Shown here: piece after piece, positions 1-64,000 of the stretch
Layout: each line of letters starts with the position of its first letter
Numbering within the stretch: the stretch's first letter is position 1
Notes under the pieces: generated by a model
What the model saw: the letters and a program-made list of their open reading frames with translations, nothing else
What the model was told of the DNA's origin: nothing
The model's database searches: none
Program-made: the position numbers and the translations under genes
NCBI RefSeq assembly: GCF_012910715.1
Contig: NZ_JABBHF010000008.1
Location: 62,001 to 126,000 of the forward strand
From: Flavivirga algicola
GTDB lineage: Bacteria > Bacteroidota > Bacteroidia > Flavobacteriales > Flavobacteriaceae
Length of the DNA: 64,000 nucleotides
Direction: 5' to 3'

Positions 1-523
1 ATTCTGTTCTGTCTTCAGGAGGTTCGGGAGCATAGCGTAGTGCCATGGCATCTATGAATTTCCTTTCTTTTTCGGTTGCATTTTTAGATAATGCTTTTGC
101 TTTTTGTATAGCCTCGTAAGCCCGTTCGTAATTATCATCTTCCATACCTGCGTTGTAATTGGGGCCTAATACATACGCGTATCCCCAATAAGCCATGGCA
201 CAATCGGGATCTAGTTTTGTAGCATAATAAAAAGAACGTGCGGCCTCGGCGTGGTTAAAACCGTAAGCCAGTGTCATACCCTGATTAAAATAACGCTGTA
301 CCAAAGCATTCTGAGTTGTAATTTTATAGTCTACCGCATCATAGCCCTTTAAAAGTGGTGCTATGTTATCTTTTTTATACCATTCGGCATCTGTAACCAG
401 TGGTATACAGGTATACTTGGATGAGGTCGTGGTTTTGCTTATAAATTCTTTCGGTTGTTCATTGTTTTTTTTACAAGAAAAAAATAAATTTAGGGCCATG
501 ATTAGTAGTATACTTCTTTTCAT
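1..523 (-). CDS. TPR-containing lipoprotein (N-terminal part; gene runs off the left edge)
   Basis: The reverse strand reads openly from an ATG at 523 to the window edge (174 codons seen). The first residues are a lipoprotein signal: a lysine/arginine start, a hydrophobic run, then FFSCKK with the lipobox cysteine near residue 17. The mature part contains the stretches YFNQGMTLAYGFNHAEAARS and AYWGYAYVLGPN, typical of the Bacteroidetes TPR lipoproteins that begin with a short DxxW/Y-rich region. The family is usually over 500 residues, so about two thirds of the protein lies outside. The molecular function of the family is not settled; the lipobox points to membrane anchoring facing the periplasm or outside. 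Nothing inside the visible part is broken. Confidence 0.8.
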   Translation of the reverse strand, partial: MKRSILLIMALNLFFSCKKNNEQPKEFISKTTTSSKYTCIPLVTDAEWYKKDNIAPLLKGYDAVDYKITTQNALVQRYFNQGMTLAYGFNHAEAARSFYYATKLDPDCAMAYWGYAYVLGPNYNAGMEDDNYERAYEAIQKAKALSKNATEKERKFIDAMALRYAPEPPEDRTE

Positions 524-771
524 GTGTTTGTATTTATTGATTTTTAAATGTCACCTGTAACCTTTAATGATGATTTTGTCATTTTCAGTTACATTTTGTA
601 AAATTTTATTTCTTGATAAAATTGTTGTTTTACAAATTACTAAACTTTTTAAATGTCTATAATATAAAACTTACTTATTTTTGTTTTATTTAATGATTTA
701 TATTAATAATATTACATTTTTAAGATGTTGACCTTTAAAATGTTAATAACTATAATAGCGAAACGCTCCAT

Positions 772-1347
772 TTGAAAACCCTCGAAGATATCAATAAACT
801 GTCTGATGAAGATCTGGTAAAAGGCATTGTAAAAGACAATAATACATTGCTTTTTGAGATTTTATACGATAGGTATGCCATGTTGGTATATAATAAGTGT
901 TTTGGTTTTGCTAAAGATCAAGATGAAGCTCAGGATTTAACCCAAGATGTCTTTTTAAAGCTTTTCGTTAAGCTGGGGAGTTTTAAGGGAAAGTCGAAGT
1001 TTTCAACATGGTTATATGCTTTCACGTACAACCATTGTGTAAATTATGTCACAAGAAATACTGCCAAAAAATTTGAAAAGCAATCTGTAGATTATAAAGA
1101 TATTGAAAACCTTTCTGAAGACTATGACGATGATTATAGTTTTATTGATATGAAAGTGGATAAGCTAAAAATAGCTTTGGACCTAATTTCTCCCGATGAG
1201 AAAATGATTTTATTACTAAAATACCAAGATTTCCTTTCCATTAAGGATATTGAAAGTGTTTTAGGAATTGGTGAAAGTGCCGTTAAAATGAGAATTAAAC
1301 GCGCCAAAGATAAGTTAGTAACAGTGTATAACGATAATCTTAAGTAA
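772..1347 (+). CDS. ECF-type RNA polymerase sigma-70 family factor
   Basis: This 191-residue protein has sigma region 2 (residues about 25-90, with DEAQDLTQDVFLKLF and FSTWLYAFTYNHC) and region 4 (about 130-185, with a helix-turn-helix around LSIKDIESVLGIGESAVKMR). It lacks regions 1 and 3, as ECF factors do, and should direct RNA polymerase to a small regulon. The start is TTG at 772: no ATG or GTG lies in frame between it and the stop codon at 736. Its stop overlaps by one base the start of a 59-codon gene, and an MscS channel gene follows, so the three are probably one transcript. No classical membrane anti-sigma gene is visible; the small downstream protein is a candidate regulator by position only. 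Confidence 0.9.
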   Translation: MKTLEDINKLSDEDLVKGIVKDNNTLLFEILYDRYAMLVYNKCFGFAKDQDEAQDLTQDVFLKLFVKLGSFKGKSKFSTWLYAFTYNHCVNYVTRNTAKKFEKQSVDYKDIENLSEDYDDDYSFIDMKVDKLKIALDLISPDEKMILLLKYQDFLSIKDIESVLGIGESAVKMRIKRAKDKLVTVYNDNLK

Positions 1348-1526
1348 TGGAAAATAATCCGTTTAAAGACATAAACAAGCCCCTTAAGGAAGTTCCAAAA
1401 GAGCTGAAATCTAAGGTTATGAGTGATATTGCCATGGCAAAATTGCTTATGGATCTTGCTGCATTGTTTTCTTATAATATAGGCGATCTTATAGAATCTG
1501 TGATGAAACAACGAAAGGACAAATAA
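1347..1526 (+). CDS. 59-residue protein coupled to the ECF sigma factor
   Basis: The ATG at 1347 shares its A with the TAA stop of the sigma gene (TAATG), so translation is probably coupled. The product begins MENNPFKDINKPLKEVP and ends in KQRKDK. It has a charged N-terminal third, then an amphipathic stretch (KLLMDLAALFSYNIGDLIESV) that is too polar to be a firm transmembrane helix. No cysteines or metal-binding motif are present, so it does not look like a zinc anti-sigma factor. I do not recognise a family. Position suggests a partner or small regulator of the sigma factor or of the MscS channel that follows 41 bases later; this is inference. Confidence 0.75.
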   Translation: MENNPFKDINKPLKEVPKELKSKVMSDIAMAKLLMDLAALFSYNIGDLIESVMKQRKDK

Positions 1527-1567
1527 TAGCCAAACAAATATTTAGCCAAACTAAAAATAATTAAAAT

Positions 1568-2395
1568 ATGGAAAAAGTAACAGGATTAAAAGATAAAGCC
1601 ATAGAGTCTTTAAGTAATATGTGGCCAGAGGTAACAAAAATACTTCTTAATTTGGTGGTCGTACTTTTTGTTTTGTTTATTGGGTGGCTAGTTACAAAAC
1701 TAGTAGTCCGCATTATAAAGAAAGCTTTAAAACTTGCTAAAGCTAATAAATTAGACGATAAACTAAACGATATAGAAATTGTCGAAGGTAAAAAACTAAA
1801 TTTCGATACCATAAAGATTATTTCAAATTTCGTGAAATGGGTCATGTACATCATGTTGATCATTATTGTGTCAGACATCATGAATTTAACGATAATCTCT
1901 AAGCAGATAAATAACCTTTTAGGTTACTTACCACAGCTATTTGCAGCATTGGTCATATTTACGGTTGGATTGGTTTTGGCAAATGTGATCAAAAAAGGTA
2001 TCAAAAGTTTTTTCGAGTCCATGGATTTATCTGGGGCAAAGATTATAAGCCAGGTTGTATTCTTTATCATATTGGTTTTTGTTTCAATTACGGCATTAAA
2101 CCAGGCTGGTGTTAATACCGAAATTATTACCAGCAATTTAACCATGATCTTAGCTGCTTTTTTGCTGGCATTCTCATTAGCATTTGGATTTGGAGCGCAA
2201 AAAGTGGTTGGGGACCTTTTAAAAGCGTTTTATGCGAGAAAAACTTACGAAATTGGACAGGTTATCGAATTTAACAATATTAAAGGGGAAGTTGAAACAA
2301 TAGATAGTATAACTGTGACGTTAAAAACAGAGAAAGGAAAATTAGTTATTCCTATAAAAGATATTGTAGAGAGCCAAGTAAAGATTAAGGATTGA
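1568..2395 (+). CDS. MscS-family mechanosensitive ion channel
   Basis: The 275-residue protein has hydrophobic helices at about residues 23-45, 80-103, 112-137 and 150-185. A glycine/alanine-rich pore helix (AFLLAFSLAFGFGAQKVVGDLL) is followed by the beta-domain segment YEIGQVIEFNNIKGEVETID and TVTLKTEKGKLVIPIKDI, the conserved MscS core. It should open under membrane tension and release solutes during osmotic downshock. It is a short-form MscS without large extra domains. It follows the sigma factor and its 59-residue partner on the same strand, so channel expression is probably tied to that sigma factor. The start ATG follows closely spaced A-rich sequence without a Shine-Dalgarno motif, normal for Bacteroidetes. 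Confidence 0.93.
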   Translation: MEKVTGLKDKAIESLSNMWPEVTKILLNLVVVLFVLFIGWLVTKLVVRIIKKALKLAKANKLDDKLNDIEIVEGKKLNFDTIKIISNFVKWVMYIMLIIIVSDIMNLTIISKQINNLLGYLPQLFAALVIFTVGLVLANVIKKGIKSFFESMDLSGAKIISQVVFFIILVFVSITALNQAGVNTEIITSNLTMILAAFLLAFSLAFGFGAQKVVGDLLKAFYARKTYEIGQVIEFNNIKGEVETIDSITVTLKTEKGKLVIPIKDIVESQVKIKD

Positions 2396-2460
2396 CTTTA
2401 GTTAGGGTTAAAGTTTTGGTTGGTTACTTTTTTCCTTGTTTTTAGCAACTTTCTATAACT

Positions 2461-2498
2461 CCCCTTTTCATTTCTTTGGAAAGGGGCATCTTTTTTAA
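2461..2498. terminator. Bidirectional terminator hairpin
   Basis: CCCCTTT at 2461-2467 pairs with AAAGGGG at 2480-2486, followed by a T-run at 2491-2496; A-rich sequence beyond it would serve the other strand less well. It lies between the convergent MscS and LytTR genes and overlaps the last codons of the latter. Confidence 0.7.
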
Positions 2499-3211
2499 AA
2501 ACTTTCTAAAACGCTTAATACTTCTTTTTTATAGCTTCTGCTAATTGGCAATGATTTATTGTTAATTACAATGTCTTCATTTGTAAAAGAGGTTATGTTA
2601 TTTATGGATATGATATAAGATCTATGGATTCGAATAAACTTTTTAACAGGTAATTTAGCTTCAATAGCACTAATCGTTTCTCTGGTTACAACGGTCTTAT
2701 CGGCTAAATGAATTTTGATATAGTCACTATAACTTTCAATGTAAATGATGGCATCAAAATTTATTTTAATCATACGTCTATCAGACCGAACAAACATAAA
2801 ATCGTTGTTATTTGACTTTTCAAGGACCGCATTCTTTTGTTCGCTATATATTTCATAATAATTATTAATAGCCTTTAGTAAGCGGTCAAAAGAAATCGGT
2901 TTTAGTAAATAATCTACCGCTTGTAATTCAAAGCCTTCCACAGCATAATCCCGATATGCCGTTGTAAATATAATTTTGATGTTTTTGTTAATGGATTTGG
3001 CAAAGGAGATTCCAGATATTTCCGGCATGTTTATATCTAAAAAAACTAAATCTATACTGTGGTTTCTTATGTAACCAAATGCTTCAATGGCATTATGACA
3101 ACTACCAATTATTTTTATGTTTGGTATGCTTTTTAGATGTGTTTCTATAACTTCCCTGGCGATAAGTTCATCATCAACAATGAGGCATGATATGTCTTGG
3201 TCCTGTAACAA
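2495..3211 (-). CDS. LytTR-family response regulator
   Basis: The product (238 residues) has a CheY-like receiver (about residues 8-125, acidic DDE at 13-15, phosphoacceptor aspartate 59 in LVFLDINMPE, the conserved lysine in LLKPI) and a C-terminal LytTR DNA-binding domain (about 138-236, with IYIESYSDYIKIHL and FIRIHRSYIISINNI). The start is TTG at 3211, which directly abuts the TAA of the upstream histidine kinase gene in the same reading frame. AGGAG sits five bases before the TTG, an unusually good ribosome-binding site for this phylum, and no ATG or GTG is available near the conserved N-terminus. Together with the kinase it forms a LytS/LytR-type two-component system; its targets are not known. 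Confidence 0.92.
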   Translation of the reverse strand: MLQDQDISCLIVDDELIAREVIETHLKSIPNIKIIGSCHNAIEAFGYIRNHSIDLVFLDINMPEISGISFAKSINKNIKIIFTTAYRDYAVEGFELQAVDYLLKPISFDRLLKAINNYYEIYSEQKNAVLEKSNNNDFMFVRSDRRMIKINFDAIIYIESYSDYIKIHLADKTVVTRETISAIEAKLPVKKFIRIHRSYIISINNITSFTNEDIVINNKSLPISRSYKKEVLSVLESF

Positions 3212-4267
3212 TTATTCTCCTGTGTTTAATGTTAGGTTTACTTTAAAAAAAGTGCTTTTATTAATAAGATTTAGTGTGTAATTATCTTTATATAATAAAT
3301 CCAGTCGCTTTCGTATATTTTCTAATCCAATACCATTTTTATGAGGTTCAGATTGTTTATTCGTGTTTTCAATACTAAAATTGATAATTTTATCCTTACA
3401 AGTTAGATTTATTTTAATGGATAGCAAACCATTTTTAATAGCACCGTGTTTAAAGCTGTTTTCAATAAAAGGTAGCAATAGCATAGGAGCGACCTTAATA
3501 TCTTCTGGGATATGCGCCGTTAAAAAAGTAATATCTAAAGTTTCATTAAAGCGCATTTTTTCTAATTCAATATAATCTTTTATATGATCAATATCGTCTG
3601 TTAGCAAAACAAAAGGTTTGTCAACTTTATAAAGTAGGTAGTCTAATAAGTTAGAGAGTTTTAAAATCATTTCTGGTGCTTCATCCGCTTTTTTTAATGC
3701 AAAACCATACATGGTATTTAGTGTGTTAAATAAAAAATGAGGGTGAATTTGCATCTTTAAGTAATTAAGTTGCTGCTCCTTAAGTTTAAGCTGCGTTTCT
3801 AAAATTTTATTTTCAAGTTTATTGGTTTGTGTAATATGTTTTAGGTTCAGTTTTAATAATTTAAATCCACTCACTAATATAACGACTAGATATACAGCTA
3901 TAGCTACAAAAAGTAGATTTCTACTAATTGGTGCCATATCTGCATATTGGAAATGGGATAAGTAGATTAATCCGTAAAACACTGAAATAACTATTAAATA
4001 GGAAGAAATTATAATGGTATATACACTATACATACCAAACTGGAAATATTTTTTTGTTATAAGATAATCGGGGATGAGTTTATAAATAAAAACATAGGTG
4101 GTTGCTATAGTTATAGGCATTAAAAACAAGGAAAATGATAAGACGTAGCTAAAGTCAGTACTATCAAAACCAAAAAAATATGTATAGAATAAAAGAACTC
4201 CACACCAAAATGTGATATGGAGTAATAACTGCCCCGTTTTATTTAAAAAGAACTGTTTTGTTAGCAT
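3212..4267 (-). CDS. LytS-type sensor histidine kinase
   Basis: The 351-residue membrane kinase has four hydrophobic helices in its first 140 residues (about 15-32, 38-62, 78-105, 116-138), a short linker helix, then the His_kinase domain with the phosphoacceptor motif KMQIHPHFLFNTLN (about residues 172-185) and an HATPase_c domain with LLPFIENSFKHG and NGIGLENIRKRL. There is no separate periplasmic sensor domain, so the signal is probably read in or near the membrane. It precedes the LytTR regulator with zero spacing and in the same frame. A perfect 17-bp inverted repeat lies just upstream, between it and the divergent serine hydrolase. Confidence 0.92.
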   Translation of the reverse strand: MLTKQFFLNKTGQLLLHITFWCGVLLFYTYFFGFDSTDFSYVLSFSLFLMPITIATTYVFIYKLIPDYLITKKYFQFGMYSVYTIIISSYLIVISVFYGLIYLSHFQYADMAPISRNLLFVAIAVYLVVILVSGFKLLKLNLKHITQTNKLENKILETQLKLKEQQLNYLKMQIHPHFLFNTLNTMYGFALKKADEAPEMILKLSNLLDYLLYKVDKPFVLLTDDIDHIKDYIELEKMRFNETLDITFLTAHIPEDIKVAPMLLLPFIENSFKHGAIKNGLLSIKINLTCKDKIINFSIENTNKQSEPHKNGIGLENIRKRLDLLYKDNYTLNLINKSTFFKVNLTLNTGE

Positions 4268-4323
4268 GTACCTGAATAATATTACAATAATACCATTTTT
4301 TTAAAGCTAATTCGGTTTTTGTA

Positions 4324-4390
4324 GATGGATAACCAATTTAGCGATGTTTTTAACAATTTGCTATTTTAATAGTTAAATTGGTTATCCATC
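4324..4390. repeat. Perfect 17-bp inverted repeat between divergent genes
   Basis: GATGGATAACCAATTTA at 4324-4340 is matched exactly in reverse complement by TAAATTGGTTATCCATC at 4374-4390, with a 33-base spacer. It lies upstream of both the kinase gene (leftward) and the hydrolase gene (rightward), where a terminator would make little sense. An operator with two distant half-sites or a small mobile-element remnant are the options. Confidence 0.75.
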
Positions 4391-4421
4391 GCATTTAAAT
4401 TAATTGATTATAAAAACACTA

Positions 4422-4429
4422 TAAGTTTG
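4422..4429 (+). promoter_or_regulatory. Probable -7 promoter box of the serine hydrolase gene
   Basis: TAAGTTTG fits the Bacteroidetes -7 consensus TAnnTTTG. The nearest upstream TTG (4404-4406) is only 15 bases away, closer than the usual 19-20, so the promoter may be weak or regulated by the adjacent inverted repeat. Confidence 0.4.
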
Positions 4430-4455
4430 AGTCATGTTTAAAAAATGAATTAATA

Positions 4456-5799
4456 ATGACTTCACAAATGAAAAAACTATTATCCTTTTTACTGTTGGTA
4501 ACAACAATAGGCTTCTCCCAAAATAATACTTATAAACAATTGGATTCTTTATTAGAGTTATTATATGAAAATAATCAAGTAATGGGTAGTTTATCTATTC
4601 TACAAAAGGGAAAACCAGTTTATAATAAATCTGTAGGGTATCAGTACATCAATCAAAATGACAATAAATTAGCAACAATAGATACTAAATATAGAATAGG
4701 GTCTATAACAAAAACATTTACAGCAACATTGATTTTTCAGTTGGTAGATGAAGGGAAAATCAAATTAGAGGATAAGTTATCAAATTATTTTCCACAAGTT
4801 ACAAATGCATCAAAAATCACTATTGCTAATTTATTAAATCATACCAGTGGTATATTTAATATCACTAATGATGAAAATTTCTATACCTGGATGCAAAAAG
4901 CTACAACTCAAGAAGAGATGCTGGCTAAAATTTTAAAACATGATGTTGTTTTTCAACCTGGAGAAAAGCATGAATATAGTAACACTAATTATGTATTGCT
5001 GGGGTATATTTTGGAAAGGATTGAAAACAAATCATATAAAACAATTTTAAAAGAAAGAATCGTAGAGAAGCTTCATTTAAAAAATACATATTATGGTAGT
5101 AGCATAGATATAAGTAAAAATGAGTGTTTGTCTTATTATAATGAAAACGATGCGATATGGCAGGAAGATAATCAAACACATATGAGTGTACCTGGAGGTG
5201 CGGGGGGTATTGTATCTAATCCTTCAGATATAGTTGTATTTATAAATGCATTATTTCACAATAAATTAATGTCCAAAGAAAGTTTTGAATTAATGACTAC
5301 CATTGAAAACGAATATGGCAGTGGAATTTTTAGCATGGCAAAGAATGAATTAACCATTTATGGACATAATGGAGGTATTGATTCATTTAAGTCCATAACC
5401 ATATATATTCCAAAACTTGAAACCGCAATAGCTTTAAATGTTAATGCATTAAATTATGATTTAATGTTTATCATGTTTAGTGCTGTTGATGCTGTAATAG
5501 GAAAAGATTTAATAATGCCGAATTTTAAAACTATTGAGTTAACAGAAGAAGAGATAAAACAATATGCGGGTGTTTATGAGTGTAAAGAAATGCCTTTTAA
5601 TTTGGTATTTGAAGCGCATGGAAAAACATTAAAAGGTGGGCCGGAAGGCCAGGATTTAATAGCTCTATCAGCTAGACAGAAAATTGAGTTTACTACTTTG
5701 TTAGATTCAGGGGTTATTTTAAACTTCGATTTGAAATCGAAAACAGTAGTATTTAAAAACACAGGAAAATTACCAAAAGTATTCACTAAAAAACAATAA
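4456..5799 (+). CDS. Secreted serine hydrolase, beta-lactamase class C / penicillin-binding family
   Basis: The protein has a signal peptide (KKLLSFLLLVTTIGFSQ; the second methionine at 4471 is an equally good start) and a beta-lactamase-like fold with the three class C motifs: SITK (nucleophile serine near residue 83), YSN (about 174-176) and HNGG (about 306-309, replacing KTG). A C-terminal extension of about 100 residues follows (EIKQYAGVYECKEMPFNL), as in the many Bacteroidetes serine hydrolases of this group. Such proteins act in the periplasm or outside on peptides or esters; true beta-lactamase activity cannot be claimed. An ExbB-like gene follows 11 bases later, probably on the same transcript. 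Confidence 0.88.
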   Translation: MTSQMKKLLSFLLLVTTIGFSQNNTYKQLDSLLELLYENNQVMGSLSILQKGKPVYNKSVGYQYINQNDNKLATIDTKYRIGSITKTFTATLIFQLVDEGKIKLEDKLSNYFPQVTNASKITIANLLNHTSGIFNITNDENFYTWMQKATTQEEMLAKILKHDVVFQPGEKHEYSNTNYVLLGYILERIENKSYKTILKERIVEKLHLKNTYYGSSIDISKNECLSYYNENDAIWQEDNQTHMSVPGGAGGIVSNPSDIVVFINALFHNKLMSKESFELMTTIENEYGSGIFSMAKNELTIYGHNGGIDSFKSITIYIPKLETAIALNVNALNYDLMFIMFSAVDAVIGKDLIMPNFKTIELTEEEIKQYAGVYECKEMPFNLVFEAHGKTLKGGPEGQDLIALSARQKIEFTTLLDSGVILNFDLKSKTVVFKNTGKLPKVFTKKQ

Positions 5800-5810
5800 A
5801 TTTATAAACT

Positions 5811-6224
5811 ATGAAAACATTACATGTACTCAAAGCCCCTGGTTTCTTTTCAGAATTATCCAAAAGGTTTCACGAAGGCGGTCCGTTTTTTATGTCACTG
5901 ATTTTAATTTGCCTTTTAGCAGCTGTAGTATTTTTAATATTTGGTGTTGTATATTTAAAAAAAGATCAAACGAAATCTAAAAAAATGACTGCTTTAGCAT
6001 CCGATGCAAGCATATTAGGGCTGGTATTAGGGTTTTTAGGCTCCATTATAGGTCTTATTTCTGCCTTTGATAAGGTTGAAGCAGCAGATATGATGGTTGG
6101 AATGTCTACAGCCAGATTAGCAGGTGGATTAAAAATATCGTTTTTAACTACGGTATTTGGTAGCATTACATTTATTTTACCAAGAATAGGCATCATTATA
6201 TTAAAAACATTTCAAAAGTCTTAA
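5811..6224 (+). CDS. MotA/TolQ/ExbB proton-channel family protein, short form
   Basis: At 137 residues this is shorter than classical ExbB (about 230). It shows a hydrophobic helix at about residues 28-53, then the conserved region around SDASILGLVLGFLGSIIGLI and ARLAGGLKISFLTTVFGSITFILP, matching the TolQ/ExbB core helices with their glycine/threonine pattern. Family members form proton-driven stators with ExbD/TolR partners, but no ExbD-like gene is adjacent. Its partner may be elsewhere, or it may have another role. It lies 11 bases after the serine hydrolase and is followed by a strong terminator, so the two probably form a two-gene operon. Confidence 0.8.
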   Translation: MKTLHVLKAPGFFSELSKRFHEGGPFFMSLILICLLAAVVFLIFGVVYLKKDQTKSKKMTALASDASILGLVLGFLGSIIGLISAFDKVEAADMMVGMSTARLAGGLKISFLTTVFGSITFILPRIGIIILKTFQKS

Positions 6225-6246
6225 AGCCTTATTTTATAGTATTTAC

Positions 6247-6278
6247 CCCCTTTTCTTTTATGAAAGGGGATTTTTTTT
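6247..6278 (+). terminator. Rho-independent terminator
   Basis: CCCCTTTTC at 6247-6255 pairs with GAAAGGGG at 6262-6269 around a six-base loop and is followed by eight T residues, ending the hydrolase/ExbB-like transcript. Confidence 0.85.
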
Positions 6279-6288
6279 GTGAAAATAT

Positions 6289-6334
6289 TTGCGTAACCAA
6301 ATGGTTACTTTTATATTTGTAACCGATTAGTTAC
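6289..6334 (+). promoter_or_regulatory. Promoter with two repressor operators, ArsR-type gene
   Basis: A TTG (6289-6291) and a TATATTTG box (6312-6319) are separated by 20 bases, a good Bacteroidetes promoter. A perfect dyad GTAACC-AAAT-GGTTAC fills the spacer (6293-6308). A second, slightly imperfect copy, GTAACC-GATT-AGTTAC, starts at the last base of the -7 box (6319-6334), 26 bases after the first. Bound repressor would cover the whole promoter. The obvious candidate is the ArsR-family protein encoded just downstream, acting on its own gene. Confidence 0.8.
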
Positions 6335-6343
6335 GTAATTATT

Positions 6344-6673
6344 ATGAGAAGAGATGTTTTTCAGGCCATTGCCGATCCTGTTAGAAGAGATATTATACAG
6401 TTGCTTTCTAACGAAACATTAACCGTAAATACCATAGCGGAAAAATTTGAAGTGAGCCGCCCTGCGATCTCAAAACATTTAAAGATTTTAAAAGAGTGTG
6501 GTATTATAGAGATAAATAAAAAGGGGAGGGAACGGTTTTGTGAAATACAACCTCGAAACCTGATTCCTGCTTTTTTGTGGATAAAACAATATAATAAACT
6601 ATGGGAGAATAGAATAGATGCTTTCGAAAATTACATTAATGAGATTCAAATAAAAAACAATAAAAATGAGTGA
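6344..6673 (+). CDS. ArsR-family winged-helix repressor
   Basis: The 109-residue protein has the ArsR fold: IADPVRRDIIQLLS at residues about 7-20 and the recognition helix-turn-helix TVNTIAEKFEVSRPAISKHLKIL at about 27-49, then the wing IIEINKKGRERFCEI. The metal-binding ELCVCDL motif of arsenic and cadmium sensors is absent, so this is the non-metal subgroup that normally travels with an SRPBCC protein. The next gene starts eight bases before this one stops and encodes exactly such a protein. Two palindromes over its promoter indicate autorepression. Confidence 0.92.
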   Translation: MRRDVFQAIADPVRRDIIQLLSNETLTVNTIAEKFEVSRPAISKHLKILKECGIIEINKKGRERFCEIQPRNLIPAFLWIKQYNKLWENRIDAFENYINEIQIKNNKNE

Positions 6674-7121
6674 TTTATCAAATAGAACTTTAACAATTGA
6701 AAAAACATTTAATGCTCCTGTACAGTTGGTTTGGGATGCCTGGACACAATCGGAACACATATTAAAATGGTGGGCTCCTAATGGAATGGATCTTAAAGTG
6801 ATCGAACATGATTTTAAGGTCGGTGGAAAATGGAAATATACCATGCAAATGCCAGATGGAACTGAGTTTATTTCGGAAGGAGCTTATACAGAAATTGTGG
6901 AACTGGAAAAAATCGTGACTTCTGCAGATTTTAAACCTATGACAGAAAATGTAGAGCTACAAGCATATTTTGAAGCAGTTGGTGAGAAAACTAAATTTAC
7001 TTTTAATGTGGTTCATGCGACTCCAGAATATTGCAAGCAACAAGAAGAAATGGGATTCTATAATGGATGGGGTTCTGCTTTTGAGAGATTGGTTAAGCAC
7101 TTGGAGGTATTGGTAAAATAA
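6666..7121 (+). CDS. SRPBCC (AHSA1-like) ligand-binding domain protein
   Basis: The 151-residue protein has the START-like pattern of the Aha1 C-terminal family: an N-terminal strand TLTIEKTFNAPVQLVWDAWT, the HILKWWAPNGMDL segment at about 33-45, VGGKWKYTMQMPDG and a C-terminal amphipathic helix NGWGSAFERLVKHLEVL. Such proteins bind small hydrophobic ligands, though the ligand is rarely known. It overlaps the ArsR gene by eight bases, so expression is coupled and probably held down by that repressor. A terminator hairpin follows. Confidence 0.9.
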   Translation: MSDLSNRTLTIEKTFNAPVQLVWDAWTQSEHILKWWAPNGMDLKVIEHDFKVGGKWKYTMQMPDGTEFISEGAYTEIVELEKIVTSADFKPMTENVELQAYFEAVGEKTKFTFNVVHATPEYCKQQEEMGFYNGWGSAFERLVKHLEVLVK

Positions 7122-7147
7122 ACCATTAAGTGCTTTATAGGAATGAG

Positions 7148-7170
7148 AGCCCTTAAATAGGGCTTTTTTA
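7148..7170 (+). terminator. Rho-independent terminator
   Basis: AGCCCT at 7148-7153 pairs with AGGGCT at 7159-7164 and is followed by a run of T, ending the ArsR/SRPBCC transcript. Confidence 0.8.
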
Positions 7171-7325
7171 TTTTATTAAAAATTACACAATACAACCCCA
7201 AAAAACTAAACTTCTTAGTAAATAATTTAGCTTTGCGAGTCTCAATGTATCTTTATGTTTTATCGTTAGGTCATCTCTAATAAGACCATAGTATTGATAT
7301 GGAATCAAGATGGAGGAGGCATAAA

Positions 7326-7520
7326 ATGGAGCTCAAATTTGGTAATCATAGAAGCAAAGATTTGCAAAACGATTGGAACGAATACTGGGAGGGCAATTTT
7401 GTTTTCGAGGTTTTATCTGAACTAGAGAAAAATGAGAAGGAAAACATAAATTATGATGTGGAATTAAATATACTTCAAGATATGCTAATTGAAGAGTTGA
7501 ATATTAACAATACATATTAA
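7326..7520 (+). CDS. 64-residue acidic protein of unknown function
   Basis: The start chosen is ATG 7326, six bases after GGAGGAGG, an exceptionally strong Shine-Dalgarno sequence for this genome; an in-frame ATG at 7299 lies before that motif. The product begins MELKFGNHRSKDLQNDWNEY and is rich in Glu, Asn and Leu with no signal peptide, membrane helix or cysteine. I do not recognise a family. Its stop overlaps the stop of the convergent methyltransferase gene by two bases. It could be a small conserved protein or a chance reading frame; the ribosome-binding site is the main argument for it. Confidence 0.45.
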   Translation: MELKFGNHRSKDLQNDWNEYWEGNFVFEVLSELEKNEKENINYDVELNILQDMLIEELNINNTY

Positions 7521-8191
7521 AAAACTTTGTAAAGCATTGTGGTGATAATGCCTTTGTTGCCATTCAAGATAACGGATAATAATTCTTTTTTTTCTTTTAC
7601 TTTAAAATTAAATGGAGGTGCCAAAATATTTACACCACTTTGCTTTTTTAATCTAATACCTTGTCCAGAGATAATATCTTTATTGGGTATAAAGGGGCCT
7701 TCAGGTACATGTTCGGTTATAATAATATATTTAAAATCGGTTAGTTTTCTTAATATATTTTGTACTTCTGCATTAGATAAATGTTGCAGTACTTGTCTTA
7801 ATATAGCACAATCTCCTGAAGGCAGATCATCTACTGCAATATCCAAACAATGAAATTCTAAATTATCTTCTTTAAATTTTACTTTGTTATATGCTATAAG
7901 ATCCGTTACAATGTCTATAGCAATATACTTTTTGGTGTGCTTTACAAGTTCTTTCCCCACATTAAAATCGCCACAGCCTAAATCGCACATTACAACAGGA
8001 TTTTTAAATGATGTTAGAAATGACGTTAAAACATCTATATACGGATTTACTATCTTGGAAGCATGTGAGCCTTCACCTGAATAAAAAGCAGATTGGTTAT
8101 CGCCCCAAAGCTTCATGTCGTAAATCTGTTCCATGGCATCCTTGGTTGGCCAAGGCCTTTTTGTTTTTTGAGTTTCATTTTGTTCTTTCAT
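7517..8191 (-). CDS. Class I SAM-dependent methyltransferase
   Basis: The 224-residue protein has the Rossmann motif I as VVMCDLGCGDFNVGKEL (about residues 66-82), an acidic motif II end in KYIAIDIVTDLI, motif III-like region EFHCLDIAVDDLPSGDCAILRQVLQHLSN and a post-motif YIIITEHVPEG. The VLQHL pattern is typical of small-molecule methyltransferases of the Methyltransf_25/31 type. Substrate unknown. It starts with a charged 15-residue tail, KRPWPTKDAMEQIYDMKLWG. It stands alone, convergent to a small reading frame and separated from GH117 by a long spacer. Confidence 0.85.
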   Translation of the reverse strand: MKEQNETQKTKRPWPTKDAMEQIYDMKLWGDNQSAFYSGEGSHASKIVNPYIDVLTSFLTSFKNPVVMCDLGCGDFNVGKELVKHTKKYIAIDIVTDLIAYNKVKFKEDNLEFHCLDIAVDDLPSGDCAILRQVLQHLSNAEVQNILRKLTDFKYIIITEHVPEGPFIPNKDIISGQGIRLKKQSGVNILAPPFNFKVKEKKELLSVILNGNKGIITTMLYKVF

Positions 8192-8587
8192 AACTGGCTA
8201 TAATTACACTGAAAACTGGGGTATAAAAAAGTATTTAATTCAGATGTTTGTTTATGAGGATTTTACAGAAAAGATGAAGGATTAGATGAAGACTATATAA
8301 ATCAACAGATTAACTGATTCGAAATTAATAAAAAATAGTGGAATTTCGTATACTTAATTAAATAGGAAAACTAATTGATTAAAAAGAATAACAATTCGAT
8401 AGTAAAATCAAGGAGTGAAGTCGCTTCTGTTTTCTTGTAATAAAAAACACGAATTAGAGGGAGTCAAAATCTTAAAAGAACTTTGTTTATTAATGGAAAA
8501 CGATTTAAACAAAGGATTATAAGGGGATTTTTAATGTAGTCAATGTTAAAAATGTTGAGTTTGTACTTGCTCAAACCTTCAGAAATT
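8192..8587. other. Long AT-rich spacer without a convincing gene
   Basis: About 400 bases between the divergent methyltransferase and GH117 genes. The only open frame (61 codons on the minus strand at 8464-8649) has no family features and crosses the GH117 promoter, so I do not call it. No clear repeat or strong hairpin is visible. Confidence 0.5.
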
Positions 8588-8618
8588 TTGTTAAAATTTT
8601 CAGTTTGGTGTATATTTG
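8588..8618 (+). promoter_or_regulatory. Promoter of the GH117 gene
   Basis: TTG at 8588-8590 and TATATTTG at 8611-8618 are separated by 20 bases, the same geometry as the ArsR-gene promoter. Transcription should start near 8625, leaving a leader of about 80 bases with a small hairpin (GTTAT-CGA-ATAAC). Confidence 0.75.
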
Positions 8619-8703
8619 TAAAGTTATCGAATAACCGATATGATCCCATATAGCAAGAGTGCTGGCGGTATTTTAAACCAAACTAGAGAACAAAATTATT
8701 ATT

Positions 8704-9966
8704 ATGAAAAAGGCTAAGATTTTAAGTTTATTACTTATCTGTTTAATAATCGGGAGCACTTCTTTATATGCACAAGACGGATTTCCATTTATTCTTCCTA
8801 AAGAAAAGCCCAATAGACCACTTAGTGCAGCCATGGAACGAAATTACACGAACTATATGGGGGCCAGGCCTGAGGATAATGAATTGTATTCCCAGTTTAA
8901 ATATACAGAACTAAAGGGGTTTGATTATAATAATTATGACGGTACCATTACACGTCGCGACCCGTCGAAAGTTATTTTTACAAACGGAAAATATTATGTT
9001 TGGTATACCTATAGAAATACGCCTGTAAAACCAGTAGGCATGCATAGAGCGAAAGAAGCCAATGATACCATTCCTTCTGCAGATTGGGATCTATCCGAAA
9101 TCTGGTATGCAACCAGTACAGATGGATTTACATGGGAAGAACAAGGCGTTGCAGTACCACGTCCTCCAAAGCCAAATGTAGGCTGGCGCTCGGTGACTAC
9201 CTGCGATATTTTGGTTTACAAAGGCAAATATTACCTGTATTATCAAGGTTTTATGGAAGCTAGCGGTTTAAAAGGAGATTATTGTCCTGTGGCAGTGTCT
9301 TATGCAGATTCACCAAATGGTCCTTGGATCCCATACGATAAAGTTGTGGTAGAAAATGGAAAAAAAGGAGAATGGGATCAATATACAATTCATGATCCGC
9401 ACCCATTTGTTTACAAGGATAAAATTTATTTGTATTACAAGTCGGATTTTGATGGAAACCCAAATCTTGTTCGTATGACTGGTTTGGCCATTGCAGACAA
9501 CCCGTTGGGACCGTTTAAAAAACATCCATTAAATCCTGTAATCAACTCGGGCCATGAAACCACTATGTTTCCATTTAAAGAGGGGATGGCTGCTCTGGTA
9601 ATAAAAGATGGCAATGAACACTTTACCATACAATATGCAAAAGACGGGGTTAACTTTGAGATAGCCTCTATTGTAGAGTTAATGCCTACTGCATCGGGCC
9701 CTTATATTCCTGATGCTTTTTCAAACAATGGAGACGGAAGGGGGATTACCTGGGGACTTTCCCACCTTGCTCCCGCATACGGTTGGAATCCGTCTGTGAG
9801 TATTCTTATGCGATTTGATTGTGACTTGAGTCTTGATGTTCATGACCCAGAAATGAAACGCCATAAATATTACTATTTTAATCCCGAATTTTATTATTCA
9901 CATGCTTTAAGTGAAAAACAACGCAAGCGTATTAAAGCCGAGAATAAAAAACAAATGAGAAAATAG
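8704..9966 (+). CDS. GH117 family glycoside hydrolase (3,6-anhydro-L-galactosidase type)
   Basis: The 420-residue protein has a signal peptide (to about residue 23) followed by a five-bladed beta-propeller of the GH43/GH117 type: repeated blade signatures KYYVWYTYRN, EIWYATSTDGFTW, GKYYLYYQGF, KIYLYYKSDF, HFTIQYAKDGVNF. The N-terminal SAAMER (41-46) fits the SxAxxR domain-swap signature described for GH117. Characterised members release 3,6-anhydro-L-galactose from the non-reducing end of neoagaro-oligosaccharides; other clades have different or unknown activity. It sits alone with its own promoter, without SusC/SusD, sulfatase or other agarase genes nearby, which is unusual for a polysaccharide-degradation enzyme. 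Confidence 0.83.
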   Translation: MKKAKILSLLLICLIIGSTSLYAQDGFPFILPKEKPNRPLSAAMERNYTNYMGARPEDNELYSQFKYTELKGFDYNNYDGTITRRDPSKVIFTNGKYYVWYTYRNTPVKPVGMHRAKEANDTIPSADWDLSEIWYATSTDGFTWEEQGVAVPRPPKPNVGWRSVTTCDILVYKGKYYLYYQGFMEASGLKGDYCPVAVSYADSPNGPWIPYDKVVVENGKKGEWDQYTIHDPHPFVYKDKIYLYYKSDFDGNPNLVRMTGLAIADNPLGPFKKHPLNPVINSGHETTMFPFKEGMAALVIKDGNEHFTIQYAKDGVNFEIASIVELMPTASGPYIPDAFSNNGDGRGITWGLSHLAPAYGWNPSVSILMRFDCDLSLDVHDPEMKRHKYYYFNPEFYYSHALSEKQRKRIKAENKKQMRK

Positions 9967-10032
9967 TATCAGCTACATTGAACACACTGCTCACCGAAGA
10001 CTGTTCACTTATACTTTATACATAACAACAAA

Positions 10033-11385
10033 TTATTTCCTCTTATTCCGCTTATTATAGTTCTTATCACCCCTGGTTTTAGGCTTTTTGTACTTTTTGG
10101 CAATTTTAAATTTGTAGGAACCTCCAAGATTTTCCTTTTGGTTTTTGGCTTTCTTTTCATGAAAAGCTGATCCAGCGACATCTTCGCTTTTTCGCTTGAT
10201 TGGATTGTTGCGTTCCTTTATTTGAGGGCGTTCCTCTTCAATTAATTCTGTTGAAACTTCAACAACTGTAGGCATTTCTAATAAAGGTATTTTCATGTTC
10301 ATCAAAGCCTCAATACCTTCCATAGCCTCTTGTTCGGCCTCCGTGGAAAAAGCAATCGATTTTCCTTCGCGTTCAGCACGTCCAGTTCTACCTATACGAT
10401 GCATATAGTTTTCAGGATATAGAGGGGTATCAAAATTGATAACATGTGAGACGTTATCAATATCCAAACCACGTGCCATCACATCGGTGGCAATTAAAAT
10501 ACGGTTTTCGCCATTTCGAAATTGTTCAATACTTCGCAGTCTGTAGTTCTGGGTCTTATTAGAGTGTATTACACATAGTTCATCATGAAATATGTCATCC
10601 AGCTTTTCAAACAAACGATCTGCCATACGTTTATAAGCGACAAATACTAAAACCCTATTAAACGTTTCGGTATCATTTAGCAAATATGTTAATAAATTGA
10701 CTTTAGTATAAAAATTAGGAACATTATAACGTGTCTGCAAGATATTTTCAAGAGGTGTTCCCGAAACTGCAATAGAAACACGTTCAGGACTTTTAAAAAA
10801 ATCACTAATCAACATATCGACATCTTGGGTCATGGTAGCCGAAAACATGATATTTTGTCTCCGTTCGGGCAGTATATCAAAAATATTGATCAATTGGTGC
10901 CTAAACCCTAAATCGAGCATGACATCTACTTCATCAATAACCAATTTTTGGATGGATTTAAGTTGCAAGACCCTACTTAAAGCCAAATCGTATAGCCTTC
11001 CAGGAGTGGCTACTAGAATATCTATACCTTGAGCTACAGCTTGTTTTTGAGTATTGATATTGGTACCGCCATAAACTCCTAATACCCGATTGTTAATGTA
11101 TTTTGAAAGCTTTTCGATTTCATCAACAACCTGTACAACCAGTTCTCGCGTGGGCACTAAAATTAAAACACGCGGATTTTCTTGAGTAGAATATTTTAAG
11201 TTTTTAAGAATAGGTAGCATATAGGCAAACGTTTTACCCGTTCCAGTCTGTGCAATTCCTACCATATCCTTACCAGAGCTCACCACATTAAATGCTTGGG
11301 CTTGTATAGGCGTTGGTATTGTAAACCCCAAGTCCTCTAAAGCATTATAAAGTGGGGTGTTTAAATTTAAATCTTCAAAACTCAA
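10033..11385 (-). CDS. DEAD-box ATP-dependent RNA helicase
   Basis: All helicase motifs can be read in order in 450 residues: Q motif (FTIPTPIQAQAF), Walker A AQTGTGKT, PTREL, TPGRL, motif II as DEVD instead of DEAD, SAT, then the C-terminal domain with ARGLDIDNVSHVINFD and HRIGRTGR. A lysine/arginine-rich tail of about 90 residues ends the protein, as in RhlE-type helicases of Bacteroidetes, and probably adds RNA binding. Role: unwinding structured RNA in ribosome assembly or mRNA turnover. DEVD is a tolerated variant, not loss of function. Convergent with GH117. Confidence 0.95.
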   Translation of the reverse strand: MSFEDLNLNTPLYNALEDLGFTIPTPIQAQAFNVVSSGKDMVGIAQTGTGKTFAYMLPILKNLKYSTQENPRVLILVPTRELVVQVVDEIEKLSKYINNRVLGVYGGTNINTQKQAVAQGIDILVATPGRLYDLALSRVLQLKSIQKLVIDEVDVMLDLGFRHQLINIFDILPERRQNIMFSATMTQDVDMLISDFFKSPERVSIAVSGTPLENILQTRYNVPNFYTKVNLLTYLLNDTETFNRVLVFVAYKRMADRLFEKLDDIFHDELCVIHSNKTQNYRLRSIEQFRNGENRILIATDVMARGLDIDNVSHVINFDTPLYPENYMHRIGRTGRAEREGKSIAFSTEAEQEAMEGIEALMNMKIPLLEMPTVVEVSTELIEEERPQIKERNNPIKRKSEDVAGSAFHEKKAKNQKENLGGSYKFKIAKKYKKPKTRGDKNYNKRNKRK

Positions 11386-11422
11386 AATAAAACTATTTAG
11401 CTGGCAAAGTTAAGCTTAATAT

Positions 11423-12310
11423 TTATAAATGGCTATTGTGTATTTCAATGCTATAAGATGCTTTAAATGTTTGATGTGACATTAATGTTAAAATACTTTC
11501 TTTTTCCTTTAGGTTTTGGTTGGTAGTTTCGTTATCTGCAATACCGAGCCAGGGCTCAATACAAACATAATTACCATTAGGTTTTGCCCAAATACCTAAA
11601 TAAGGAAAATCTTTGTAACTAACACTAAGTACAGCCCCGTGTGATTTGCTTTTTAAAGTTACTTTTTTAGATTTCAGATCTTTAAAAATTAGGGCATCTT
11701 CATTAAACAAATCATGACTTAATGCTAAACTATGGGAGTTGTTAAATACAGGCTTCGTCTTATTTGAAATAAGGCCATTTTCCATATTTATTAAATGGGT
11801 TATAGCATTTTCGGGATGTTCAAATTCCAAAGTGTAATTATCATAGTCTTCATTTTCAAACACAGGACATTTAAAAGCTGGATGCCCGCCTAAGGAAAAA
11901 TACATGATATCATCACCATGGTTTTTAATAGTATGTATGATGTTAATTTTATTGTCTATGAGTTGATAGGTAATAAGAAACTCAAATTTAAAAGGGTATA
12001 TTTTTAAAGAGTCTTCATCATAACTTAATTTAAAGGTCAAGGCATCCTGGCTTTTATCTTGCAATACTATTTGCTCATTATTTCTTATAAAACCATGTTT
12101 GGGTAATGTATATTTTTGATTGTTATAATAATAGATATTGTCTTTTAGAGCACCAATTACAGGAAATAGGTTAGGAGCAAAGCTTCCCCAAACCTTTGGA
12201 TTGGCATCCCACATAAAGTTAATGTTATTTTTAACTGAAGTGATTTTGCATAATTCGGCTCCAGTATTTTTAATGGCTATTTTTAATTTATCGTTTTCCA
12301 AAGTGAACAT
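11423..12310 (-). CDS. Aldose 1-epimerase family protein (LacX/YihR-like)
   Basis: The 295-residue protein shows the galactose-mutarotase fold with PKHGFIRN (about 70-77), LGGHPAFKCPVF (about 140-151) and EPWLGIAD near residue 255. The conserved histidines of HGF and GGHPAF and the glutamate correspond to substrate-binding and catalytic residues of this family. It probably equilibrates anomers of hexoses or phosphorylated sugars in the cytoplasm. No sugar operon surrounds it; it lies 37 bases downstream of the helicase start on the same strand, with its own upstream region. Confidence 0.88.
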   Translation of the reverse strand: MFTLENDKLKIAIKNTGAELCKITSVKNNINFMWDANPKVWGSFAPNLFPVIGALKDNIYYYNNQKYTLPKHGFIRNNEQIVLQDKSQDALTFKLSYDEDSLKIYPFKFEFLITYQLIDNKINIIHTIKNHGDDIMYFSLGGHPAFKCPVFENEDYDNYTLEFEHPENAITHLINMENGLISNKTKPVFNNSHSLALSHDLFNEDALIFKDLKSKKVTLKSKSHGAVLSVSYKDFPYLGIWAKPNGNYVCIEPWLGIADNETTNQNLKEKESILTLMSHQTFKASYSIEIHNSHL

Positions 12311-12404
12311 AAAAGAGTAATATTTAGGGTAATCAAATTGTTTAGGCTACAAAACTTATAATTTTTTAAGGATTCTAACTAACTTTACACATTAAATTTT
12401 ATTA

Positions 12405-13706
12405 TTGAGGACAACACAAATTCACAGTTTAGATAATCCTAACCAATTTAAAAATCAATTACTGATTTGGAGTCAGCAATTTGATGACGTTGTTTGGTTA
12501 GATTCTAATGACTACGAACAAAAACATTCGAAATATGATGCTGTATTGGCAGTAGATGCGTTTACAAGTATTCAAACGAATTTTAATGGTAGTTTTGACA
12601 TGCTTAAGGAATATCAAACCAATGTACAGGATTGGATTTTTGGATATTTAACGTATGACTTAAAAAATGATGTAGAAGATTTAAAATCTAGTAATTTTGA
12701 TAGCTTACAGTTTCCCGATCTGTACTTTTTTCAGCCTAAAAAACTATTTTTATTCAAAGATGATCAGGTTGAAATTAAGTATTTAAATTGTGTAGATGAT
12801 GAACTTGAAAATGATTTAAGCGATATCCAAAGTGGTAAGGTATGCCACCCTGAGCGAAGTCGAAGGGTCTCAAACGATATCAAAATAAAACTTCGCATAC
12901 ATAAAGACGAATATTTTGAAAAAGTGAATAAAATGCTGGCGCATATTCATCGTGGCGATATATATGAGGCTAATTTTTGTCAGGAGTTTTATGCGGAAAA
13001 CACTAAAATTAATCCGATAGAAACCTATTTAAAACTTAACAGGATTTCTAAACCGCCTTTTGCTACTTTTCTAAAGTTTGGCGATAAGTATTTGTTGTCT
13101 GCATCTCCAGAACGCTATTTAAAAAAAGAAGGAAAAACGGTTATTTCCCAACCTATTAAGGGAACAGCAAAACGTTCGGATAATAGCTTGGAAGATGAGG
13201 TTCTAAAAATGGCATTGTCTCAAGATACCAAAGAACGCAGTGAGAATATCATGATTGTCGATTTGGTACGTAACGATTTATCCAAAACCGCTGTTAAAGG
13301 CAGTGTTAAAGTAGAAGAGTTGACCAAGGTATATACATTCGATCAAGTACACCAGATGATTTCTACAGTTGTTTCGACCATAGAGGAAAGTACACACCCG
13401 GTAGATATTATTAAGAGTACATTTCCGATGGGAAGCATGACTGGGGCGCCTAAAATTTCGGCGATGCGTATTATTGAAGATTTAGAAGAAACAAAACGCG
13501 GATTATATTCTGGATCTGTAGGGTATTTTTCTCCTACAGGAGATTTCGATTTCAATGTCGTTATTAGAAGTATTCTTTACAACGAAACTAAAGAATATGT
13601 ATCCTATTCTGTAGGTGGTGCTATTACAGCAAAGAGTGATCCTTTAAAAGAATATGAAGAATGTTTGGTTAAAGCTAAAGCTATGCGAACAGTATTGGAG
13701 AGCTAA
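12405..13706 (+). CDS. pabB: Aminodeoxychorismate synthase component I
   Basis: The C-terminal two thirds (about 165-430) is the chorismate-binding domain with HRGDIYEANFCQEFY, LSASPERYLK, QPIKGTAKR, IMIVDLVRNDLSKT and FPMGSMTGAPK, characteristic of PabB/TrpE. It makes 4-amino-4-deoxychorismate from chorismate for folate. The lone gene and the short N-terminal region favour PabB over TrpE. The start is TTG at 12405; the MRTT beginning that this gives is the expected position. Residues 147-156 (CHPERSRRVS) are encoded by a copy of a widespread flavobacterial palindromic repeat inserted in frame just before the catalytic domain, in a linker where it may be tolerated. Confidence 0.88.
   Translation: MRTTQIHSLDNPNQFKNQLLIWSQQFDDVVWLDSNDYEQKHSKYDAVLAVDAFTSIQTNFNGSFDMLKEYQTNVQDWIFGYLTYDLKNDVEDLKSSNFDSLQFPDLYFFQPKKLFLFKDDQVEIKYLNCVDDELENDLSDIQSGKVCHPERSRRVSNDIKIKLRIHKDEYFEKVNKMLAHIHRGDIYEANFCQEFYAENTKINPIETYLKLNRISKPPFATFLKFGDKYLLSASPERYLKKEGKTVISQPIKGTAKRSDNSLEDEVLKMALSQDTKERSENIMIVDLVRNDLSKTAVKGSVKVEELTKVYTFDQVHQMISTVVSTIEESTHPVDIIKSTFPMGSMTGAPKISAMRIIEDLEETKRGLYSGSVGYFSPTGDFDFNVVIRSILYNETKEYVSYSVGGAITAKSDPLKEYEECLVKAKAMRTVLES
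12844..12871. repeat. Palindromic intergenic-type repeat inside pabB
   Basis: The segment carries ACCCT-GAGCGAAGTCGA-AGGGT, a hairpin with the TGAGCGAAGTCGAAG core that I know as a frequent intergenic repeat in Flavobacteriaceae genomes. Here it lies in frame in a coding sequence and translates as CHPERSRRVS. Confidence 0.75.
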
Positions 13707-13966
13707 TAAGTGGGGTGGTGGCGTTCGAGAAACAGTTTTTAGTTAGTTGTATCTGTATCTCCCTGGAGTCTTTACGCTTTAGTGAGATTTCATAAAGAGA
13801 TAGAATGTACTTTGTAAGCAGTATTTGATGTAGTAAACAGTGTTAAGAAGTAGTAACCAACTAATCTTTTTTGCGTCTTAGCGTCTTAAGAGGTTAAAAA
13901 AGATAAACGTTAGAACTGTACCAAGGAAAAGATATCATTGAAAGTTTAAAATTGTAAGTTTGTATT

Positions 13967-14605
13967 ATGAGAAAATTTGTAAGTGTTTTAATAGTCGTTT
14001 TATTGGTTTCTGGTTGTAAAAAAAATGTAAATGTTCCATTATCTTTCGATTATGGTTCGGTAAAAGATGGTGTTTACGATAACACTTTTTTTAAATTCAG
14101 GTTACCCGTAGACCCAGACTGGTATATGTTAAATACCGATGAAGCAGATCAAATTTATAAGACTGGTAATGACTTAGTTTCTGGAGATAATGAGTCTTTG
14201 AAAAAAACATTAGATGCATCCATGGTTAATATTGCTAAGTTGCTTAGCGTCTTTAGATCTCAACCAGGAACTACAATTGATTTCAATCCTTCAATATTGA
14301 TTAATGCAGAAAATTTGAGAAGCTTTCCAAATGTAGACACACCTAAAAAATATATAATCCAGGCCAAAGAATTGATACGTCAATCAGGAATGGATATTGA
14401 GTATATAGAAGAGAAAGACAAAGTACGTATAGGCTCTCAGGATTTCGTATTCATGAGTGTGAAAAATAGTTATAACGGATTTGATATTCATCAAGATTAC
14501 TTTGTGACCTTAAAAAATGGGTTTGCTGTGTCGTTCATTATGTCTTATACAAACCAAGAGGATAAAGAGGCATTATACACTATGTTTGATGAACTCAAAA
14601 TTTAA
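13967..14605 (+). CDS. Lipoprotein of unknown function
   Basis: The 212-residue protein opens with a lipoprotein signal (KFVSVLIVVLLVSGC, cysteine 17). The rest is soluble, with a segment YDNTFFKFRLPVDPDWYML that resembles the start of PsbP/MOG1-like folds, and it ends in VSFIMSYTNQEDKEALYTMF. I do not recognise a named family with certainty. Its stop codon is followed in the same frame, one codon later, by the apparent start of TilS, so the two are probably co-transcribed. Confidence 0.8.
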   Translation: MRKFVSVLIVVLLVSGCKKNVNVPLSFDYGSVKDGVYDNTFFKFRLPVDPDWYMLNTDEADQIYKTGNDLVSGDNESLKKTLDASMVNIAKLLSVFRSQPGTTIDFNPSILINAENLRSFPNVDTPKKYIIQAKELIRQSGMDIEYIEEKDKVRIGSQDFVFMSVKNSYNGFDIHQDYFVTLKNGFAVSFIMSYTNQEDKEALYTMFDELKI

Positions 14606-14608
14606 AAC

Positions 14609-15934
14609 ATCACCGACTTTAAAAAACATATCGATCAAAATCTACCTTTCTTAAATGAAAGCAGACTTCTTATTGCCATTTCAGGAGGTATAGATAGTGT
14701 CGTTCTAACATATTTGTGCCATCAATTTAATTTAGATATAGCTTTAGCACATTGTAATTTTAACTTAAGAGGCAATGAAAGTGATACTGATGAAGATTTT
14801 GTATTACAATTAGCAGAAAATTTAGACTTAGAAATATTTATTGAAAGTTTTGATACCCAAAGGTATTCTGAAACAAATAAGCTATCAACTCAAATGGCAG
14901 CACGAGAGCTTCGTTATAATTGGTTTGAAGACTTGGCTGAACAATTGAAATTCGATTATATTTTAACAGCCCACCATGCAGATGATAACTTGGAAACTTT
15001 TTTGATTAATTTATCCCGAGGCACAGGTTTGGATGGTTTAAAAGGCATTCCAGAAATAAATAATAACATTGTAAGGCCGCTGCTACCATTTTCTAGGGAC
15101 GCTATTGAAATATATGCAAAGGAGCATCGTCTTAAATGGCGAGATGATAGCAGCAATGCGTCAACCAAATATTTAAGAAATAAACTTAGGCATGATGTTA
15201 TTCCTGTTTTAAAAGAAATTAATCCGCAACTACTTCAAAATTTTCAGAATACGCTTAAAAATTTAAACGACACTTCAGATATTGTTGAAGAACGTGTAGA
15301 GTCAGTGTTAAATAGTGCTATTGAAACGATTGATAAGCATCAAGTAGTATTTAAGATTTCAGAATTTAAAAAATTAAACAACCCCAAAGCTTATTTATTC
15401 GAGATATTTAAGGCGTATGGGTTTACAGAATGGCATGACATTCTTAATTTGTTGGATGCACAATCTGGAAAGCAGGTGCTGTCTGCAACACATCGTTTAA
15501 TAAAAGATAGAGAGCATCTCTTGTTAAGCAGGATTGATTCAAAAACAGAAAGAAAAGTGATTACGGTTTTTGAAGCAGATAGACAAACAGAAATGGATTT
15601 GGGACTGTTATTTTTTGATGAAACTGATGCTATTTTAGAAAAAAATAACAATACCATTTATGTAGATAAGGCATTGTTAACATATCCACTAACCATTAGA
15701 AAATGGGAGGATGGCGATCTGTTTTATCCATTAGGAATGACTGGTAAAAAGAAATTGAGCAAGTATTTTAAAGACGAAAAACTTTCCTTATTGGATAAAG
15801 AACAAGTTAGATTATTATGTTCTGGCGAAGATATTGTTTGGATAATAGGTAAACGTGCAGATAATCGTTTTAAGATCAATGAACAAACAGAAGAGATTCT
15901 AAAAATTGAATTAAAATTTGAAACTACAAGGTAA
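14609..15934 (+). CDS. tilS: tRNA(Ile)-lysidine synthase, non-canonical start
   Basis: The enzyme ATP-dependently adds lysine to C34 of the CAU-anticodon isoleucine tRNA, letting it read AUA. The P-loop [14 protein letters not shown] (coding 14666-14707) and [18 protein letters not shown] are present, and the C-terminal TilS domain ends with [24 protein letters not shown]. No ATG, GTG or TTG lies between the in-frame stop at 14603 and the P-loop; the first TTG (14714) is beyond it and would remove the catalytic loop. The best fit is ATC at 14609, giving [19 protein letters not shown] before the P-loop, the usual length for the family. The gene overlaps ade by 17 bases. Confidence 0.85.
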
Positions 15935-17537
15935 CATAGTCGATATTCAAAATAAACGCATTTTTAAAGGAGAAATCTCTTTTAAGGATGGAAAGGTTGT
16001 TTCTATTCAAGAAAAAGAACATAATATAAATCATTATATACTTCCTGGTTTTGTTGACGCCCATATACATATAGAAAGCTCTATGTTGGTACCTAGCGAG
16101 TTTGCTAGGTTGGCAGTTAAACATGGCATGGTTGCCACGGTTTCAGACCCTCACGAAATAGCCAATGTATTAGGTGTTGAAGGTGTTGAGTTTATGATAG
16201 CCAATGGAAAGCGTGTACCTTTCAAATTCAATTTTGGAGCACCATCCTGTGTACCAGCAACGATCTTTGAGTCTGCAGGAGCCGTTATAGATTCAGATGG
16301 TATTAAAGTGTTGTTAGAAAACCCAGATATCAAGTATTTAGCGGAAATGATGAATTATCCAGGCGTATTGTTTGATGATGATGAAGTCATGAAAAAGATA
16401 GCTTGGGCAAAACATTATAACAAACCTATTGATGGTCATGCCCCTGGCTTAAGAGGTGATGACGTTACCAAATATATTCAAGCTGGCATTTCAACAGATC
16501 ATGAATGCTTTACCTATGAAGAAGCTTTAGAAAAGCTTGAAAAGGGTATGAAAATCCTGATTAGAGAGGGAAGTGCTGCCAAAAATTTTGATGCTTTAAT
16601 AGATTTGCTTCCAGAACATTTTGAAAATATGATGTTTTGTAGTGATGATAAACATCCTGACGACCTACTTTTACATCATATTAATAATTTATGTGCCAGA
16701 GCTATAGCAAAAGGCATTGATATTTTTAAAGTATTGCAAGCCGCATGTATTAATCCAGTAAAGCATTATAACTTAGATGTTGGTTTGTTGAAAGAAAATG
16801 ATTTTGCAGATTTTATTGTTGTAGAAGATCTCATCAATTTTAAAACGGTTCAAACCTATATAAATGGCGAATTGGTTTTCGATAAAGGAACATCTTTAAT
16901 ACGCCCCATTGCTTTTGAAAACCTAAATAATTTCAATTGCAATACAAAAGAAATAGCGGACTTTAGGTTTGAATCAACATCAAAAAAAATTCGTGTTATA
17001 GAAGCTTTAGAAGGGCAATTAGTGACAAATGAACGTATCGCCAGCGCTTCAGTTTTAAATGGTAACCTGATTTCTAATACTGAAAATGATATTCTAAAAA
17101 TGGCAGTTGTTAACAGATATCAAAATCAAAAACCAGCCATTGCCTTTATTAAGAATTTTGGATTAAAAGAAGGCGCTATTGCATCTTCTGTTGGTCACGA
17201 TTCCCACAATATTATTGTCGTTGGCGTTAGTGATGAAGCTATTTGTAAAGCTGTTAACCTGCTTATAAAACACAAAGGCGGTATTTGTGCGATTTCAAAT
17301 CTCGAAGAAAGAATCGTGTCACTGCCAGTAGCAGGTATAATGAGCGATCAAGATGGTGAAACCATTGGAAAGCAATATGCCGAATTAGATGCGATGGCGA
17401 AAGAAATGGGGAGTAGTTTTTACGCTCCTTATATGACCTTGTCATTTATGGCTTTATTGGTGATTCCTTCGTTGAAACTAAGCGATAAAGGGTTGTTTAA
17501 CGGAACCGATTTTAAATTTACTTCTCTAGAAGTTTAA
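15918..17537 (+). CDS. ade: Adenine deaminase
   Basis: The 539-residue amidohydrolase converts adenine to hypoxanthine and ammonia. Metal-binding [15 protein letters not shown] (about residues 49-63), [22 protein letters not shown] and [10 protein letters not shown] follow the family order, and the adenine deaminase C-terminal domain contains [12 protein letters not shown]. Length is normal. The start is TTG at 15918 inside the end of tilS; the reading frame begins exactly where the family's N-terminus is expected ([14 protein letters not shown]). Confidence 0.94.
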
Positions 17538-17577
17538 TTTTTTTAATGCCAAATTTTATATTCAGAACACTCAGCAT

Positions 17578-18540
17578 ATGCCAGTAATAGAGTCAAAGTA
17601 TAAACCAGCTTTCTTTTTTAAAAATGGATTCATTTCAACGGTATATTCTGGTTTAGTTAGGCGTGTTAATTATATAGAACAAGAACGTGAACGCATGACG
17701 TTATTTGATGGCGATTTTATTGATCTGGACTGGAGTTTTTCGAAAAATAAAACAAGGAAACTTGTTGTTTTATTGCATGGATTGGAAGGGAACGGACAAC
17801 GCCCATATATGACAGGGGCAGCGAAGCTTTTTAATAATAATAATATTGATGCAGTTTGTGTGAATTTTAGAGGTTGCAGTGGTGAAGATAATTTGAAATT
17901 TCGTAGTTACCATTCTGGGGCTACCGAAGATTTAGAAGCAGTTATTGCTCATGTTATTTCAGAAAAAAACTATTCGGAAATTTATTTAAAAGGCATCAGT
18001 TTAGGAGCTAATATGATTTTAAAATATTTAGGAGAACGAGACAGCGTGCCAGACCAAATAAAGGCAGCCATTACAGCATCGGTGCCTTGTTATTTGTTTG
18101 GTTCGGCTCAAGCTTTGCATACCTTTAAAAATAAACTGTACCATGATCGATTTTTAAAACATTTAACAAGCCGTTTAAAAACCAAGCAGCAGAATTTTAA
18201 AGCCGATTTAAGTACAGAAGAAATAAAATCTATAAAAACATTGTTCGACTTTGATAATATTTACACGTCTAAAGCACATGGTTTTGATGATGCTTTAGAC
18301 TATTATGAAAAATGCAGTTGTTTGCAATTTCTCCCTAGCATAAAAGTTCCAACATTAATTATTAATGCTTTAAACGATTCATTTTTATCTCCAGAATGCT
18401 ACCCAGTAAAGGAAGCCAAAAACAATTCCAATCTGTATTTAGAAATGCCCCAATATGGTGGTCATGTTGGGTTTGTAGACAAAAAGAATGTTTACTATAA
18501 CGAAAAACGCGCTTTAGAGTTTATTAAAGAAATTTATTAA
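17578..18540 (+). CDS. YheT-family alpha/beta hydrolase
   Basis: The 320-residue protein has the YheT signature LLHGLEGNGQRPYM (about 65-78), VNFRGCSGEDN, nucleophile elbow GISLGAN (serine about 141), an aspartate in NALNDSFLSPE and the final histidine in GGHVGFV. It is a predicted cytoplasmic carboxylesterase of unknown substrate. It follows ade by 40 bases on the same strand and may share its transcript. Confidence 0.9.
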   Translation: MPVIESKYKPAFFFKNGFISTVYSGLVRRVNYIEQERERMTLFDGDFIDLDWSFSKNKTRKLVVLLHGLEGNGQRPYMTGAAKLFNNNNIDAVCVNFRGCSGEDNLKFRSYHSGATEDLEAVIAHVISEKNYSEIYLKGISLGANMILKYLGERDSVPDQIKAAITASVPCYLFGSAQALHTFKNKLYHDRFLKHLTSRLKTKQQNFKADLSTEEIKSIKTLFDFDNIYTSKAHGFDDALDYYEKCSCLQFLPSIKVPTLIINALNDSFLSPECYPVKEAKNNSNLYLEMPQYGGHVGFVDKKNVYYNEKRALEFIKEIY

Positions 18541-18695
18541 TTTAAGTTTAACCAATCTTTTTTTATTGATCTTCCTCGAATGCAATGTGGTTAAGTTTAT
18601 CAAAAATCTTCTAGATTTGTAGGTAAAAGGGAAATATGTCCAATCGGTTATGTTCAATTTTGTGCCTTATTGTAAATTAAAAGGAATAAGATATA

Positions 18696-19268
18696 ATGCT
18701 TAAAACCTTAACTGGTAGAATTAACAAAGATTTAAAAGAAAGCCAAATTAATTGGAAAGTTGCTTTGTCATTTATACCAATTGCTTTTTTTACTTACTTA
18801 TTTCACGAGTTTGGACATTGGGTAGTAGGTGAAATATTAGGGAATGATATGACGTTGAGTTTAAATAGTAGTAACGCTAGGACAGGGGTTCTCATAAAGG
18901 AAGCGCACAATCTTTATATAAGTATTGGAGGGCCTGCCTTTACAATTTTACAAGCACTAATATTTTTATTAATTACCAAACACAAAAAATCAGTTTATAC
19001 TTACTCAGTTACTTTTTTTGCTGTATTTAGTCGTTTTTTCTCAATTGTATTAGGAGGGTTTAGTCAACAAGATGAGGCGAGAATATCTTTAATGTTGAAT
19101 GTAAATAAATACCTAATAGCAACGATTGTACTTTCAATATTGCTTTTAATAATTTGGAAATGTAATCGTATTATGAAATTAAACTTTAAAGCAGTAGGGT
19201 ATTTTATTACTCTAAGTACTTTGGTAATCTTATTGGTAATTGTGGTAATTAATTTGATTGATAAGTAA
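18696..19268 (+). CDS. Small integral membrane protein with HExxH motif (M50-like)
   Basis: The 190-residue protein has HEFGH (37-41) inside its first hydrophobic helix (FIPIAFFTYLFHEFGHW), then GGPAFTILQALIFLL (about 74-90) and two to three more membrane helices. An HExxH in a membrane helix is the hallmark of site-2-protease-like M50 enzymes, but the usual NPDG-type second motif is not obvious; GGPAF may stand for it. It could be a truncated or divergent intramembrane protease or a related non-peptidase. It starts the accessory stretch and is directly followed by a decayed transposase. Confidence 0.6.
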   Translation: MLKTLTGRINKDLKESQINWKVALSFIPIAFFTYLFHEFGHWVVGEILGNDMTLSLNSSNARTGVLIKEAHNLYISIGGPAFTILQALIFLLITKHKKSVYTYSVTFFAVFSRFFSIVLGGFSQQDEARISLMLNVNKYLIATIVLSILLLIIWKCNRIMKLNFKAVGYFITLSTLVILLVIVVINLIDK

Positions 19269-19303
19269 AAATAGAAACAACGAGGACACAACAAAGGTAA
19301 TCG

Positions 19304-19636
19304 TTGCTTAAGGCTCTATATCAAGCAAAAGGAATTAAAATTCTTGTTTACCATTTTGATAGGGACATACAGTATTGCAGCAATCTGTACACACAAATAT
19401 TAAAAAGAAACAAAATCGATATTAGCATGACAGAGGAAAACCGTTGCTATGGAAATGCTCTTGCAGAACGTGTAAATGGTATCCTTAAAGATGAATTTTA
19501 TCTTGATTAAACCTTTACTGAAGTGACATACGCAAAAAGAGTTGCAAAAAATGCAATTAATTTATACAACGGAATAAGATTACATTTATCTTTAAACTTT
19601 AAAACGCCTAATATGGTATATAAATTAATTGCTTAA
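19304..19636 (+). pseudogene. IS3-family transposase (OrfB), 3' remnant with internal stop
   Basis: The frame reads LVYHFDRDIQYCSNLYTQIL, then ENRCYGNALAERVNGILKDE, TAA at 19508-19510, then in the same frame VTYAKRVAKNAINLYNGIRL and a last stop at 19634. This is the end of the rve (DDE) domain of IS3/IS150-type OrfB: the second aspartate lies in DRD and the glutamate in AERVNG. The N-terminal two thirds, including the first aspartate, is missing; a stop at 19298 closes the frame upstream. It cannot make an active transposase. Confidence 0.88.
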
Positions 19637-19718
19637 ATTCAATTTTAACCTGTAGCCATATGTTAGGACGAGACAACGCACTCAAATCGGAAAAATTCAC
19701 AAAAACAAATAGAAAAAT

Positions 19719-19865
19719 ATGTATTTAGCAATCGGACCAATCCAATTAATTTTAGTACTAATAGTTCCAGTTGGAATCTTCCTTTTAGGTTTTTTTCTTG
19801 GAAAAAAATCAGGATATATAAAAAGAGTAAAGGAAACCGAAAATCAAAACAAGCAAATAAATTAA
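19719..19865 (+). CDS. 48-residue single-pass membrane protein
   Basis: ATG at 19719 opens a frame for a hydrophobic N-terminal helix (AIGPIQLILVLIVPVGIFLL) followed by GFFLGKKSG and a charged tail ending NKQIN. Short proteins with an I/LGxxxLILILLV start are common in Flavobacteriaceae accessory regions, but I cannot name a family. Its composition is coding-like compared with its surroundings. Confidence 0.5.
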   Translation: MYLAIGPIQLILVLIVPVGIFLLGFFLGKKSGYIKRVKETENQNKQIN

Positions 19866-19964
19866 ATCGGATTTTTTCAGTAAGTTAAAGAAATTAAAAA
19901 CTGAGCCCTGAATGAAAAAACGAACCGAATAAAAACAACGAAATGGCAACAATGACTATAATTC

Positions 19965-20073
19965 GTTACGGTTGAATTCCTAATCGGAATTCAATACCTA
20001 TTAGCTATCTTTCGGCTATGGCGGAAAGAATCCTGCGGATTTTTCCGCAACGAAATCATAGTCCAACCGTTAC
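19965..20073. repeat. Structured repeat element with nested hairpins
   Basis: Outer arms GTTACGGTTG (19965-19974) and CAACCGTTAC (20064-20073) pair at 9 of 10 positions. Inside are GAATTCC-TAATC-GGAATTC (19974-19992) and a strong hairpin at 20021-20048 in which GCGGAAA-AATCC pairs with GGATT-TTTCCGC around a three-base loop with one bulged G. A shorter relative lies at 23704-23775. It is probably a non-coding repeat; a structured RNA is possible. Confidence 0.6.
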
Positions 20074-20093
20074 CATTAATACTAAAAAACGAA

Positions 20094-20696
20094 ATGCAGA
20101 AATTTTGGAAGATAAAAGATTCTAAATCTAACAAACTGATTTACATAAAAGATAAAACAATTTATAAAGGGAATCCTAAACAAGATGAATTAAATAAATT
20201 AAATTCTGAATCTTCAAACTTATCATTTTTAGAAAACCTTTTTAGCATTCCTTATTCTTATATAAAAAGGATTGAAAACCAGAACGGCAAGAATGAAATA
20301 AAAATATTTTATGGAAACGATTCAGAAGATGAATTAATTGTAAAAGATAAAAATGTAAAACAGGAAATTTTTGACTTTTTAAAAGCTGATTTACCTAATT
20401 TCAATTATTCTTCTAAACTTCCGAGCATATTGAATTACGGAAAAACACAATTCTTTGCATTATTGTTTATGACAGGAATATTTCTGTGGTCACTTTATCT
20501 AGCGATTCAAATTGAAAATGGAGCTGAATACGAAATTATTGGTAGTGGTCGAAGTATAACTGGAATTGTTCTGTTTATAGCTAACTTCGGAGTAATTAAA
20601 AATGTTATTGGATATATTATGATTTTATCAATAATAATTATTTCTGTGACTAAAAAATTAAAGTCAAGAAGTGAAATGGCAATATTAAAAAGATAA
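20094..20696 (+). CDS. Membrane protein of unknown function (200 residues)
   Basis: The N-terminal 110 residues are soluble, lysine-rich and probably cytoplasmic. Two hydrophobic helices follow (about 118-137, QFFALLFMTGIFLWSLYLAI, and about 150-188). The pattern (a soluble PH-like first half with SIPYSYIKRIE, then membrane helices) is seen in several uncharacterised Bacteroidetes proteins, but I do not recognise a family. Remnants of two insertion sequences flank it, so it may be a passenger gene. Confidence 0.65.
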   Translation: MQKFWKIKDSKSNKLIYIKDKTIYKGNPKQDELNKLNSESSNLSFLENLFSIPYSYIKRIENQNGKNEIKIFYGNDSEDELIVKDKNVKQEIFDFLKADLPNFNYSSKLPSILNYGKTQFFALLFMTGIFLWSLYLAIQIENGAEYEIIGSGRSITGIVLFIANFGVIKNVIGYIMILSIIIISVTKKLKSRSEMAILKR

Positions 20697-20697
20697 A

Positions 20698-20956
20698 GTA
20701 CTTAAAGTAACTCAAAATGGAGCTATTAGATGGAAGTCTTATTATTGGGTGTGTTTAACTATAGCTTTAAAAGGAAAATACGTAAGGGGAGAAGATCTTG
20801 GCAATAGTATTTGGAAAGTATTTTTTAGGTTTCTTTAATGAAAGGGAGTTAAGAAATAAAGAATCAAATATAAGGTTAGAAACTAATTTAGTGTAAAGTT
20901 TAATCTTTAACTTGTGTAAACTATGTCCCTTAACGAATAATGGTACCTACAATACC
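20698..20956 (+). pseudogene. IS481-family transposase, C-terminal remnant plus element end
   Basis: From 20698 the frame reads VLKVTQNGAIRWKSYYWV, then CLTIALKGKYVRGEDLGNSIWKV, the typical C-terminus of IS481-type rve transposases. After a short loss the match continues in another frame as GFFNERELRNKESNIRLETN with a stop at 20894-20896. The following 60 bases (ACTTGTGTAAACTATGTCCC, then GGTACC) look like the right terminal inverted repeat of such an element. Everything upstream is gone and the frame is shifted, so it is inactive. Confidence 0.8.
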
Positions 20957-20972
20957 TTAAGTAAAAAATGAT

Positions 20973-21560
20973 ATGAAACTTTTCAATTTTTTAAGACCAA
21001 AAACAAACACAAAGGAAGTTCATATAAGTAAAGAATCGGAGTCAGTACATTTTGAAGGCACAAAATATTTGATAGACAAAATAGAATTTAACTCAACGAT
21101 GGAACTTATTGATGTATTGAATTTGATTAAAGATAATGAATCATTTTGTGGTATTGAATTAAATAGACCAGCGACGGATGATGAAATTGACCTTTTCGAA
21201 GCAAGTAAAGAAATAAAATTACCTAAGGATTTTAAGACTATATACAAGTTTAGTAATGGATTTGAAACTGACGAAGATTTATTCAGACTTATACCTTTAA
21301 ATGAAATTATAGATAACGGAAAAGATGACTATTGCATAAATGACAATTCATTTCACTTTACTGAGTATATGATATATTCTGATATGTGGACTGTTGAAAT
21401 TAATCCAAACGATATTGAAAATTATAGAATCTACAACAAAGCAGAAAATATTGTGTACTTAACAAACTCTCTTACTGAATTTTTATGCGTATTCTTAAAT
21501 AAAGGAATTTATGAAGGACTTTATGAATGGAGGGAAAAGAAACAAATAGTCAGCAGCTAA
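20973..21560 (+). CDS. SMI1/KNR4 family protein
   Basis: The 195-residue protein has the SMI1/KNR4 core: CGIELNRPATDDEIDLFE (about 50-67), IKLPKDFKTIYKFSNGFET, LFRLIPLNEI and a later NIVYLTNSLTEFLCVFL. In bacteria this superfamily is very often the immunity side of contact-dependent or polymorphic toxin systems, but many copies are orphans, as here: no toxin gene lies beside it. It follows an IS481 remnant, in keeping with acquisition in an accessory stretch. Confidence 0.8.
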   Translation: MKLFNFLRPKTNTKEVHISKESESVHFEGTKYLIDKIEFNSTMELIDVLNLIKDNESFCGIELNRPATDDEIDLFEASKEIKLPKDFKTIYKFSNGFETDEDLFRLIPLNEIIDNGKDDYCINDNSFHFTEYMIYSDMWTVEINPNDIENYRIYNKAENIVYLTNSLTEFLCVFLNKGIYEGLYEWREKKQIVSS

Positions 21561-21763
21561 CAATGAATAAGAAAACATAGGGCCTTGAAGTTCAATCAAA
21601 AAACCTTGTTTATTTACAAAGTCGCCAAATATTAAATTTGGCATTTTCAACAAAAAAAATAAAAGCAAAATATTTATATTTGGCTTAGTACCATTCCTAA
21701 ATGTATCGCTTATCATCTGCTATAGCTAATAGGTCGTTAAGTGGTTGGTAGAGCAAAAAAACT

Positions 21764-22339
21764 ATGAGTGAACTTTTAATAAAATATTTTTCTCAATATG
21801 TTTCTCTTAACAAGGAGGAAATTAGAATTATCGAAGAGAACTGTTTAATTAAAAATTATAAAAAAGGAGCCATTTTATTAAAAGAGGGTGATTATGCTAA
21901 GGAAAGCTACCTTGTTTTAAAAGGATGTGTGCGTAGCTATTTTTTAATTGATGGAGAAGAAAAAAACACAGATTTTTTTTTAGAAAACGACCCAATTGTC
22001 CCTGTTAGCTATATTAAAAAACAACCTTCTAAATATTATATCGAATGTCTTGAGGATTGTTTGTTTTCGATAGGGAGAACTGAACGTACAGAGCGTTTTT
22101 TAAAAAAACACCCTCAATTTATTCCGATTTACAGAAAAATTAGTGATGATTTTACCACGAATCAGTTAATTTCAGCAAATAAATTTAGAAACCTATCGCC
22201 AGAAGAACATTATTTAGAGTTAAGAAAGTCTAAACCTCATTTATTTAAAAGAGTGCCTCAATACCATTTGGCAAGTTACCTAGGAATTAAACCCCAATCT
22301 TTAAGTAGAATACGTAAGCGACTTACACGCCAAAAATAA
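21764..22339 (+). CDS. Crp/Fnr-family transcriptional regulator
   Basis: The 191-residue protein has a cyclic-nucleotide-binding-like jelly roll (KKGAILLKEGDYAKESYLVL at about 31-50, YFLIDGEEKNTDFFLENDPI) and a C-terminal helix-turn-helix in YHLASYLGIKPQSLSRIRKRL. Bacteroidetes have many such regulators with no known ligand. Next on the same strand are a small membrane protein and an SDR oxidoreductase, probably its targets; the product resembles the second regulator at 59.6 kb. Confidence 0.9.
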   Translation: MSELLIKYFSQYVSLNKEEIRIIEENCLIKNYKKGAILLKEGDYAKESYLVLKGCVRSYFLIDGEEKNTDFFLENDPIVPVSYIKKQPSKYYIECLEDCLFSIGRTERTERFLKKHPQFIPIYRKISDDFTTNQLISANKFRNLSPEEHYLELRKSKPHLFKRVPQYHLASYLGIKPQSLSRIRKRLTRQK

Positions 22340-22430
22340 ATACTAGATTTTTTTCATTATAACCTCAGAAGTTAACCGAGGTGAATGCATTGCGATTATG
22401 AGAAGAATATTTTTGTAGCTCATTAAAAAT

Positions 22431-22826
22431 ATGTTTTATATGAGAACAAAACTCTCTTTCTTATGGGTGTATGTATTAATGAATATAATCATTAAAGATA
22501 TTCACGACCTATTCAGACCTGGTTTGCTTAAAGAAATGCAAAATGGTATAGTGAACGGCAACACAATCACTGAGGAACTTATGCTAATTGGGGGAATTTT
22601 ACTTGAGCTTCCTATCTTAATGATTGTACTTTCTCAATTGCTACCCTATAAATCTAACAAGTGGCTAAATGTTTGTGCAGCTAACCTGTCTATCCTTATA
22701 CTCTTTATGAATCCGCCCAATGATTTGGATGATGGCTTTTTTCTAATTATGACTACTGTAGGGCTCATAGCAATTACGGTTTTTGCTTTTAAGTATTATA
22801 AAACAACTTCTAATACTAACAAGTAA
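22431..22826 (+). CDS. Small four-helix membrane protein (DUF6326-like)
   Basis: The 131-residue protein (or 128 from the ATG at 22440) has hydrophobic helices at about 8-22, 46-70, 78-92 and 101-121, with KDIHDLFRPGLLKEM between the first two. It resembles the DUF6326 group of uncharacterised Bacteroidetes membrane proteins; I give that name tentatively. It sits between a Crp-type regulator and an SDR gene, eight bases before the latter. Confidence 0.65.
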   Translation: MFYMRTKLSFLWVYVLMNIIIKDIHDLFRPGLLKEMQNGIVNGNTITEELMLIGGILLELPILMIVLSQLLPYKSNKWLNVCAANLSILILFMNPPNDLDDGFFLIMTTVGLIAITVFAFKYYKTTSNTNK

Positions 22827-22834
22827 AGCCTAGT

Positions 22835-23707
22835 ATGGAAAATTTAAGAAACAAAACAGCACTTATTACAGGGGCTACTAGTGGAATTGGATTAGCTTCA
22901 GCAAAAGCACTGGCAAAAATGGGAGCAGAATTATATTTAGTGGGTCGTAATGCTCAAAAAGGGAAAAAAATTGTACAAGAGATTAAATCAGAAACAGAAA
23001 ACCAAAATGTTTATTTAATCATTGGAAACTTATCGTCATTAATGGACGTTAAGAAAATAGCTCAAACATTCTTAAATTATAACAAACCTTTGCACATCCT
23101 TTTAAATAACGCAGGTGTTTATAATACAACTAGAAAACTTACTATAGATGGATATGAAGAAATGTTTGCCGTCAACCACCTTTCCCACTTTTTATTAACC
23201 AATTTATTACTTGAGCGAATAAAATCTGGTAGTCCTGCACGAATTGTAAATGTTGCATCTGGAGCACATATGCTTGTAAAAGAAATTAATTTTGATGATT
23301 TAAGTTTTGAAAACGGTTTTAAGTCATTGAAAGTCTATAGTCATTCAAAATTAGCAAATATTCTTTTTACATATGAATTAGCAAGAATTTTGAAAAATAG
23401 TAATATAACTGTAAACTCTGTTGACCCAGGAGAAGTCGGTACTAATTTAGGTTCTCAAAATGGTTTGTTTGGCAAAATAATTTCACCAATTATGAAGCTG
23501 TTCCTACAAACACCGGAAAAAGGAGCCAAAACATCCATCTACATGTGTTCATCACAAGAAGTTGAAAGAATCTCAGGTAAAAATTTTAGACATTGTAAAG
23601 AGAAACAACCTAAACCTTGGGCAACAAATAATGAGGTGGCTAAAAAACTTTGGGATATTAGCGAAAGTTTGGTTCAAGAAATAATAGAACACCCTACAAC
23701 AATGTAA
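22835..23707 (+). CDS. SDR family NAD(P)-dependent oxidoreductase
   Basis: The 290-residue protein is a classical short-chain dehydrogenase: TGATSGIGLASAKALA (about 11-26), LLNNAGVYNT, a serine in VNVASGAHM and the catalytic YSHSK. The region DPGEVGTNLG and its length match the retinol-dehydrogenase-like branch. Substrate unknown. It closes a three-gene group with the Crp-type regulator and the membrane protein. Confidence 0.92.
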   Translation: MENLRNKTALITGATSGIGLASAKALAKMGAELYLVGRNAQKGKKIVQEIKSETENQNVYLIIGNLSSLMDVKKIAQTFLNYNKPLHILLNNAGVYNTTRKLTIDGYEEMFAVNHLSHFLLTNLLLERIKSGSPARIVNVASGAHMLVKEINFDDLSFENGFKSLKVYSHSKLANILFTYELARILKNSNITVNSVDPGEVGTNLGSQNGLFGKIISPIMKLFLQTPEKGAKTSIYMCSSQEVERISGKNFRHCKEKQPKPWATNNEVAKKLWDISESLVQEIIEHPTTM

Positions 23708-23775
23708 AAGTAACCGCTTGTTCTCATCTACTTCTGAAAATCCTCACGGACTTTTCTGCGATTCATGACTTTTAC
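23704..23775. repeat. Short structured repeat related to that at 19965-20073
   Basis: GTAAAAGT (23704-23711) and ACTTTTAC (23768-23775) are perfect inverted ends. Between them lies AAAATCCTCACGGACTTTTC (from 23737), which echoes the AATCCTGCGGATTTTTCCGC core of the larger element. It overlaps the stop codon of the SDR gene. Confidence 0.5.
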
Positions 23776-23907
23776 TTATAGTTCCAAACCAGCGTAAAAC
23801 ATCATTGTTTTTTTTGCTTTAAATAGTTGTTTTATAGTTGTTTATATGATAAAAATCATTTTATAAACAAATTCTTTATAGTAAGTTGCTTTCAAAATAT
23901 TCATACC

Positions 23908-24462
23908 ATGAAAGCAATATTCTTATTTATCTGCTTCATACTGTTTTTTAGTTTCTCCTATGGGCAAGCAGATAATCAATCAGTAAAAGACATCAGTGTA
24001 GGTTTTGAACTAGATGCATTACCATATATAACTGGTGGGTATTATGGTTCGGTTTGGGTTGGTCACAATCATTTTAGATATCGAGCGGTAATTGCAAAAG
24101 TAGAAACACCAGACTTTATCATAAAGGATGGTTTTACAAACAATGAAATTAAGGCGTATGCGGCAATTGTAGATTACTTTTTTAAATCTGACCTTGAAGG
24201 TTGGTGGATAGGGACAGGCTTGGAGTATTGGGACAGTAAGATACAAACCGATGCCAAGCTAAATACTTCAGAATACAATAATACGGTATTTACCATTGGA
24301 GGTGGATATGTATGGAAATTTTACAAAAATTTTTATTTGAATCCGTGGTTGGCAGGACATTTAAGAATAGCTGGAGATAAAGATGTAATTGTTGATGGAA
24401 GTACCTTTGAAACCCAACTATTCACCCCCGAAATATCCTTAAAGATAGGTTGGCATTTTTAG
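23908..24462 (+). CDS. Outer-membrane beta-barrel-like protein
   Basis: The start chosen is ATG 23908, which begins a clean signal peptide (KAIFLFICFILFFSFSYGQ); the longer frame from 23827 adds a second unrelated hydrophobic segment. The 184-residue product consists of alternating strands (YITGGYYGSVWVGHNHFRYR, LEGWWIGTGLEYWDSKI, VFTIGGGYVWKFYKNFYLNP) and ends in GWHF with a terminal aromatic residue, as outer-membrane barrels do. No specific function can be given. Confidence 0.75.
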   Translation: MKAIFLFICFILFFSFSYGQADNQSVKDISVGFELDALPYITGGYYGSVWVGHNHFRYRAVIAKVETPDFIIKDGFTNNEIKAYAAIVDYFFKSDLEGWWIGTGLEYWDSKIQTDAKLNTSEYNNTVFTIGGGYVWKFYKNFYLNPWLAGHLRIAGDKDVIVDGSTFETQLFTPEISLKIGWHF

Positions 24463-24640
24463 CATTAGACTGTAAATTAATAGTGTTTACAAGAAAAATC
24501 TAATAAATAAGAATCACATTCTGTTGCGTAAAATCAATCTTTAGAATTTAAAAACCGAGTTGAATATCCAGTGGGACTTAATGTTTTAAAAAAGAAAAAC
24601 ACAACAAATAATGATACAGTATACGTCTCCAAATTTGTTA

Positions 24641-25102
24641 TTAGATATAAAACTCTGAAGAATTTTTGATATCCTTTAAAACAAAAGTACTGTTTAGCAC
24701 CCCAATATTTTCAATTTTTGAAAGTTTATATTTCACGAAATTGTGGTAATCTTCCAGTCCTTTGGTATTTATTTTTAAGATGAAGTCTACTTGACCAGCC
24801 ATATGATAACATTCCTGAACTTCGTCTAAATTTTGAATCTGTTCTTCAAACTTTTCGATAAATGCTTCGCTATGGTAGCGCATAGACACTTGGCATATGG
24901 TAGTTACAGACCGTTCAATCAATTTTTTATCAAGTATGGCGACATATTTTTTTATAAAGCCTTGGTTTTCAAGTCTGCGTATGCGTTCGTAAACAGGTGA
25001 AGGAGTTAAATTTAAAATTTTAGCAATCTCTTTTGCTGTTTTTTTAGAGTCATTTTGTAAAATCCTAAGTATCGTAATATCCGTTTGGTCTAAATTCTCC
25101 AT
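24641..25102 (-). CDS. Lrp/AsnC-family transcriptional regulator
   Basis: The 153-residue protein has the Lrp helix-turn-helix (DITILRILQNDSKKTAKEIA and LTPSPVYERIRRLENQGFI) and an AsnC ligand-binding domain (VQECYHMAGQVDFILKI). It is divergent from the threonine dehydrogenase gene with a 150-base AT-rich spacer. Lrp-type control by an amino acid of the adjacent threonine/glycine genes is the obvious inference. Confidence 0.92.
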   Translation of the reverse strand: MENLDQTDITILRILQNDSKKTAKEIAKILNLTPSPVYERIRRLENQGFIKKYVAILDKKLIERSVTTICQVSMRYHSEAFIEKFEEQIQNLDEVQECYHMAGQVDFILKINTKGLEDYHNFVKYKLSKIENIGVLNSTFVLKDIKNSSEFYI

Positions 25103-25254
25103 AAATATGTTAAATAAAAATTATTGCAAAAAGTGATTATTTGCTATGTGTATAGTAAATATAGCTGTTTTTTGTTTTAAATTAAGCTTTTATTGCTTAA
25201 TTTATTTTAATATTTTATTTTAAAAGCTGTAATATTTAAATTTGATAGTAAATA

Positions 25255-26217
25255 ATGCTTTTGGATATGAATACGATGGTTTTAATAATAGGTGCCAATG
25301 GTCAGGTAGGCAAAGTACTTACTAGAGTCTTGCAAGATAGGTATGGAAAGGAAAACGTTATTGCTTCAGATTTAAAAAAGGATGAAGCTTCAGATGGTAT
25401 ATTTGAAGTTGTAGATGCTACGGAGATTGATCGAATTAAAGAAGTTGTTATACAGTATGGAGTCACAGAAATATATCATTTAGCGGCAATTTTATCAGCT
25501 AAAGGAGAAGAGACCCCATTAAGAACGTGGGATATTAATGTAAAGACCTGGCTAAATGTTCTTGAGGTTGCTAGAATGTATAATCTGGAAAAAGTGTTCT
25601 ATCCAAGCTCAATAGCGGTTTTTGGAAAAGGCGCCCCAAGAGATCATACACCTAATAATGCTTATTTAGATCCAACCACGGTGTATGGTATGAGCAAGGT
25701 AGACGGTGAAAATTGGGCGCAATATTACCATGTTAAATACGGTTTAGATGTTAGGTCCGTTCGTTATCCAGGGATTATAGGATATCAGTCATTACCTGGT
25801 GGTGGTACAACAGATTATGCTGTAGATATTTATCACAAGGCAGTTTTAAATAAAACATTTACTTGTTTTTTAAAAGAAGATACGGCTTTGCCTATGATTT
25901 TTATTGATGATGCCGTTAGGGCCACTATAGAGATTATGGAAGCGCCAATTAAAAACATTAAAGTGAGGACATCATATAATATAGCAGGTATAAGTCTTTC
26001 TCCAAGAGAAATTGCATCGGAAATTCGTGAGCTTTATCCTGATTTTAAAATTGATTATAAACCTGATTTTAGGCAAGATATTGCTAAAGAATGGCCAAGG
26101 TCTATAGACGACTCCGAGGCAAGAATGGATTGGGATTGGAAGCCTAAATACAATTTATGGTCCATCACAGAAACAATGATTCGTGAGTTGAAAGACCAAT
26201 ATGAAATGACACTTTGA
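25255..26217 (+). CDS. tdh: L-threonine 3-dehydrogenase, short-chain dehydrogenase type
   Basis: The 320-residue protein belongs to the NAD-dependent epimerase-like L-threonine dehydrogenases known from flavobacteria and Cytophaga, not to the zinc-dependent alcohol-dehydrogenase-like Tdh. It shows the Rossmann glycine motif GANGQVG (about 14-20), PSSIAVFG, the catalytic YGMSK and the family segment PGGGTTDYAVDIYHKA. It oxidises threonine to 2-amino-3-ketobutyrate. ATG codons at 25255, 25267 and 25276 are all possible starts; the last two give the usual short N-terminus. kbl follows 30 bases later. Confidence 0.9.
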   Translation: MLLDMNTMVLIIGANGQVGKVLTRVLQDRYGKENVIASDLKKDEASDGIFEVVDATEIDRIKEVVIQYGVTEIYHLAAILSAKGEETPLRTWDINVKTWLNVLEVARMYNLEKVFYPSSIAVFGKGAPRDHTPNNAYLDPTTVYGMSKVDGENWAQYYHVKYGLDVRSVRYPGIIGYQSLPGGGTTDYAVDIYHKAVLNKTFTCFLKEDTALPMIFIDDAVRATIEIMEAPIKNIKVRTSYNIAGISLSPREIASEIRELYPDFKIDYKPDFRQDIAKEWPRSIDDSEARMDWDWKPKYNLWSITETMIRELKDQYEMTL

Positions 26218-26247
26218 ACTGAAAAAAATATCAAAATAAATAAGGTT

Positions 26248-27435
26248 ATGTACTCTAACATAAAGAATGATCTACAAAATGAACTAAAAGAGATTAAAGC
26301 TGCAGGGCTATATAAGTCTGAAAGAATTATTACGACACCTCAAGGCTCGGAAATAAGCACAACAGCATCCTCAGGTGTATTGAATTTTTGTGCTAATAAC
26401 TATTTAGGATTGTCATCTCACCCAGACGTTATTGATGCTGGAAAAAAGGCTATTGACTCTCATGGTTATGGTTTATCTTCAGTACGTTTCATTTGTGGTA
26501 CACAAGATATTCATAAAGAGTTGGAACAAAAAACAGCTGCGTTCTTGGGGATGGAAGACTGTATTTTATATGCAGCGGCCTTTGATGCTAATGGTGGGGT
26601 ATTTGAGCCTATTTTAGGGGGAGAAGATGCTATTATTTCTGATGCTTTGAACCATGCATCTATAATAGATGGGATTCGTTTATGCAAAGCTAAGCGGTTT
26701 AGATATGCCCATAACGACATGAGAGACTTGGAAACACAATTAATTCAGGCAGAAGGAGCCCGTAGAAAATTGATAGTAACAGATGGTTCTTTTTCTATGG
26801 ATGGAACTATTGCGCAACTTGATAAAATTTGCGATTTGGCCGATAAATATAACGCCCTGGTTATGATTGATGAATGTCATTCTACAGGCTTTATTGGAAA
26901 AACAGGTCGTGGGACACATGAATATCGCAATGTTATGGGGCGTGTAGATATTATAACTGGAACGTATGGTAAAGCTTTAGGAGGTGCCTCTGGTGGATTC
27001 ACAGCAGCTAGAAAGGAAATAGTCGACTTGTTAAGACAACGTTCCAGACCTTATTTGTTTTCAAATACTGTGGCACCGTCTATTGTGGGAGCTTCTATCA
27101 GGGTTTTGGAGATATTAAGTACGTCTACACGGCTTCGTGATAAACTAGAAACCAATACCCAGTACTTTAGAAAAGAAATGACTGCGGCAGGTTTTGACAT
27201 CGTCCCTGGAGATCATCCCATAGTACCAGTTATGCTGTATGAAGCCACATTGGCACAAGAATTTGCTTCAAAACTATTGGAAGAAGGCATTTATGTTATC
27301 GGTTTTTTCTATCCAGTAGTACCTAAAGGAAAAGCTAGAATACGTGTTCAGCTATCGGCTGGTCATGAACGTCATCATTTAGATAAAGCCATTCAGGCCT
27401 TCACTAAAATAGGTAAGGAACTTTGTGTGATTTAG
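26248..27435 (+). CDS. kbl: Glycine C-acetyltransferase (2-amino-3-ketobutyrate CoA ligase)
   Basis: This 395-residue PLP enzyme cleaves 2-amino-3-ketobutyrate with CoA to glycine and acetyl-CoA. It has [43 protein letters not shown], and the PLP lysine (about residue 242) in [14 protein letters not shown]. Length is normal. With tdh it forms the complete two-step threonine-to-glycine pathway. Confidence 0.95.
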
Positions 27436-27552
27436 CTTCTTAGGCCTGGGTTTGTTTCTGGATTGCTTCATTGATTAAGTAACTATTTTTAGTTTTTTAA
27501 GTTAAGATTACTATATTTAAACAAAATTTTAATCTAACCTAATCTACTAATT

Positions 27553-28179
27553 ATGATCATTTTCGGAACTAGGGGCGTGCGTTCAACCAAAGCAACAGGA
27601 ACATTTAATTGTCCGCAATGTGAAGCCAATAGAGGCTACAGGCACAGAAAAGTAACCCAGTTTTTTACTTTATATTTTATTCCGCTTATTCCTTTAGGTA
27701 ACAAAGGAGAATATGTAGAATGCGACCATTGTAAAGGCACTTTTATCACAAAGGTTATAAATAATACAGCATCCGACGATCGAGAGGCGTTCATGGCTAT
27801 GTATGAACAAGCCATACGTCATGTCATGGTTAAAATTATGTTGGCAGATGGTGTGATTGATAACAATGAAAAGGTTATGGTGCTAAAAATTATTAATAAA
27901 TATGGACATAATGATATGACCTCTTTCCAATTAGATGATTACATAAAAGAAGTGCAGGCAGATTCCAGCGATATTTCAACCTATTTAAAAAATGTAGGGC
28001 CGTCTTTAAACGAACATGGTAAAGAGCTTTTAATTAAATGTGCTTTGGATGTAGCATATTCCGATGGACATTTTGATGAATCTGAAAGAAAAATGATTCT
28101 TGAAATGGGGGTTATCATGGAAATGTCTTCTGCACATATTAAAGGTATTATGGCCGAATTTGTGGAACAAATGAATTAA
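27553..28179 (+). CDS. Zinc-ribbon plus TerB-like domain protein
   Basis: The 208-residue protein opens with a zinc-ribbon-like segment (CPQC near residue 22, CDHC near 59, spanning a short hydrophobic stretch FFTLYFIPLIPLG). A helical TerB/DjlA-like domain follows (about 80-205: MVKIMLADGVIDNNEKVMVL and CALDVAYSDGHFDESERKMI), with the paired acidic D-G-x-D/N-E motif characteristic of that fold. TerB-type proteins are associated with membrane stress and metal responses. It lies 49 bases upstream of an ion-channel gene on the same strand. Confidence 0.8.
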   Translation: MIIFGTRGVRSTKATGTFNCPQCEANRGYRHRKVTQFFTLYFIPLIPLGNKGEYVECDHCKGTFITKVINNTASDDREAFMAMYEQAIRHVMVKIMLADGVIDNNEKVMVLKIINKYGHNDMTSFQLDDYIKEVQADSSDISTYLKNVGPSLNEHGKELLIKCALDVAYSDGHFDESERKMILEMGVIMEMSSAHIKGIMAEFVEQMN

Positions 28180-28228
28180 ATCTTCCTCGAGATAAAAATC
28201 TAAAAACCAACCACCATCACCTACTCTT

Positions 28229-30166
28229 ATGAAAAATTCTTTCAGAGAACGTTTAAACTATCGCGCTGAACGTTTTTTAAGTAAAGGAGGCGCATCTATA
28301 TTTAAAAGTCTTTTAATTTTATTTATCGTTGTTTTTGTTGTTCTTACAGGGTTACGACTGTTACTTATAAACCTATTTCCTAGCTTGGATTATACAGGCA
28401 ATATGTTTAGAGATATATGGGTGACGTTTCTGGAAATGACAGATCCTGGGAATATGAACCAGGATAATGATGCACCAACGTATCTCAAGATTTTAACGAT
28501 TCTTTCTGGTTTAACAGGAGTTATTTTATTGTCTATGCTTATTGGTTTTATCACAACGGCATTAGACACCATGCTTTACGATTTTAGGAAAGGTAGGGGC
28601 AAGGTTATAGAAAGTAATCATACCATTATTTTAGGTTGGAATGAGCGCGTGGTCGATGTTATTAGGGAGCTTATTTTAGCGAATGAAAGTGAGCCCAAAG
28701 CCTCAGTTGTTATCTTATCCAGAGAAGATAAAGAGATTATGGATAATCTTATTACAAAACGTCTTCCAGATACCTTAACGACCGAAGTTATTACGACGCA
28801 AGGTGATTATGCCAACATTAATGAATTGAAACGTGTCAATTTAGAATCTGCACGTTCCATAATTATTCTGGCAAACTGTTCAGAGAGTGCTACTGTAGAT
28901 AAAAAAGTGGCAAGTGATGTTCAATCGGTTAAATCCATATTAGCAATTACGGCATGTCAAGACGGTAAAAATGAACTGCCAATAATTGCCGAAATTTTTA
29001 CTAAAGAGAAACGGGATATTATCAGCTTTTTTGAAGATAAAAATATCATTGCAATAGATAGTTGGGATATTATGGGGAAACTGCTTATCCAAACATCTTT
29101 AACGAGTGGATTAGATACAGTTTATAAGGAAATCTTATCATTTGATGGTTGTGAGATTTATTTTTATGAAGACGATTGGAATCATACCAATTTCTATGAA
29201 TTGAGCTATCATATGAAAGATGGTATTCCTTTAGGCGTTTATTCTGAAGCAGATGGATTAGTATTACGCCCACCAGCCGATACAGTACTTAAAAATGGTG
29301 ATACCGTAGTTATTTTGGCAGAAGATGATTCTACAATTGCCTTTGAAGGCAAACAACACTTTTTCCCAGATACCACTAAAAAAATTATTGACAAACGTCT
29401 AGAACAGAAAAAGAAACGCATTCTTATTTTAGGATGGCATAAGGTTGCAGAAGTCTTTATAGAAGAAGCCACGGACTATTTATTAGAAGGCTCAGATTTC
29501 GATATTATGTTTGATGCGCCAACTGAAGAATTACAAGGTATTATAAAAGATATCAATGCGGAATATGAAGGTTTTAATATCAACCTTCATGATTCTAATC
29601 CGTTAGATTTAGATAAGTTGCAGGCAATAAACCCAGAAAGTTACGATACCGTTGTTATTTTATCGCAGAGTATGGAAGAGCAGTCTGCAGATAAAATAGA
29701 TTCCGATACACTTATCATTCTTCTGCTTTTAAGAAAAGTAGTGAGCAATGGCAATGGATTGCATATCATTACGCAGGTGTTAAACTCTGAAAATCAAGAA
29801 ATCATAACGCAAACCAATGTCGATGATTTTATTATTAGTAACAAGCTAATCACCATGATTTTAGCACAATTAAGCGAAGAGTCATTAATGAAGAGTTTTT
29901 ACGATGATATTTTCTCTGAAGATGGCAGCGAAATATATGTAAAACCAGCCACTTTGTACTTCGATACGTTCCCGCAAAACATAACCTTTGCAGATGCTAT
30001 TTTCTGCGCCCATCAACGTGATGAAATTTGTTTGGGAATTAGAAAAGGAGACTTAAGTAAATCTTTAGACGATAATTTTGGTATAAGGCTTAACCCAGAC
30101 AAAGGTATGGCTGTAGAGCTTACAGAAAATGATTTCTTGATTGTTTTAAGTGAGGATGAACTTTAG
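28229..30166 (+). CDS. CASTOR/POLLUX-type ion channel with RCK-like domains
   Basis: The 645-residue protein has an N-terminal helix (about 24-50), a pore-like segment around FRDIWVTFLEMTDPGNM and a second helix (about 91-112). The long cytosolic part contains two Rossmann-like RCK units (KVIESNHTIILGWNERVVDV at about 127-146, and KKKRILILGWHKVAEVFIEE at about 391-410). TDPGN in the filter position is characteristic of plant CASTOR/POLLUX and their bacterial relatives rather than GYGD potassium channels. It probably conducts cations under ligand control; selectivity cannot be read from the sequence. Confidence 0.88.
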   Translation: MKNSFRERLNYRAERFLSKGGASIFKSLLILFIVVFVVLTGLRLLLINLFPSLDYTGNMFRDIWVTFLEMTDPGNMNQDNDAPTYLKILTILSGLTGVILLSMLIGFITTALDTMLYDFRKGRGKVIESNHTIILGWNERVVDVIRELILANESEPKASVVILSREDKEIMDNLITKRLPDTLTTEVITTQGDYANINELKRVNLESARSIIILANCSESATVDKKVASDVQSVKSILAITACQDGKNELPIIAEIFTKEKRDIISFFEDKNIIAIDSWDIMGKLLIQTSLTSGLDTVYKEILSFDGCEIYFYEDDWNHTNFYELSYHMKDGIPLGVYSEADGLVLRPPADTVLKNGDTVVILAEDDSTIAFEGKQHFFPDTTKKIIDKRLEQKKKRILILGWHKVAEVFIEEATDYLLEGSDFDIMFDAPTEELQGIIKDINAEYEGFNINLHDSNPLDLDKLQAINPESYDTVVILSQSMEEQSADKIDSDTLIILLLLRKVVSNGNGLHIITQVLNSENQEIITQTNVDDFIISNKLITMILAQLSEESLMKSFYDDIFSEDGSEIYVKPATLYFDTFPQNITFADAIFCAHQRDEICLGIRKGDLSKSLDDNFGIRLNPDKGMAVELTENDFLIVLSEDEL

Positions 30167-30192
30167 GACCTTGAAAATTAATATGATTATTT

Positions 30193-30267
30193 GTCATTCC
30201 TGCGAAAGGAGGAATTCACTTTATAACATCCCGTTTCAATTCAAATGATTCCTGCCTTCTCAGGAAT
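30193..30267. repeat. Pair of ATTCCTGC-type palindromes
   Basis: GTCATTCCTGCGAAAGGAGG begins at 30193 and carries an imperfect dyad; ATTCCTG-CCTTCT-CAGGAAT (30248-30267) is perfect. This is a form of the flavobacterial intergenic repeat. It lies between the convergent channel and antiporter genes and may also end transcription. Confidence 0.6.
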
Positions 30268-30338
30268 AATAGTATAATTTATATATAAAAAGAATCATTT
30301 TTAGGTTTAACTAGTTTCAAAATCGATTAGTTGTAAGA

Positions 30339-31478
30339 TTAAAAACCAGAAGCAAACCAATGCGATATGGTAGATAATAAACTCGATATTTCATTAATAA
30401 CAGTAATATCGTAATGAACACCTTTTCCAATAGAGTACGCAACAAATAAGAGATATAAAAATAATAACAATCTGGCATGAAGTTTCTTGATGCCATTTTT
30501 TGCAAAAACAAATATAAAGAAGACGATTATAGTTGAAATTAGGAGTAGCACGCGTAATTGACCAATATTTTCAATCGTTTCGCTACTCATTTCAATAGGT
30601 CCATAAATAAGCGTAAATAAAAATAATGGAAGACCAAGTGCAAAGCAAACATCAAAGATATTACTTCCTAAAGCATTAGCGACAGCATCATCATAATTAC
30701 CCTTCATAGCATCTTTGTAAGAGATGATAGTATCTGGTACACTAGTAGCAGCAGAGGCCAGGACTACAGAAACAAAGTAAATAGGCATACCGACAGCAGT
30801 CCCAAATTGCTCACAAGCTTCAACGAGCCAAAAGCAAGCGATACCAATAAAAAAAACAGAAAGTACTAATAAACCAAAGGCCTTTGCTTTATTGATTTTA
30901 GAGTCGCCCAAAATTACAGTCGATAAATCCCCTTTAAATAATGCAACAACCCTATTGCCGCCATCGGCTTCAGCTTCATAATCGTTTTCTATCTCACCAG
31001 GACCTTGACTTATTAACATATAAGCTACATAAATAAAATATAATACCATTAGAATAAGTCCGTGAATCCAATTTAAAGAAGAGCCTGTAATTACAAAAAT
31101 GAGTGCCAATTCAGCAAGAATAAGTGCTATACCATCACGTAATATTACTTTTCTGGAGATTTCAATTTTAGAAGAAATACCTTTGCCTATAACGACTAAA
31201 ATAACAACAGCAGGAATAATCATGGCATTAAAAACAGCGCTACCTGCTGTCGTACCAATACCACCAGAAAATCCATCTTTATCTTTTAACACGAACAAGA
31301 AGAAAAGTGTAGTAAACAATTCGGGTAAGCTACTTCCTATAGCATTGATCGTAGCTCCTTTAATACCTTCTTTCATATTTCTACCAAGGTAGTTTGATGC
31401 CATTTCAAAGCCATCACAAGCTCTCCAAATTATAATACAAGTAATTAAAATAAGTCCCAGGGAAGAAATTATAGCCAT
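30339..31478 (-). CDS. Calcium/sodium antiporter, CaCA superfamily
   Basis: The 379-residue membrane protein has about ten helices and both alpha repeats: NAIGSSLPELFTTLFFL (about 47-63) and ASAATSVPDTIISYKDAM with NALGSNIFDVCFALGLP. These carry the acidic residues that bind Ca2+ and Na+. It exports calcium in exchange for sodium across the cytoplasmic membrane. It is convergent with the ion-channel gene and divergent from the molybdenum-enzyme operon. Confidence 0.9.
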   Translation of the reverse strand: MAIISSLGLILITCIIIWRACDGFEMASNYLGRNMKEGIKGATINAIGSSLPELFTTLFFLFVLKDKDGFSGGIGTTAGSAVFNAMIIPAVVILVVIGKGISSKIEISRKVILRDGIALILAELALIFVITGSSLNWIHGLILMVLYFIYVAYMLISQGPGEIENDYEAEADGGNRVVALFKGDLSTVILGDSKINKAKAFGLLVLSVFFIGIACFWLVEACEQFGTAVGMPIYFVSVVLASAATSVPDTIISYKDAMKGNYDDAVANALGSNIFDVCFALGLPLFLFTLIYGPIEMSSETIENIGQLRVLLLISTIIVFFIFVFAKNGIKKLHARLLLFLYLLFVAYSIGKGVHYDITVINEISSLLSTISHWFASGF

Positions 31479-31756
31479 AAGTAGTTGTTGTATTTGGCAA
31501 ATCTAAAAATTTAAATGAAGAAAATAAGCTCAAAAGATGATATTATATTTATACAAATTTCAAAAACAAAACGGATGTATTTGTATTTTTAAAAACTTAT
31601 TGCATTGATAACTAATAGGTTTAACAATTGTCTTTATATAGTTAAATTTTAGAATGTCTTAAAACAATGTTAAAACAATAATGATAATTCATGCTAGCTT
31701 TTATATTTTTGTATTTTTAGAAAGAATACATTCAGTTTAATATTAATACTTCATAT

Positions 31757-32218
31757 ATGGCAACCTTTAATTTAAAAATTAACAATAAAAAACATACTGT
31801 AGAAGCAGATGCAGATACCCCTTTGTTGTGGGTTTTAAGAGATCACATAGATTTGGTAGGAACCAAATATGGTTGTGGAATTGGTCAGTGTGGAGCCTGC
31901 ACAGTACATGTTGATGGCAACGCTATGAGGAGTTGTCTACTCCCGGTTTCACAGGCGGAAGATATGAGTATTACGACCATTGAAGGGCTTTCAGAAGACG
32001 GAAATCACCCTGTCCAACAAGCATGGAAAGAAATTGATGTTCCGCAATGTGGTTATTGCCAATCGGGACAAATTATGACAGCTTCAGCATTTTTGAATCA
32101 GAATTCGAATCCAACCAATTCGGAAATAAGAGATGCCATGCACGGAAATATATGTCGCTGTGCATCATACAACAGTATTGAAAAGGCCGTAAAAGTCGCG
32201 GCAGATAAAATAAGTTAA
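31757..32218 (+). CDS. Two-[2Fe-2S] small subunit of a xanthine-dehydrogenase-family enzyme
   Basis: The 153-residue protein has an N-terminal plant-type ferredoxin domain (KYGCGIGQCGACTVHV then SC) and a C-terminal helical [2Fe-2S] domain (PQCGYCQSGQIM and GNICRCASY). This is the CoxS/IorA type. It passes electrons from the molybdenum subunit encoded 22 bases downstream. It has no export signal, so it probably travels with the Tat-exported large subunit. A TATTTTTG -7-like box lies at 31704. Confidence 0.93.
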   Translation: MATFNLKINNKKHTVEADADTPLLWVLRDHIDLVGTKYGCGIGQCGACTVHVDGNAMRSCLLPVSQAEDMSITTIEGLSEDGNHPVQQAWKEIDVPQCGYCQSGQIMTASAFLNQNSNPTNSEIRDAMHGNICRCASYNSIEKAVKVAADKIS

Positions 32219-32240
32219 ATCTCAATAAATAAGTAAAAAA

Positions 32241-34460
32241 ATGAATCTTTCAAAACAACAAACATTTAGCAGAAGGTCATTCTTGAAAACTTCAGCATTA
32301 GCGAGTGGGGGAATGCTTATTAGTTTTAACTTGTTTACTGCTTGTAAGTCCGATGTAAAACCACCAGTAGATATTAGTCAGTTGAATTTTAACGATTTCA
32401 ACGCCTTTATAAAAATTTCCGATGAAGGGAAAGTCACTATATTTTCGCCTAATCCAGAAATTGGTCAAGGCGTGAAAACATCGATGCCTATGCTTATTGC
32501 AGAAGAATTAGACGTGCCTTGGGAAGATGTTTATGTGCAACAAGCTGTTCTTGATACAGAAAACTACACACGACAGTTGGCTGGAGGGAGCCAATCTATA
32601 AGACTTGGGTGGGAACCTTTACGACAAACGGGTGCTACCGCCAAACAAATGCTGGTTAACGCAGCTGCTGCGAAATGGGGTATTTCACCTTCAGAATGTA
32701 AAGCATCTCAGGGTATCATTACCAATCCTAAAGGTGAAACACTTGGCTATGGGGATGTTGTAAAAGAAGCAGCACTGTTGGACGTTCCAGGAGAGGTTAC
32801 ATTAAAAGACCCTAAGGATTTTACGATTGTTGGTAAAAATACGAGCAATGTAGATATTGATAAGATTATTACAGGAAAGCCATTGTTTGGTTTAGATTAT
32901 AAGGAGGAAGGCATGGTATACGCTTCAGTTTTAAGACCTCCAGCTTTCGGACAAATACTAGAATCTTTTGATGATACTGCGGCACGTGCACTTTCGGGAG
33001 TTATAGATGTGATTGTAATTGGAGAGAAAGCTAGAATACATTTAGAAGGCGAAAAGAAAAACTGGACAGCACAATTAAGTAAAAGTGATAAAGTAGTCGT
33101 GATTGCTAAAACCACTTGGGATGCCATAAAAGGAAAAAAAGCGATTAAAGCTGTATGGAAAAATGATTCTGAGCTAGAAAGTACAGAATCTCATGATAAA
33201 ATATTATTGGATTTATTAAATGGTGAAAAGTTTGATACAAGACGAAAAGATGGCAATGTTAAAAAGGCTTTTGCAAACGCAGATAAAATCTTGGAGCGTG
33301 TATATGAGTCGCCATTTTTGCCCCATAATTGTATGGAGCCTATGAACTTCTTCGCCAATATAACTCCAGAAAAAGTTCATTTGGTTGGTCCAATTCAATC
33401 TCCCGAGGATGCTGCTAAAGTTGTATCGGACATGTTAGACAGAAAACTCGAAGATATCCATATAGAAATGACAAGAATAGGTGGCGGTTTTGGTAGGCGA
33501 TTGTATGGCGATTTTATATATGAAACAGCCGAAATCGCAAACAAGATCAAGAAACCTGTGAAAATGGTATCAACAAGAGAAGATGACATGACTACAGGTA
33601 TTTACAGACCAGCAATCAAATATAAAATAGCAGCCTCAATTAAAGATGGAAAATTGACAGGCTACCATTTAAAAGAAGCTGCCGTTAATATTAATATGTA
33701 TGGATTAATCCCAAATTTCTTTCCTGCAGCGGCATTAGAGAATTATCAGGTAGATACTGCAAATTATAAAAGTAATATTACTACGGGAGCTTGGAGAGCA
33801 CCATATACTAACTTTTTAGCAAGTGCTGAACAAAGTTTTTTTGATGAATTAGCTGAATTGTTGGAAGTTGATCGTGTACAAATGCATCTGGATTTATTGG
33901 AAAATGTAAAAAGTAATCCAGAACCTAATATAGAATATAGTCCAGAGCGTTTACAGGGTGTCATAAAGCTAGTAGTCGATAAATCTAATTGGGGAAAAAC
34001 AGGCCCTGATGTTTATCAAGGGTTTTCGGTTTACTATTGTCATAACACACATGTTGCAGAAGTAGCAGATATTACTATGGAGAATGGAAACCCAGTAATT
34101 AAAAAGGTAACCTGTGCCGTAGATTGTGGTATCGTAGTTAATCCATTAGGCGCGTTAAATCAAGTAAGAGGTGGTATAATAGATGGTATAGGTCATAGTA
34201 TGTATGGTGAGTTAACATTTAATAATGGAGTGCCTCAATCTAATAATTTCAATAGCTTTCAATTAATAAGAATGGGGCAGACGCCGCCAGAGATAGATGT
34301 TCATTTTGTTGAAAACGATATTGCTCCAACTGGTTTGGGAGAGCCGACATTGCCACCAGTAGGCGCTGCAGTTGCTAATGCTATTTATAAAGCTACAGGA
34401 AAAAGGCTAACCAAACAGCCGTATATAAATAATATGGATTTAGAAAAAGTGGTAGGGTAG
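32241..34460 (+). CDS. Molybdopterin-binding large subunit, xanthine dehydrogenase family, Tat lipoprotein
   Basis: The 739-residue protein begins with a twin-arginine signal (FSRRSFLKTSALASGGMLIS) ending in LFTACKSD, a lipobox-like cysteine, so it may be an exported, lipid-anchored enzyme. The catalytic part follows the IorB/aldehyde oxidase pattern: GGSQSIRLGWEPLRQTGA, MTRIGGGFGRRLYGDFI, TGAWRAPYTNFL and, near the end, GLGEPTLPPVGAAVANAI with the catalytic glutamate. It would hydroxylate an aldehyde or N-heterocycle using molybdopterin cytosine dinucleotide. No FAD subunit or cytochrome is encoded beside it; the physiological electron acceptor is not evident. Confidence 0.93.
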   Translation: MNLSKQQTFSRRSFLKTSALASGGMLISFNLFTACKSDVKPPVDISQLNFNDFNAFIKISDEGKVTIFSPNPEIGQGVKTSMPMLIAEELDVPWEDVYVQQAVLDTENYTRQLAGGSQSIRLGWEPLRQTGATAKQMLVNAAAAKWGISPSECKASQGIITNPKGETLGYGDVVKEAALLDVPGEVTLKDPKDFTIVGKNTSNVDIDKIITGKPLFGLDYKEEGMVYASVLRPPAFGQILESFDDTAARALSGVIDVIVIGEKARIHLEGEKKNWTAQLSKSDKVVVIAKTTWDAIKGKKAIKAVWKNDSELESTESHDKILLDLLNGEKFDTRRKDGNVKKAFANADKILERVYESPFLPHNCMEPMNFFANITPEKVHLVGPIQSPEDAAKVVSDMLDRKLEDIHIEMTRIGGGFGRRLYGDFIYETAEIANKIKKPVKMVSTREDDMTTGIYRPAIKYKIAASIKDGKLTGYHLKEAAVNINMYGLIPNFFPAAALENYQVDTANYKSNITTGAWRAPYTNFLASAEQSFFDELAELLEVDRVQMHLDLLENVKSNPEPNIEYSPERLQGVIKLVVDKSNWGKTGPDVYQGFSVYYCHNTHVAEVADITMENGNPVIKKVTCAVDCGIVVNPLGALNQVRGGIIDGIGHSMYGELTFNNGVPQSNNFNSFQLIRMGQTPPEIDVHFVENDIAPTGLGEPTLPPVGAAVANAIYKATGKRLTKQPYINNMDLEKVVG

Positions 34461-34469
34461 TTTTCGTCT

Positions 34470-35489
34470 ATGACACATGAATTTAAAGATATCGTAAACC
34501 AAGCAGGCATAGCTGCTAAAAAAGATATTAGATCGGTTTTGGCATCGGTTGTAGCGCTTGATGGTTCCTCTTATAGAAAGCCGGGCGTACGAATGCTTAT
34601 TTTAGAAGACGGTAAAATGATCGGAGCTGTGAGTGGGGGCTGCGTAGAAAAGGAGATTTTATTACAGTCTGAATCTGTTTTTAAAACAGGAACATCTAAA
34701 ATAATGACTTATGATGGTCGATATAGACTAGGATGCGAGGGTGTTTTATATATTTTAATAGAAATATTTGAACCAAACAGTGCGTTTAAAGAAGCTTTTT
34801 CTAATGCCCTAAAAGAAAGAAATTCATTTGAGATTCGGTCTTATTTCAGCAAAAAAGAAAGTCAAACTTCTGGAATAGGCTCTTGGGTTAAAATTAAAGA
34901 TTCCCTTTTTTCATTACAAGGTAATCTGCAAAACCAAAAGGAACATAATGAGCTGTCACTTTTTAAGCAAAAAATGCCACCATGTTTTAAACTTGTAATA
35001 ATAGGAGCAGAGCATGATGCGGTGCAATTGTGTAAGTATGCGGCTTTAACAGGATGGGAGGTTGCTGTTATTTCGAGACCATCGGAGTCTAAATCCATTG
35101 CAAATTTTCCAGGAGCAGCTAGTTTTCAAGCTGTTTCTGCAGAGCAAATGGAAACAATGTCTATTGATGACCAAACGGCTATTGTATTAATGACTCATAA
35201 TTTTGCTAATGATCTCAGATACTTGGTACAGCTAAAAGATACCAATCCTGTATATATAGGCTTGTTGGGGCCATCAAAGCGAAGAGACGATTTGCTGTCT
35301 CAATTTATAGAATATTGCCCAGACGTAGCACATACCTTTTTAGATGTAATTCATGGTCCTGCGGGGATTAATATTGGTTCTGAAACGCCTCAGGAAATAG
35401 CGGTTTCAATAGTGTCGGAAATACTGTCCGTAGCGAGAAAACAAGAGCCCATATCATTGAGTAAAAAGACAGGGAAGATCCATTCTTAA
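34470..35489 (+). CDS. XdhC-family molybdenum cofactor insertion protein
   Basis: The 339-residue protein has an XdhC/CoxI N-terminal part (VVALDGSSYRKPGVRMLI, GAVSGGCVEKEILLQ, about 28-75) and a C-terminal Rossmann-like domain (KLVIIGAEHDAVQLCKYAAL, ending GPAGINIGSETPQEIAVSIV). The family sulfurates or protects the Mo cofactor and inserts it into xanthine-dehydrogenase-type enzymes. It lies nine bases after the large subunit, so it serves that enzyme. Confidence 0.92.
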   Translation: MTHEFKDIVNQAGIAAKKDIRSVLASVVALDGSSYRKPGVRMLILEDGKMIGAVSGGCVEKEILLQSESVFKTGTSKIMTYDGRYRLGCEGVLYILIEIFEPNSAFKEAFSNALKERNSFEIRSYFSKKESQTSGIGSWVKIKDSLFSLQGNLQNQKEHNELSLFKQKMPPCFKLVIIGAEHDAVQLCKYAALTGWEVAVISRPSESKSIANFPGAASFQAVSAEQMETMSIDDQTAIVLMTHNFANDLRYLVQLKDTNPVYIGLLGPSKRRDDLLSQFIEYCPDVAHTFLDVIHGPAGINIGSETPQEIAVSIVSEILSVARKQEPISLSKKTGKIHS

Positions 35490-35499
35490 TAGTTTCAAA

Positions 35500-36111
35500 G
35501 TGTCTGAACATTCTTTAAATATTCCAATCGTTATTTTAGCTGCAGGAGCTTCAAAACGTATGGGGACAGCAAAGCAATTGCTCGCTTGGGGGAATACGAC
35601 ACTTTTAGGACATGCTATACAAACGGCATTAAAAACCAACTCTAATGATATTTTTGTGGTATTAGGAGCCAATTACCCAGCAATAAGTGATCAAATAAGT
35701 AAATTACCCGTTACCATTATCCAAAACAAAAATTGGGAATTAGGTTTGGGTAAGTCTATAGCCTGTGCCGCAAATCATATTTTAAATTTAAAACTAGAGT
35801 TTGATGCTGTGCTTATTTGTCTAGCAGATCAACCATTCATAGATGCAGATTTTCTAAATACTTTAACCCAAAATTTCACACCCAAAACCAATCAAATTAT
35901 AGCAACTTCATATACCAATGGCGTTTCGGGGGTTCCAGTTATTTTTGATAAGATGTATTTGTCAGAATTATTAAAGTTAAAAGATGATAAAGGTGCTAAA
36001 ATGCTTCTTAAAAAATATGCTTCCTTTGTAAAAATCTTTAAACCAAAATCAGAAAATATCGATTTGGATTATAAAGAGGATTATGAAAAATTTTATAAAA
36101 ATGAATTTTAA
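35500..36111 (+). CDS. MocA-like molybdenum cofactor cytidylyltransferase
   Basis: The 203-residue nucleotidyltransferase has the MobA-like start IVILAAGASKRMGTAKQLL (about 10-28), VLGANY, and CLADQPFIDADF with the metal-binding aspartate. It fits the MocA group that makes the cytosine dinucleotide form of the cofactor, which xanthine-dehydrogenase-type enzymes use. The start is GTG at 35500. It ends a four-gene operon with the enzyme subunits and XdhC. Confidence 0.87.
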   Translation: MSEHSLNIPIVILAAGASKRMGTAKQLLAWGNTTLLGHAIQTALKTNSNDIFVVLGANYPAISDQISKLPVTIIQNKNWELGLGKSIACAANHILNLKLEFDAVLICLADQPFIDADFLNTLTQNFTPKTNQIIATSYTNGVSGVPVIFDKMYLSELLKLKDDKGAKMLLKKYASFVKIFKPKSENIDLDYKEDYEKFYKNEF

Positions 36112-36230
36112 TTAGTATATCCGCATTATTTTTCAATCTCTGTATTTAAAAATTGATTAAAATCATTAGGAAGCCATTATCTTGTATCGTATTAGAATGA
36201 CTGTTTTAAAAAAAACTTAATTTTACCAAT

Positions 36231-36390
36231 GAATTGATTTAAACTTTTTTGATTGAAGCGAAAAACAGCAATTTTACTCCCAAATGAAGACTTTTTTGAA
36301 TTGCATAGCATTGCTACGGAGTAATAAAAAGACAAAATGTGGGGATAAAAGAGAGTTTTGCAGCCAATTATAAAAAGTTTAAATCAATTC
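36231..36390. repeat. 160-bp element bounded by perfect 19-bp inverted repeats
   Basis: GAATTGATTTAAACTTTTT (36231-36249) and its exact reverse complement AAAAAGTTTAAATCAATTC (36372-36390) enclose 122 bases without a reading frame. Interior matches such as TTTTACTCC against GGAGTAATAAAA suggest a longer imperfect fold. No clear target-site duplication is seen. The 310-base spacer between the MocA-like gene and the YdeP-type gene holds nothing else I can name. A miniature transposable element or a large regulatory hairpin are the options. Confidence 0.65.
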
Positions 36391-36421
36391 AAAAATAGAA
36401 AATTGAACATAGCATAATTTT

Positions 36422-38719
36422 ATGAGTGCATCTCCAATAGATAAAGCCAATACACCAGAAGAATTTAAAAACTTAAAAGTCACGCAACCAGCTAAGAATA
36501 GTGGAGGTTTTAAGGCATTGAAATCGGCAGTTAATCATGCTTCAAAATACATAAAACCAGTTAACGCTCTAAAAATTTCAACTAAAATAAATCAAAAAGG
36601 AGGGTTTGATTGTCCAGGTTGTGCATGGCCAGATCCAGATGATGAACGCTCTTCTTTGGGTGAATATTGCGAAAATGGTATGAAAGCGATGTCGGAAGAG
36701 ATGCAAAAGAAAACGATTGATCGTGTGTTTTTTGCAAGCCATTCGGTCGAAGAACTTGCTAGATTATCTGATTTTGAAATAGGTAAGTCTGGACGCCTTT
36801 CCGAACCTATGTTTTTGGCAGAAGGCGCAACACATTACCAGCCTATATCATGGGACGCGGCCTTTAAAAAAGTAGGAGACCATTTAAATGCTTTAGATAA
36901 TCCAGACGAAGCGGTTTTTTATACATCGGGACGAACCACAAACGAAGCAGCCTTTTTGTATCAGTTGTTTGTTCGTGAATTTGGAACGGCCAATCTTCCA
37001 GACTGTTCTAATATGTGTCATGAAGCAAGTGGGAGTGCGCTTTCTGAGACCTTAGGTATAGGGAAAGGTTCTGTGACTTTAGATGATTTGTATAAGGCGG
37101 AATTGGTTATGGTTATAGGACAGAACCCAGGCACTAACCATCCAAGAATGCTTACGGCCTTGGAAAAATGTAAGAAGAATGGTGGAAAAATTATAGCCAT
37201 TAATCCCTTGCCTGAAGCAGGACTCATTAAATTCACGAATCCGCAAAGTCCGATTAAATTATTAACGGGGGGGACGAAACTAACCGATGTGTTTGTGCCT
37301 ATTACCATTAATGGCGATGTTGCTTTTATTAAGGCTATATTGATAAAATTATTAGAAAAAGAATCATTAGAAGGCAACGTATTCGATAAAGACTTTATTA
37401 ACGAACATACACATGGCTATGATGCTTTCATTTCAGACTTAAAGCAATTCGATTTTGATGAATGTTTGGCATTATCGGGTGTTTCTAAGGCTACTTTCAA
37501 TGATGTTTTTGATTTGGTTTTAAATAAGAAAAAGATTATTGTCTGTTGGGCTATGGGATTGACGCAGCATGAAAATGCGGTTGATAATATTAGAGAATTA
37601 GTTAATTTGTTATTATTAAAAGGGAGTATAGGAAAAGAAGGTGCTGGTACGTGTCCCGTTCGTGGACATTCTAACGTACAAGGGGATAGAACAGTTGGAA
37701 TTTGGGAAGCTGCTCCACAGGCCTTTTTAGATAAAATTGAAAGTAAATACGGTTTTAAACCAACAGCAAAGCATGGGTATTCCGTAATTGATGCTATTAA
37801 AGCCATGAACGAGGAAAAAGCCAAAGTGTTTTTTGGATTAGGAGGTAACTTTATTTCTGCAGTTCCAGATACCAATTATTCGGCACAAGGATTGGCTAAT
37901 TGTAATTTGACTGTGCACGTTAGTACCAAGTTAAATCGTTCGCATTTAGTTACAGGTAAAGAAGCCTTGATATTACCTTGTTTGGGCCGTGCAGAAAAAG
38001 ATTATCAAAAGACAGGAATACAAACCCAAAGTGTAGAAAATTCTATGGGTGTCGTATCGTCTACCAAAGGCATTTTAGAGCCTTGCTCAGATAAATTATT
38101 AAGTGAAGTTGCTGTAGTCTGTAACATTGCACATGCGACTTTAAAAGAACGTTCTAAAATAGATTGGCTGCAATATAAAGATAATTATAATCTGGTTCGT
38201 AATGATATTCAGGAAGTTGTAGACGGATTTCAGGATTACAATAAAAGGCTTAAACAACCCTCTGGTTTTTATCTGCCTAACGGTGCAAGGGTAAGACGTT
38301 TTAAAACAAAGACTGGTAAGGCGAATTTTTCCTTAAATAAATTGCCAGAGTGGAAACTTAAAGATTCAGAATTGGTTATGATGACTATACGTAGTCATGA
38401 TCAATTCAACACAACTATTTACGGTCTAAATGACAGATATCGAGGTGTTTTTAATGAAAGGCGCATCATTTTTATGAATCGAGAAGATATGAAAACAAGG
38501 AACCTAGAAGAGCATCAAGTTGTAGATTTAACTTCAGAATTCAATGGTAAAATTAGAAAAGCAAATAATTTTAAGGTGGTTGGTTACGATATTCCTAGAA
38601 ACTGTTGTGCTACCTATTTCCCCGAAGCTAACGTATTAGTGCCTATAGATAGTTATGCTCATACAGCCAAAACACCTGCATCTAAAAGTATTGTTATTAC
38701 AGTTGCGGCTCATGAATAG
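36422..38719 (+). CDS. FdhF/YdeP-family molybdopterin oxidoreductase
   Basis: The 765-residue protein matches the YdeP-type branch of the formate dehydrogenase superfamily: GGFDCPGCAWPDPDDERSSL near residue 60, AVFYTSGRTTNEAAFLYQLF, DCSNMCHEASGSALSETLGI around residue 195, and RGHSNVQGDRTVGIW near 415. The cofactor-ligand position is cysteine (NMC), not selenocysteine. The usual four-cysteine iron-sulfur pattern is reduced, as in this branch. E. coli YdeP affects acid resistance but its reaction is unknown. It opens the nitrate cluster, directly ahead of nirB. Confidence 0.9.
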   Translation: MSASPIDKANTPEEFKNLKVTQPAKNSGGFKALKSAVNHASKYIKPVNALKISTKINQKGGFDCPGCAWPDPDDERSSLGEYCENGMKAMSEEMQKKTIDRVFFASHSVEELARLSDFEIGKSGRLSEPMFLAEGATHYQPISWDAAFKKVGDHLNALDNPDEAVFYTSGRTTNEAAFLYQLFVREFGTANLPDCSNMCHEASGSALSETLGIGKGSVTLDDLYKAELVMVIGQNPGTNHPRMLTALEKCKKNGGKIIAINPLPEAGLIKFTNPQSPIKLLTGGTKLTDVFVPITINGDVAFIKAILIKLLEKESLEGNVFDKDFINEHTHGYDAFISDLKQFDFDECLALSGVSKATFNDVFDLVLNKKKIIVCWAMGLTQHENAVDNIRELVNLLLLKGSIGKEGAGTCPVRGHSNVQGDRTVGIWEAAPQAFLDKIESKYGFKPTAKHGYSVIDAIKAMNEEKAKVFFGLGGNFISAVPDTNYSAQGLANCNLTVHVSTKLNRSHLVTGKEALILPCLGRAEKDYQKTGIQTQSVENSMGVVSSTKGILEPCSDKLLSEVAVVCNIAHATLKERSKIDWLQYKDNYNLVRNDIQEVVDGFQDYNKRLKQPSGFYLPNGARVRRFKTKTGKANFSLNKLPEWKLKDSELVMMTIRSHDQFNTTIYGLNDRYRGVFNERRIIFMNREDMKTRNLEEHQVVDLTSEFNGKIRKANNFKVVGYDIPRNCCATYFPEANVLVPIDSYAHTAKTPASKSIVITVAAHE

Positions 38720-38836
38720 TATGTGTAATTCTAATACTGGTTTTTTGTCTTATAAATAATTATCTAGCTCGGAATTTGAGAAATCTTTAATAATTTGAAA
38801 TCAGCGTACAATTCACCCCATTTATGTATTAAAAAT

Positions 38837-38858
38837 TAAGTATAATTACTTAGTTTTG
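38837..38858 (+). promoter_or_regulatory. nirB promoter: palindrome over the -7 box
   Basis: TAAGTA-TAAT-TACTTA (38837-38852) is a perfect 6-4-6 dyad whose last two bases start the -7 box TAGTTTTG (38851-38858). There is no TTG at the -33 position. The same arrangement recurs before narK. The extended half-sites TTAAGTA and TACTTAG fit the NarL heptamer TACYYMT at six of seven positions, so the NarL-type regulator encoded in this cluster is a candidate binder. Confidence 0.75.
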
Positions 38859-38876
38859 TGGTTTAAATACGTAAAT

Positions 38877-41396
38877 ATGAAAAAAGTCATTGTAATCGGT
38901 AATGGTATGGTAGGTTATAAATTTTGTGAAAAATTTGTAGCTCAAGAAAGTTCAAAAGATTTTAAAATCACCATTTTTGGAGAAGAACCTAGACCTGCAT
39001 ATGATCGTGTTCATTTAAGTGAATTCTTTGATAATCAAGATGCTAAGGCTTTAGAAATGGCGCCTAGATCATGGTATGAAGAACAAGGTATCGAATTGAT
39101 TACAAATGAGCGTATTACAGATATTCACCGTTCATCAAAGAAAATCACTACTGCAAAAGATGTAAATTACAAATACGACTATTTAGTATTAGCCACAGGA
39201 TCGGTTCCTTTTGTGCCAAATATCAAAGGGATTGAGAAAAAAGGTGTTTTTGTTTATAGAACCATTGAAGATTTAGAGGCGATGCTTGCTTATGCAGAAG
39301 CTATTCAAAAAGGAAGAACGGGGACTGTAAAAGCAGCCGTTTTAGGTGGTGGACTTTTAGGATTAGAAGCAGCGAAAGCGGTTATGGATATGGGGCTAGA
39401 GCCACATGTCGTAGAATTTGCCCCTAAATTAATGCCTAGACAATTAGATAGACGATCTAGTAATGTATTACAAGAAAAGATAGAGTCCATAGGAATCAAT
39501 GTACACCTCTCTAAAGCTACAAATAAGATTTTAGGAGACGATGCCATTACGGGTATGGAATTTGGGGAGTACGATAAGATAGATGTTGAAATGTTAGTGA
39601 TTTCAGCAGGAATCAGACCTCGTGACGAACTGGGCAAAACATGTGATCTTGAAATGGGAACGCGAGGCGGTATTGTGGTAAATAACAAAATGCAAACTTC
39701 AGACCCAGAGATTTATGCTATTGGAGAAGTCGCTCTTTACAATAATATGATTTATGGATTGGTAGCCCCAGGTTATGATATGGCAGAGGTTGCTGTGAAC
39801 CAAATTTTAGGGAATGCCGATATAACTATGGCTGAAGATATCGATATGTCAACTAAATTGAAATTGATAGGCGTTGATGTGGCGAGTTACGGAGAACCTT
39901 TTATGCCAGTAGAAAAAGGGTATTCTATCGTTTTTGAAAATAAAACGAAAAACTTATATAAGCGTATTAATGTTAGTCATGATGGCAAAAAATTATTAGG
40001 AGGTATTTTGGTTGGTGATGCGTCCGACTATAATATGCTCCACCAGATTTACTTGAATGGATTACCAATTCCAGAAGATGCAGAAGAATTGATCGTTGGT
40101 GCCAGAGGTGAAGGAGAAGGAGGATTTGGCAGCGTGATGGATATCCCTGATGCTGCACAAGTGTGTTCTTGCGAAAGTGTTACGAAAGGTGATATTTGTA
40201 GTTCTATTACAGAAGGAGAATGTAATAATTTAGGAGATGTTATTGCTAAAACCAAAGCGACAACGGGTTGTGGTGGTTGTAAGCCCATGGTTGTTGATTT
40301 GGTTAACGAGTCCCTTAAATCGCTAGGAAAAGAGGTTAAAGAAACCATTTGTGAGCACTTCGATTTTAACAGACAGGAACTTTACGACTTAATAAAAATA
40401 AATAAGGTAAAAGATTATCAGGGGGCTTTAAACTTATTTGGTGAAGGTCATGGTTGTGAAATTTGTAAGCCATTAATAGCTTCAATATTTGCAAGTATTA
40501 CCATGGAAACACCTAACCGCCAGGTTGGTATTCAAGATACAAACGATCGCTTTTTGGCTAACATTCAAAGAAACGGAACTTACTCTGTAGTGCCAAGAAT
40601 AGCAGGTGGGGAAATTACTCCAGATAAACTAATTGTTATTGGTCAGGTCGCTAAAAAATACGATTTATATACAAAAGTAACTGGAGGTCAGCGTATTGAT
40701 TTATTTGGTGCGCAATTGCATCAACTGCCACTTATTTGGAAAGAACTTATTGATGCTGGGTTTGAAAGTGGTCATGCCTATGGTAAATCATTACGTACTG
40801 TAAAAAGTTGTGTAGGTTCTACCTGGTGCCGTTATGGTATGCACGAAAGTGTTACGTTTGCCATAGACATTGAAAACCGTTATAGAGGATTGCGTTCACC
40901 ACATAAATTAAAAGGTGGGGTATCGGGTTGTATTCGAGAATGTGCTGAGGCAAGAGGAAAAGATTTTGGATTGATTGCTGTTGAAGGTGGATGGAATTTA
41001 TACGTGTGTGGAAATGGTGGTGCGACTCCAAAACATGCTGTATTATTTGCAGAGCAATTAGATGATGCAACAGCTATTAAATACTTAGATAGATTTTTAA
41101 TGTTCTATATACGCACGGCAGGTCCATTGGTAAGAACAGCGCCTTGGTTAGATAAGCTAGAAGGAGGTATTGAATACTTAAAACAGGTCGTTATTGAAGA
41201 TTCCCTAGGGATTGCTGAAGAATTGGAACTGGAAATGCAAGGTTTGGTTAATAAGTATGAGTGTGAGTGGAAACAAGCGATTGAAAACCCAGAAATGATG
41301 AAGCGTTTTAAACATTTCGTTAACTCTGATGATACAGACGATAACTTGGTTTTTGTACCGATGCGTGATCAAAAAATGCCAAAAGCTTGGAATTAA
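38877..41396 (+). CDS. nirB: NAD(P)H nitrite reductase, large subunit
   Basis: The start chosen is ATG 38877 (MKKVIVIGNGMVGYKF), 18 bases past the promoter; an upstream frame start at 38856 overlaps the -7 box. The 839-residue enzyme has an FAD/NAD reductase part (1-400), two BFD-type [2Fe-2S] segments (CSCESVTKGD with TGCGGCKPMV, and the second near 490-550), then the sirohaem domain with CVGSTWC (about 645-651) and SGCIRECAEA. All cluster ligands are present. It reduces nitrite to ammonium in the cytoplasm, with nirD 126 bases downstream. Confidence 0.97.
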   Translation: MKKVIVIGNGMVGYKFCEKFVAQESSKDFKITIFGEEPRPAYDRVHLSEFFDNQDAKALEMAPRSWYEEQGIELITNERITDIHRSSKKITTAKDVNYKYDYLVLATGSVPFVPNIKGIEKKGVFVYRTIEDLEAMLAYAEAIQKGRTGTVKAAVLGGGLLGLEAAKAVMDMGLEPHVVEFAPKLMPRQLDRRSSNVLQEKIESIGINVHLSKATNKILGDDAITGMEFGEYDKIDVEMLVISAGIRPRDELGKTCDLEMGTRGGIVVNNKMQTSDPEIYAIGEVALYNNMIYGLVAPGYDMAEVAVNQILGNADITMAEDIDMSTKLKLIGVDVASYGEPFMPVEKGYSIVFENKTKNLYKRINVSHDGKKLLGGILVGDASDYNMLHQIYLNGLPIPEDAEELIVGARGEGEGGFGSVMDIPDAAQVCSCESVTKGDICSSITEGECNNLGDVIAKTKATTGCGGCKPMVVDLVNESLKSLGKEVKETICEHFDFNRQELYDLIKINKVKDYQGALNLFGEGHGCEICKPLIASIFASITMETPNRQVGIQDTNDRFLANIQRNGTYSVVPRIAGGEITPDKLIVIGQVAKKYDLYTKVTGGQRIDLFGAQLHQLPLIWKELIDAGFESGHAYGKSLRTVKSCVGSTWCRYGMHESVTFAIDIENRYRGLRSPHKLKGGVSGCIRECAEARGKDFGLIAVEGGWNLYVCGNGGATPKHAVLFAEQLDDATAIKYLDRFLMFYIRTAGPLVRTAPWLDKLEGGIEYLKQVVIEDSLGIAEELELEMQGLVNKYECEWKQAIENPEMMKRFKHFVNSDDTDDNLVFVPMRDQKMPKAWN

Positions 41397-41522
41397 TATT
41401 AAAGAAGGGATAGGAATAGAGTGCCGTTACGAAGAAATACAATGTTGTAACCTTATAAATGGGAAAAAGCATTGATATTCATTCAGACTAAATAATTTGA
41501 TTAAAATAATTTTTTATATAAC

Positions 41523-41900
41523 ATGCAAAACATATTAGAACAATACCAATCGGTTTCAGAAGATAGTGTAAGTACATGGTTTAGAGTTGGAGAAGTGTCC
41601 GATTTTCCAGAAAATAGTGGCGCCTGTATTAAATATAAAACGAAACAAATAGCGGTTTATAATTTTACGAGAACATCGAAATGGTATGCCACACAAAATT
41701 TATGCCCGCATAAAATGGAAATGGTGTTGTCGCTTGGTATGATAGGAGATAAAGATGATATTCCTAAAGTAGCCTGTCCGATGCATAAAAAGAATTTTTC
41801 CTTAGAAGATGGATCTAATCTTGCAGGAGAAGATTTAAAAATAGCAACCTACCCTGTTAAGATTGAAGACGGAAATGTGTATATTGGCTTTGCAGATTGA
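41523..41900 (+). CDS. nirD: Nitrite reductase small subunit, Rieske type
   Basis: The 125-residue protein has a NirD-type Rieske fold with CPH (NLCPHKMEMVLSLG) and CPMHKKNFSLEDG, giving the Cys-His pairs. It completes the NirBD nitrite reductase. It is encoded after nirB and before the DUF4202 gene on the same strand. Confidence 0.93.
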   Translation: MQNILEQYQSVSEDSVSTWFRVGEVSDFPENSGACIKYKTKQIAVYNFTRTSKWYATQNLCPHKMEMVLSLGMIGDKDDIPKVACPMHKKNFSLEDGSNLAGEDLKIATYPVKIEDGNVYIGFAD

Positions 41901-41968
41901 TGAACTAATCTTAACTTTTCGCCCTAAAAGCAAAAGTTAACCATTGTTCAAAACAACTATTACACAAA

Positions 41969-42553
41969 ATGAAGCCAACAAGATTTGAAACCACTATAGC
42001 ATTAATAGATAAAAAAAACTCAGAAGACATAAATACATACCATGTGTTTGGCTTAGACTATCCAAAGGAGTTGTTGTACTCTCAACGTATGTCTCGAAAA
42101 TTACTGCAGTTTAATCCAAATGCTTCTAGAGCTCTTCAAATAGCAGCACGTGCGCAGCACATTTGTCGATGGAAAATAGCTAGAGATGAATATCCTATGG
42201 ACCGAGTAGGTTATTTAAAATGGCGAGAAACACTAAAGAAAATGCATGTAGAGTATACTTCCGAAATTCTTAAACAGGTAGGATACGATACTCAATTTAT
42301 AGACAGGGTATCTTTATTGATAAACAAAAAACTCATCAAAAAAAACGAGGAATCTCAAATCTTAGAGGACACCGTATGTTTAGTTTTCTTAGATTATTAT
42401 TTTGAAGAGTTTGCAGCTAAGCATGACGATGAAAAGGTTATCGATATTCTAAAAAAAACCTGGGTTAAAATGTCCGACAAGGGCCATGAAGCAGCCTTGC
42501 AACTTAACTTTTCAGATAAAAGTTTATCTTTAATAAAGCAGGCGATTGATTAA
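41969..42553 (+). CDS. DUF4202 family protein
   Basis: The 194-residue protein matches DUF4202, with YSQRMSRKLLQFNPNASRAL, AARAQHICRWKIARDEYPMD, KWRETLKKMH and a later VCLVFLDYYFEEFAAKH. The H and D/E positions resemble an HD-like metal site, but no activity is established. The family is known to me mainly from nitrate and nitrite assimilation loci, and here it sits between nirD and the sensor kinase, 11 bases before the latter. Confidence 0.88.
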   Translation: MKPTRFETTIALIDKKNSEDINTYHVFGLDYPKELLYSQRMSRKLLQFNPNASRALQIAARAQHICRWKIARDEYPMDRVGYLKWRETLKKMHVEYTSEILKQVGYDTQFIDRVSLLINKKLIKKNEESQILEDTVCLVFLDYYFEEFAAKHDDEKVIDILKKTWVKMSDKGHEAALQLNFSDKSLSLIKQAID

Positions 42554-42564
42554 TTCTTAATAAC

Positions 42565-44379
42565 ATGACTAAAAACGGTAATTCTTTAGATCAACGTACG
42601 TTTGATAAACTAAGCCGTTTGTATATTATTGCGTTAAGTGCCATCGCACTTTCAGTTGTTATTAGCCAAATTCTTATTAGAAAGCATTTAAATGCCCAAC
42701 AGAATGATTCTACGGTTATTAATGTTGCCGGTAGACAGCGTATGCTAAGTCAGAAATTAACAAAAGAAGTGTTGTTGATTTCTATAGAAAATGACTTAAG
42801 AGAACGATTAAAATTAAAAAAAGCGTTTAAAAATACGTTTCAATTATGGGAGTCGTCACATTATGCACTACAAGAGGGAAGCGACAGCCTTGATTTACCA
42901 GGCAATAACAGTGAAGTTATTTTAGGCATGTTTAAGGATATTAGTGGATCGTTCAATGCTTTAAATAAAGCAGCTATTTCAATTGTAAAAAAGATTGAAA
43001 ATGATTCAACAGTGTCAACTTCAACATTTACAGAAGAATTAAAGGTCATCCAGAAAAATGAAGGAGCGTTTTTATTGAAAATGGATCAAATTGTAAATCA
43101 ATTTGATTTAGAAGCCGAAGAAAAAGTAGCGTGGTTGCGTAACTTAGAAATGGTGCTAATGGCCATAACTCTATTGCTATTACTTGGCGAGTTCCTCCTC
43201 ATTTTCTGGCCAGCGGCTAAAACCGTAAAAAATAGCCTTTCCGAATTATTGGAAGCAGAGAAGCGAGCTAAAAAAATGGCTTTTGATGCTGATGTATTAA
43301 GTGAAGCTAAGGAAAAATCAATAAAAGAATTACGTGCCTTGAGCCATGCTATGGACGAAACCTTATTATTTGCTCGTATTACTCCCGATGGGATTGTTAC
43401 GCATATGGGTAATAAATTTTCTCGCTTATTTAAGTTTAGCAAATTCAATACCAATGCGATTTTTTCTGAAGTGTTGTCGATTCATGAAAATGAACAAACT
43501 ATCATAGATGATATCGTTTCAAAACATAAGAAAACTGGGTGGCAAGGAGAGGTTAAAGCTACAACAAAAGAAAATGTCGAAGTGTGGCTGGAAATGTCAA
43601 TTATCCCTTTTAGTCCTACCGACGATAAATCGGAATTATTAATTATAGCTTCAGAAATAACTTCAAAAAAAGCAGGTCAAATTGAAATAGAACGGTTGAC
43701 TAAAGCCAGTTTTGAAGAGAAAATGAATCAACAAAAAACCATTTCCAGTAAGATTATTGAAAATCAGGAAAAGGAACAAAATCGTATCGCAAAGGATGTA
43801 CACGATGGTATAGGACAAATGCTCACAGGGCTAAAATATAATCTGGAAAGTATAGATATAAGTGATATTGATAAAACAGCAGTAAAGATTGAGCATTTAA
43901 AAGAACTAACGTCCAATATTATTAAAGGTGTAAGGACAGCGACGTTTAATTTAACGCCGCCAGAGTTAGCCGATTATGGTATAGTACCTGCTATAACAAA
44001 GCTTACGCAAGAACTTTCAAAGCTTACAGGAAAAGATATTGTACTTTATAATAAAACAGACTTTGCCGAGCGATTGGATTCTCTTGCAGAAATTAATATT
44101 TATAGAATTGTACAAGAAGCTATAAATAATGCTATCAAATATGCAGACTCTACACACATTTTAGTGTCGTTATCACATAGTAAAAATATTTTGAGTATTG
44201 TGGTTGATGATGATGGCAAAGGTTTCGACCCTAAAAAGGTTAAAAATATAAAAACAGGAGAAGGCGGCATGGGAATGACCTTTATGAAGGAGCGTATAAA
44301 ATATATTAATGGTCGATTATTTCTTAATTCTGAAAAAAATAAAGGAACAAGGGTTACCTTGAATATCCCGTTGTCCTAG
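42565..44379 (+). CDS. PilJ-domain sensor histidine kinase, NarX-like
   Basis: The 604-residue protein has TM1 (about 17-36), a periplasmic PilJ-type domain (about 40-185) containing NVAGRQRMLSQKLTKEVLL, TM2 (about 190-215), a PAS-like domain (about 255-360), a HisKA_3 dimerisation helix with RIAKDVHDGIGQMLTGLKYN (histidine about 413) and an HATPase domain (IYRIVQEAINNAIKYA, GEGGMGMTFMKER). The AGRQRMLSQ segment resembles the nitrate-sensing P-box of NarX. Encoded among nitrite and nitrate genes with a LuxR/NarL-type regulator, it is probably the nitrate or nitrite sensor. Confidence 0.9.
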   Translation: MTKNGNSLDQRTFDKLSRLYIIALSAIALSVVISQILIRKHLNAQQNDSTVINVAGRQRMLSQKLTKEVLLISIENDLRERLKLKKAFKNTFQLWESSHYALQEGSDSLDLPGNNSEVILGMFKDISGSFNALNKAAISIVKKIENDSTVSTSTFTEELKVIQKNEGAFLLKMDQIVNQFDLEAEEKVAWLRNLEMVLMAITLLLLLGEFLLIFWPAAKTVKNSLSELLEAEKRAKKMAFDADVLSEAKEKSIKELRALSHAMDETLLFARITPDGIVTHMGNKFSRLFKFSKFNTNAIFSEVLSIHENEQTIIDDIVSKHKKTGWQGEVKATTKENVEVWLEMSIIPFSPTDDKSELLIIASEITSKKAGQIEIERLTKASFEEKMNQQKTISSKIIENQEKEQNRIAKDVHDGIGQMLTGLKYNLESIDISDIDKTAVKIEHLKELTSNIIKGVRTATFNLTPPELADYGIVPAITKLTQELSKLTGKDIVLYNKTDFAERLDSLAEINIYRIVQEAINNAIKYADSTHILVSLSHSKNILSIVVDDDGKGFDPKKVKNIKTGEGGMGMTFMKERIKYINGRLFLNSEKNKGTRVTLNIPLS

Positions 44380-44396
44380 TTTGAAATTATTTAAAT

Positions 44397-44786
44397 ATGA
44401 AAAAAAAATTAATAAGTTCTGGTTCTACTTTTGAAGCCAATATTGGTTATTCCAGAGCTGTAGTACAAGACAACTGGGTATTTGTATCTGGAACAACAGG
44501 TTATAATTATGAAACTATGACCATTAGTAACGATGTAGTTGAACAAACCGAACAATGTCTGATTAATATAAAAAATACACTAGAGCAGGCAGATGCAAGT
44601 TTATTAGATGTAGTAAGAGTGACTTATATTTTACCAGATGCCAATGTATTTGAATCTTGTTGGCCTGTATTAAGAAAATACTTTGGAGAGATTAAACCAG
44701 CTGCGACCATGTTTTCGGCAGCACTGGCAGATAAAAAGATGAAAATTGAAATTCAAGTAACTGCTTTAAAATCAGAAAATAAGTAG
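44397..44786 (+). CDS. RidA (YjgF/YER057c) family protein
   Basis: The 129-residue protein has the RidA pattern: YSRAVVQDNWVFVSGTTGYN, QTEQCLINIKNTLEQADASL, VVRVTYILPDANVFE and PAATMFSAAL. Family members hydrolyse reactive enamines and imines; the arginine of the catalytic site is not in the usual R-x-E spot, so catalysis is not assured. It sits between the kinase and regulator genes, an odd place for RidA. Confidence 0.9.
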   Translation: MKKKLISSGSTFEANIGYSRAVVQDNWVFVSGTTGYNYETMTISNDVVEQTEQCLINIKNTLEQADASLLDVVRVTYILPDANVFESCWPVLRKYFGEIKPAATMFSAALADKKMKIEIQVTALKSENK

Positions 44787-44834
44787 TATTACTTAAAATT
44801 GTTATTTTTGTTCTTGAATTCAAGCATATAGGAT

Positions 44835-45488
44835 ATGATCAACGTAGTTTTAGCAGATGACCATGAGTTAGTAAGGGACGGTATAAAAGCACTTTTAGAA
44901 GACCAACAGGATATAGTAGTCATAGACGAAGCATCCAATGGTAAGGAAGCTTTAGACGTTTTAGAGCGTACCAATCCAGATTTGTTAATTGTAGATATCA
45001 GAATGCCAGAACTTAATGGTATTGAGGTGGTTACAGAGGTTTCCAAAAAACATAAAAATGTAAAGACTTTGGTATTGTCTATGCACGATTCAGAAGAATA
45101 TGTCGTTCAAGCTATTCAAGCAGGAGCCGATGGTTATTTGCTAAAAGGAGCCAGTAAAGATGAGTTTTTAAAAGCTTTGACCAAAGTAGCATCTGGCGGT
45201 AAGTATTTTACAGGCGATGTATCTGCAATCATTATGAACAATTTTGTGAATGGAAATGTTGCAACTGCTCCGAAGAAAGAACCTGTAGCAGATCCGTTCA
45301 ACCTTACCAAAAGAGAAAAACAAATACTTAGTTTAGTATTGCAGCTTAAAAACAATAAAGTAATTGCTGAAGAATTACAGATTAGTAAACGCACCGCCGA
45401 AGTACATCGTTTTAATTTAATGAAAAAACTAGATGTGAAAAATATTATGGAATTAAGTAATAAGGCTAAGGAGTATCAACTTATTTAA
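44835..45488 (+). CDS. NarL/FixJ-family response regulator
   Basis: The 217-residue protein has a receiver (DDH at 8-10, phosphoacceptor aspartate 54 in LLIVDIRMPE, lysine in LLKGA) and a LuxR-type helix-turn-helix (LTKREKQILSLVLQLKNNKV, ISKRTAEVHRFNLMKKL). It is the natural partner of the PilJ-type kinase two genes upstream. It may bind the shared palindrome before nirB and narK. Confidence 0.95.
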   Translation: MINVVLADDHELVRDGIKALLEDQQDIVVIDEASNGKEALDVLERTNPDLLIVDIRMPELNGIEVVTEVSKKHKNVKTLVLSMHDSEEYVVQAIQAGADGYLLKGASKDEFLKALTKVASGGKYFTGDVSAIIMNNFVNGNVATAPKKEPVADPFNLTKREKQILSLVLQLKNNKVIAEELQISKRTAEVHRFNLMKKLDVKNIMELSNKAKEYQLI

Positions 45489-45843
45489 TTTTTAAATCAA
45501 AAAACTGGTTTTTTAGTTTGCTGTTTAAATTTCGACGTTAGGAGAAATCACATTTTAACAGCTCAAATATAAATGATGTAGTTGTTGACACATGCACACG
45601 TTCGATATGATGTTTGATAGATCTTTTCGGTATCTGTCTGAAGGATAGCTCGTTTCAAGAAGTGTCATTTTTATACTACGTATTTTTTTGGATTTTAGCC
45701 TATAGATTCCAAAAAACAGAATCAAACAAAATCATAAAAATCTTATAAATTTCACCTTCTATTTTATCAAATCCTTAAAATCAATAATACTTAATTATTA
45801 ATCTGATATTTATTTAAAATTACGTATTTAAGTGTTTTTAAAT
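45489..45843. other. Spacer upstream of the narK promoter
   Basis: About 350 AT-rich bases. A small hairpin (AAAAAAC-TG-GTTTTTT) just after the regulator gene may end transcription. A denser stretch at about 45535-45690 (including ATCTGTCTGAAGGATAGCTC) looks like degraded repeat sequence, but I cannot assign it. Confidence 0.4.
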
Positions 45844-45865
45844 TAAGTAAAAATACTTAGTTTTG
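45844..45865 (+). promoter_or_regulatory. narK promoter: same palindrome over the -7 box
   Basis: TAAGTA-AAAA-TACTTA (45844-45859) overlaps TAGTTTTG (45858-45865) by two bases exactly as at nirB, and 23 bases separate the box from the ATG (18 at nirB). No TTG is found at -33. Only the four spacer bases differ in part between the two dyads. Confidence 0.75.
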
Positions 45866-45887
45866 TGTTAAATTAAAATACGTAATC

Positions 45888-47327
45888 ATGGTTAATACAC
45901 AAGCTCAAAAAGCAACAAAATTAGCACTTTTCAATTTTAAAGATGTATCTATACGTACATTCTGGATTACTGCCGTATCATTCTTTATGTGTTTCTTCTC
46001 ATGGTTTGGTATCGTGCCTTTTATGCCAGATGTAGTTAAGGATTTGGGGCTGACTCCAGATCAAAAATGGAATTCTATTATTTTGGCCGTTTCAGGAACG
46101 GTGTTTGCACGTTTGCTTATTGGTAAATTATGCGATAAGTATGGGCCAAGGTTATGCTATACTTTTCTATTAATTCTAGGGGCTATTCCAGTAATTTTAC
46201 TTGGATTGGTACAAACTCCACTTCAGTTTTTAATATGTCGTTTATTCATTGGTTTTATAGGAGCATCATTTGTAATAACACAAGTACATACGTCTTTAAT
46301 GTTTGCACCTAATGTTGTTGGTACTGCCAATGCCACATCTGCTGGTTGGGGTAATCTTGGAGGTGGTGCTAATCGTTTGGGAATGCCTTTAATAGCTGCC
46401 GCGGTAGTAAGTTTTGGAGTTGCAGAAGCAGAAGCCTGGAGGTATTCTATGGTTATTGCAGGTGTCATCTGTTTTTTAATGGGTATTGTATATTACTTTT
46501 TTACACAAGATACTCCTCAAGGGAATTTTAAAGATTTAAAGGCTTCAGGAGTAAAAATAGAAAAGAAAAAAGATGAAGTTGGTTTTCTGGCCGTATTAAA
46601 AGATTATAGAATTTGGATTCTATTTATTGTATATGCAGCTAGTTTTGGTATCGAACTCACGGTTTATGGTACTATGGATGATTACCTTCAAAATACCTTT
46701 CAGTTAGAAAGACTTACGGCTGGTAATGTAGTTTTGTCATTTGCATTAATGAACATCTTTGCACGTACTCTAGGTGGATTTTTTGGCGATAAATTTGGAA
46801 AGCTAAAAGGGTTGAGAGGCCGTGTATTATTCCTTTCGTTCATATTAACACTTCAAGGTATCATGCTTGTAACTTTTTCATTAACAACAAGTATTATTGT
46901 TGGTATTGTATTTCTTATATTGTTTAGTTTGTCAGTTCAAATGGCAGAAGGAGCTACGTTTTCTGTAGTGCCTTTCATTAATAAAAAAGCAATAGGTTCG
47001 GTATCTGGTATAGTGGGAGCTGGTGGAAATGTTGGCGCATTTTTAGCTGCCTTTTTACTAAAGTCCAAATCTGCCTTAGCAGAAAAAACAGCTATAGCTG
47101 CTAGTCAAGGCTTGGGAGAAGAAGCCATAAAAACAGCACAGTCGGCAGCATCATCAGCAGCTGTTTCTCAAGGCTATTTTATGATTGGTTTAGTGGTTAT
47201 TATAACTGGTATTATCGCGTTGGCCATTAAATTTTCTCAGGCAGATGAAAAAGAAAATACAACGAAAGTAACTATAGATAGTGATTCCGAACTACAAGGG
47301 TTGAAAACTATAAAAGTTAAAAGCTGA
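45888..47327 (+). CDS. narK: NarK-family nitrate/nitrite transporter
   Basis: The 479-residue major-facilitator protein has about 12 helices, with FFMCFFSWFGIVPFMPDVVK (helix 1), CDKYGPRLCYTFLL, the nitrate signature GWGNLGGGANRLGMPL in the first half and SVSGIVGAGGNVGAFLAAF in the second. An extended loop of about 60 residues precedes the last helix (LAEKTAIAASQGLGEEAIKT). It brings nitrate into the cell for the reductase encoded next. Confidence 0.94.
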   Translation: MVNTQAQKATKLALFNFKDVSIRTFWITAVSFFMCFFSWFGIVPFMPDVVKDLGLTPDQKWNSIILAVSGTVFARLLIGKLCDKYGPRLCYTFLLILGAIPVILLGLVQTPLQFLICRLFIGFIGASFVITQVHTSLMFAPNVVGTANATSAGWGNLGGGANRLGMPLIAAAVVSFGVAEAEAWRYSMVIAGVICFLMGIVYYFFTQDTPQGNFKDLKASGVKIEKKKDEVGFLAVLKDYRIWILFIVYAASFGIELTVYGTMDDYLQNTFQLERLTAGNVVLSFALMNIFARTLGGFFGDKFGKLKGLRGRVLFLSFILTLQGIMLVTFSLTTSIIVGIVFLILFSLSVQMAEGATFSVVPFINKKAIGSVSGIVGAGGNVGAFLAAFLLKSKSALAEKTAIAASQGLGEEAIKTAQSAASSAAVSQGYFMIGLVVIITGIIALAIKFSQADEKENTTKVTIDSDSELQGLKTIKVKS

Positions 47328-47334
47328 AAATTTT

Positions 47335-47358
47335 CCTCGAAGCTTGCTTCGGGGTTTT
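47335..47358 (+). terminator. Terminator after narK
   Basis: CCTCGAAGC pairs with GCTTCGGGG (one G-T pair) and is followed by TTTTCT, eight bases after the narK stop. Confidence 0.65.
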
Positions 47359-47367
47359 CTTTGTGAC

Positions 47368-47420
47368 TGTTATTCCTGCTAACAACGCTGGCCTGTTTCT
47401 TCAGTAAAGCAGGAATAACA
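47368..47420. repeat. Perfect 13-bp inverted repeat
   Basis: TGTTATTCCTGCT (47368-47380) is matched exactly by AGCAGGAATAACA (47408-47420) around 27 bases. The ATTCCTGC core is shared with the repeat at 30193-30267. It may reinforce the narK terminator. Confidence 0.65.
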
Positions 47421-47576
47421 AATCAAAGATTTTAAGGAATTAAATTCTGTATTTAGTATGCCAATTTTTATCAATTTAATGATTTAAAAAGGCTTTTTTA
47501 AGGTATTGCCAATAATTATTGCAGGCCTTGTTTTGAATAAAAATAATCCTTTAATTCGTATAAAACACAGTTGTAA

Positions 47577-50500
47577 ATGGTTAAGAATGAAGTAAAAACA
47601 ACATGCTCTTATTGTGGCGTAGGATGTGGTATCATTGTTAAAAAAGACATTAATAATAAAGTTTTTGTCGAAGGTGATAAGGAGCATCCTGTTAATAAAG
47701 GTATGCTTTGTTCTAAAGGCATGAATTTGCATTATGTGGTAAACGACATATCCGACAGGATTTTATATCCAGAAATGCGGTGGAGTAGATCGCATCCGCG
47801 TGAACGCGTAAGTTGGGACGATGCTTTAGGTAGAGCGAGTCGTGTTTTTAAATCAATTATAAAAAAATATGGACCCGATAGTGTCGGGTTTTATGTGTCA
47901 GGGCAAAGCCTTACCGAAGAATATTATATAGCGAATAAACTAACCAAGGGATTTTTAGGAACCAATAATATAGACACTAATTCACGCTTATGTATGAGTT
48001 CTGCCGTAGTTGGTTATAAAAAAACATTTGGAGAAGATAGTGTCCCTATTTCTTATGAAGATATAGAATTGGCAGATTGCTTTTTAATTACAGGGGCAAA
48101 TCCAGCTTGGTGTCATCCAATCCTTTTTAGGCGCATAGAAAAGCGTAAAGAGGAAAATCCCAATGTTAAGATTATAGTTATTGATCCCCGTAAAACAGAC
48201 TCTGCGAATTTTGCGGATTTACATCTCCAATTACTTCCAGGAACAGATGTTGTACTTTATAATGCTATAGGAAGGCGTTTGTTTGAACGTGGTTTGATTG
48301 ATGAAAAATTTATAAAAAATCATACAGAGGGTTATGCGGCTTACAAAGACCTAATCTTTTCAACATCTATAAAACAAGCATCAAAGCTTTGTGGTGTACC
48401 GGAAAAGGATATTAAAAAAGCAGCAGATATTATAGGGCTTTCCAAAGGCTTTATTAGCATGTGGGCTATGGGGCTCAATCAAAGTGTTGTTGGAACCGAT
48501 AAGAATGTATCATTATTAAACCTTTCACTTATAACAGGTCAGATAGGTAAGCCAGGTTCTGGTCCTTTTTCGCTTACAGGACAACCCAATGCGATGGGTG
48601 GGCGTGAAGTAGGAGGAATGGCCAATTTATTGGCTGTTCATAAAGATTTAATGAATGAGGAACATAGGCGTGAAGTCGCTCAGTTTTGGGGTGTTGATAA
48701 AATATCAGACAAACCAGGTTATACAGCTACAGAAATGTTCGATGCTCTAGAAAGTGGTAAACTAAAAGCGGTATGGATTGCTTGTACTAATCCTTTGGTG
48801 AGTTTGCCTAATACGCATCAAATTGAACGGGCTATGAAAAAAGCCAAATTTGTGGTTGTTCAGGATATTTCATATAAATCGGATACTGTAGATTATGCCG
48901 ATTTAGTATTGCCAGCAGCAGGATGGTTGGAGAAAGAAGGCACGATGACGAATTCCGAAAGGCGTATTTCATACCTACCAAAAGAAATTGATGCACCAGG
49001 AGAAGCAAGACCAGATGTTGAAATTTTCTGTGACTTTGCACAACGTATGGGGTTCAGAGGGTTTAATTACAATAATGCCAGTGAGATATACGATGAGTAT
49101 GCATCCATGACCAAAGGAACCAATATTGATGTATCGTTTCTAAATTATGATAGGTTAAAGAGCGAGGGTACATTCCAGTGGCCCGTGCCAGAGCATAGAC
49201 ACCAGGGAACCTCGAGGCTTTTTGAAGATAAAAAGTTTTATACACCCAATGGAAAAGCACAGTTTAATCTGCCAAGCACGATTAAAAATACTTCAGTACA
49301 GCCAAGCGAGGATTTTCCATTAATTTTAACGACTGGACGTATTCGGGATCAATGGCATACGATGACCAAAACAGGAAAAGTATCCAGATTAAAAACACAT
49401 TATCCAACGCCAGTTTTAGAAATAAATCCAGTAGATGCTTATTTATGTAAATTAAAAGATGGTAGTATTGCTGAAATTAAAAGTGAAAATGGCGTTGTTA
49501 GAGTACGAGCTAAAATTACCGAAACCATAAAAAAAGGTGTGGTATTTTTACCGATGCACTGGGGTAAGCAACTTCAAAGTGATTTAAACAGAACGAACAA
49601 TTTAACGAATACACATATAGATCCAACATCTAAAGAACCCGATTTTAAGTTTACCTGTGTTTCAGTTACAAAATATAAAAAACCTGTAGAAAAAATAGTT
49701 ATTGTAGGAGCTGGAGCTGCGGCATTCAGGTTTGTACAAAATTACCGTGAGTTTAATGAAGTTGATGAAATTCATGTGTTTTCAAAAGAACCTAATTTAT
49801 TCTATAATAGAGTATTATTGCCCGAATATGTAACAGAGGAATTAACTTGGGAGCAACTTCTTAAGATTAAAAAATTAGAGCTTGATAAGTTGAACATCCA
49901 TGTGCATCCAGAAACGTCTATTTCTAATATAGATAAAGAAAATAAGGTTGTAACAGATAGTCATAACGAAAAACATACGTTTGATAAATTGATTTTAGCA
50001 ACTGGTAGTCGTGCTTTTATTCCGAAGGGAGTTCAAATAGACCTGCCGGGGCGTTTTACTATGCGTAATAAAATTGATGCAGATAAGTTCAAAGCTTATC
50101 TAGATGCCACAAACTTGCCGCCAGAAGAGCAACACGTTGTAATAGTTGGAGGAGGGTTGTTAGGTTTAGAACTGGCTGCTGCCATGAAACATAAGAATGC
50201 TAAAATTACTATTGTACAGAGGGCATCACGTTTGATGGAGCGTCAGTTGGATAAAGTTTCCAGTAAATTATTGGCTCTAGATGTTCAAGAACGCGGTATT
50301 CAGATTTATTTTGATAATGAGGTAAGTACTGTTTTTGACGATGAAGATACGGGTGAATTAAATATTACCTTAAAGAGTGGAAAGCTTATTACGGCCAATG
50401 CTATAGTGTATGCTATAGGTACCATACCTAACGTAGAAATAGCAAGAGAAAATGGTATTGATTGCAGTCGAGGAGTAAAAGTAAACCAGCATTTACAATC

Positions 50501-51098
50501 CTCGCACCCAGATATCTTTGCTATTGGTGAAATTGCCGAATTTAATAATCAGTTGTTCGGAATTACGTCGGCAGCAGAAGAACAAGCGACTATACTGGCA
50601 AACTTTATTGCAGGAGATATTAGCTGCTCATATAATGGTTCTGTTTTGATGAATATTTTAAAGTTTAATGACTTAAACCTTTGTAGCATAGGCGACATTA
50701 TTGTACCTGATAATGATGATAGCTATGAAGAAATAATTTTTACGGACATTAAAAAACGGTACTACAAAAAGTGTATTGTTAAAGATGATTTATTGATTGG
50801 AGCTGTTTTAATGGGAGATAAAAATGAATTTGCCGAGTTTAAAACCATGATTGAGAGTAAAATTGAAATGGCAGATAAGCGGAATACGCTACTTCGAGGG
50901 GCATCAAACGACACTCCCGTATTAGGTAAATTGATCTGCTCCTGTAGTCAGGTAGGTGCAGGCAATATAGAAGAAGCCATTGCCAAGGGCTGTACAGATT
51001 TTACAGAACTGTGTAACAAGACTGGTGCAGGCTTAGGTTGCGGAAGTTGTAAAACAGAAGTTAGAGAAATACTTCATAACGCAAAAGTATTAGCATAA
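47577..51098 (+). CDS. Assimilatory nitrate reductase fused to an FAD reductase and a BFD domain
   Basis: The 1173-residue protein has three parts. Residues 1-690 are the molybdopterin nitrate reductase (NasA/NarB type): CSYCGVGC (cysteines 10, 13, 17) with C45 for the [4Fe-4S] cluster, Mo-ligand cysteine about 139 in SRLCMSSAVV, GQPNAMGGREVGG. Residues about 700-1105 are a NirB-like FAD/NAD reductase (IVIVGAGAAAFRFVQNY, VVIVGGGLLGLELAAAM, FAIGEIAEF). Residues about 1118-1170 are a BFD [2Fe-2S] domain (CSCSQVGAGNIEEAI, GCGSCKTEV). Electrons from NAD(P)H could thus reach nitrate within one chain. Its stop overlaps the next start by one base. Confidence 0.93.
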   Translation: MVKNEVKTTCSYCGVGCGIIVKKDINNKVFVEGDKEHPVNKGMLCSKGMNLHYVVNDISDRILYPEMRWSRSHPRERVSWDDALGRASRVFKSIIKKYGPDSVGFYVSGQSLTEEYYIANKLTKGFLGTNNIDTNSRLCMSSAVVGYKKTFGEDSVPISYEDIELADCFLITGANPAWCHPILFRRIEKRKEENPNVKIIVIDPRKTDSANFADLHLQLLPGTDVVLYNAIGRRLFERGLIDEKFIKNHTEGYAAYKDLIFSTSIKQASKLCGVPEKDIKKAADIIGLSKGFISMWAMGLNQSVVGTDKNVSLLNLSLITGQIGKPGSGPFSLTGQPNAMGGREVGGMANLLAVHKDLMNEEHRREVAQFWGVDKISDKPGYTATEMFDALESGKLKAVWIACTNPLVSLPNTHQIERAMKKAKFVVVQDISYKSDTVDYADLVLPAAGWLEKEGTMTNSERRISYLPKEIDAPGEARPDVEIFCDFAQRMGFRGFNYNNASEIYDEYASMTKGTNIDVSFLNYDRLKSEGTFQWPVPEHRHQGTSRLFEDKKFYTPNGKAQFNLPSTIKNTSVQPSEDFPLILTTGRIRDQWHTMTKTGKVSRLKTHYPTPVLEINPVDAYLCKLKDGSIAEIKSENGVVRVRAKITETIKKGVVFLPMHWGKQLQSDLNRTNNLTNTHIDPTSKEPDFKFTCVSVTKYKKPVEKIVIVGAGAAAFRFVQNYREFNEVDEIHVFSKEPNLFYNRVLLPEYVTEELTWEQLLKIKKLELDKLNIHVHPETSISNIDKENKVVTDSHNEKHTFDKLILATGSRAFIPKGVQIDLPGRFTMRNKIDADKFKAYLDATNLPPEEQHVVIVGGGLLGLELAAAMKHKNAKITIVQRASRLMERQLDKVSSKLLALDVQERGIQIYFDNEVSTVFDDEDTGELNITLKSGKLITANAIVYAIGTIPNVEIARENGIDCSRGVKVNQHLQSSHPDIFAIGEIAEFNNQLFGITSAAEEQATILANFIAGDISCSYNGSVLMNILKFNDLNLCSIGDIIVPDNDDSYEEIIFTDIKKRYYKKCIVKDDLLIGAVLMGDKNEFAEFKTMIESKIEMADKRNTLLRGASNDTPVLGKLICSCSQVGAGNIEEAIAKGCTDFTELCNKTGAGLGCGSCKTEVREILHNAKVLA

Positions 51099-52528
51099 TG
51101 GAAGAACCATATAGATTAAGAATTAACGGGGGGGTTGTCTCACCAGGCGAGTTGAAATATATTTGCGAAGCCGCAGAAGGCTTAGGTTTGGATGCGATTT
51201 CTTTTGGTTCTCGACAAGACATTATATTTCCTGAAGAAATAGATAAAAGTAAGTTTAATAAATTTGATAAAATCCAATTTATCAAACCCAAGGCAGATGG
51301 TATAGAAAATATATCATCGTCTTATGTGTCTGCAGACATACTATCAAGTACCTCATGGCTTACCAGTGATAAGTATTTATATGTTATAGAGCAGTTTAAG
51401 CACAAACTAAGTTTAAGAGTGAATGTCACTGATCCCAAACAACGTTTGGTTCCGCTATTCACAGGTAATATAAATTTTATAGCATCAGGCCACGAAGATT
51501 ATTGGTATTTATACGTTAGGCTTCCTGGTTGGGAAAAGACACGCATGTATCCAGCACTCATTTATAGCTGGGATATGGATAAAATAGAACTTGCTATAGA
51601 AAATGTTCTACAAGAAGAACCAGAAACCATTGAAACACTTTTTGAATTGGTAAGCGATGCGGTCGACACCAATAACAGGACGGTAGACAAGCCTTTAGAA
51701 GTTCCTTTTTACCCATTTCCGTATTATGAGGGGATGAACCGTATTGGGCCAGATAGTTATTGGTTAGGACTATATTGGAGAAATAATAGGTACGATTTGG
51801 CCTTTTTAAAAGCGATGTGTGATTTATGTGCAGAAAATAAAATTGGTAAAATTTCGATTACGCCATGGAAATCCTTTATTGTTAAGGGAATTCCATCTAA
51901 GTCAAAATTACAATGGGAAAAGCTTTTAGGTAAATTTGGTATTAACGTACGCCATTCTATGTTAGAGATGAATTGGCATGTCCCAGTAAACGATAAAGAT
52001 GCCTTGAGTTTAAAAAAATATCTTGTTACTAATTTTGATCAAAACGATATTAGCACCTATGGATTGACCTTTGGTATTACGAGTTATGAGAGTGATACTT
52101 ATAATTTCACTTCTATTGTTATAGAGAAAAATAAACAACCAGACGCTATAGGAGATTTTAAAATAAGAGATACCTATAACCTATTATATGCTAAAAATTT
52201 CGATCCCAATACACTAGAATACATCATGCATGTTCAAGATGTGGATAAAGTTGAGTTGCCAGGGCTTCTAATGGAATTAAGCCAGTTGTATTTTGAGCAA
52301 CTTGGGACAGAACGCGAAGAGGAAAAAACCATAGAAGTGATCTCAGAGTATGTTGAAGAAGAAGTTTATCAATGTAAAGACTGTCTAACTGTTTATAATG
52401 AAGTTTATGGAGATGTCACACAAAATATAACACCAAATACATCTTTTGAAAGTCTCCCTGAAACCTATGAATGTTCCCTTTGTGAAGCACCAAAGAGTCG
52501 TTTTGAAAAGAAAGTGCTGGTAAAATAA
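51098..52528 (+). CDS. Nitrite/sulfite-reductase-like protein with C-terminal rubredoxin domain
   Basis: The 476-residue protein starts like a sirohaem reductase half (YRLRINGGVVSPGELKYICE) and has a second such segment (GKISITPWKSFIVKGI, about 250-266). The paired cysteines that bind the [4Fe-4S]-sirohaem centre are absent, so this part is probably not catalytic. The last 60 residues are a rubredoxin domain: CKDC (about 426-429) and CSLC (about 458-461), an iron site. It starts inside the stop of the nitrate reductase gene (TAATG), so it is made in step with it and probably feeds or structures that enzyme. Confidence 0.85.
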   Translation: MEEPYRLRINGGVVSPGELKYICEAAEGLGLDAISFGSRQDIIFPEEIDKSKFNKFDKIQFIKPKADGIENISSSYVSADILSSTSWLTSDKYLYVIEQFKHKLSLRVNVTDPKQRLVPLFTGNINFIASGHEDYWYLYVRLPGWEKTRMYPALIYSWDMDKIELAIENVLQEEPETIETLFELVSDAVDTNNRTVDKPLEVPFYPFPYYEGMNRIGPDSYWLGLYWRNNRYDLAFLKAMCDLCAENKIGKISITPWKSFIVKGIPSKSKLQWEKLLGKFGINVRHSMLEMNWHVPVNDKDALSLKKYLVTNFDQNDISTYGLTFGITSYESDTYNFTSIVIEKNKQPDAIGDFKIRDTYNLLYAKNFDPNTLEYIMHVQDVDKVELPGLLMELSQLYFEQLGTEREEEKTIEVISEYVEEEVYQCKDCLTVYNEVYGDVTQNITPNTSFESLPETYECSLCEAPKSRFEKKVLVK

Positions 52529-52553
52529 GATTAAGCTTAACTAAGCTCAAGCT

Positions 52554-53012
52554 CTAAGCTCGAGGTTTATTCAAACCTCTGTCATACATAACAATGCTTC
52601 CTGCAACAGATACATTTAAGCTTAATTGCGATTTGAATTTGACAAGGAAATGACTTTTTTCAATGGCTTGGTTAGATAAGCCATGGTCTTCTGCTCCCAA
52701 TAAATAGACACAACGTCTTGGATGATGAAAGTTTTCTAAATTTTCAGCTTTATCAGTTAATTCTACACCTACAATTCGAGCACCTTTTGGCAGGTTTTTA
52801 AAAAAATCGTCAAAATTCTCATAATGAAAATAAGGCATAGACTTTACGGCATTATGTGTATCGCAAGCTTGTTTGGCATACCTGTTTCCAATAGTAAAAA
52901 TAAAACTGGCTCCAAGGTTTTGAGCCGATCTCCATAGTACACCAAGGTTTTCTGGTGTTTTTCCATTCTGGATACCTATGCCAAAGAATTCATTTTCGAA
53001 GTTGTCTATCAT
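52554..53012 (-). CDS. TrmH/SpoU-family RNA 2'-O-methyltransferase
   Basis: The start chosen is ATG 53012 (MIDNFENEFFGIGIQNGKTP); the longer frame from a GTG at 53102 adds 30 residues without family character. The 152-residue protein has the three SPOUT motifs: NLGVLWRSAQNLGA, LLGAEDHGLSNQAI and LSLNVSVAGSIVMYD. It methylates a ribose in tRNA or rRNA; the target base cannot be read. It stands alone, divergent from the H-NOX operon. Confidence 0.9.
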   Translation of the reverse strand: MIDNFENEFFGIGIQNGKTPENLGVLWRSAQNLGASFIFTIGNRYAKQACDTHNAVKSMPYFHYENFDDFFKNLPKGARIVGVELTDKAENLENFHHPRRCVYLLGAEDHGLSNQAIEKSHFLVKFKSQLSLNVSVAGSIVMYDRGLNKPRA

Positions 53013-53111
53013 AAATTCAAAATTAACTATTCTTAAATATTTACTAAAAAAATTAAACCTTAAATTATTTGTAAGATTTGGTGTAAAACCATTCGTCGAC
53101 ACTTAATCGCA

Positions 53112-53178
53112 ATTCACCTACACTTAAATTCAGCCTAGCGAAGGAAAATAGTTGTATGTTCCAATTACATTATTTTTA
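53112..53178 (+). promoter_or_regulatory. LytTR-type direct-repeat site A and promoter of the H-NOX operon
   Basis: The 31-base element (53112-53142) starts ATTCACCTACA and ends CCTAGCGAA. Read on the minus strand it holds two 9-bp repeats, TCGCTAGGC and TAGGTGAAT, whose starts are 21 bases apart. A -7-like box TATTTTTA begins 29 bases past its end (53171-53178), 21 bases before the first ATG. The same element and spacing occur at 56590 and 63055. It suggests activation of this operon by its own LytTR regulator. Confidence 0.75.
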
Positions 53179-53198
53179 CAGTTACTTAAACCTATGTG

Positions 53199-53612
53199 AT
53201 GAAAAATAATTTAAAAGTGCTTCTTATTGAAGATGATATGATTGAAGTCATGAAATTTAACAGGGTTGTTACCTCTCTAGACCTTAAATGTAATACCGTT
53301 GAGGCAAATAATGGAGAAGAGGCTCTAAATATTTTAGAAAAAAAAGACGAATTACCTGACATAATTTTATTAGATTTAAACATGCCAAAAATTAATGGTA
53401 TGGAATTTTTGTCCATTTTAAAAGAAGATAAAAGCTTGCAACATATTCCTGCAATCATATTAACAACATCTAATAATCGAAAAGATTTGCTGGAATGTTA
53501 TAAACTAGGAATTGCAGGTTATATTTTAAAACCTTTAAAGTATGAAGACTATGTGACGAAAATAAAAAAGCTATTGGCATATTGGAGTATTAACGAATTA
53601 ATAAAAACTTAA
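53199..53612 (+). CDS. Single-domain CheY-like response regulator
   Basis: The start chosen is ATG 53199, three bases after a GTG in frame. The 137-residue protein is only a receiver: EDD at 11-13, phosphoacceptor aspartate 59 in IILLDLNMPK, threonine in ILTTSNN and lysine in YILKPL. It has no output domain, so it acts by protein binding or as a phosphate sink. It is the first gene after site A and is followed by the H-NOX gene four bases later. Confidence 0.93.
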   Translation: MKNNLKVLLIEDDMIEVMKFNRVVTSLDLKCNTVEANNGEEALNILEKKDELPDIILLDLNMPKINGMEFLSILKEDKSLQHIPAIILTTSNNRKDLLECYKLGIAGYILKPLKYEDYVTKIKKLLAYWSINELIKT

Positions 53613-53616
53613 ACGC

Positions 53617-54156
53617 ATGAAAGGAATTGTTTTTACAGAGTTTTTAGATCTGGTAGAACATAAGTTTGGCCTGGAAATGGTCGACACTATTATTTCACAA
53701 TCAGAATTGGAATCTGAAGGTATTTACACAGCTGTAGGGACTTATAAATTCTCTGAAATGCTGCAGCTTCTTAAAAATCTAAGCACTAATACCAATATTT
53801 CTATTGATGATTTGTTGCTCGTTTATGCAGAGCACTTCTTTAGTGTTTTAAAAGAGAGCTACCCAGATCTTATGTCAATGTATAAAGACCCCATAGATAT
53901 GTTGGCATCTATTGAAAATCATATACATGTTGAAGTTAGAAAAATTTATCCAGATGCTGAATTACCGACTTTTGTAGTGGAAGAAAAAACAAATAATTCA
54001 TTGATCATGGTTTATAAATCCAATAGAGCCATGCACCATTTTGGTTTAGGTTTAATGAATAAAACGTTTGAACATTTTAATTCTACAGCTTCAATCGTTT
54101 TGGAAAAAATTAAGGAAGATGGTACGGAAGTCAAGTTTATCATTAATAAAAATTAA
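53617..54156 (+). CDS. H-NOX haem-binding nitric oxide sensor
   Basis: The 179-residue stand-alone HNOB protein starts MKGIVFTEFLDLVEHKFG, as the family does. It has NHIHVEVRKIYPDAELPTF (101-119), where histidine 104 lines up with the proximal haem ligand by its distance to IYP. The haem-propionate motif YxSxR is present as YKSNR (133-137). There is no distal tyrosine that I can assign, which fits NO rather than O2 binding. Its stop overlaps the start of the kinase gene by one base (TAATG), the usual sign that it controls that kinase. Confidence 0.94.
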   Translation: MKGIVFTEFLDLVEHKFGLEMVDTIISQSELESEGIYTAVGTYKFSEMLQLLKNLSTNTNISIDDLLLVYAEHFFSVLKESYPDLMSMYKDPIDMLASIENHIHVEVRKIYPDAELPTFVVEEKTNNSLIMVYKSNRAMHHFGLGLMNKTFEHFNSTASIVLEKIKEDGTEVKFIINKN

Positions 54157-55370
54157 TGAGTCAAGATAACATTGACATACTTCAACGTGCTCTCAAAAGG
54201 GAAAAATCAGCTAGAAAAGCAGCAGAAAAGATACTGGAAGAAAAATCGTTAGAGCTATACAATACAGCTCAAAAATTAAAAGAAGCTAATGAAAAATTGG
54301 AATTGCTTCTCGAAGAAAAAACATCCCAGTTGCAAGGTGTTTTTGAAAATATTAATGATGCCTATTTAATAATGGATCTGGAAGGCAATGCCCTAAAAAT
54401 GAATGATGCAGCCATCGACTTATTTGGATATGATATTAATAAAGAGAAATTAAATGTTATAGACCTTATCTATAAACCAGATGCCAATTATGCATTTAAG
54501 TCATTTAGGGAATTAAGAAAAAAAGGTGCATTTACAGATTACACGGCTAGAATTATTACCAAAGATAAAAGTATTAAATGGGTGCATATAAATGCTAGTG
54601 TTATATACGATAAGAAAAAATTACCTATTGCAGCTCAAGGTATTATAAGAGATATTACAGAAGCAAAACGAACTGCTTCGTTGATAGAAGACCAAAAAAG
54701 GAAGTTAGCTAAAAGTAATGATGAGCTACAAGAGTATGCACATATAGTATCTCATGATTTAAAATCACCATTAAGGAGTATTAATGCCTTGGTTAGCTGG
54801 ATTAAAGAAGATAATGAAGGTAAATTAGATGCTGCTAGTCTGCAAAATTTCACACTTATAGAAACGACGTTAGAGAAAATGGAGCAGCTTATATCGGATG
54901 TGCTAAACTACTCGAGTATAGGTTCTGAAGAGAAAGAGAAAATAAATGTTGATTTAGAAATAGTGGTAAAGGATTTAGCTAAAATCCTTTATGTTCCAGG
55001 TCACGTTTCTATTAATATATTAGGTCCATTACCTAAGGTTAAAGGCTATAAAACAAAATTGCAGCAGTTATTCCAAAACCTGATAAGTAATGCCATTAAG
55101 TTTATAGATAAAGATAAAGGGTGTATCGATATCGAATATAAAGTATTAAAAAACTATTATCAGTTTTCTGTAAAAGATAATGGTATGGGAATAGATAAAC
55201 AGTATCACAAAAAAATATTCAAAATTTTTCATACTCTAAATGAGAGTAAAAACTCTACAGGTATAGGGCTTTCAATTGTTAAAAAAATTGTTGATTTACA
55301 TGATGGTGAAATTTGGTTGGAAAGTGAGCCTAAAGTGGGGACTACATTCTTTTTCACATTAAAAAAATAG
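54156..55370 (+). CDS. Soluble PAS-domain histidine kinase (H-NOX-linked)
   Basis: The 404-residue kinase has no membrane helix. A coiled coil (1-60) leads to a PAS domain (about 61-175, VFENINDAYLIMDLEGNALK), a HisKA helix with IVSHDLKSPLRSIN (histidine 200) and an HATPase domain (FQNLISNAIKF, DNGMGIDKQY, STGIGLSIVKK). It should be inhibited or activated by the H-NOX protein when NO binds. Being without its own receiver, it needs external partners, which the neighbouring CheY, Hpt and LytTR genes supply. Confidence 0.93.
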   Translation: MSQDNIDILQRALKREKSARKAAEKILEEKSLELYNTAQKLKEANEKLELLLEEKTSQLQGVFENINDAYLIMDLEGNALKMNDAAIDLFGYDINKEKLNVIDLIYKPDANYAFKSFRELRKKGAFTDYTARIITKDKSIKWVHINASVIYDKKKLPIAAQGIIRDITEAKRTASLIEDQKRKLAKSNDELQEYAHIVSHDLKSPLRSINALVSWIKEDNEGKLDAASLQNFTLIETTLEKMEQLISDVLNYSSIGSEEKEKINVDLEIVVKDLAKILYVPGHVSINILGPLPKVKGYKTKLQQLFQNLISNAIKFIDKDKGCIDIEYKVLKNYYQFSVKDNGMGIDKQYHKKIFKIFHTLNESKNSTGIGLSIVKKIVDLHDGEIWLESEPKVGTTFFFTLKK

Positions 55371-55371
55371 C

Positions 55372-55692
55372 ATGATGGAGCAACCAAATCTATCCTATAT
55401 TTATAGTATGTCTGGAGGAGATAAGGACTTTGAAAAGAAGCTTATCAATATTATTAAAGCTGAATTTCCAGAAGAAAAAAAAACATATTATAAGAACATA
55501 AATTCTGATAATTTTAATAAAGCTTCAGAAAATGTACACAAACTTAAGCATAAAATTAGTATTTTAGGACTTGAAAAAAGTTATGAGATGGCTGTCGATT
55601 ATGAAAATAATTTAAAAAAAGCCAGTACTGTGGGCAGAAAAGATTTTGATGCCATTTTACAGCTCATAACAGATTTCATAAATACCTTATAA
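55372..55692 (+). CDS. Histidine phosphotransfer (Hpt) protein
   Basis: The 106-residue helical protein has the Hpt motif ENVHKLKHKISILGLE, with phosphorylatable histidine about 56. It follows the kinase by one base and precedes the LytTR regulator by nine. A free Hpt between a kinase and two receivers indicates a branched or stepwise phosphorelay. Confidence 0.85.
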   Translation: MMEQPNLSYIYSMSGGDKDFEKKLINIIKAEFPEEKKTYYKNINSDNFNKASENVHKLKHKISILGLEKSYEMAVDYENNLKKASTVGRKDFDAILQLITDFINTL

Positions 55693-55701
55693 ACATTTTT
55701 T

Positions 55702-56415
55702 ATGAACTGTATTATTATTGATGACGAAGCGACAGCCAGAGCCATTATCTCTCAGTTGTGTTCTAATATTTCAAGTTTAAATGTTCTTGAGGCATTTCCT
55801 AATGCCATTGAAGCTATTAAATATTTAAACCAAAATGATGTAGATCTTATTTTTCTCGATATTCATATGCCAGATTTTACAGGTTTTGACTTTATTCAAA
55901 CACTTAAAAATCCACCTAAGATAGTTTTAACGACTTCGGATACTAATTTTGCCATTGAAGCATTTGAGTACGGTTGTATTGTAGATTATTTAGTAAAACC
56001 AATTACTTTACCACGTTTTGAAAAGGCGATTCAAAAAGCTGAATCTACCACATCTAAAATGGTCGAAAATACAACACCAATAGATGCTGTAGAAACAGCT
56101 TCAGGCAATGATTTATATATAAACATAGATAGGCGTTTAATAAAATTAGATATTCCCAGTATTTATCTTATTGAAGCTAAGGGAGATTATATCAATGTAA
56201 AAACAGAAGATAAAAATTATACGGTACATTCAACTTTAAAGAAGATTGAAGAAAAACTGCCAGACTCCTTATTCCTTAAAGTACATCGCTCATACGTTAT
56301 CAATATAAAAAAAATCATTGATATTGAGGACAATAGTGTACTGATAAAAAAAGATGTGATTCCTGTAAGTAGATCTAATAGACCTGAGTTAATGAAACGC
56401 TTGAATTTACTTTAA
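55702..56415 (+). CDS. LytTR-family response regulator of the H-NOX operon
   Basis: The 237-residue protein has a receiver (DDE at 7-9, aspartate 53 in LIFLDIHMPD, lysine in YLVKPI) and a LytTR DNA-binding domain (about 133-236: IYLIEAKGDYINVKTE, FLKVHRSYVINIKKI, IPVSRSNRPELMKRL). It is the only DNA-binding output of this operon. The three 21-bp-offset direct-repeat sites at 53112, 56590 and 63055 are its likely targets, including its own operon. Confidence 0.94.
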   Translation: MNCIIIDDEATARAIISQLCSNISSLNVLEAFPNAIEAIKYLNQNDVDLIFLDIHMPDFTGFDFIQTLKNPPKIVLTTSDTNFAIEAFEYGCIVDYLVKPITLPRFEKAIQKAESTTSKMVENTTPIDAVETASGNDLYINIDRRLIKLDIPSIYLIEAKGDYINVKTEDKNYTVHSTLKKIEEKLPDSLFLKVHRSYVINIKKIIDIEDNSVLIKKDVIPVSRSNRPELMKRLNLL

Positions 56416-56589
56416 GCTTAGGAATAATATTAAGCCAAAAGTGATTTTGGTACTAGATAAAATCACATAATTAGAGCCATATATTGGAATAATGAAATAT
56501 TCCACTTAGTTCTATACGAGTCCCACATTCAATCTAAATATAATATCCCATCTAACTTAGTCAAAATCATTCATCCTTAGTATACACCC

Positions 56590-56656
56590 ATTCACCTACA
56601 CTTAATTTTCGTCTACCGAAAATAAAAATATATGCCCTTATAGTCATATAGCTTTG
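56590..56656 (+). promoter_or_regulatory. LytTR-type direct-repeat site B and promoter of the T9SS protein gene
   Basis: The 31-base element (56590-56620) starts ATTCACCTACA and ends TCTACCGAA. The minus strand reads TCGGTAGAC, then TAGGTGAAT at a 21-base offset. The -7 box TAGCTTTG (56649-56656) starts 29 bases past its end, with the ATG 20 bases further on. Confidence 0.8.
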
Positions 56657-56676
56657 TGGTATTAAATATAAATATC

Positions 56677-59256
56677 ATGAAAAAAATATTACTATTACTT
56701 GTGTTCGTTTACGTTAATGTATACACGCAAGATATTCCGTTTAACTGTGATTATAATGCCTATTTATTTCAGTATAATGATGTATATGCAATAGATTTAG
56801 CCTCTGGTAATTCATATACAGTCGCAACCGATGTAACCGAAGGATCTATTAATGCTGCAGCATATAATCCAGCAGATGGATTTATCTGGGGTTCGTTAAG
56901 CTATCCAGCAAAATCTATAGTGAGAATAGGGAAAGATTTTTCAACCCTGACATTTTATGTAGATGAATTGCCTTCAGGAAATAGATATGTTGGAGATGTT
57001 AGTGCTGAAGGGGTCTATTATTTAAAAGGAGGGGGTACAACTTACTATACCATAGATGTAAACCCAGATTCTGATAACTATGGAGGTTATATGGCAACAA
57101 ATAATTTATCAAAAAGCTTAAGTATTCACGACTGGGCATTTAATGCTGTTGATAATAAATTATATACAGTAGAAAAGAAAACCAATATTTTATATCGTAT
57201 AGATGCAGATAATGGCATCATAGAAAGTTTAGGCGAAGTCCCAATCTTATCTGGTTTAAATTATACATATGGTGCTGTTTATTTTGATGCATCTGGACGT
57301 TTTTACGTGTCAGCCAATCAAACGGGAACGATTTATGTTATCCAAAACGTACAGGATTTAGATAGTAGCAGCTCCATGGAATCTAACCTTTTCGCTTTCG
57401 GGCCTTCGAGCTCTCAAAATGATGGTGCCCGTTGTCCAACGGCTCCAGTACCACAAGAAGACTGTACCAATGGAATCGACGATGATGATGATGGCTTAAT
57501 AGATTGTGAAGATCCGTCATGTTCTGGTTATGCCGCTTGCCCAGTTATAGAAGCGCCAACATCGAGTGGGAACTCTGGAGGCTTAGAAAGTAACAACAGG
57601 CTGTCTGAACAAATTAATAAACGAAACTTTAATAGAGCAAAGAATAATTATAAGTTCGATAAGGTGTCAGCAAAGCGATTTGTCAAATCAGCTAAGTATG
57701 GTAAAAAAACAGGGAAGAATGGCCTACAATTATCTGATCTTGTGCCATTGGAAGTTTTAAATGAAGACCGAGCAATAGAATCATCTCCATCAGATTTGTT
57801 AAATATTACAAATGCCACAGATGTTTATTCGGTAGATTACATGAAAGCTGGCGAAGCTGTAGCGTCTATACTTATTCTTAAAACTGACAAAGGTGTTTAT
57901 GAGCATACTAAATACATTTGTGACAGATTATTAGGTGCTGAATTAATTTCTGTGTCTACTATAGAAATAAAAGAACAAAAATTTATAAAGGCACTCATCA
58001 AAAATATAGATGGTTCTTTAGAGTTTGTATTAAGCTTATCGGCAAAACCAATTAATAGTGGTGCTAATTTTGGCATTGAAAGTCATTGGAATTTAGATAA
58101 ATATGAAGATAATGTGCCGTTTTATAACTTCCAAATATGGTCCAATTCTTTAGATGATCTATTGCAACTTGGAGAGGAAGTTGTAAGGTTATTAGATGTT
58201 CAAAAACCTGTGATCAGTTATAACAACTCAGCACCTCCAACGGTTTTTGTTAGAAAAGGTAAATACCATCATGGTAAACTCGATTTACAAATAGTTAATA
58301 CCAATAGGAGTGAAGCCGTTGCTTTTGATGGTGGTTTAAGAACTACCGAGACGAAAACTGTAGAATATGTATCGTCTACTATCGATTTATATGGTAATTA
58401 TATTACAGATGTAGAAGTGAATGCAGGAAACCTGTTTGATATTGGTTTTAGAATAGGTGATGGCATACAAACCCCAGATGACCTATTCATGTCTGATGGG
58501 CCTTGGGGATACGATGATGCAGCATCAAGTACCATGGTTACGGCTTATAATGTAAAACCTAATGAAGAAGCATTTGATGGAGATGAGTTTCCTATTGAAC
58601 GTAATATAGAGTTGGTGGCCAATACTAAAGAATATATAGCAGCTTATAGAGCTTTAACCCCGAAGTTTAATCCTGTAGATCTATCAAATTATAATAGTTT
58701 TCAATTTAAAGCTAAAGGCACTGGGACTTTAATTATTAGACTGGTAAAAGAAAGCATAGCTAACTGGGAAGAACAGTATCAGACCAGCATAGCTTTAACC
58801 AATACATTACAAGACTATAGTGTGCCGTTTTCTGAATTTACATCCATAAATGGATATGATTTTGAAAAACATGACGTAACCTCTATCGTTTTTACCATGT
58901 TAGCTGAAACAGGAGAGGTTGAGACTAAAGAGATGACTTTGCAACAACTGCGTTTTTCAATAAGTAATACACTCTCGGTAGAATCATTGAATGGTGTTGA
59001 ATCATATAAAGCATGGGCGTCTCCAAATCCTATGGGTTCAGGTACAACGATACATTTTACAAGTCAGAATTCAGAGCCAATAGAACTATTGCTCTACAAC
59101 CAATTAGGTAGTTTGGTTAAAAAGACGATTTATAGAGCTGTTACTGGTAAAAATGAAATAAAATTAGGAAGAAAAGGCTTAATGTCTGGAATTTATTTCT
59201 GTAATGTAAAAAGTAAAACAACGACCTATAAAACAATAAAATTATTGGTAAAATAA
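56677..59256 (+). CDS. Large secreted protein with T9SS sorting domain
   Basis: The start chosen is ATG 56677, giving signal peptide KKILLLLVFVYVNVYTQ; an earlier GTG at 56656 lies in the promoter. The 859-residue protein has a beta-propeller-like N-terminal region (about 20-255, DUF6923-like: YAIDLASGNSYTVATD, LYRIDADNGIIESLG), an acidic Ca-binding-type motif (NGIDDDDDGLIDCEDPSC), a middle domain of about 250 residues without a family I know, a carbohydrate-binding-like beta region (about 610-775, FQFKAKGTGTLIIRLVKES) and a C-terminal type A sorting domain (SPNPMGSGTTIHF to IKLLVK). It should be exported by type IX secretion and attached to the cell surface or released. Confidence 0.85.
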   Translation: MKKILLLLVFVYVNVYTQDIPFNCDYNAYLFQYNDVYAIDLASGNSYTVATDVTEGSINAAAYNPADGFIWGSLSYPAKSIVRIGKDFSTLTFYVDELPSGNRYVGDVSAEGVYYLKGGGTTYYTIDVNPDSDNYGGYMATNNLSKSLSIHDWAFNAVDNKLYTVEKKTNILYRIDADNGIIESLGEVPILSGLNYTYGAVYFDASGRFYVSANQTGTIYVIQNVQDLDSSSSMESNLFAFGPSSSQNDGARCPTAPVPQEDCTNGIDDDDDGLIDCEDPSCSGYAACPVIEAPTSSGNSGGLESNNRLSEQINKRNFNRAKNNYKFDKVSAKRFVKSAKYGKKTGKNGLQLSDLVPLEVLNEDRAIESSPSDLLNITNATDVYSVDYMKAGEAVASILILKTDKGVYEHTKYICDRLLGAELISVSTIEIKEQKFIKALIKNIDGSLEFVLSLSAKPINSGANFGIESHWNLDKYEDNVPFYNFQIWSNSLDDLLQLGEEVVRLLDVQKPVISYNNSAPPTVFVRKGKYHHGKLDLQIVNTNRSEAVAFDGGLRTTETKTVEYVSSTIDLYGNYITDVEVNAGNLFDIGFRIGDGIQTPDDLFMSDGPWGYDDAASSTMVTAYNVKPNEEAFDGDEFPIERNIELVANTKEYIAAYRALTPKFNPVDLSNYNSFQFKAKGTGTLIIRLVKESIANWEEQYQTSIALTNTLQDYSVPFSEFTSINGYDFEKHDVTSIVFTMLAETGEVETKEMTLQQLRFSISNTLSVESLNGVESYKAWASPNPMGSGTTIHFTSQNSEPIELLLYNQLGSLVKKTIYRAVTGKNEIKLGRKGLMSGIYFCNVKSKTTTYKTIKLLVK

Positions 59257-59281
59257 TTAATCACTACTCTAATTTCATTTA

Positions 59282-59318
59282 AAAGGTAAAAGGCACTATG
59301 TTTTTTACCTTTTTTTGT
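59282..59318 (+). terminator. Terminator after the T9SS protein gene
   Basis: AAAGGTAAAA (59282-59291) pairs with TTTTACCTTT (59303-59312), followed by more T. Confidence 0.75.
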
Positions 59319-59393
59319 TTTTATATAGGAATTTAGTTTTGTCTTGATTGTAGTTGTTGGTAATTAATAAATAAGGTATTATTTTGCCATAGA

Positions 59394-59561
59394 ATGGTAT
59401 TTACGAAAGAAATAAAAGGGAACGAATTATATGTTTACGCCAATGGAAAATTAATTTATAAACGTTGGCTTGATACGGGGCAATCTTTTATTTTTGATAA
59501 ACTAGCTTATAATAAATATACCTTGGTTTCAATTAAGGATCATAAAAAACAAGATTCCTAA
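59394..59561 (+). CDS. Small conserved-looking protein (55 residues)
   Basis: ATG 59394 opens a frame reading MVFTKEIKGNELYVYANGKL, then IYKRWLDTGQSFIFDK and a short polar end. It looks like a compact beta-protein; I have a sense of similar short proteins (YANGKLIYKRWLDTG) in other Flavobacteriaceae but cannot name a family. It lies in an otherwise empty 330-base gap before a Crp-type gene. Confidence 0.6.
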   Translation: MVFTKEIKGNELYVYANGKLIYKRWLDTGQSFIFDKLAYNKYTLVSIKDHKKQDS

Positions 59562-59587
59562 ACTTATTATCCATCTCAGAATTGCTT

Positions 59588-60166
59588 ATGTCACAAGATA
59601 GAAATTCATTAATAGATTTTATTCTAAGTATTGTTCCAATTTCTCAGGAAGAGTCACAGTACATAGCGTATAGTTTTCATCCTATTAAAATAAAAAAAGG
59701 AGATTTTCTACTGCGAGAGGGGGCTATAAGTAATGATTATTTTTATTTAGAGAAAGGCCTTATGCGTACTTTTCTTTTTGATTTGGAAGGCAATGAAATA
59801 ACCACCGATTTTTTTCTCGAAAACAATATTGTTTTAGAAGTCACGTCATTTTTTAATAGCGTTCGTTCTGAAGCTAATATTCAGGCAATAACAGATTGTA
59901 TTGGATATAGGATTTCCTATGAGCAACTCAATACACTTTTTCATCAAAAACCAGCTTTTCGTGATTTTGGGCGCGCCATTTTAGTAAAAGAGTTTATAGC
60001 TTCCCAAAAACGAAATTATAGCATGATTAACAGAACGGCAGAGCAGCGCTATCAGGAATTATTAAAGACAAAGCCACAAATCTTAAAACATGCACATTTA
60101 AAATATATAGCTTCCTATTTAGGAATTACAGATAGTACACTAAGCCGGTTGAGAAGAAAAGTATAA
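59588..60166 (+). CDS. Crp/Fnr-family transcriptional regulator
   Basis: The start chosen is ATG 59588 (MSQDRNSLIDF); a TTG lies two codons earlier. The 192-residue protein has the jelly-roll domain (KKGDFLLREGAISNDYFYLE, FDLEGNEITTDFFLENNIVL) and a helix-turn-helix in HLKYIASYLGITDSTLSRLR. No iron-sulfur cysteines are present, so it is not an Fnr oxygen sensor. The next gene, a seven-helix membrane protein, is probably its target. Confidence 0.9.
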   Translation: MSQDRNSLIDFILSIVPISQEESQYIAYSFHPIKIKKGDFLLREGAISNDYFYLEKGLMRTFLFDLEGNEITTDFFLENNIVLEVTSFFNSVRSEANIQAITDCIGYRISYEQLNTLFHQKPAFRDFGRAILVKEFIASQKRNYSMINRTAEQRYQELLKTKPQILKHAHLKYIASYLGITDSTLSRLRRKV

Positions 60167-60239
60167 ATTTACATTTCTTGCCTTTTGTCAAGTAATTTGT
60201 GTCGATTTCTATAGAAGTTTGTGCTATAAAAATTATTTT

Positions 60240-60932
60240 ATGGCAGAGATATCTATTTTAGTAACTGTAAGCTTCGTTTTTACCACATTGGTTACCCTAT
60301 GGTTTTTTTACAAAGCTTCAAAGCATAGAAAAGCCCTTTTCGGTATTATTATTTGGATGGCCGTTTTAAGCATGCTAGGCTTTTCAGGATTTTATAGGAA
60401 TACAGAAACGTTTCCACCAAGGTTTGCTTTTTTAATTGGACCAGGGATTCTTTTTGTTTTGCTCATTTTTTTAATCAAAAAGGACCATAAATTTTCTGAT
60501 ACGGTAAATTTAAAATGGCTGACCTTGCTACATGTTATTAGGATTCCTGTCGAAATTGTTCTCTTTTATGCATTTAGGGCAGGTTTGATACCAGAACTTA
60601 TGACTTTTGAAGGCTATAATTTCGATATTCTTTCTGGGCTTTCGGCACCAGTCATATATTATTTGGTTTTTATTAAAAAAAAGATAGGTTATAAGGTACT
60701 TTTATTATGGAATATAATCTGTTTAGTTCTACTTTTAAATATTTTAACGATTGCAGTTTTAAGTGCTCAAACCCCTTTTCAAAAATTGGCGTTCGACCAA
60801 CCAAATATTGGTGTAACGTATTTTCCGTTTGTATGGCTTCCAGCTGTGATTGTTCCTATGGTTTTATGGTCTCATTTGGTTGGAATAAGAACTTTGTATA
60901 AACATAAGCGCAGTTCTAATAAAATTGTGTGA
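60240..60932 (+). CDS. Seven-helix membrane protein of unknown function
   Basis: The start chosen is ATG 60240 (MAEISILVTVSFVF); a GTG seven codons earlier has no support. The 230-residue protein has about seven hydrophobic helices, short loops and a polar motif in YRNTETFPPRFAFLIGPG. I do not recognise a characterised family. It follows the Crp-type gene by 73 bases, a pairing often seen in Flavobacteriaceae. Confidence 0.75.
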   Translation: MAEISILVTVSFVFTTLVTLWFFYKASKHRKALFGIIIWMAVLSMLGFSGFYRNTETFPPRFAFLIGPGILFVLLIFLIKKDHKFSDTVNLKWLTLLHVIRIPVEIVLFYAFRAGLIPELMTFEGYNFDILSGLSAPVIYYLVFIKKKIGYKVLLLWNIICLVLLLNILTIAVLSAQTPFQKLAFDQPNIGVTYFPFVWLPAVIVPMVLWSHLVGIRTLYKHKRSSNKIV

Positions 60933-60947
60933 TTGAATTCTTAGGAG

Positions 60948-63011
60948 TTATAGTTTCATAAAAACAGGCTTATCAAACACATACCATTTAAATCTCATGC
61001 CAATTTCGGTGAACGTAAAACCAGCAGCTGTTGTTGAGGCAATATTACTTCGGGTACCATAAATATTTAATAAAGCACGTTCACTAAATTTATAACCCAA
61101 TTTTCCTTGAGCACGATAGGTGCTTTGCTTGTTATTGTTTTCTATGAACTGGTAACCAGTTGCAGCCGTTAACTCATAAAACCATTCTTTAGGTCTTGCT
61201 ATGGTTTCGTCTTTTATCAGGTTAATAAAAATTTCGGTTGCATGAAACCGTTCTGGACTAAAATAAATGTTTGGTAATTGGTTTTTAAAAGTGATGTATT
61301 GGTAGTTAAAACCAGCTTTTAAAGCTGGTTTTTTTAGTATATTATAATATAAAGAGGTAAACAATAGATTTCTAGTGTTATTATCGTTTTGAGAGGTGTA
61401 ATAGTACTGTGTAAACCAGCCTAGATTAAAGTTGGTACTAACATTATAATTAGCATAAAAATGATTCATAACGATTTCACGATTCAATAAATCAGCATTA
61501 AAATTTTGGATCTCACGTTTGTAGCCTACATCCAAAATTTGCAATTTAAAAGGTTTGATATGAAACGATACATCGGTTAGTAATTGGGTGTAATCTTGCG
61601 TATTGGCTTTTGCGGAACTAATACCAGTTGTTCCTTTAAAAGTAATATTAGGTAGTAATTGATAGGCTAGTCCCAACAACATATTATTAGATGTTGCTTT
61701 GTTATCGGTTATCGAGTTACTTGTGGTTCTGTATTCATAATTGGCTAGCCATTTAAATTTTGTAGAGGTAGGAAATTCTAAATTTGTATTAAAAGTGTAG
61801 GCTTCGTTATCGCCATTATCAAAAGAATAAGCTCCTTTGGTTTCTAATAAAGGAGTAAAGTGCGTGTTTAGACTTTTAATAAACTGGGAGGCATCTTTTT
61901 GTTTTTTGTAAAAACGAAGGGTGTTATTGGCAGATTGATAGGCCTCTTCATATTGTCCTAAAGCCTTTAAAGCGTTTGCTTTTCCTAAGTTACCATCAAA
62001 AGACGCGCTATCATTTTTTAAAATGTTGTTATAGTCGACTAAACTCTTTTTAAAATCGCTCTTATAGATGTTCAACGTAGCTCTTAAAACTAGAACCCAA
62101 TTGGAGTTGGAAGTGTTTTCTGTAAGTTTGCCTATTAAAACCTGAGCTAGTTTGTATTTTTTATTCCAAATTAAAGCTTGAATATAACGCTCTTGGGTTT
62201 GTTTTACAATAGAGGAGTCTTTTAAGTGTGGTATGGTATCATAAGCTTCTTTACTAAATTTTAAAGCAGTTTTATTTTTATGATTCAAATGACTTACCAA
62301 AGCAAGTCCATTTAATGAAATAGCTTTATTGGCTTTATCACGACCAATAACTTTATATGTGCTTTCAGCTTTATCATAAGCTTCCATAATTAGATAAAGA
62401 TTGGCCAAGTTGATTAAGGTTTCTTTTTCGTTTTCAAAAAGAATCAGGTTTTCTTTTAAAAGTTTTTCAGCTTCCGTATAATTTTGTTGCTGTTGGTTTT
62501 GATAGGCATAACCTAAATATATATACTTTTTAGAGGTTAAAGCATTTTTATTGTTTGGTGATACTTCCAAAGCCTTATTAACATATAGTAAAGCATCATC
62601 GTATATTTTTAGATTGGATAAGGTATTGGCATAACCTAAAAGTGTTGGAAAACTTTGACCGTTTTCTCCGATAAGCATTTCATAATATGTTTTGGCTTTA
62701 CCATAGCTTTTGTCCCATAGCAGCGATTCGGCGTAATTTAGTTTAATCTCAAAATTATTAGGATAGGCTTTTAATAAGTCAGAGAAAATAGAAAGTGCTT
62801 TTTTAGGATTTCCATTTAGACCTACAGCTCGCCCATAACACAGTTTAGCGGTTTTATTCTTAGGATGGTCATTTAAAACAGTTTTAAAATAAATTTCGGC
62901 TGCTTCGTATTTACCAGTTTCCAGATAAGTAAAGCCTTGTTGCATGTTTTGAGACATACTATGTATGCTAAAGAACAAGAATATTACGGCTGCATATGAT
63001 TTAAAATTCAT
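60948..63011 (-). CDS. TPR protein with YaiO-type outer-membrane barrel
   Basis: The 687-residue protein has a signal peptide (KSYAAVIFLFFSIHSMSQ), then about ten TPR units (20-390: YLETGKYEAAEIYFKTVLND, AKLCYGRAVGLNGNPKKALS, NLANLYLIMEAYDKAESTYK). A C-terminal YaiO-like barrel of about 290 residues follows, with alternating strands ending FKWYVFDKPVFMKL. A TPR scaffold joined to an outer-membrane barrel recalls BcsC and PgaA, the exporters of exopolysaccharides. It is divergent from the STAS/flippase operon, with site C between them. Confidence 0.87.
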   Translation of the reverse strand: MNFKSYAAVIFLFFSIHSMSQNMQQGFTYLETGKYEAAEIYFKTVLNDHPKNKTAKLCYGRAVGLNGNPKKALSIFSDLLKAYPNNFEIKLNYAESLLWDKSYGKAKTYYEMLIGENGQSFPTLLGYANTLSNLKIYDDALLYVNKALEVSPNNKNALTSKKYIYLGYAYQNQQQQNYTEAEKLLKENLILFENEKETLINLANLYLIMEAYDKAESTYKVIGRDKANKAISLNGLALVSHLNHKNKTALKFSKEAYDTIPHLKDSSIVKQTQERYIQALIWNKKYKLAQVLIGKLTENTSNSNWVLVLRATLNIYKSDFKKSLVDYNNILKNDSASFDGNLGKANALKALGQYEEAYQSANNTLRFYKKQKDASQFIKSLNTHFTPLLETKGAYSFDNGDNEAYTFNTNLEFPTSTKFKWLANYEYRTTSNSITDNKATSNNMLLGLAYQLLPNITFKGTTGISSAKANTQDYTQLLTDVSFHIKPFKLQILDVGYKREIQNFNADLLNREIVMNHFYANYNVSTNFNLGWFTQYYYTSQNDNNTRNLLFTSLYYNILKKPALKAGFNYQYITFKNQLPNIYFSPERFHATEIFINLIKDETIARPKEWFYELTAATGYQFIENNNKQSTYRAQGKLGYKFSERALLNIYGTRSNIASTTAAGFTFTEIGMRFKWYVFDKPVFMKL

Positions 63012-63054
63012 GAGCGATTTTTAGTACTTGCAAGTTAAGCAATAGATTTCAATC

Positions 63055-63122
63055 ATTCACCTACAGCAAACTGCAACTCACCGAACTTGATCTATAATTT
63101 TAATAATTACGGAGCATCTTTA
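63055..63122 (+). promoter_or_regulatory. LytTR-type direct-repeat site C, between the YaiO-type and STAS genes
   Basis: The 31-base element (63055-63085) starts ATTCACCTACA and ends CTCACCGAA. The minus strand reads TCGGTGAGT, then TAGGTGAAT at a 21-base offset. A weak -7-like CATCTTTA (63115-63122) begins 30 bases past its end. The site lies 44 bases upstream of the divergent YaiO-type gene, so it could serve both directions. Confidence 0.7.
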
Positions 63123-63161
63123 CATCAGAAATCAAAATAATATTAATTAAAAATAGAAACT

Positions 63162-63440
63162 ATGGCACTTAAAATTACAGAACAAAACGGAACATTTTTA
63201 ATAGAAGGAACTATTAACACTACGACAGCAATGAATTTTCAAAATCATTTGGAAGCCATTTTAAATAGACGCAATATGCTTACTATAGATATTGAAAACG
63301 TAACAGAGATTGATGCTAGTGGTATGAAAGCACTAAGAGCACTTTACGGTAATGCTTTAATTTATAACAGACCATTTTACATTATTGGTACGGGCTGTAA
63401 GGAAATCTATGATGATTTTACATTTACAGATGCCGCATAA
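63162..63440 (+). CDS. STAS-domain protein
   Basis: The 92-residue protein is a lone STAS domain (anti-sigma-factor antagonist-like): FLIEGTINTTTAMNFQNHLE, LTIDIENVTEIDASGMKALR with the serine-containing DASG loop that is phosphorylated in SpoIIAA-type proteins. No RsbW-type kinase is adjacent. It starts the rightward operon after site C. Confidence 0.85.
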   Translation: MALKITEQNGTFLIEGTINTTTAMNFQNHLEAILNRRNMLTIDIENVTEIDASGMKALRALYGNALIYNRPFYIIGTGCKEIYDDFTFTDAA

Positions 63441-63473
63441 TTGTTACTTAATATAAATCCAAATCTAGATATT

Positions 63474-63782
63474 ATGAACTTCGAAATAATAAACAATAAA
63501 GGCGTTTTTGAAATACATGGTGATTTTACAAAAGCGCACACCAATCAGGTTGCCAATTATTTTAACAATCTGCTAGACAAGTATTATGAGATTGTTATTT
63601 GTCTTAAACAAGTTAAATGTATAGATGATAAGGCTTTGAATGTTATGAGGTTTATCGTAGCAAAGGCTAAAAGACGAAGTAAAATATTATTTGTTTTGGG
63701 AAAAGATAACAAACGTATTAACAAACAATTTAAAACTGCTAACCTCAATAATATTTTTAAAAATGATTACGATAGTAAATAA
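63474..63782 (+). CDS. Second STAS-like protein, divergent
   Basis: The start chosen is ATG 63474 (MNFEIINNKGVFEIHGDF). The 102-residue protein has the strand-helix pattern of a STAS domain, VICLKQVKCIDDKALNVMRF replacing the DxSG loop: the serine position is aspartate, so it cannot be phosphorylated in the usual way and may mimic the phosphorylated state. A lysine/arginine-rich end follows. It overlaps the next gene by 20 bases. Confidence 0.7.
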   Translation: MNFEIINNKGVFEIHGDFTKAHTNQVANYFNNLLDKYYEIVICLKQVKCIDDKALNVMRFIVAKAKRRSKILFVLGKDNKRINKQFKTANLNNIFKNDYDSK

Positions 63783-64000
63783 TTTTAGGAAAAGAATCTC
63801 TCCAGAACAGTTATTTATGATAAGTGTTCTGGCTGTAAATGGCGGAAATTATTTGTATAATCTAATTCTTGGTCGTTTGTTGGGTCCCGCACAGTTTTCA
63901 GATGCAGCCGTTCTAATAACTTTTTTATTGGTATTGTCTTTCGTAGCAATGACATTTCAGTTGGTCACTGCAAAGTTTTCAGTGCTTTTTGAAGACCAAT
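63763..64000 (+). CDS. Oligosaccharide flippase-like protein (N-terminal part)
   Basis: The frame starts at ATG 63763 inside the end of the STAS-like gene and is open to the window edge (79 codons). It reads SVLAVNGGNYLYNLILGRLL with GPAQFSDAAVLITFLLVLSF, matching the start of Wzx-like polysaccharide flippases (first two helices, with LGRLLGPxxF). It should move lipid-linked sugars across the inner membrane. The rest lies outside. Confidence 0.8.
   Translation, partial: MITIVNNFRKRISPEQLFMISVLAVNGGNYLYNLILGRLLGPAQFSDAAVLITFLLVLSFVAMTFQLVTAKFSVLFEDQ

Follow-up and report, generated by a model that had tools for sequence, protein, structure and literature searches.

Three 31-bp elements in a 64,000-nucleotide window of the Flavivirga algicola genome (the whole stretch of DNA analysed here) are very probably operators through which the LytTR regulator encoded in the same cluster activates its own operon and a set of exopolysaccharide genes, with a probable relay of H-NOX protein, histidine kinase and HPt protein acting on the regulator. 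A preliminary description had placed the elements at 53112, 56590 and 63055 and read them as LytTR-type direct repeats of 9 bp separated by 12 bp. The elements are real, correctly located and not due to chance, but their anatomy had been only partly described. Each 31-mer starts with ATTCACCTACA and ends in CGAA (at 53142, 56620 and 63085, respectively). The period of 21 bp was confirmed, with 69/69 neighbouring matches lying 21 bp apart, and the elements are most likely another case of the known LytTR direct-repeat operator kind, in which two repeats of 9-11 bp have 11-13 bp between them. The minus-strand repeat originally proposed (TnGGTnrAn) describes the 56590 and 63055 elements in both halves, but is a poor match to the second half at 53112, which is the reverse complement of CTAGCGAA.

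Read on the + strand, the half-site consensus is W-C-C-A-T-T-C-R-T-C, and all three operators lie on this strand. The operator of the receiver/H-NOX operon (53088..53145) comprises three half-sites, at 53088 (ACCATTCGT), 53109 (GCAATTCAC) and 53130 (TCAGCCTAG), the second and third of which constitute the element first described at 53112. A stronger half-site, ATTCGTCGACACTTA at 53091, is found 21 bp upstream of that element, and matrix scores were 48.7 bits at 53091 and 20.2 bits at 53112. The operator of the type IX secretion system (T9SS) surface protein gene (56566..56623) has half-sites at 56587 and 56608 and a weak distal one at 56566, 21 bp upstream of the described element, giving this promoter a weak third half-site (33.4 bits at 56590, 17.5 bits at 56569). 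A plain pair of half-sites, at 63052 and 63073, was found only for the 63055 element among the three window sites; this operator (63052..63088, 38.2 bits) is situated between a TPR gene and the STAS operon.

The gene contents of the cluster, given previously as an H-NOX operon, a T9SS surface protein and a STAS/flippase operon each preceded by a site, were annotated with Pfam. The operon is on the + strand and begins with a stand-alone receiver (53199..53612, ATG start taken at 53199; Response_reg 2.2e-23), followed by an H-NOX protein (53617..54156; HNOB 1.3e-39), an adjoining PAS histidine kinase (54156..55370; HATPase_c 2.2e-26, HisKA 8.9e-9 and PAS), a probable HPt phosphotransfer protein (55372..55692; Hpt 7.9e-4, its 20.1 bits falling below the curated cut-off of 24.6) and the REC-LytTR response regulator proposed as the binder (55702..56415; LytTR 2.8e-21 and Response_reg 1.2e-18, both above cut-off). 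An H-NOX match was present in 78/80 loci. Of 81 sequences in each case, at least 95% retain the motif VHKxKHKI of the HPt protein and at least 98% retain D53 of the regulator. Downstream on the same strand are the predicted target, a secreted surface protein with a T9SS sorting domain (56680..59256; DUF6923 5.1e-22, Por_Secre_tail 5.2e-8), and two STAS-domain proteins (63162..63782; STAS 1.3e-6, and 6.4e-4 for the second, whose 19.9 bits do not reach the cut-off of 22.6), then a polysaccharide flippase that leaves the window (63763 on; Polysacc_synt_3 9.7e-12). The divergent TPR protein (60948..63011, minus strand; TPR families) may be controlled from the 63052 operator as a second target. Structure prediction for the regulator (12 sequences) was unusably poor, with a mean pLDDT of 61 and values below 50 for residues 203-237 and other LytTR stretches, and a search of solved structures with the regulator as query listed 60 of 129 matches, all within the receiver part (residues 1-142).

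The significance of the elements rests on their conservation in orthologous promoters, since the 11-mer by itself is weak: allowing at most one mismatch it had four matches in the window versus 1.41 expected, a count reached by 6/100 shuffles, and it was dropped as sole evidence for that reason. A refined matrix trained jointly on all three promoter sets, including most of the sites that it recovered, scored 371 matches at more than 12 bits when run over the window, L111 and 80 loci; the reversed sequences yielded none. Absence from orthologous promoters had been named as an outcome that would speak against the elements; at the same threshold, and always on the + strand, a site was present at 78/79 receiver/H-NOX, 50/52 T9SS protein and 39/40 STAS orthologous promoters, and two matches 21 bp apart were found in 53 of the 78 receiver/H-NOX promoters with a site. 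The T9SS set comprised 65 matches less 13 starting beyond query residue 25, leaving 52 promoters; among the 80 loci, a T9SS row was missing for 28 and a STAS row for 40. When matrices were trained on single promoter sets leaving out the window and L002, although with sites chosen by the joint refinement and so not fully independent, 53091, 56590 and 63055 scored higher than any of 20 shuffle scans in 3/3 trainings. Both 53112 and 56569 did so in 2/3, falling below the null with the STAS-trained (-0.1 vs 0.6) and T9SS-trained matrix (9.4 vs 10.6), respectively. With the STAS-trained matrix, 36/53 T9SS promoters outscored the highest reversed control; for the five remaining train/test pairs the figures were 51/53, 40/41, 79/80, 40/41 and 79/80. 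A 15.4-bit minus-strand match near L111:14425, with one clear half-site and no -7 box by eye, was left out of the count, and nine stretches of viral contigs fitted a pattern, none of which was confirmed.

The operators sit just upstream of the predicted core promoter. Counted from the final base of each element, the -7-like boxes begin at 29, 29 and 30 bp, as the preliminary description had noted, a placement that suits an activator: TATTTTTA at 53171..53178 (59 bp from 53112), TAGCTTTG at 56649..56656 in the T9SS promoter, and CATCTTTA at 63115..63122 (60 bp from 63055), all on the + strand. The distance from the penultimate half-site to the -7 box is 59-60 bp, or one repeat more (80-81 bp). 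Searching for TAnnTTTG at offsets 59, 60, 80 or 81, we found exact boxes in 43/47 T9SS promoters (control offsets 0) and boxes with at most one mismatch in 47/47. The rule is not universal, as with at most one mismatch the box occurred in 44/78 receiver promoters (control offsets 1) and 27/39 STAS promoters (none exact; control offsets 1). Boxes of the TAnnTTTG type are described as sigma-A type in an excerpt of PMC9723704. TTG was found in the -33 zone of 7/115 promoters versus 13.1 expected.

Random scatter of the element through the genome, which would have spoken against a local regulon, did not occur. The 5.02 Mb genome contains five matches with E<1e-3, all within one 19.4-kb stretch (C36:115088-134511); three are the window sites and two lie just outside, preceding glycosyltransferase genes, so that the local regulon proposed earlier is supported but extends past the window. 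Outside this stretch no match in the genome scored like the five sites (150 of 2026 first-look candidates scored). The model used (57 stretches, six from this genome and 51 of 61 picked) included the five sites or their neighbours, and the news is therefore that nothing else scores alike. A sixth match (C5:83484, E=0.017) was rejected as antisense inside an ORF. The genome encodes 20 LytTR genes, and only that at 55702 has a convincing site, none being found within 1.5 kb of the other 19.

Across 60 genomes, counted with stricter filters than the own-genome scan, 22 had both sites and a LytTR orthologue, 35 neither and three were discordant (22/1/2/35; Fisher 4e-13, uncorrected for relatedness, the genomes being non-independent). 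Among the matches listed, 59/67 were on the same contig as the LytTR gene and at most 26 kb from it. Exceptions include G020 and G038, whose only strict matches are 258 kb and 113 kb from the regulator, respectively (with weaker matches nearby in G020), and G059, which has a regulator (45% identity) and no convincing site. The regulator, sites and TPR gene are all missing together from G010, which shows only loss of the cluster. Co-occurrence cannot alone single out the LytTR protein because the receiver, H-NOX, kinase, HPt and LytTR genes travel together. In other loci, sites precede polysaccharide genes encoding a UDP-sugar dehydrogenase, an outer-membrane efflux protein and a Wzy_C protein. 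Of 362 matches in the 80 loci, 63 precede unnamed ORFs (two of ten proteins of such ORFs had no Pfam match) and 20 have no ORF of ~80 aa within 330 bp.

The general LytTR consensus is WMMGTTNRW. The sites fit it only moderately: their best register, that of the + strand, scores 11.0 of 16, slightly above the top reversed control (9.5). For ACCRCTTAN the control was higher (sites 8.42, best reversed control 10.35). Promoter-proximal half-sites of the window match 4-5 of 8 positions. The idea that the core is a lineage-specific variant is poorly supported, its apparent difference having arisen because the minus strand was read: the + strand sequence of the leading half-site, CCATTCGTC (53089-53097), agrees with the AlgR box CCGTTCGTC of Pseudomonas aeruginosa at all but one base (PMC4064291, in part). 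The leading half-sites resemble this box without being identical to it, with exact matches in 8/371 and 8 or 9 of 9 positions in 129/371. AlgR is likewise a LytTR response regulator of exopolysaccharide genes, although its boxes, as far as described in that part, need not be direct repeats with 12-bp spacing, and several are located far from the start, unlike the strict 21-bp register adjoining the promoter here. A closer parallel in layout is provided by the LytTR regulatory systems, including HdrR/BrsR of Streptococcus mutans and predicted operators in Bacteroides thetaiotaomicron and B. ovatus, which in the available portion of PMC6193735 have two repeats, mostly 9 bp with a 12-bp gap, upstream of the -35 region of their own operon; the Bacteroides examples share the TATCTTTG -7 box with the operators here. 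They differ in half-site (ACCATTCGT here, ACC[AG]CTTA there), in pairing LytTR with a membrane protein rather than REC-LytTR with H-NOX, kinase and HPt, and, as far as that portion describes them, in lacking three-half-site arrays. YpdB and AgrA sites are also direct repeats, of different sequence and signals; LytTR sites generally have 11-13 bp between repeats, and AgrA repeats are centred near -60 (PMC4847170, PMC4227749, excerpts). In the H-NOX/histidine-kinase biofilm pathways partly covered by PMC8738867, H-NOX adjoins the kinase as here, and in Vibrio fischeri the pair is tied via an HPt domain to syp polysaccharide genes; in contrast, the system here belongs to Flavobacteriaceae, and its output would be a LytTR regulator whose operators have been mapped.

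We infer that the regulator at 55702 binds the elements with one LytTR domain per half-site, and the recurrence of half-sites every 21 bp would therefore align the protomers along the same face of the helix. The two proximal half-sites would lie immediately before the place expected for a -33 element; this position, together with the TAnnTTTG -7 box at fixed distance, suggests that the most likely role of the regulator is to activate sigma-A promoters without a -33 element. Its own operon would be autoregulated through the three-half-site array, with the T9SS surface protein gene, the STAS/flippase operon and the two glycosyltransferase genes just outside the window as further putative targets, together making up an extracellular-polysaccharide regulon. 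Phosphate would probably reach D53 of the LytTR protein via the H-NOX-linked histidine kinase, stand-alone receiver and HPt of the same operon, and through this H-NOX link the output would respond to nitric oxide (NO).

A different role for the same protein, binding but repressing, with NO relieving or imposing the repression, is unlikely, even though PlnD has been termed a repressor (PMC2714321, abstract), rhlA is repressed by AlgR (PMC4064291, excerpt) and the probable promoter of the divergent TPR gene shares DNA with the 63052 operator. The -7 box is not covered by the sites, which precede it in fixed helical phase, and -33 TTG is not enriched. We consider it quite unlikely that these are true operators of another binder, whether a product of the 19 further LytTR genes or a DNA-binding protein that the cluster encodes but that has escaped recognition. 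The number of LytTR genes in the genome speaks for such a binder, but the closeness of most listed matches to the 55702 orthologue (59/67) and the absence of any convincing site flanking the remaining 19 genes speak against it. Nor is the Crp-like neighbour conserved, with a close relative in 1/80 loci; this protein, at 59582, was rejected as binder, having matches in 4/80 loci (one of 83% identity, three of 28-32%).

Intrinsic promoter parts working without a dedicated regulator, for example the recognition element of an alternative sigma factor, could also produce a constant distance to the -7 box. This is highly improbable given that the box is of the sigma-A type, that the distance varies by one whole 21-bp repeat, and that 35/36 genomes without the LytTR orthologue are also without sites. 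Chance similarity or a low-complexity repeat, to which the shuffled 11-mer counts would lend some weight, is scarcely conceivable and has already been refuted: the sites are conserved at three orthologous promoter sets with no reversed-control match, and cross-trained matrices recover the sites. Activation by the cluster's own LytTR regulator is therefore retained as the preferred reading.

Literature searches for Flavobacteriaceae found no description of a LytTR operator or of an H-NOX output. A regulator, an operator sequence and a short target list have now been named and can be tested at once. Chances are about even that the system extends across the family as an NO-responsive exopolysaccharide regulon, in which an H-NOX multistep phosphorelay would lead to a LytTR activator, the 21-bp half-site module would be gained or lost singly, each change moving the -7 box by exactly one repeat, and the module would have been recruited before unrelated polysaccharide loci in different genera. 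The varying number of half-sites in constant helical register provides a natural series on LytTR activation of Bacteroidota-type promoters.

The preliminary description had placed three 31-mers at 53112-53142, 56590-56620 and 63055-63085, and all three were read there in the window sequence, each followed 29-30 bp further on by the -7-like box it had reported. The short core (≤1 mismatch) has four matches in the window, a number reached by 6 of 100 shuffles, and would therefore not convince as evidence by itself. A contig scan with the LytTR protein encoded at 55702 (P0001) returned 560 relatives; the best 80 of the 560 loci, 77-96% identical, were used, by their titles mostly from Flavobacteriaceae genera, e.g. 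Flavivirga, Winogradskyella, Algibacter, Psychroserpens, Dokdonia and Aquimarina. Based on the best tblastn match per locus, HPt and a kinase were each present in 80/80 loci, as was LytTR because it was the scan query, together with the receiver in 79/80, H-NOX in 78/80, the T9SS protein in 65/80, TPR in 57/80 and STAS in 40/80, and gene order was largely as in the window. One locus, L027, carries LytTR, kinase, HPt, receiver and sites, with no H-NOX match by tblastn.

With a site matrix refined on the three promoter sets, the elements proved to be kept at orthologous promoters, sites above the 12-bit threshold being found in 78/79 receiver, 50/52 T9SS and 39/40 STAS promoters, all on the + strand. 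Promoters without a site >12 bits belong to L048, in which the receiver gene was matched on the opposite strand, and to L053, L059 and L035. Across the window, the own-genome locus reaching past it (L111) and the 80 loci, comprising 3.3 million positions on both strands, 371 matches exceeded 12 bits versus 0 in reversed sequences. Matrices from single promoter sets, with the window and L002 excluded from training, also gave 53091, 56590 and 63055 higher scores than any reached in 20 shuffle scans; 53112 (except with STAS training) and 56569 (except with T9SS training) each passed in two of the three trainings.

The matrix describes a direct repeat of period 21, W-C-C-A-T-T-C-R-T-C-K-A-C-A-S followed by a looser second copy, and 69/69 pairs of neighbouring matches <120 bp apart are spaced 21 bp. 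Three half-sites (two matches 21 bp apart) occur in 53/78 receiver, 9/50 T9SS and 0/39 STAS promoters; the third half-site of the window's T9SS promoter, at 56566, is weak. At the H-NOX promoter, the element at 53112 is a real pair (53109/53130), but only the second one, the strongest (53088/53109) having gone unlisted in the preliminary description.

TAnnTTTG is given as a sigma-A -7 box at -12 to -5 (PMC9723704), which would place the proximal half-site pair at roughly -70 to -40. Counted from the penultimate half-site, exact boxes lie at offsets 80 (23), 59 (17) or 60 (3) in 43/47 distinct T9SS promoters, so that the box keeps register with the repeats, 80 exceeding 59 by one repeat; an exact match to the box occurs in 10/78 receiver and 0/39 STAS promoters. 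Allowing ≤1 mismatch at offsets 59, 60, 80 or 81, the counts are 47/47 T9SS, 44/78 receiver and 27/39 STAS, versus 2, 1 and 1 at control offsets ten bases nearer. TTG at the -33 position was without enrichment (7/115 promoters vs 13.1 expected). Orthologues also keep a TTGCAAGTTA-like stretch that lies upstream of the STAS site at 63029-63038, possibly the divergent TPR gene's promoter.

A sequence-only covariance model from 57 sites, six of them own-genome, gave five matches at E<1e-3 in the 5.02 Mb genome (C36:118588, 115088, 127284, 125053 and 134477). Three are the window elements, and two precede glycosyltransferase genes of the Glycos_transf_1 (L111:7382) and Glycos_transf_2 (L111:14573) types, with CAATTTTA and TACTTTTG, respectively, at offset 60 by eye. 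Because the model already contained these sites, what the scan shows is that no other place in the genome reaches comparable scores, and the element is not scattered genome-wide. A sixth match (E=0.017), antisense inside an ORF, was rejected. Among 60 genomes, including this one, 23 have a site (E<=0.01) and 24 a LytTR orthologue (E<=1e-60), with 22 having both and 35 neither (Fisher 4e-13, relatedness ignored). The discordant genomes are G014, which is 80% complete and has the site only, and two in which only the regulator passes, G029 and G059; under a looser cut-off, a site adjoining the TPR gene of G029 also appears (E=0.046). Fifty-nine of 67 sites are no more than 26 kb away from the regulator, five on other contigs, two far off on the same contig (258 kb in G020, 113 kb in G038) and one in G014.

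LytTR is the one DNA-binding-domain protein among the genes compared across the 80 loci, the Crp-like gene apart. That gene, which lies with a membrane protein between the T9SS and TPR genes (59582-60932), was rejected as a conserved DNA-binding alternative, having a close relative only in L002 among the 80 loci. No convincing site was found in the 1.5-kb flanks of the other 19 own-genome LytTR loci (best 12.9 bits, L126; control 8.7), the window's second LytTR gene (2495-3211, minus strand) included. Several loci have sites in front of further polysaccharide genes: L017 before one for a UDP-glucose/GDP-mannose dehydrogenase, L017 and L045 before genes for outer-membrane efflux proteins, L056 before one for a GNVR-domain protein matched below the Pfam cut-off, and L040 before one for a Wzy_C protein; given such varied genes, the motif seems to follow the LytTR regulator rather than one target. 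Some relatives (L018:4036, L006:3907, L050:6282 and similar) also have sites before 97-132 aa ORFs upstream of the receiver gene, and the two checked (L018, L006) had no Pfam match.

Published LytTR sites are described as 9-11-bp repeats 11-13 bp apart with no common sequence (PMC4847170), and those of LytTR regulatory systems, predicted also in Bacteroides, often as ACC[AG]CTTA with 12 bp between repeats, about 10 bp from the -35 sequence (PMC6193735). The core had been considered unlike the classical one, which is not well supported: the leading half-site is one base off the AlgR box CCGTTCGTC (PMC4064291), matching 8/9 at 53089, though the general consensus fits only moderately, not clearly above reversed controls. 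Across the 371 matches, 8 leading half-sites are exact and 129 match at ≥8/9. Given the moderate consensus fit, geometry, conservation and regulator linkage, rather than a classical core, carry the putative LytTR assignment. No description of the regulon was found among the papers listed in the mostly open-access literature searched on LytTR in Bacteroidetes/Flavobacterium/Winogradskyella, H-NOX and polysaccharide; both H-NOX and LytTR occur in PMC6769237 and PMC8396549.

Directly upstream of the H-NOX operon, at 47577-52528, are nitrate/nitrite reductase-like genes (by eye). The sharing of one operon by H-NOX, kinase, receiver, HPt and LytTR suggests that they might form a multistep relay. 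The HPt protein matches below the Pfam cut-off, with a conserved VHKxKHKI stretch, and D53 of the LytTR regulator is conserved. YxSxR is an H-NOX motif; its Y and S, together with HIHxEV, are retained in at least 95% of 78 H-NOX sequences, and its R less often. A connection of H-NOX with biofilm is known, and in Vibrio fischeri also one with polysaccharide genes (PMC8738867); we infer that NO may drive the regulon.
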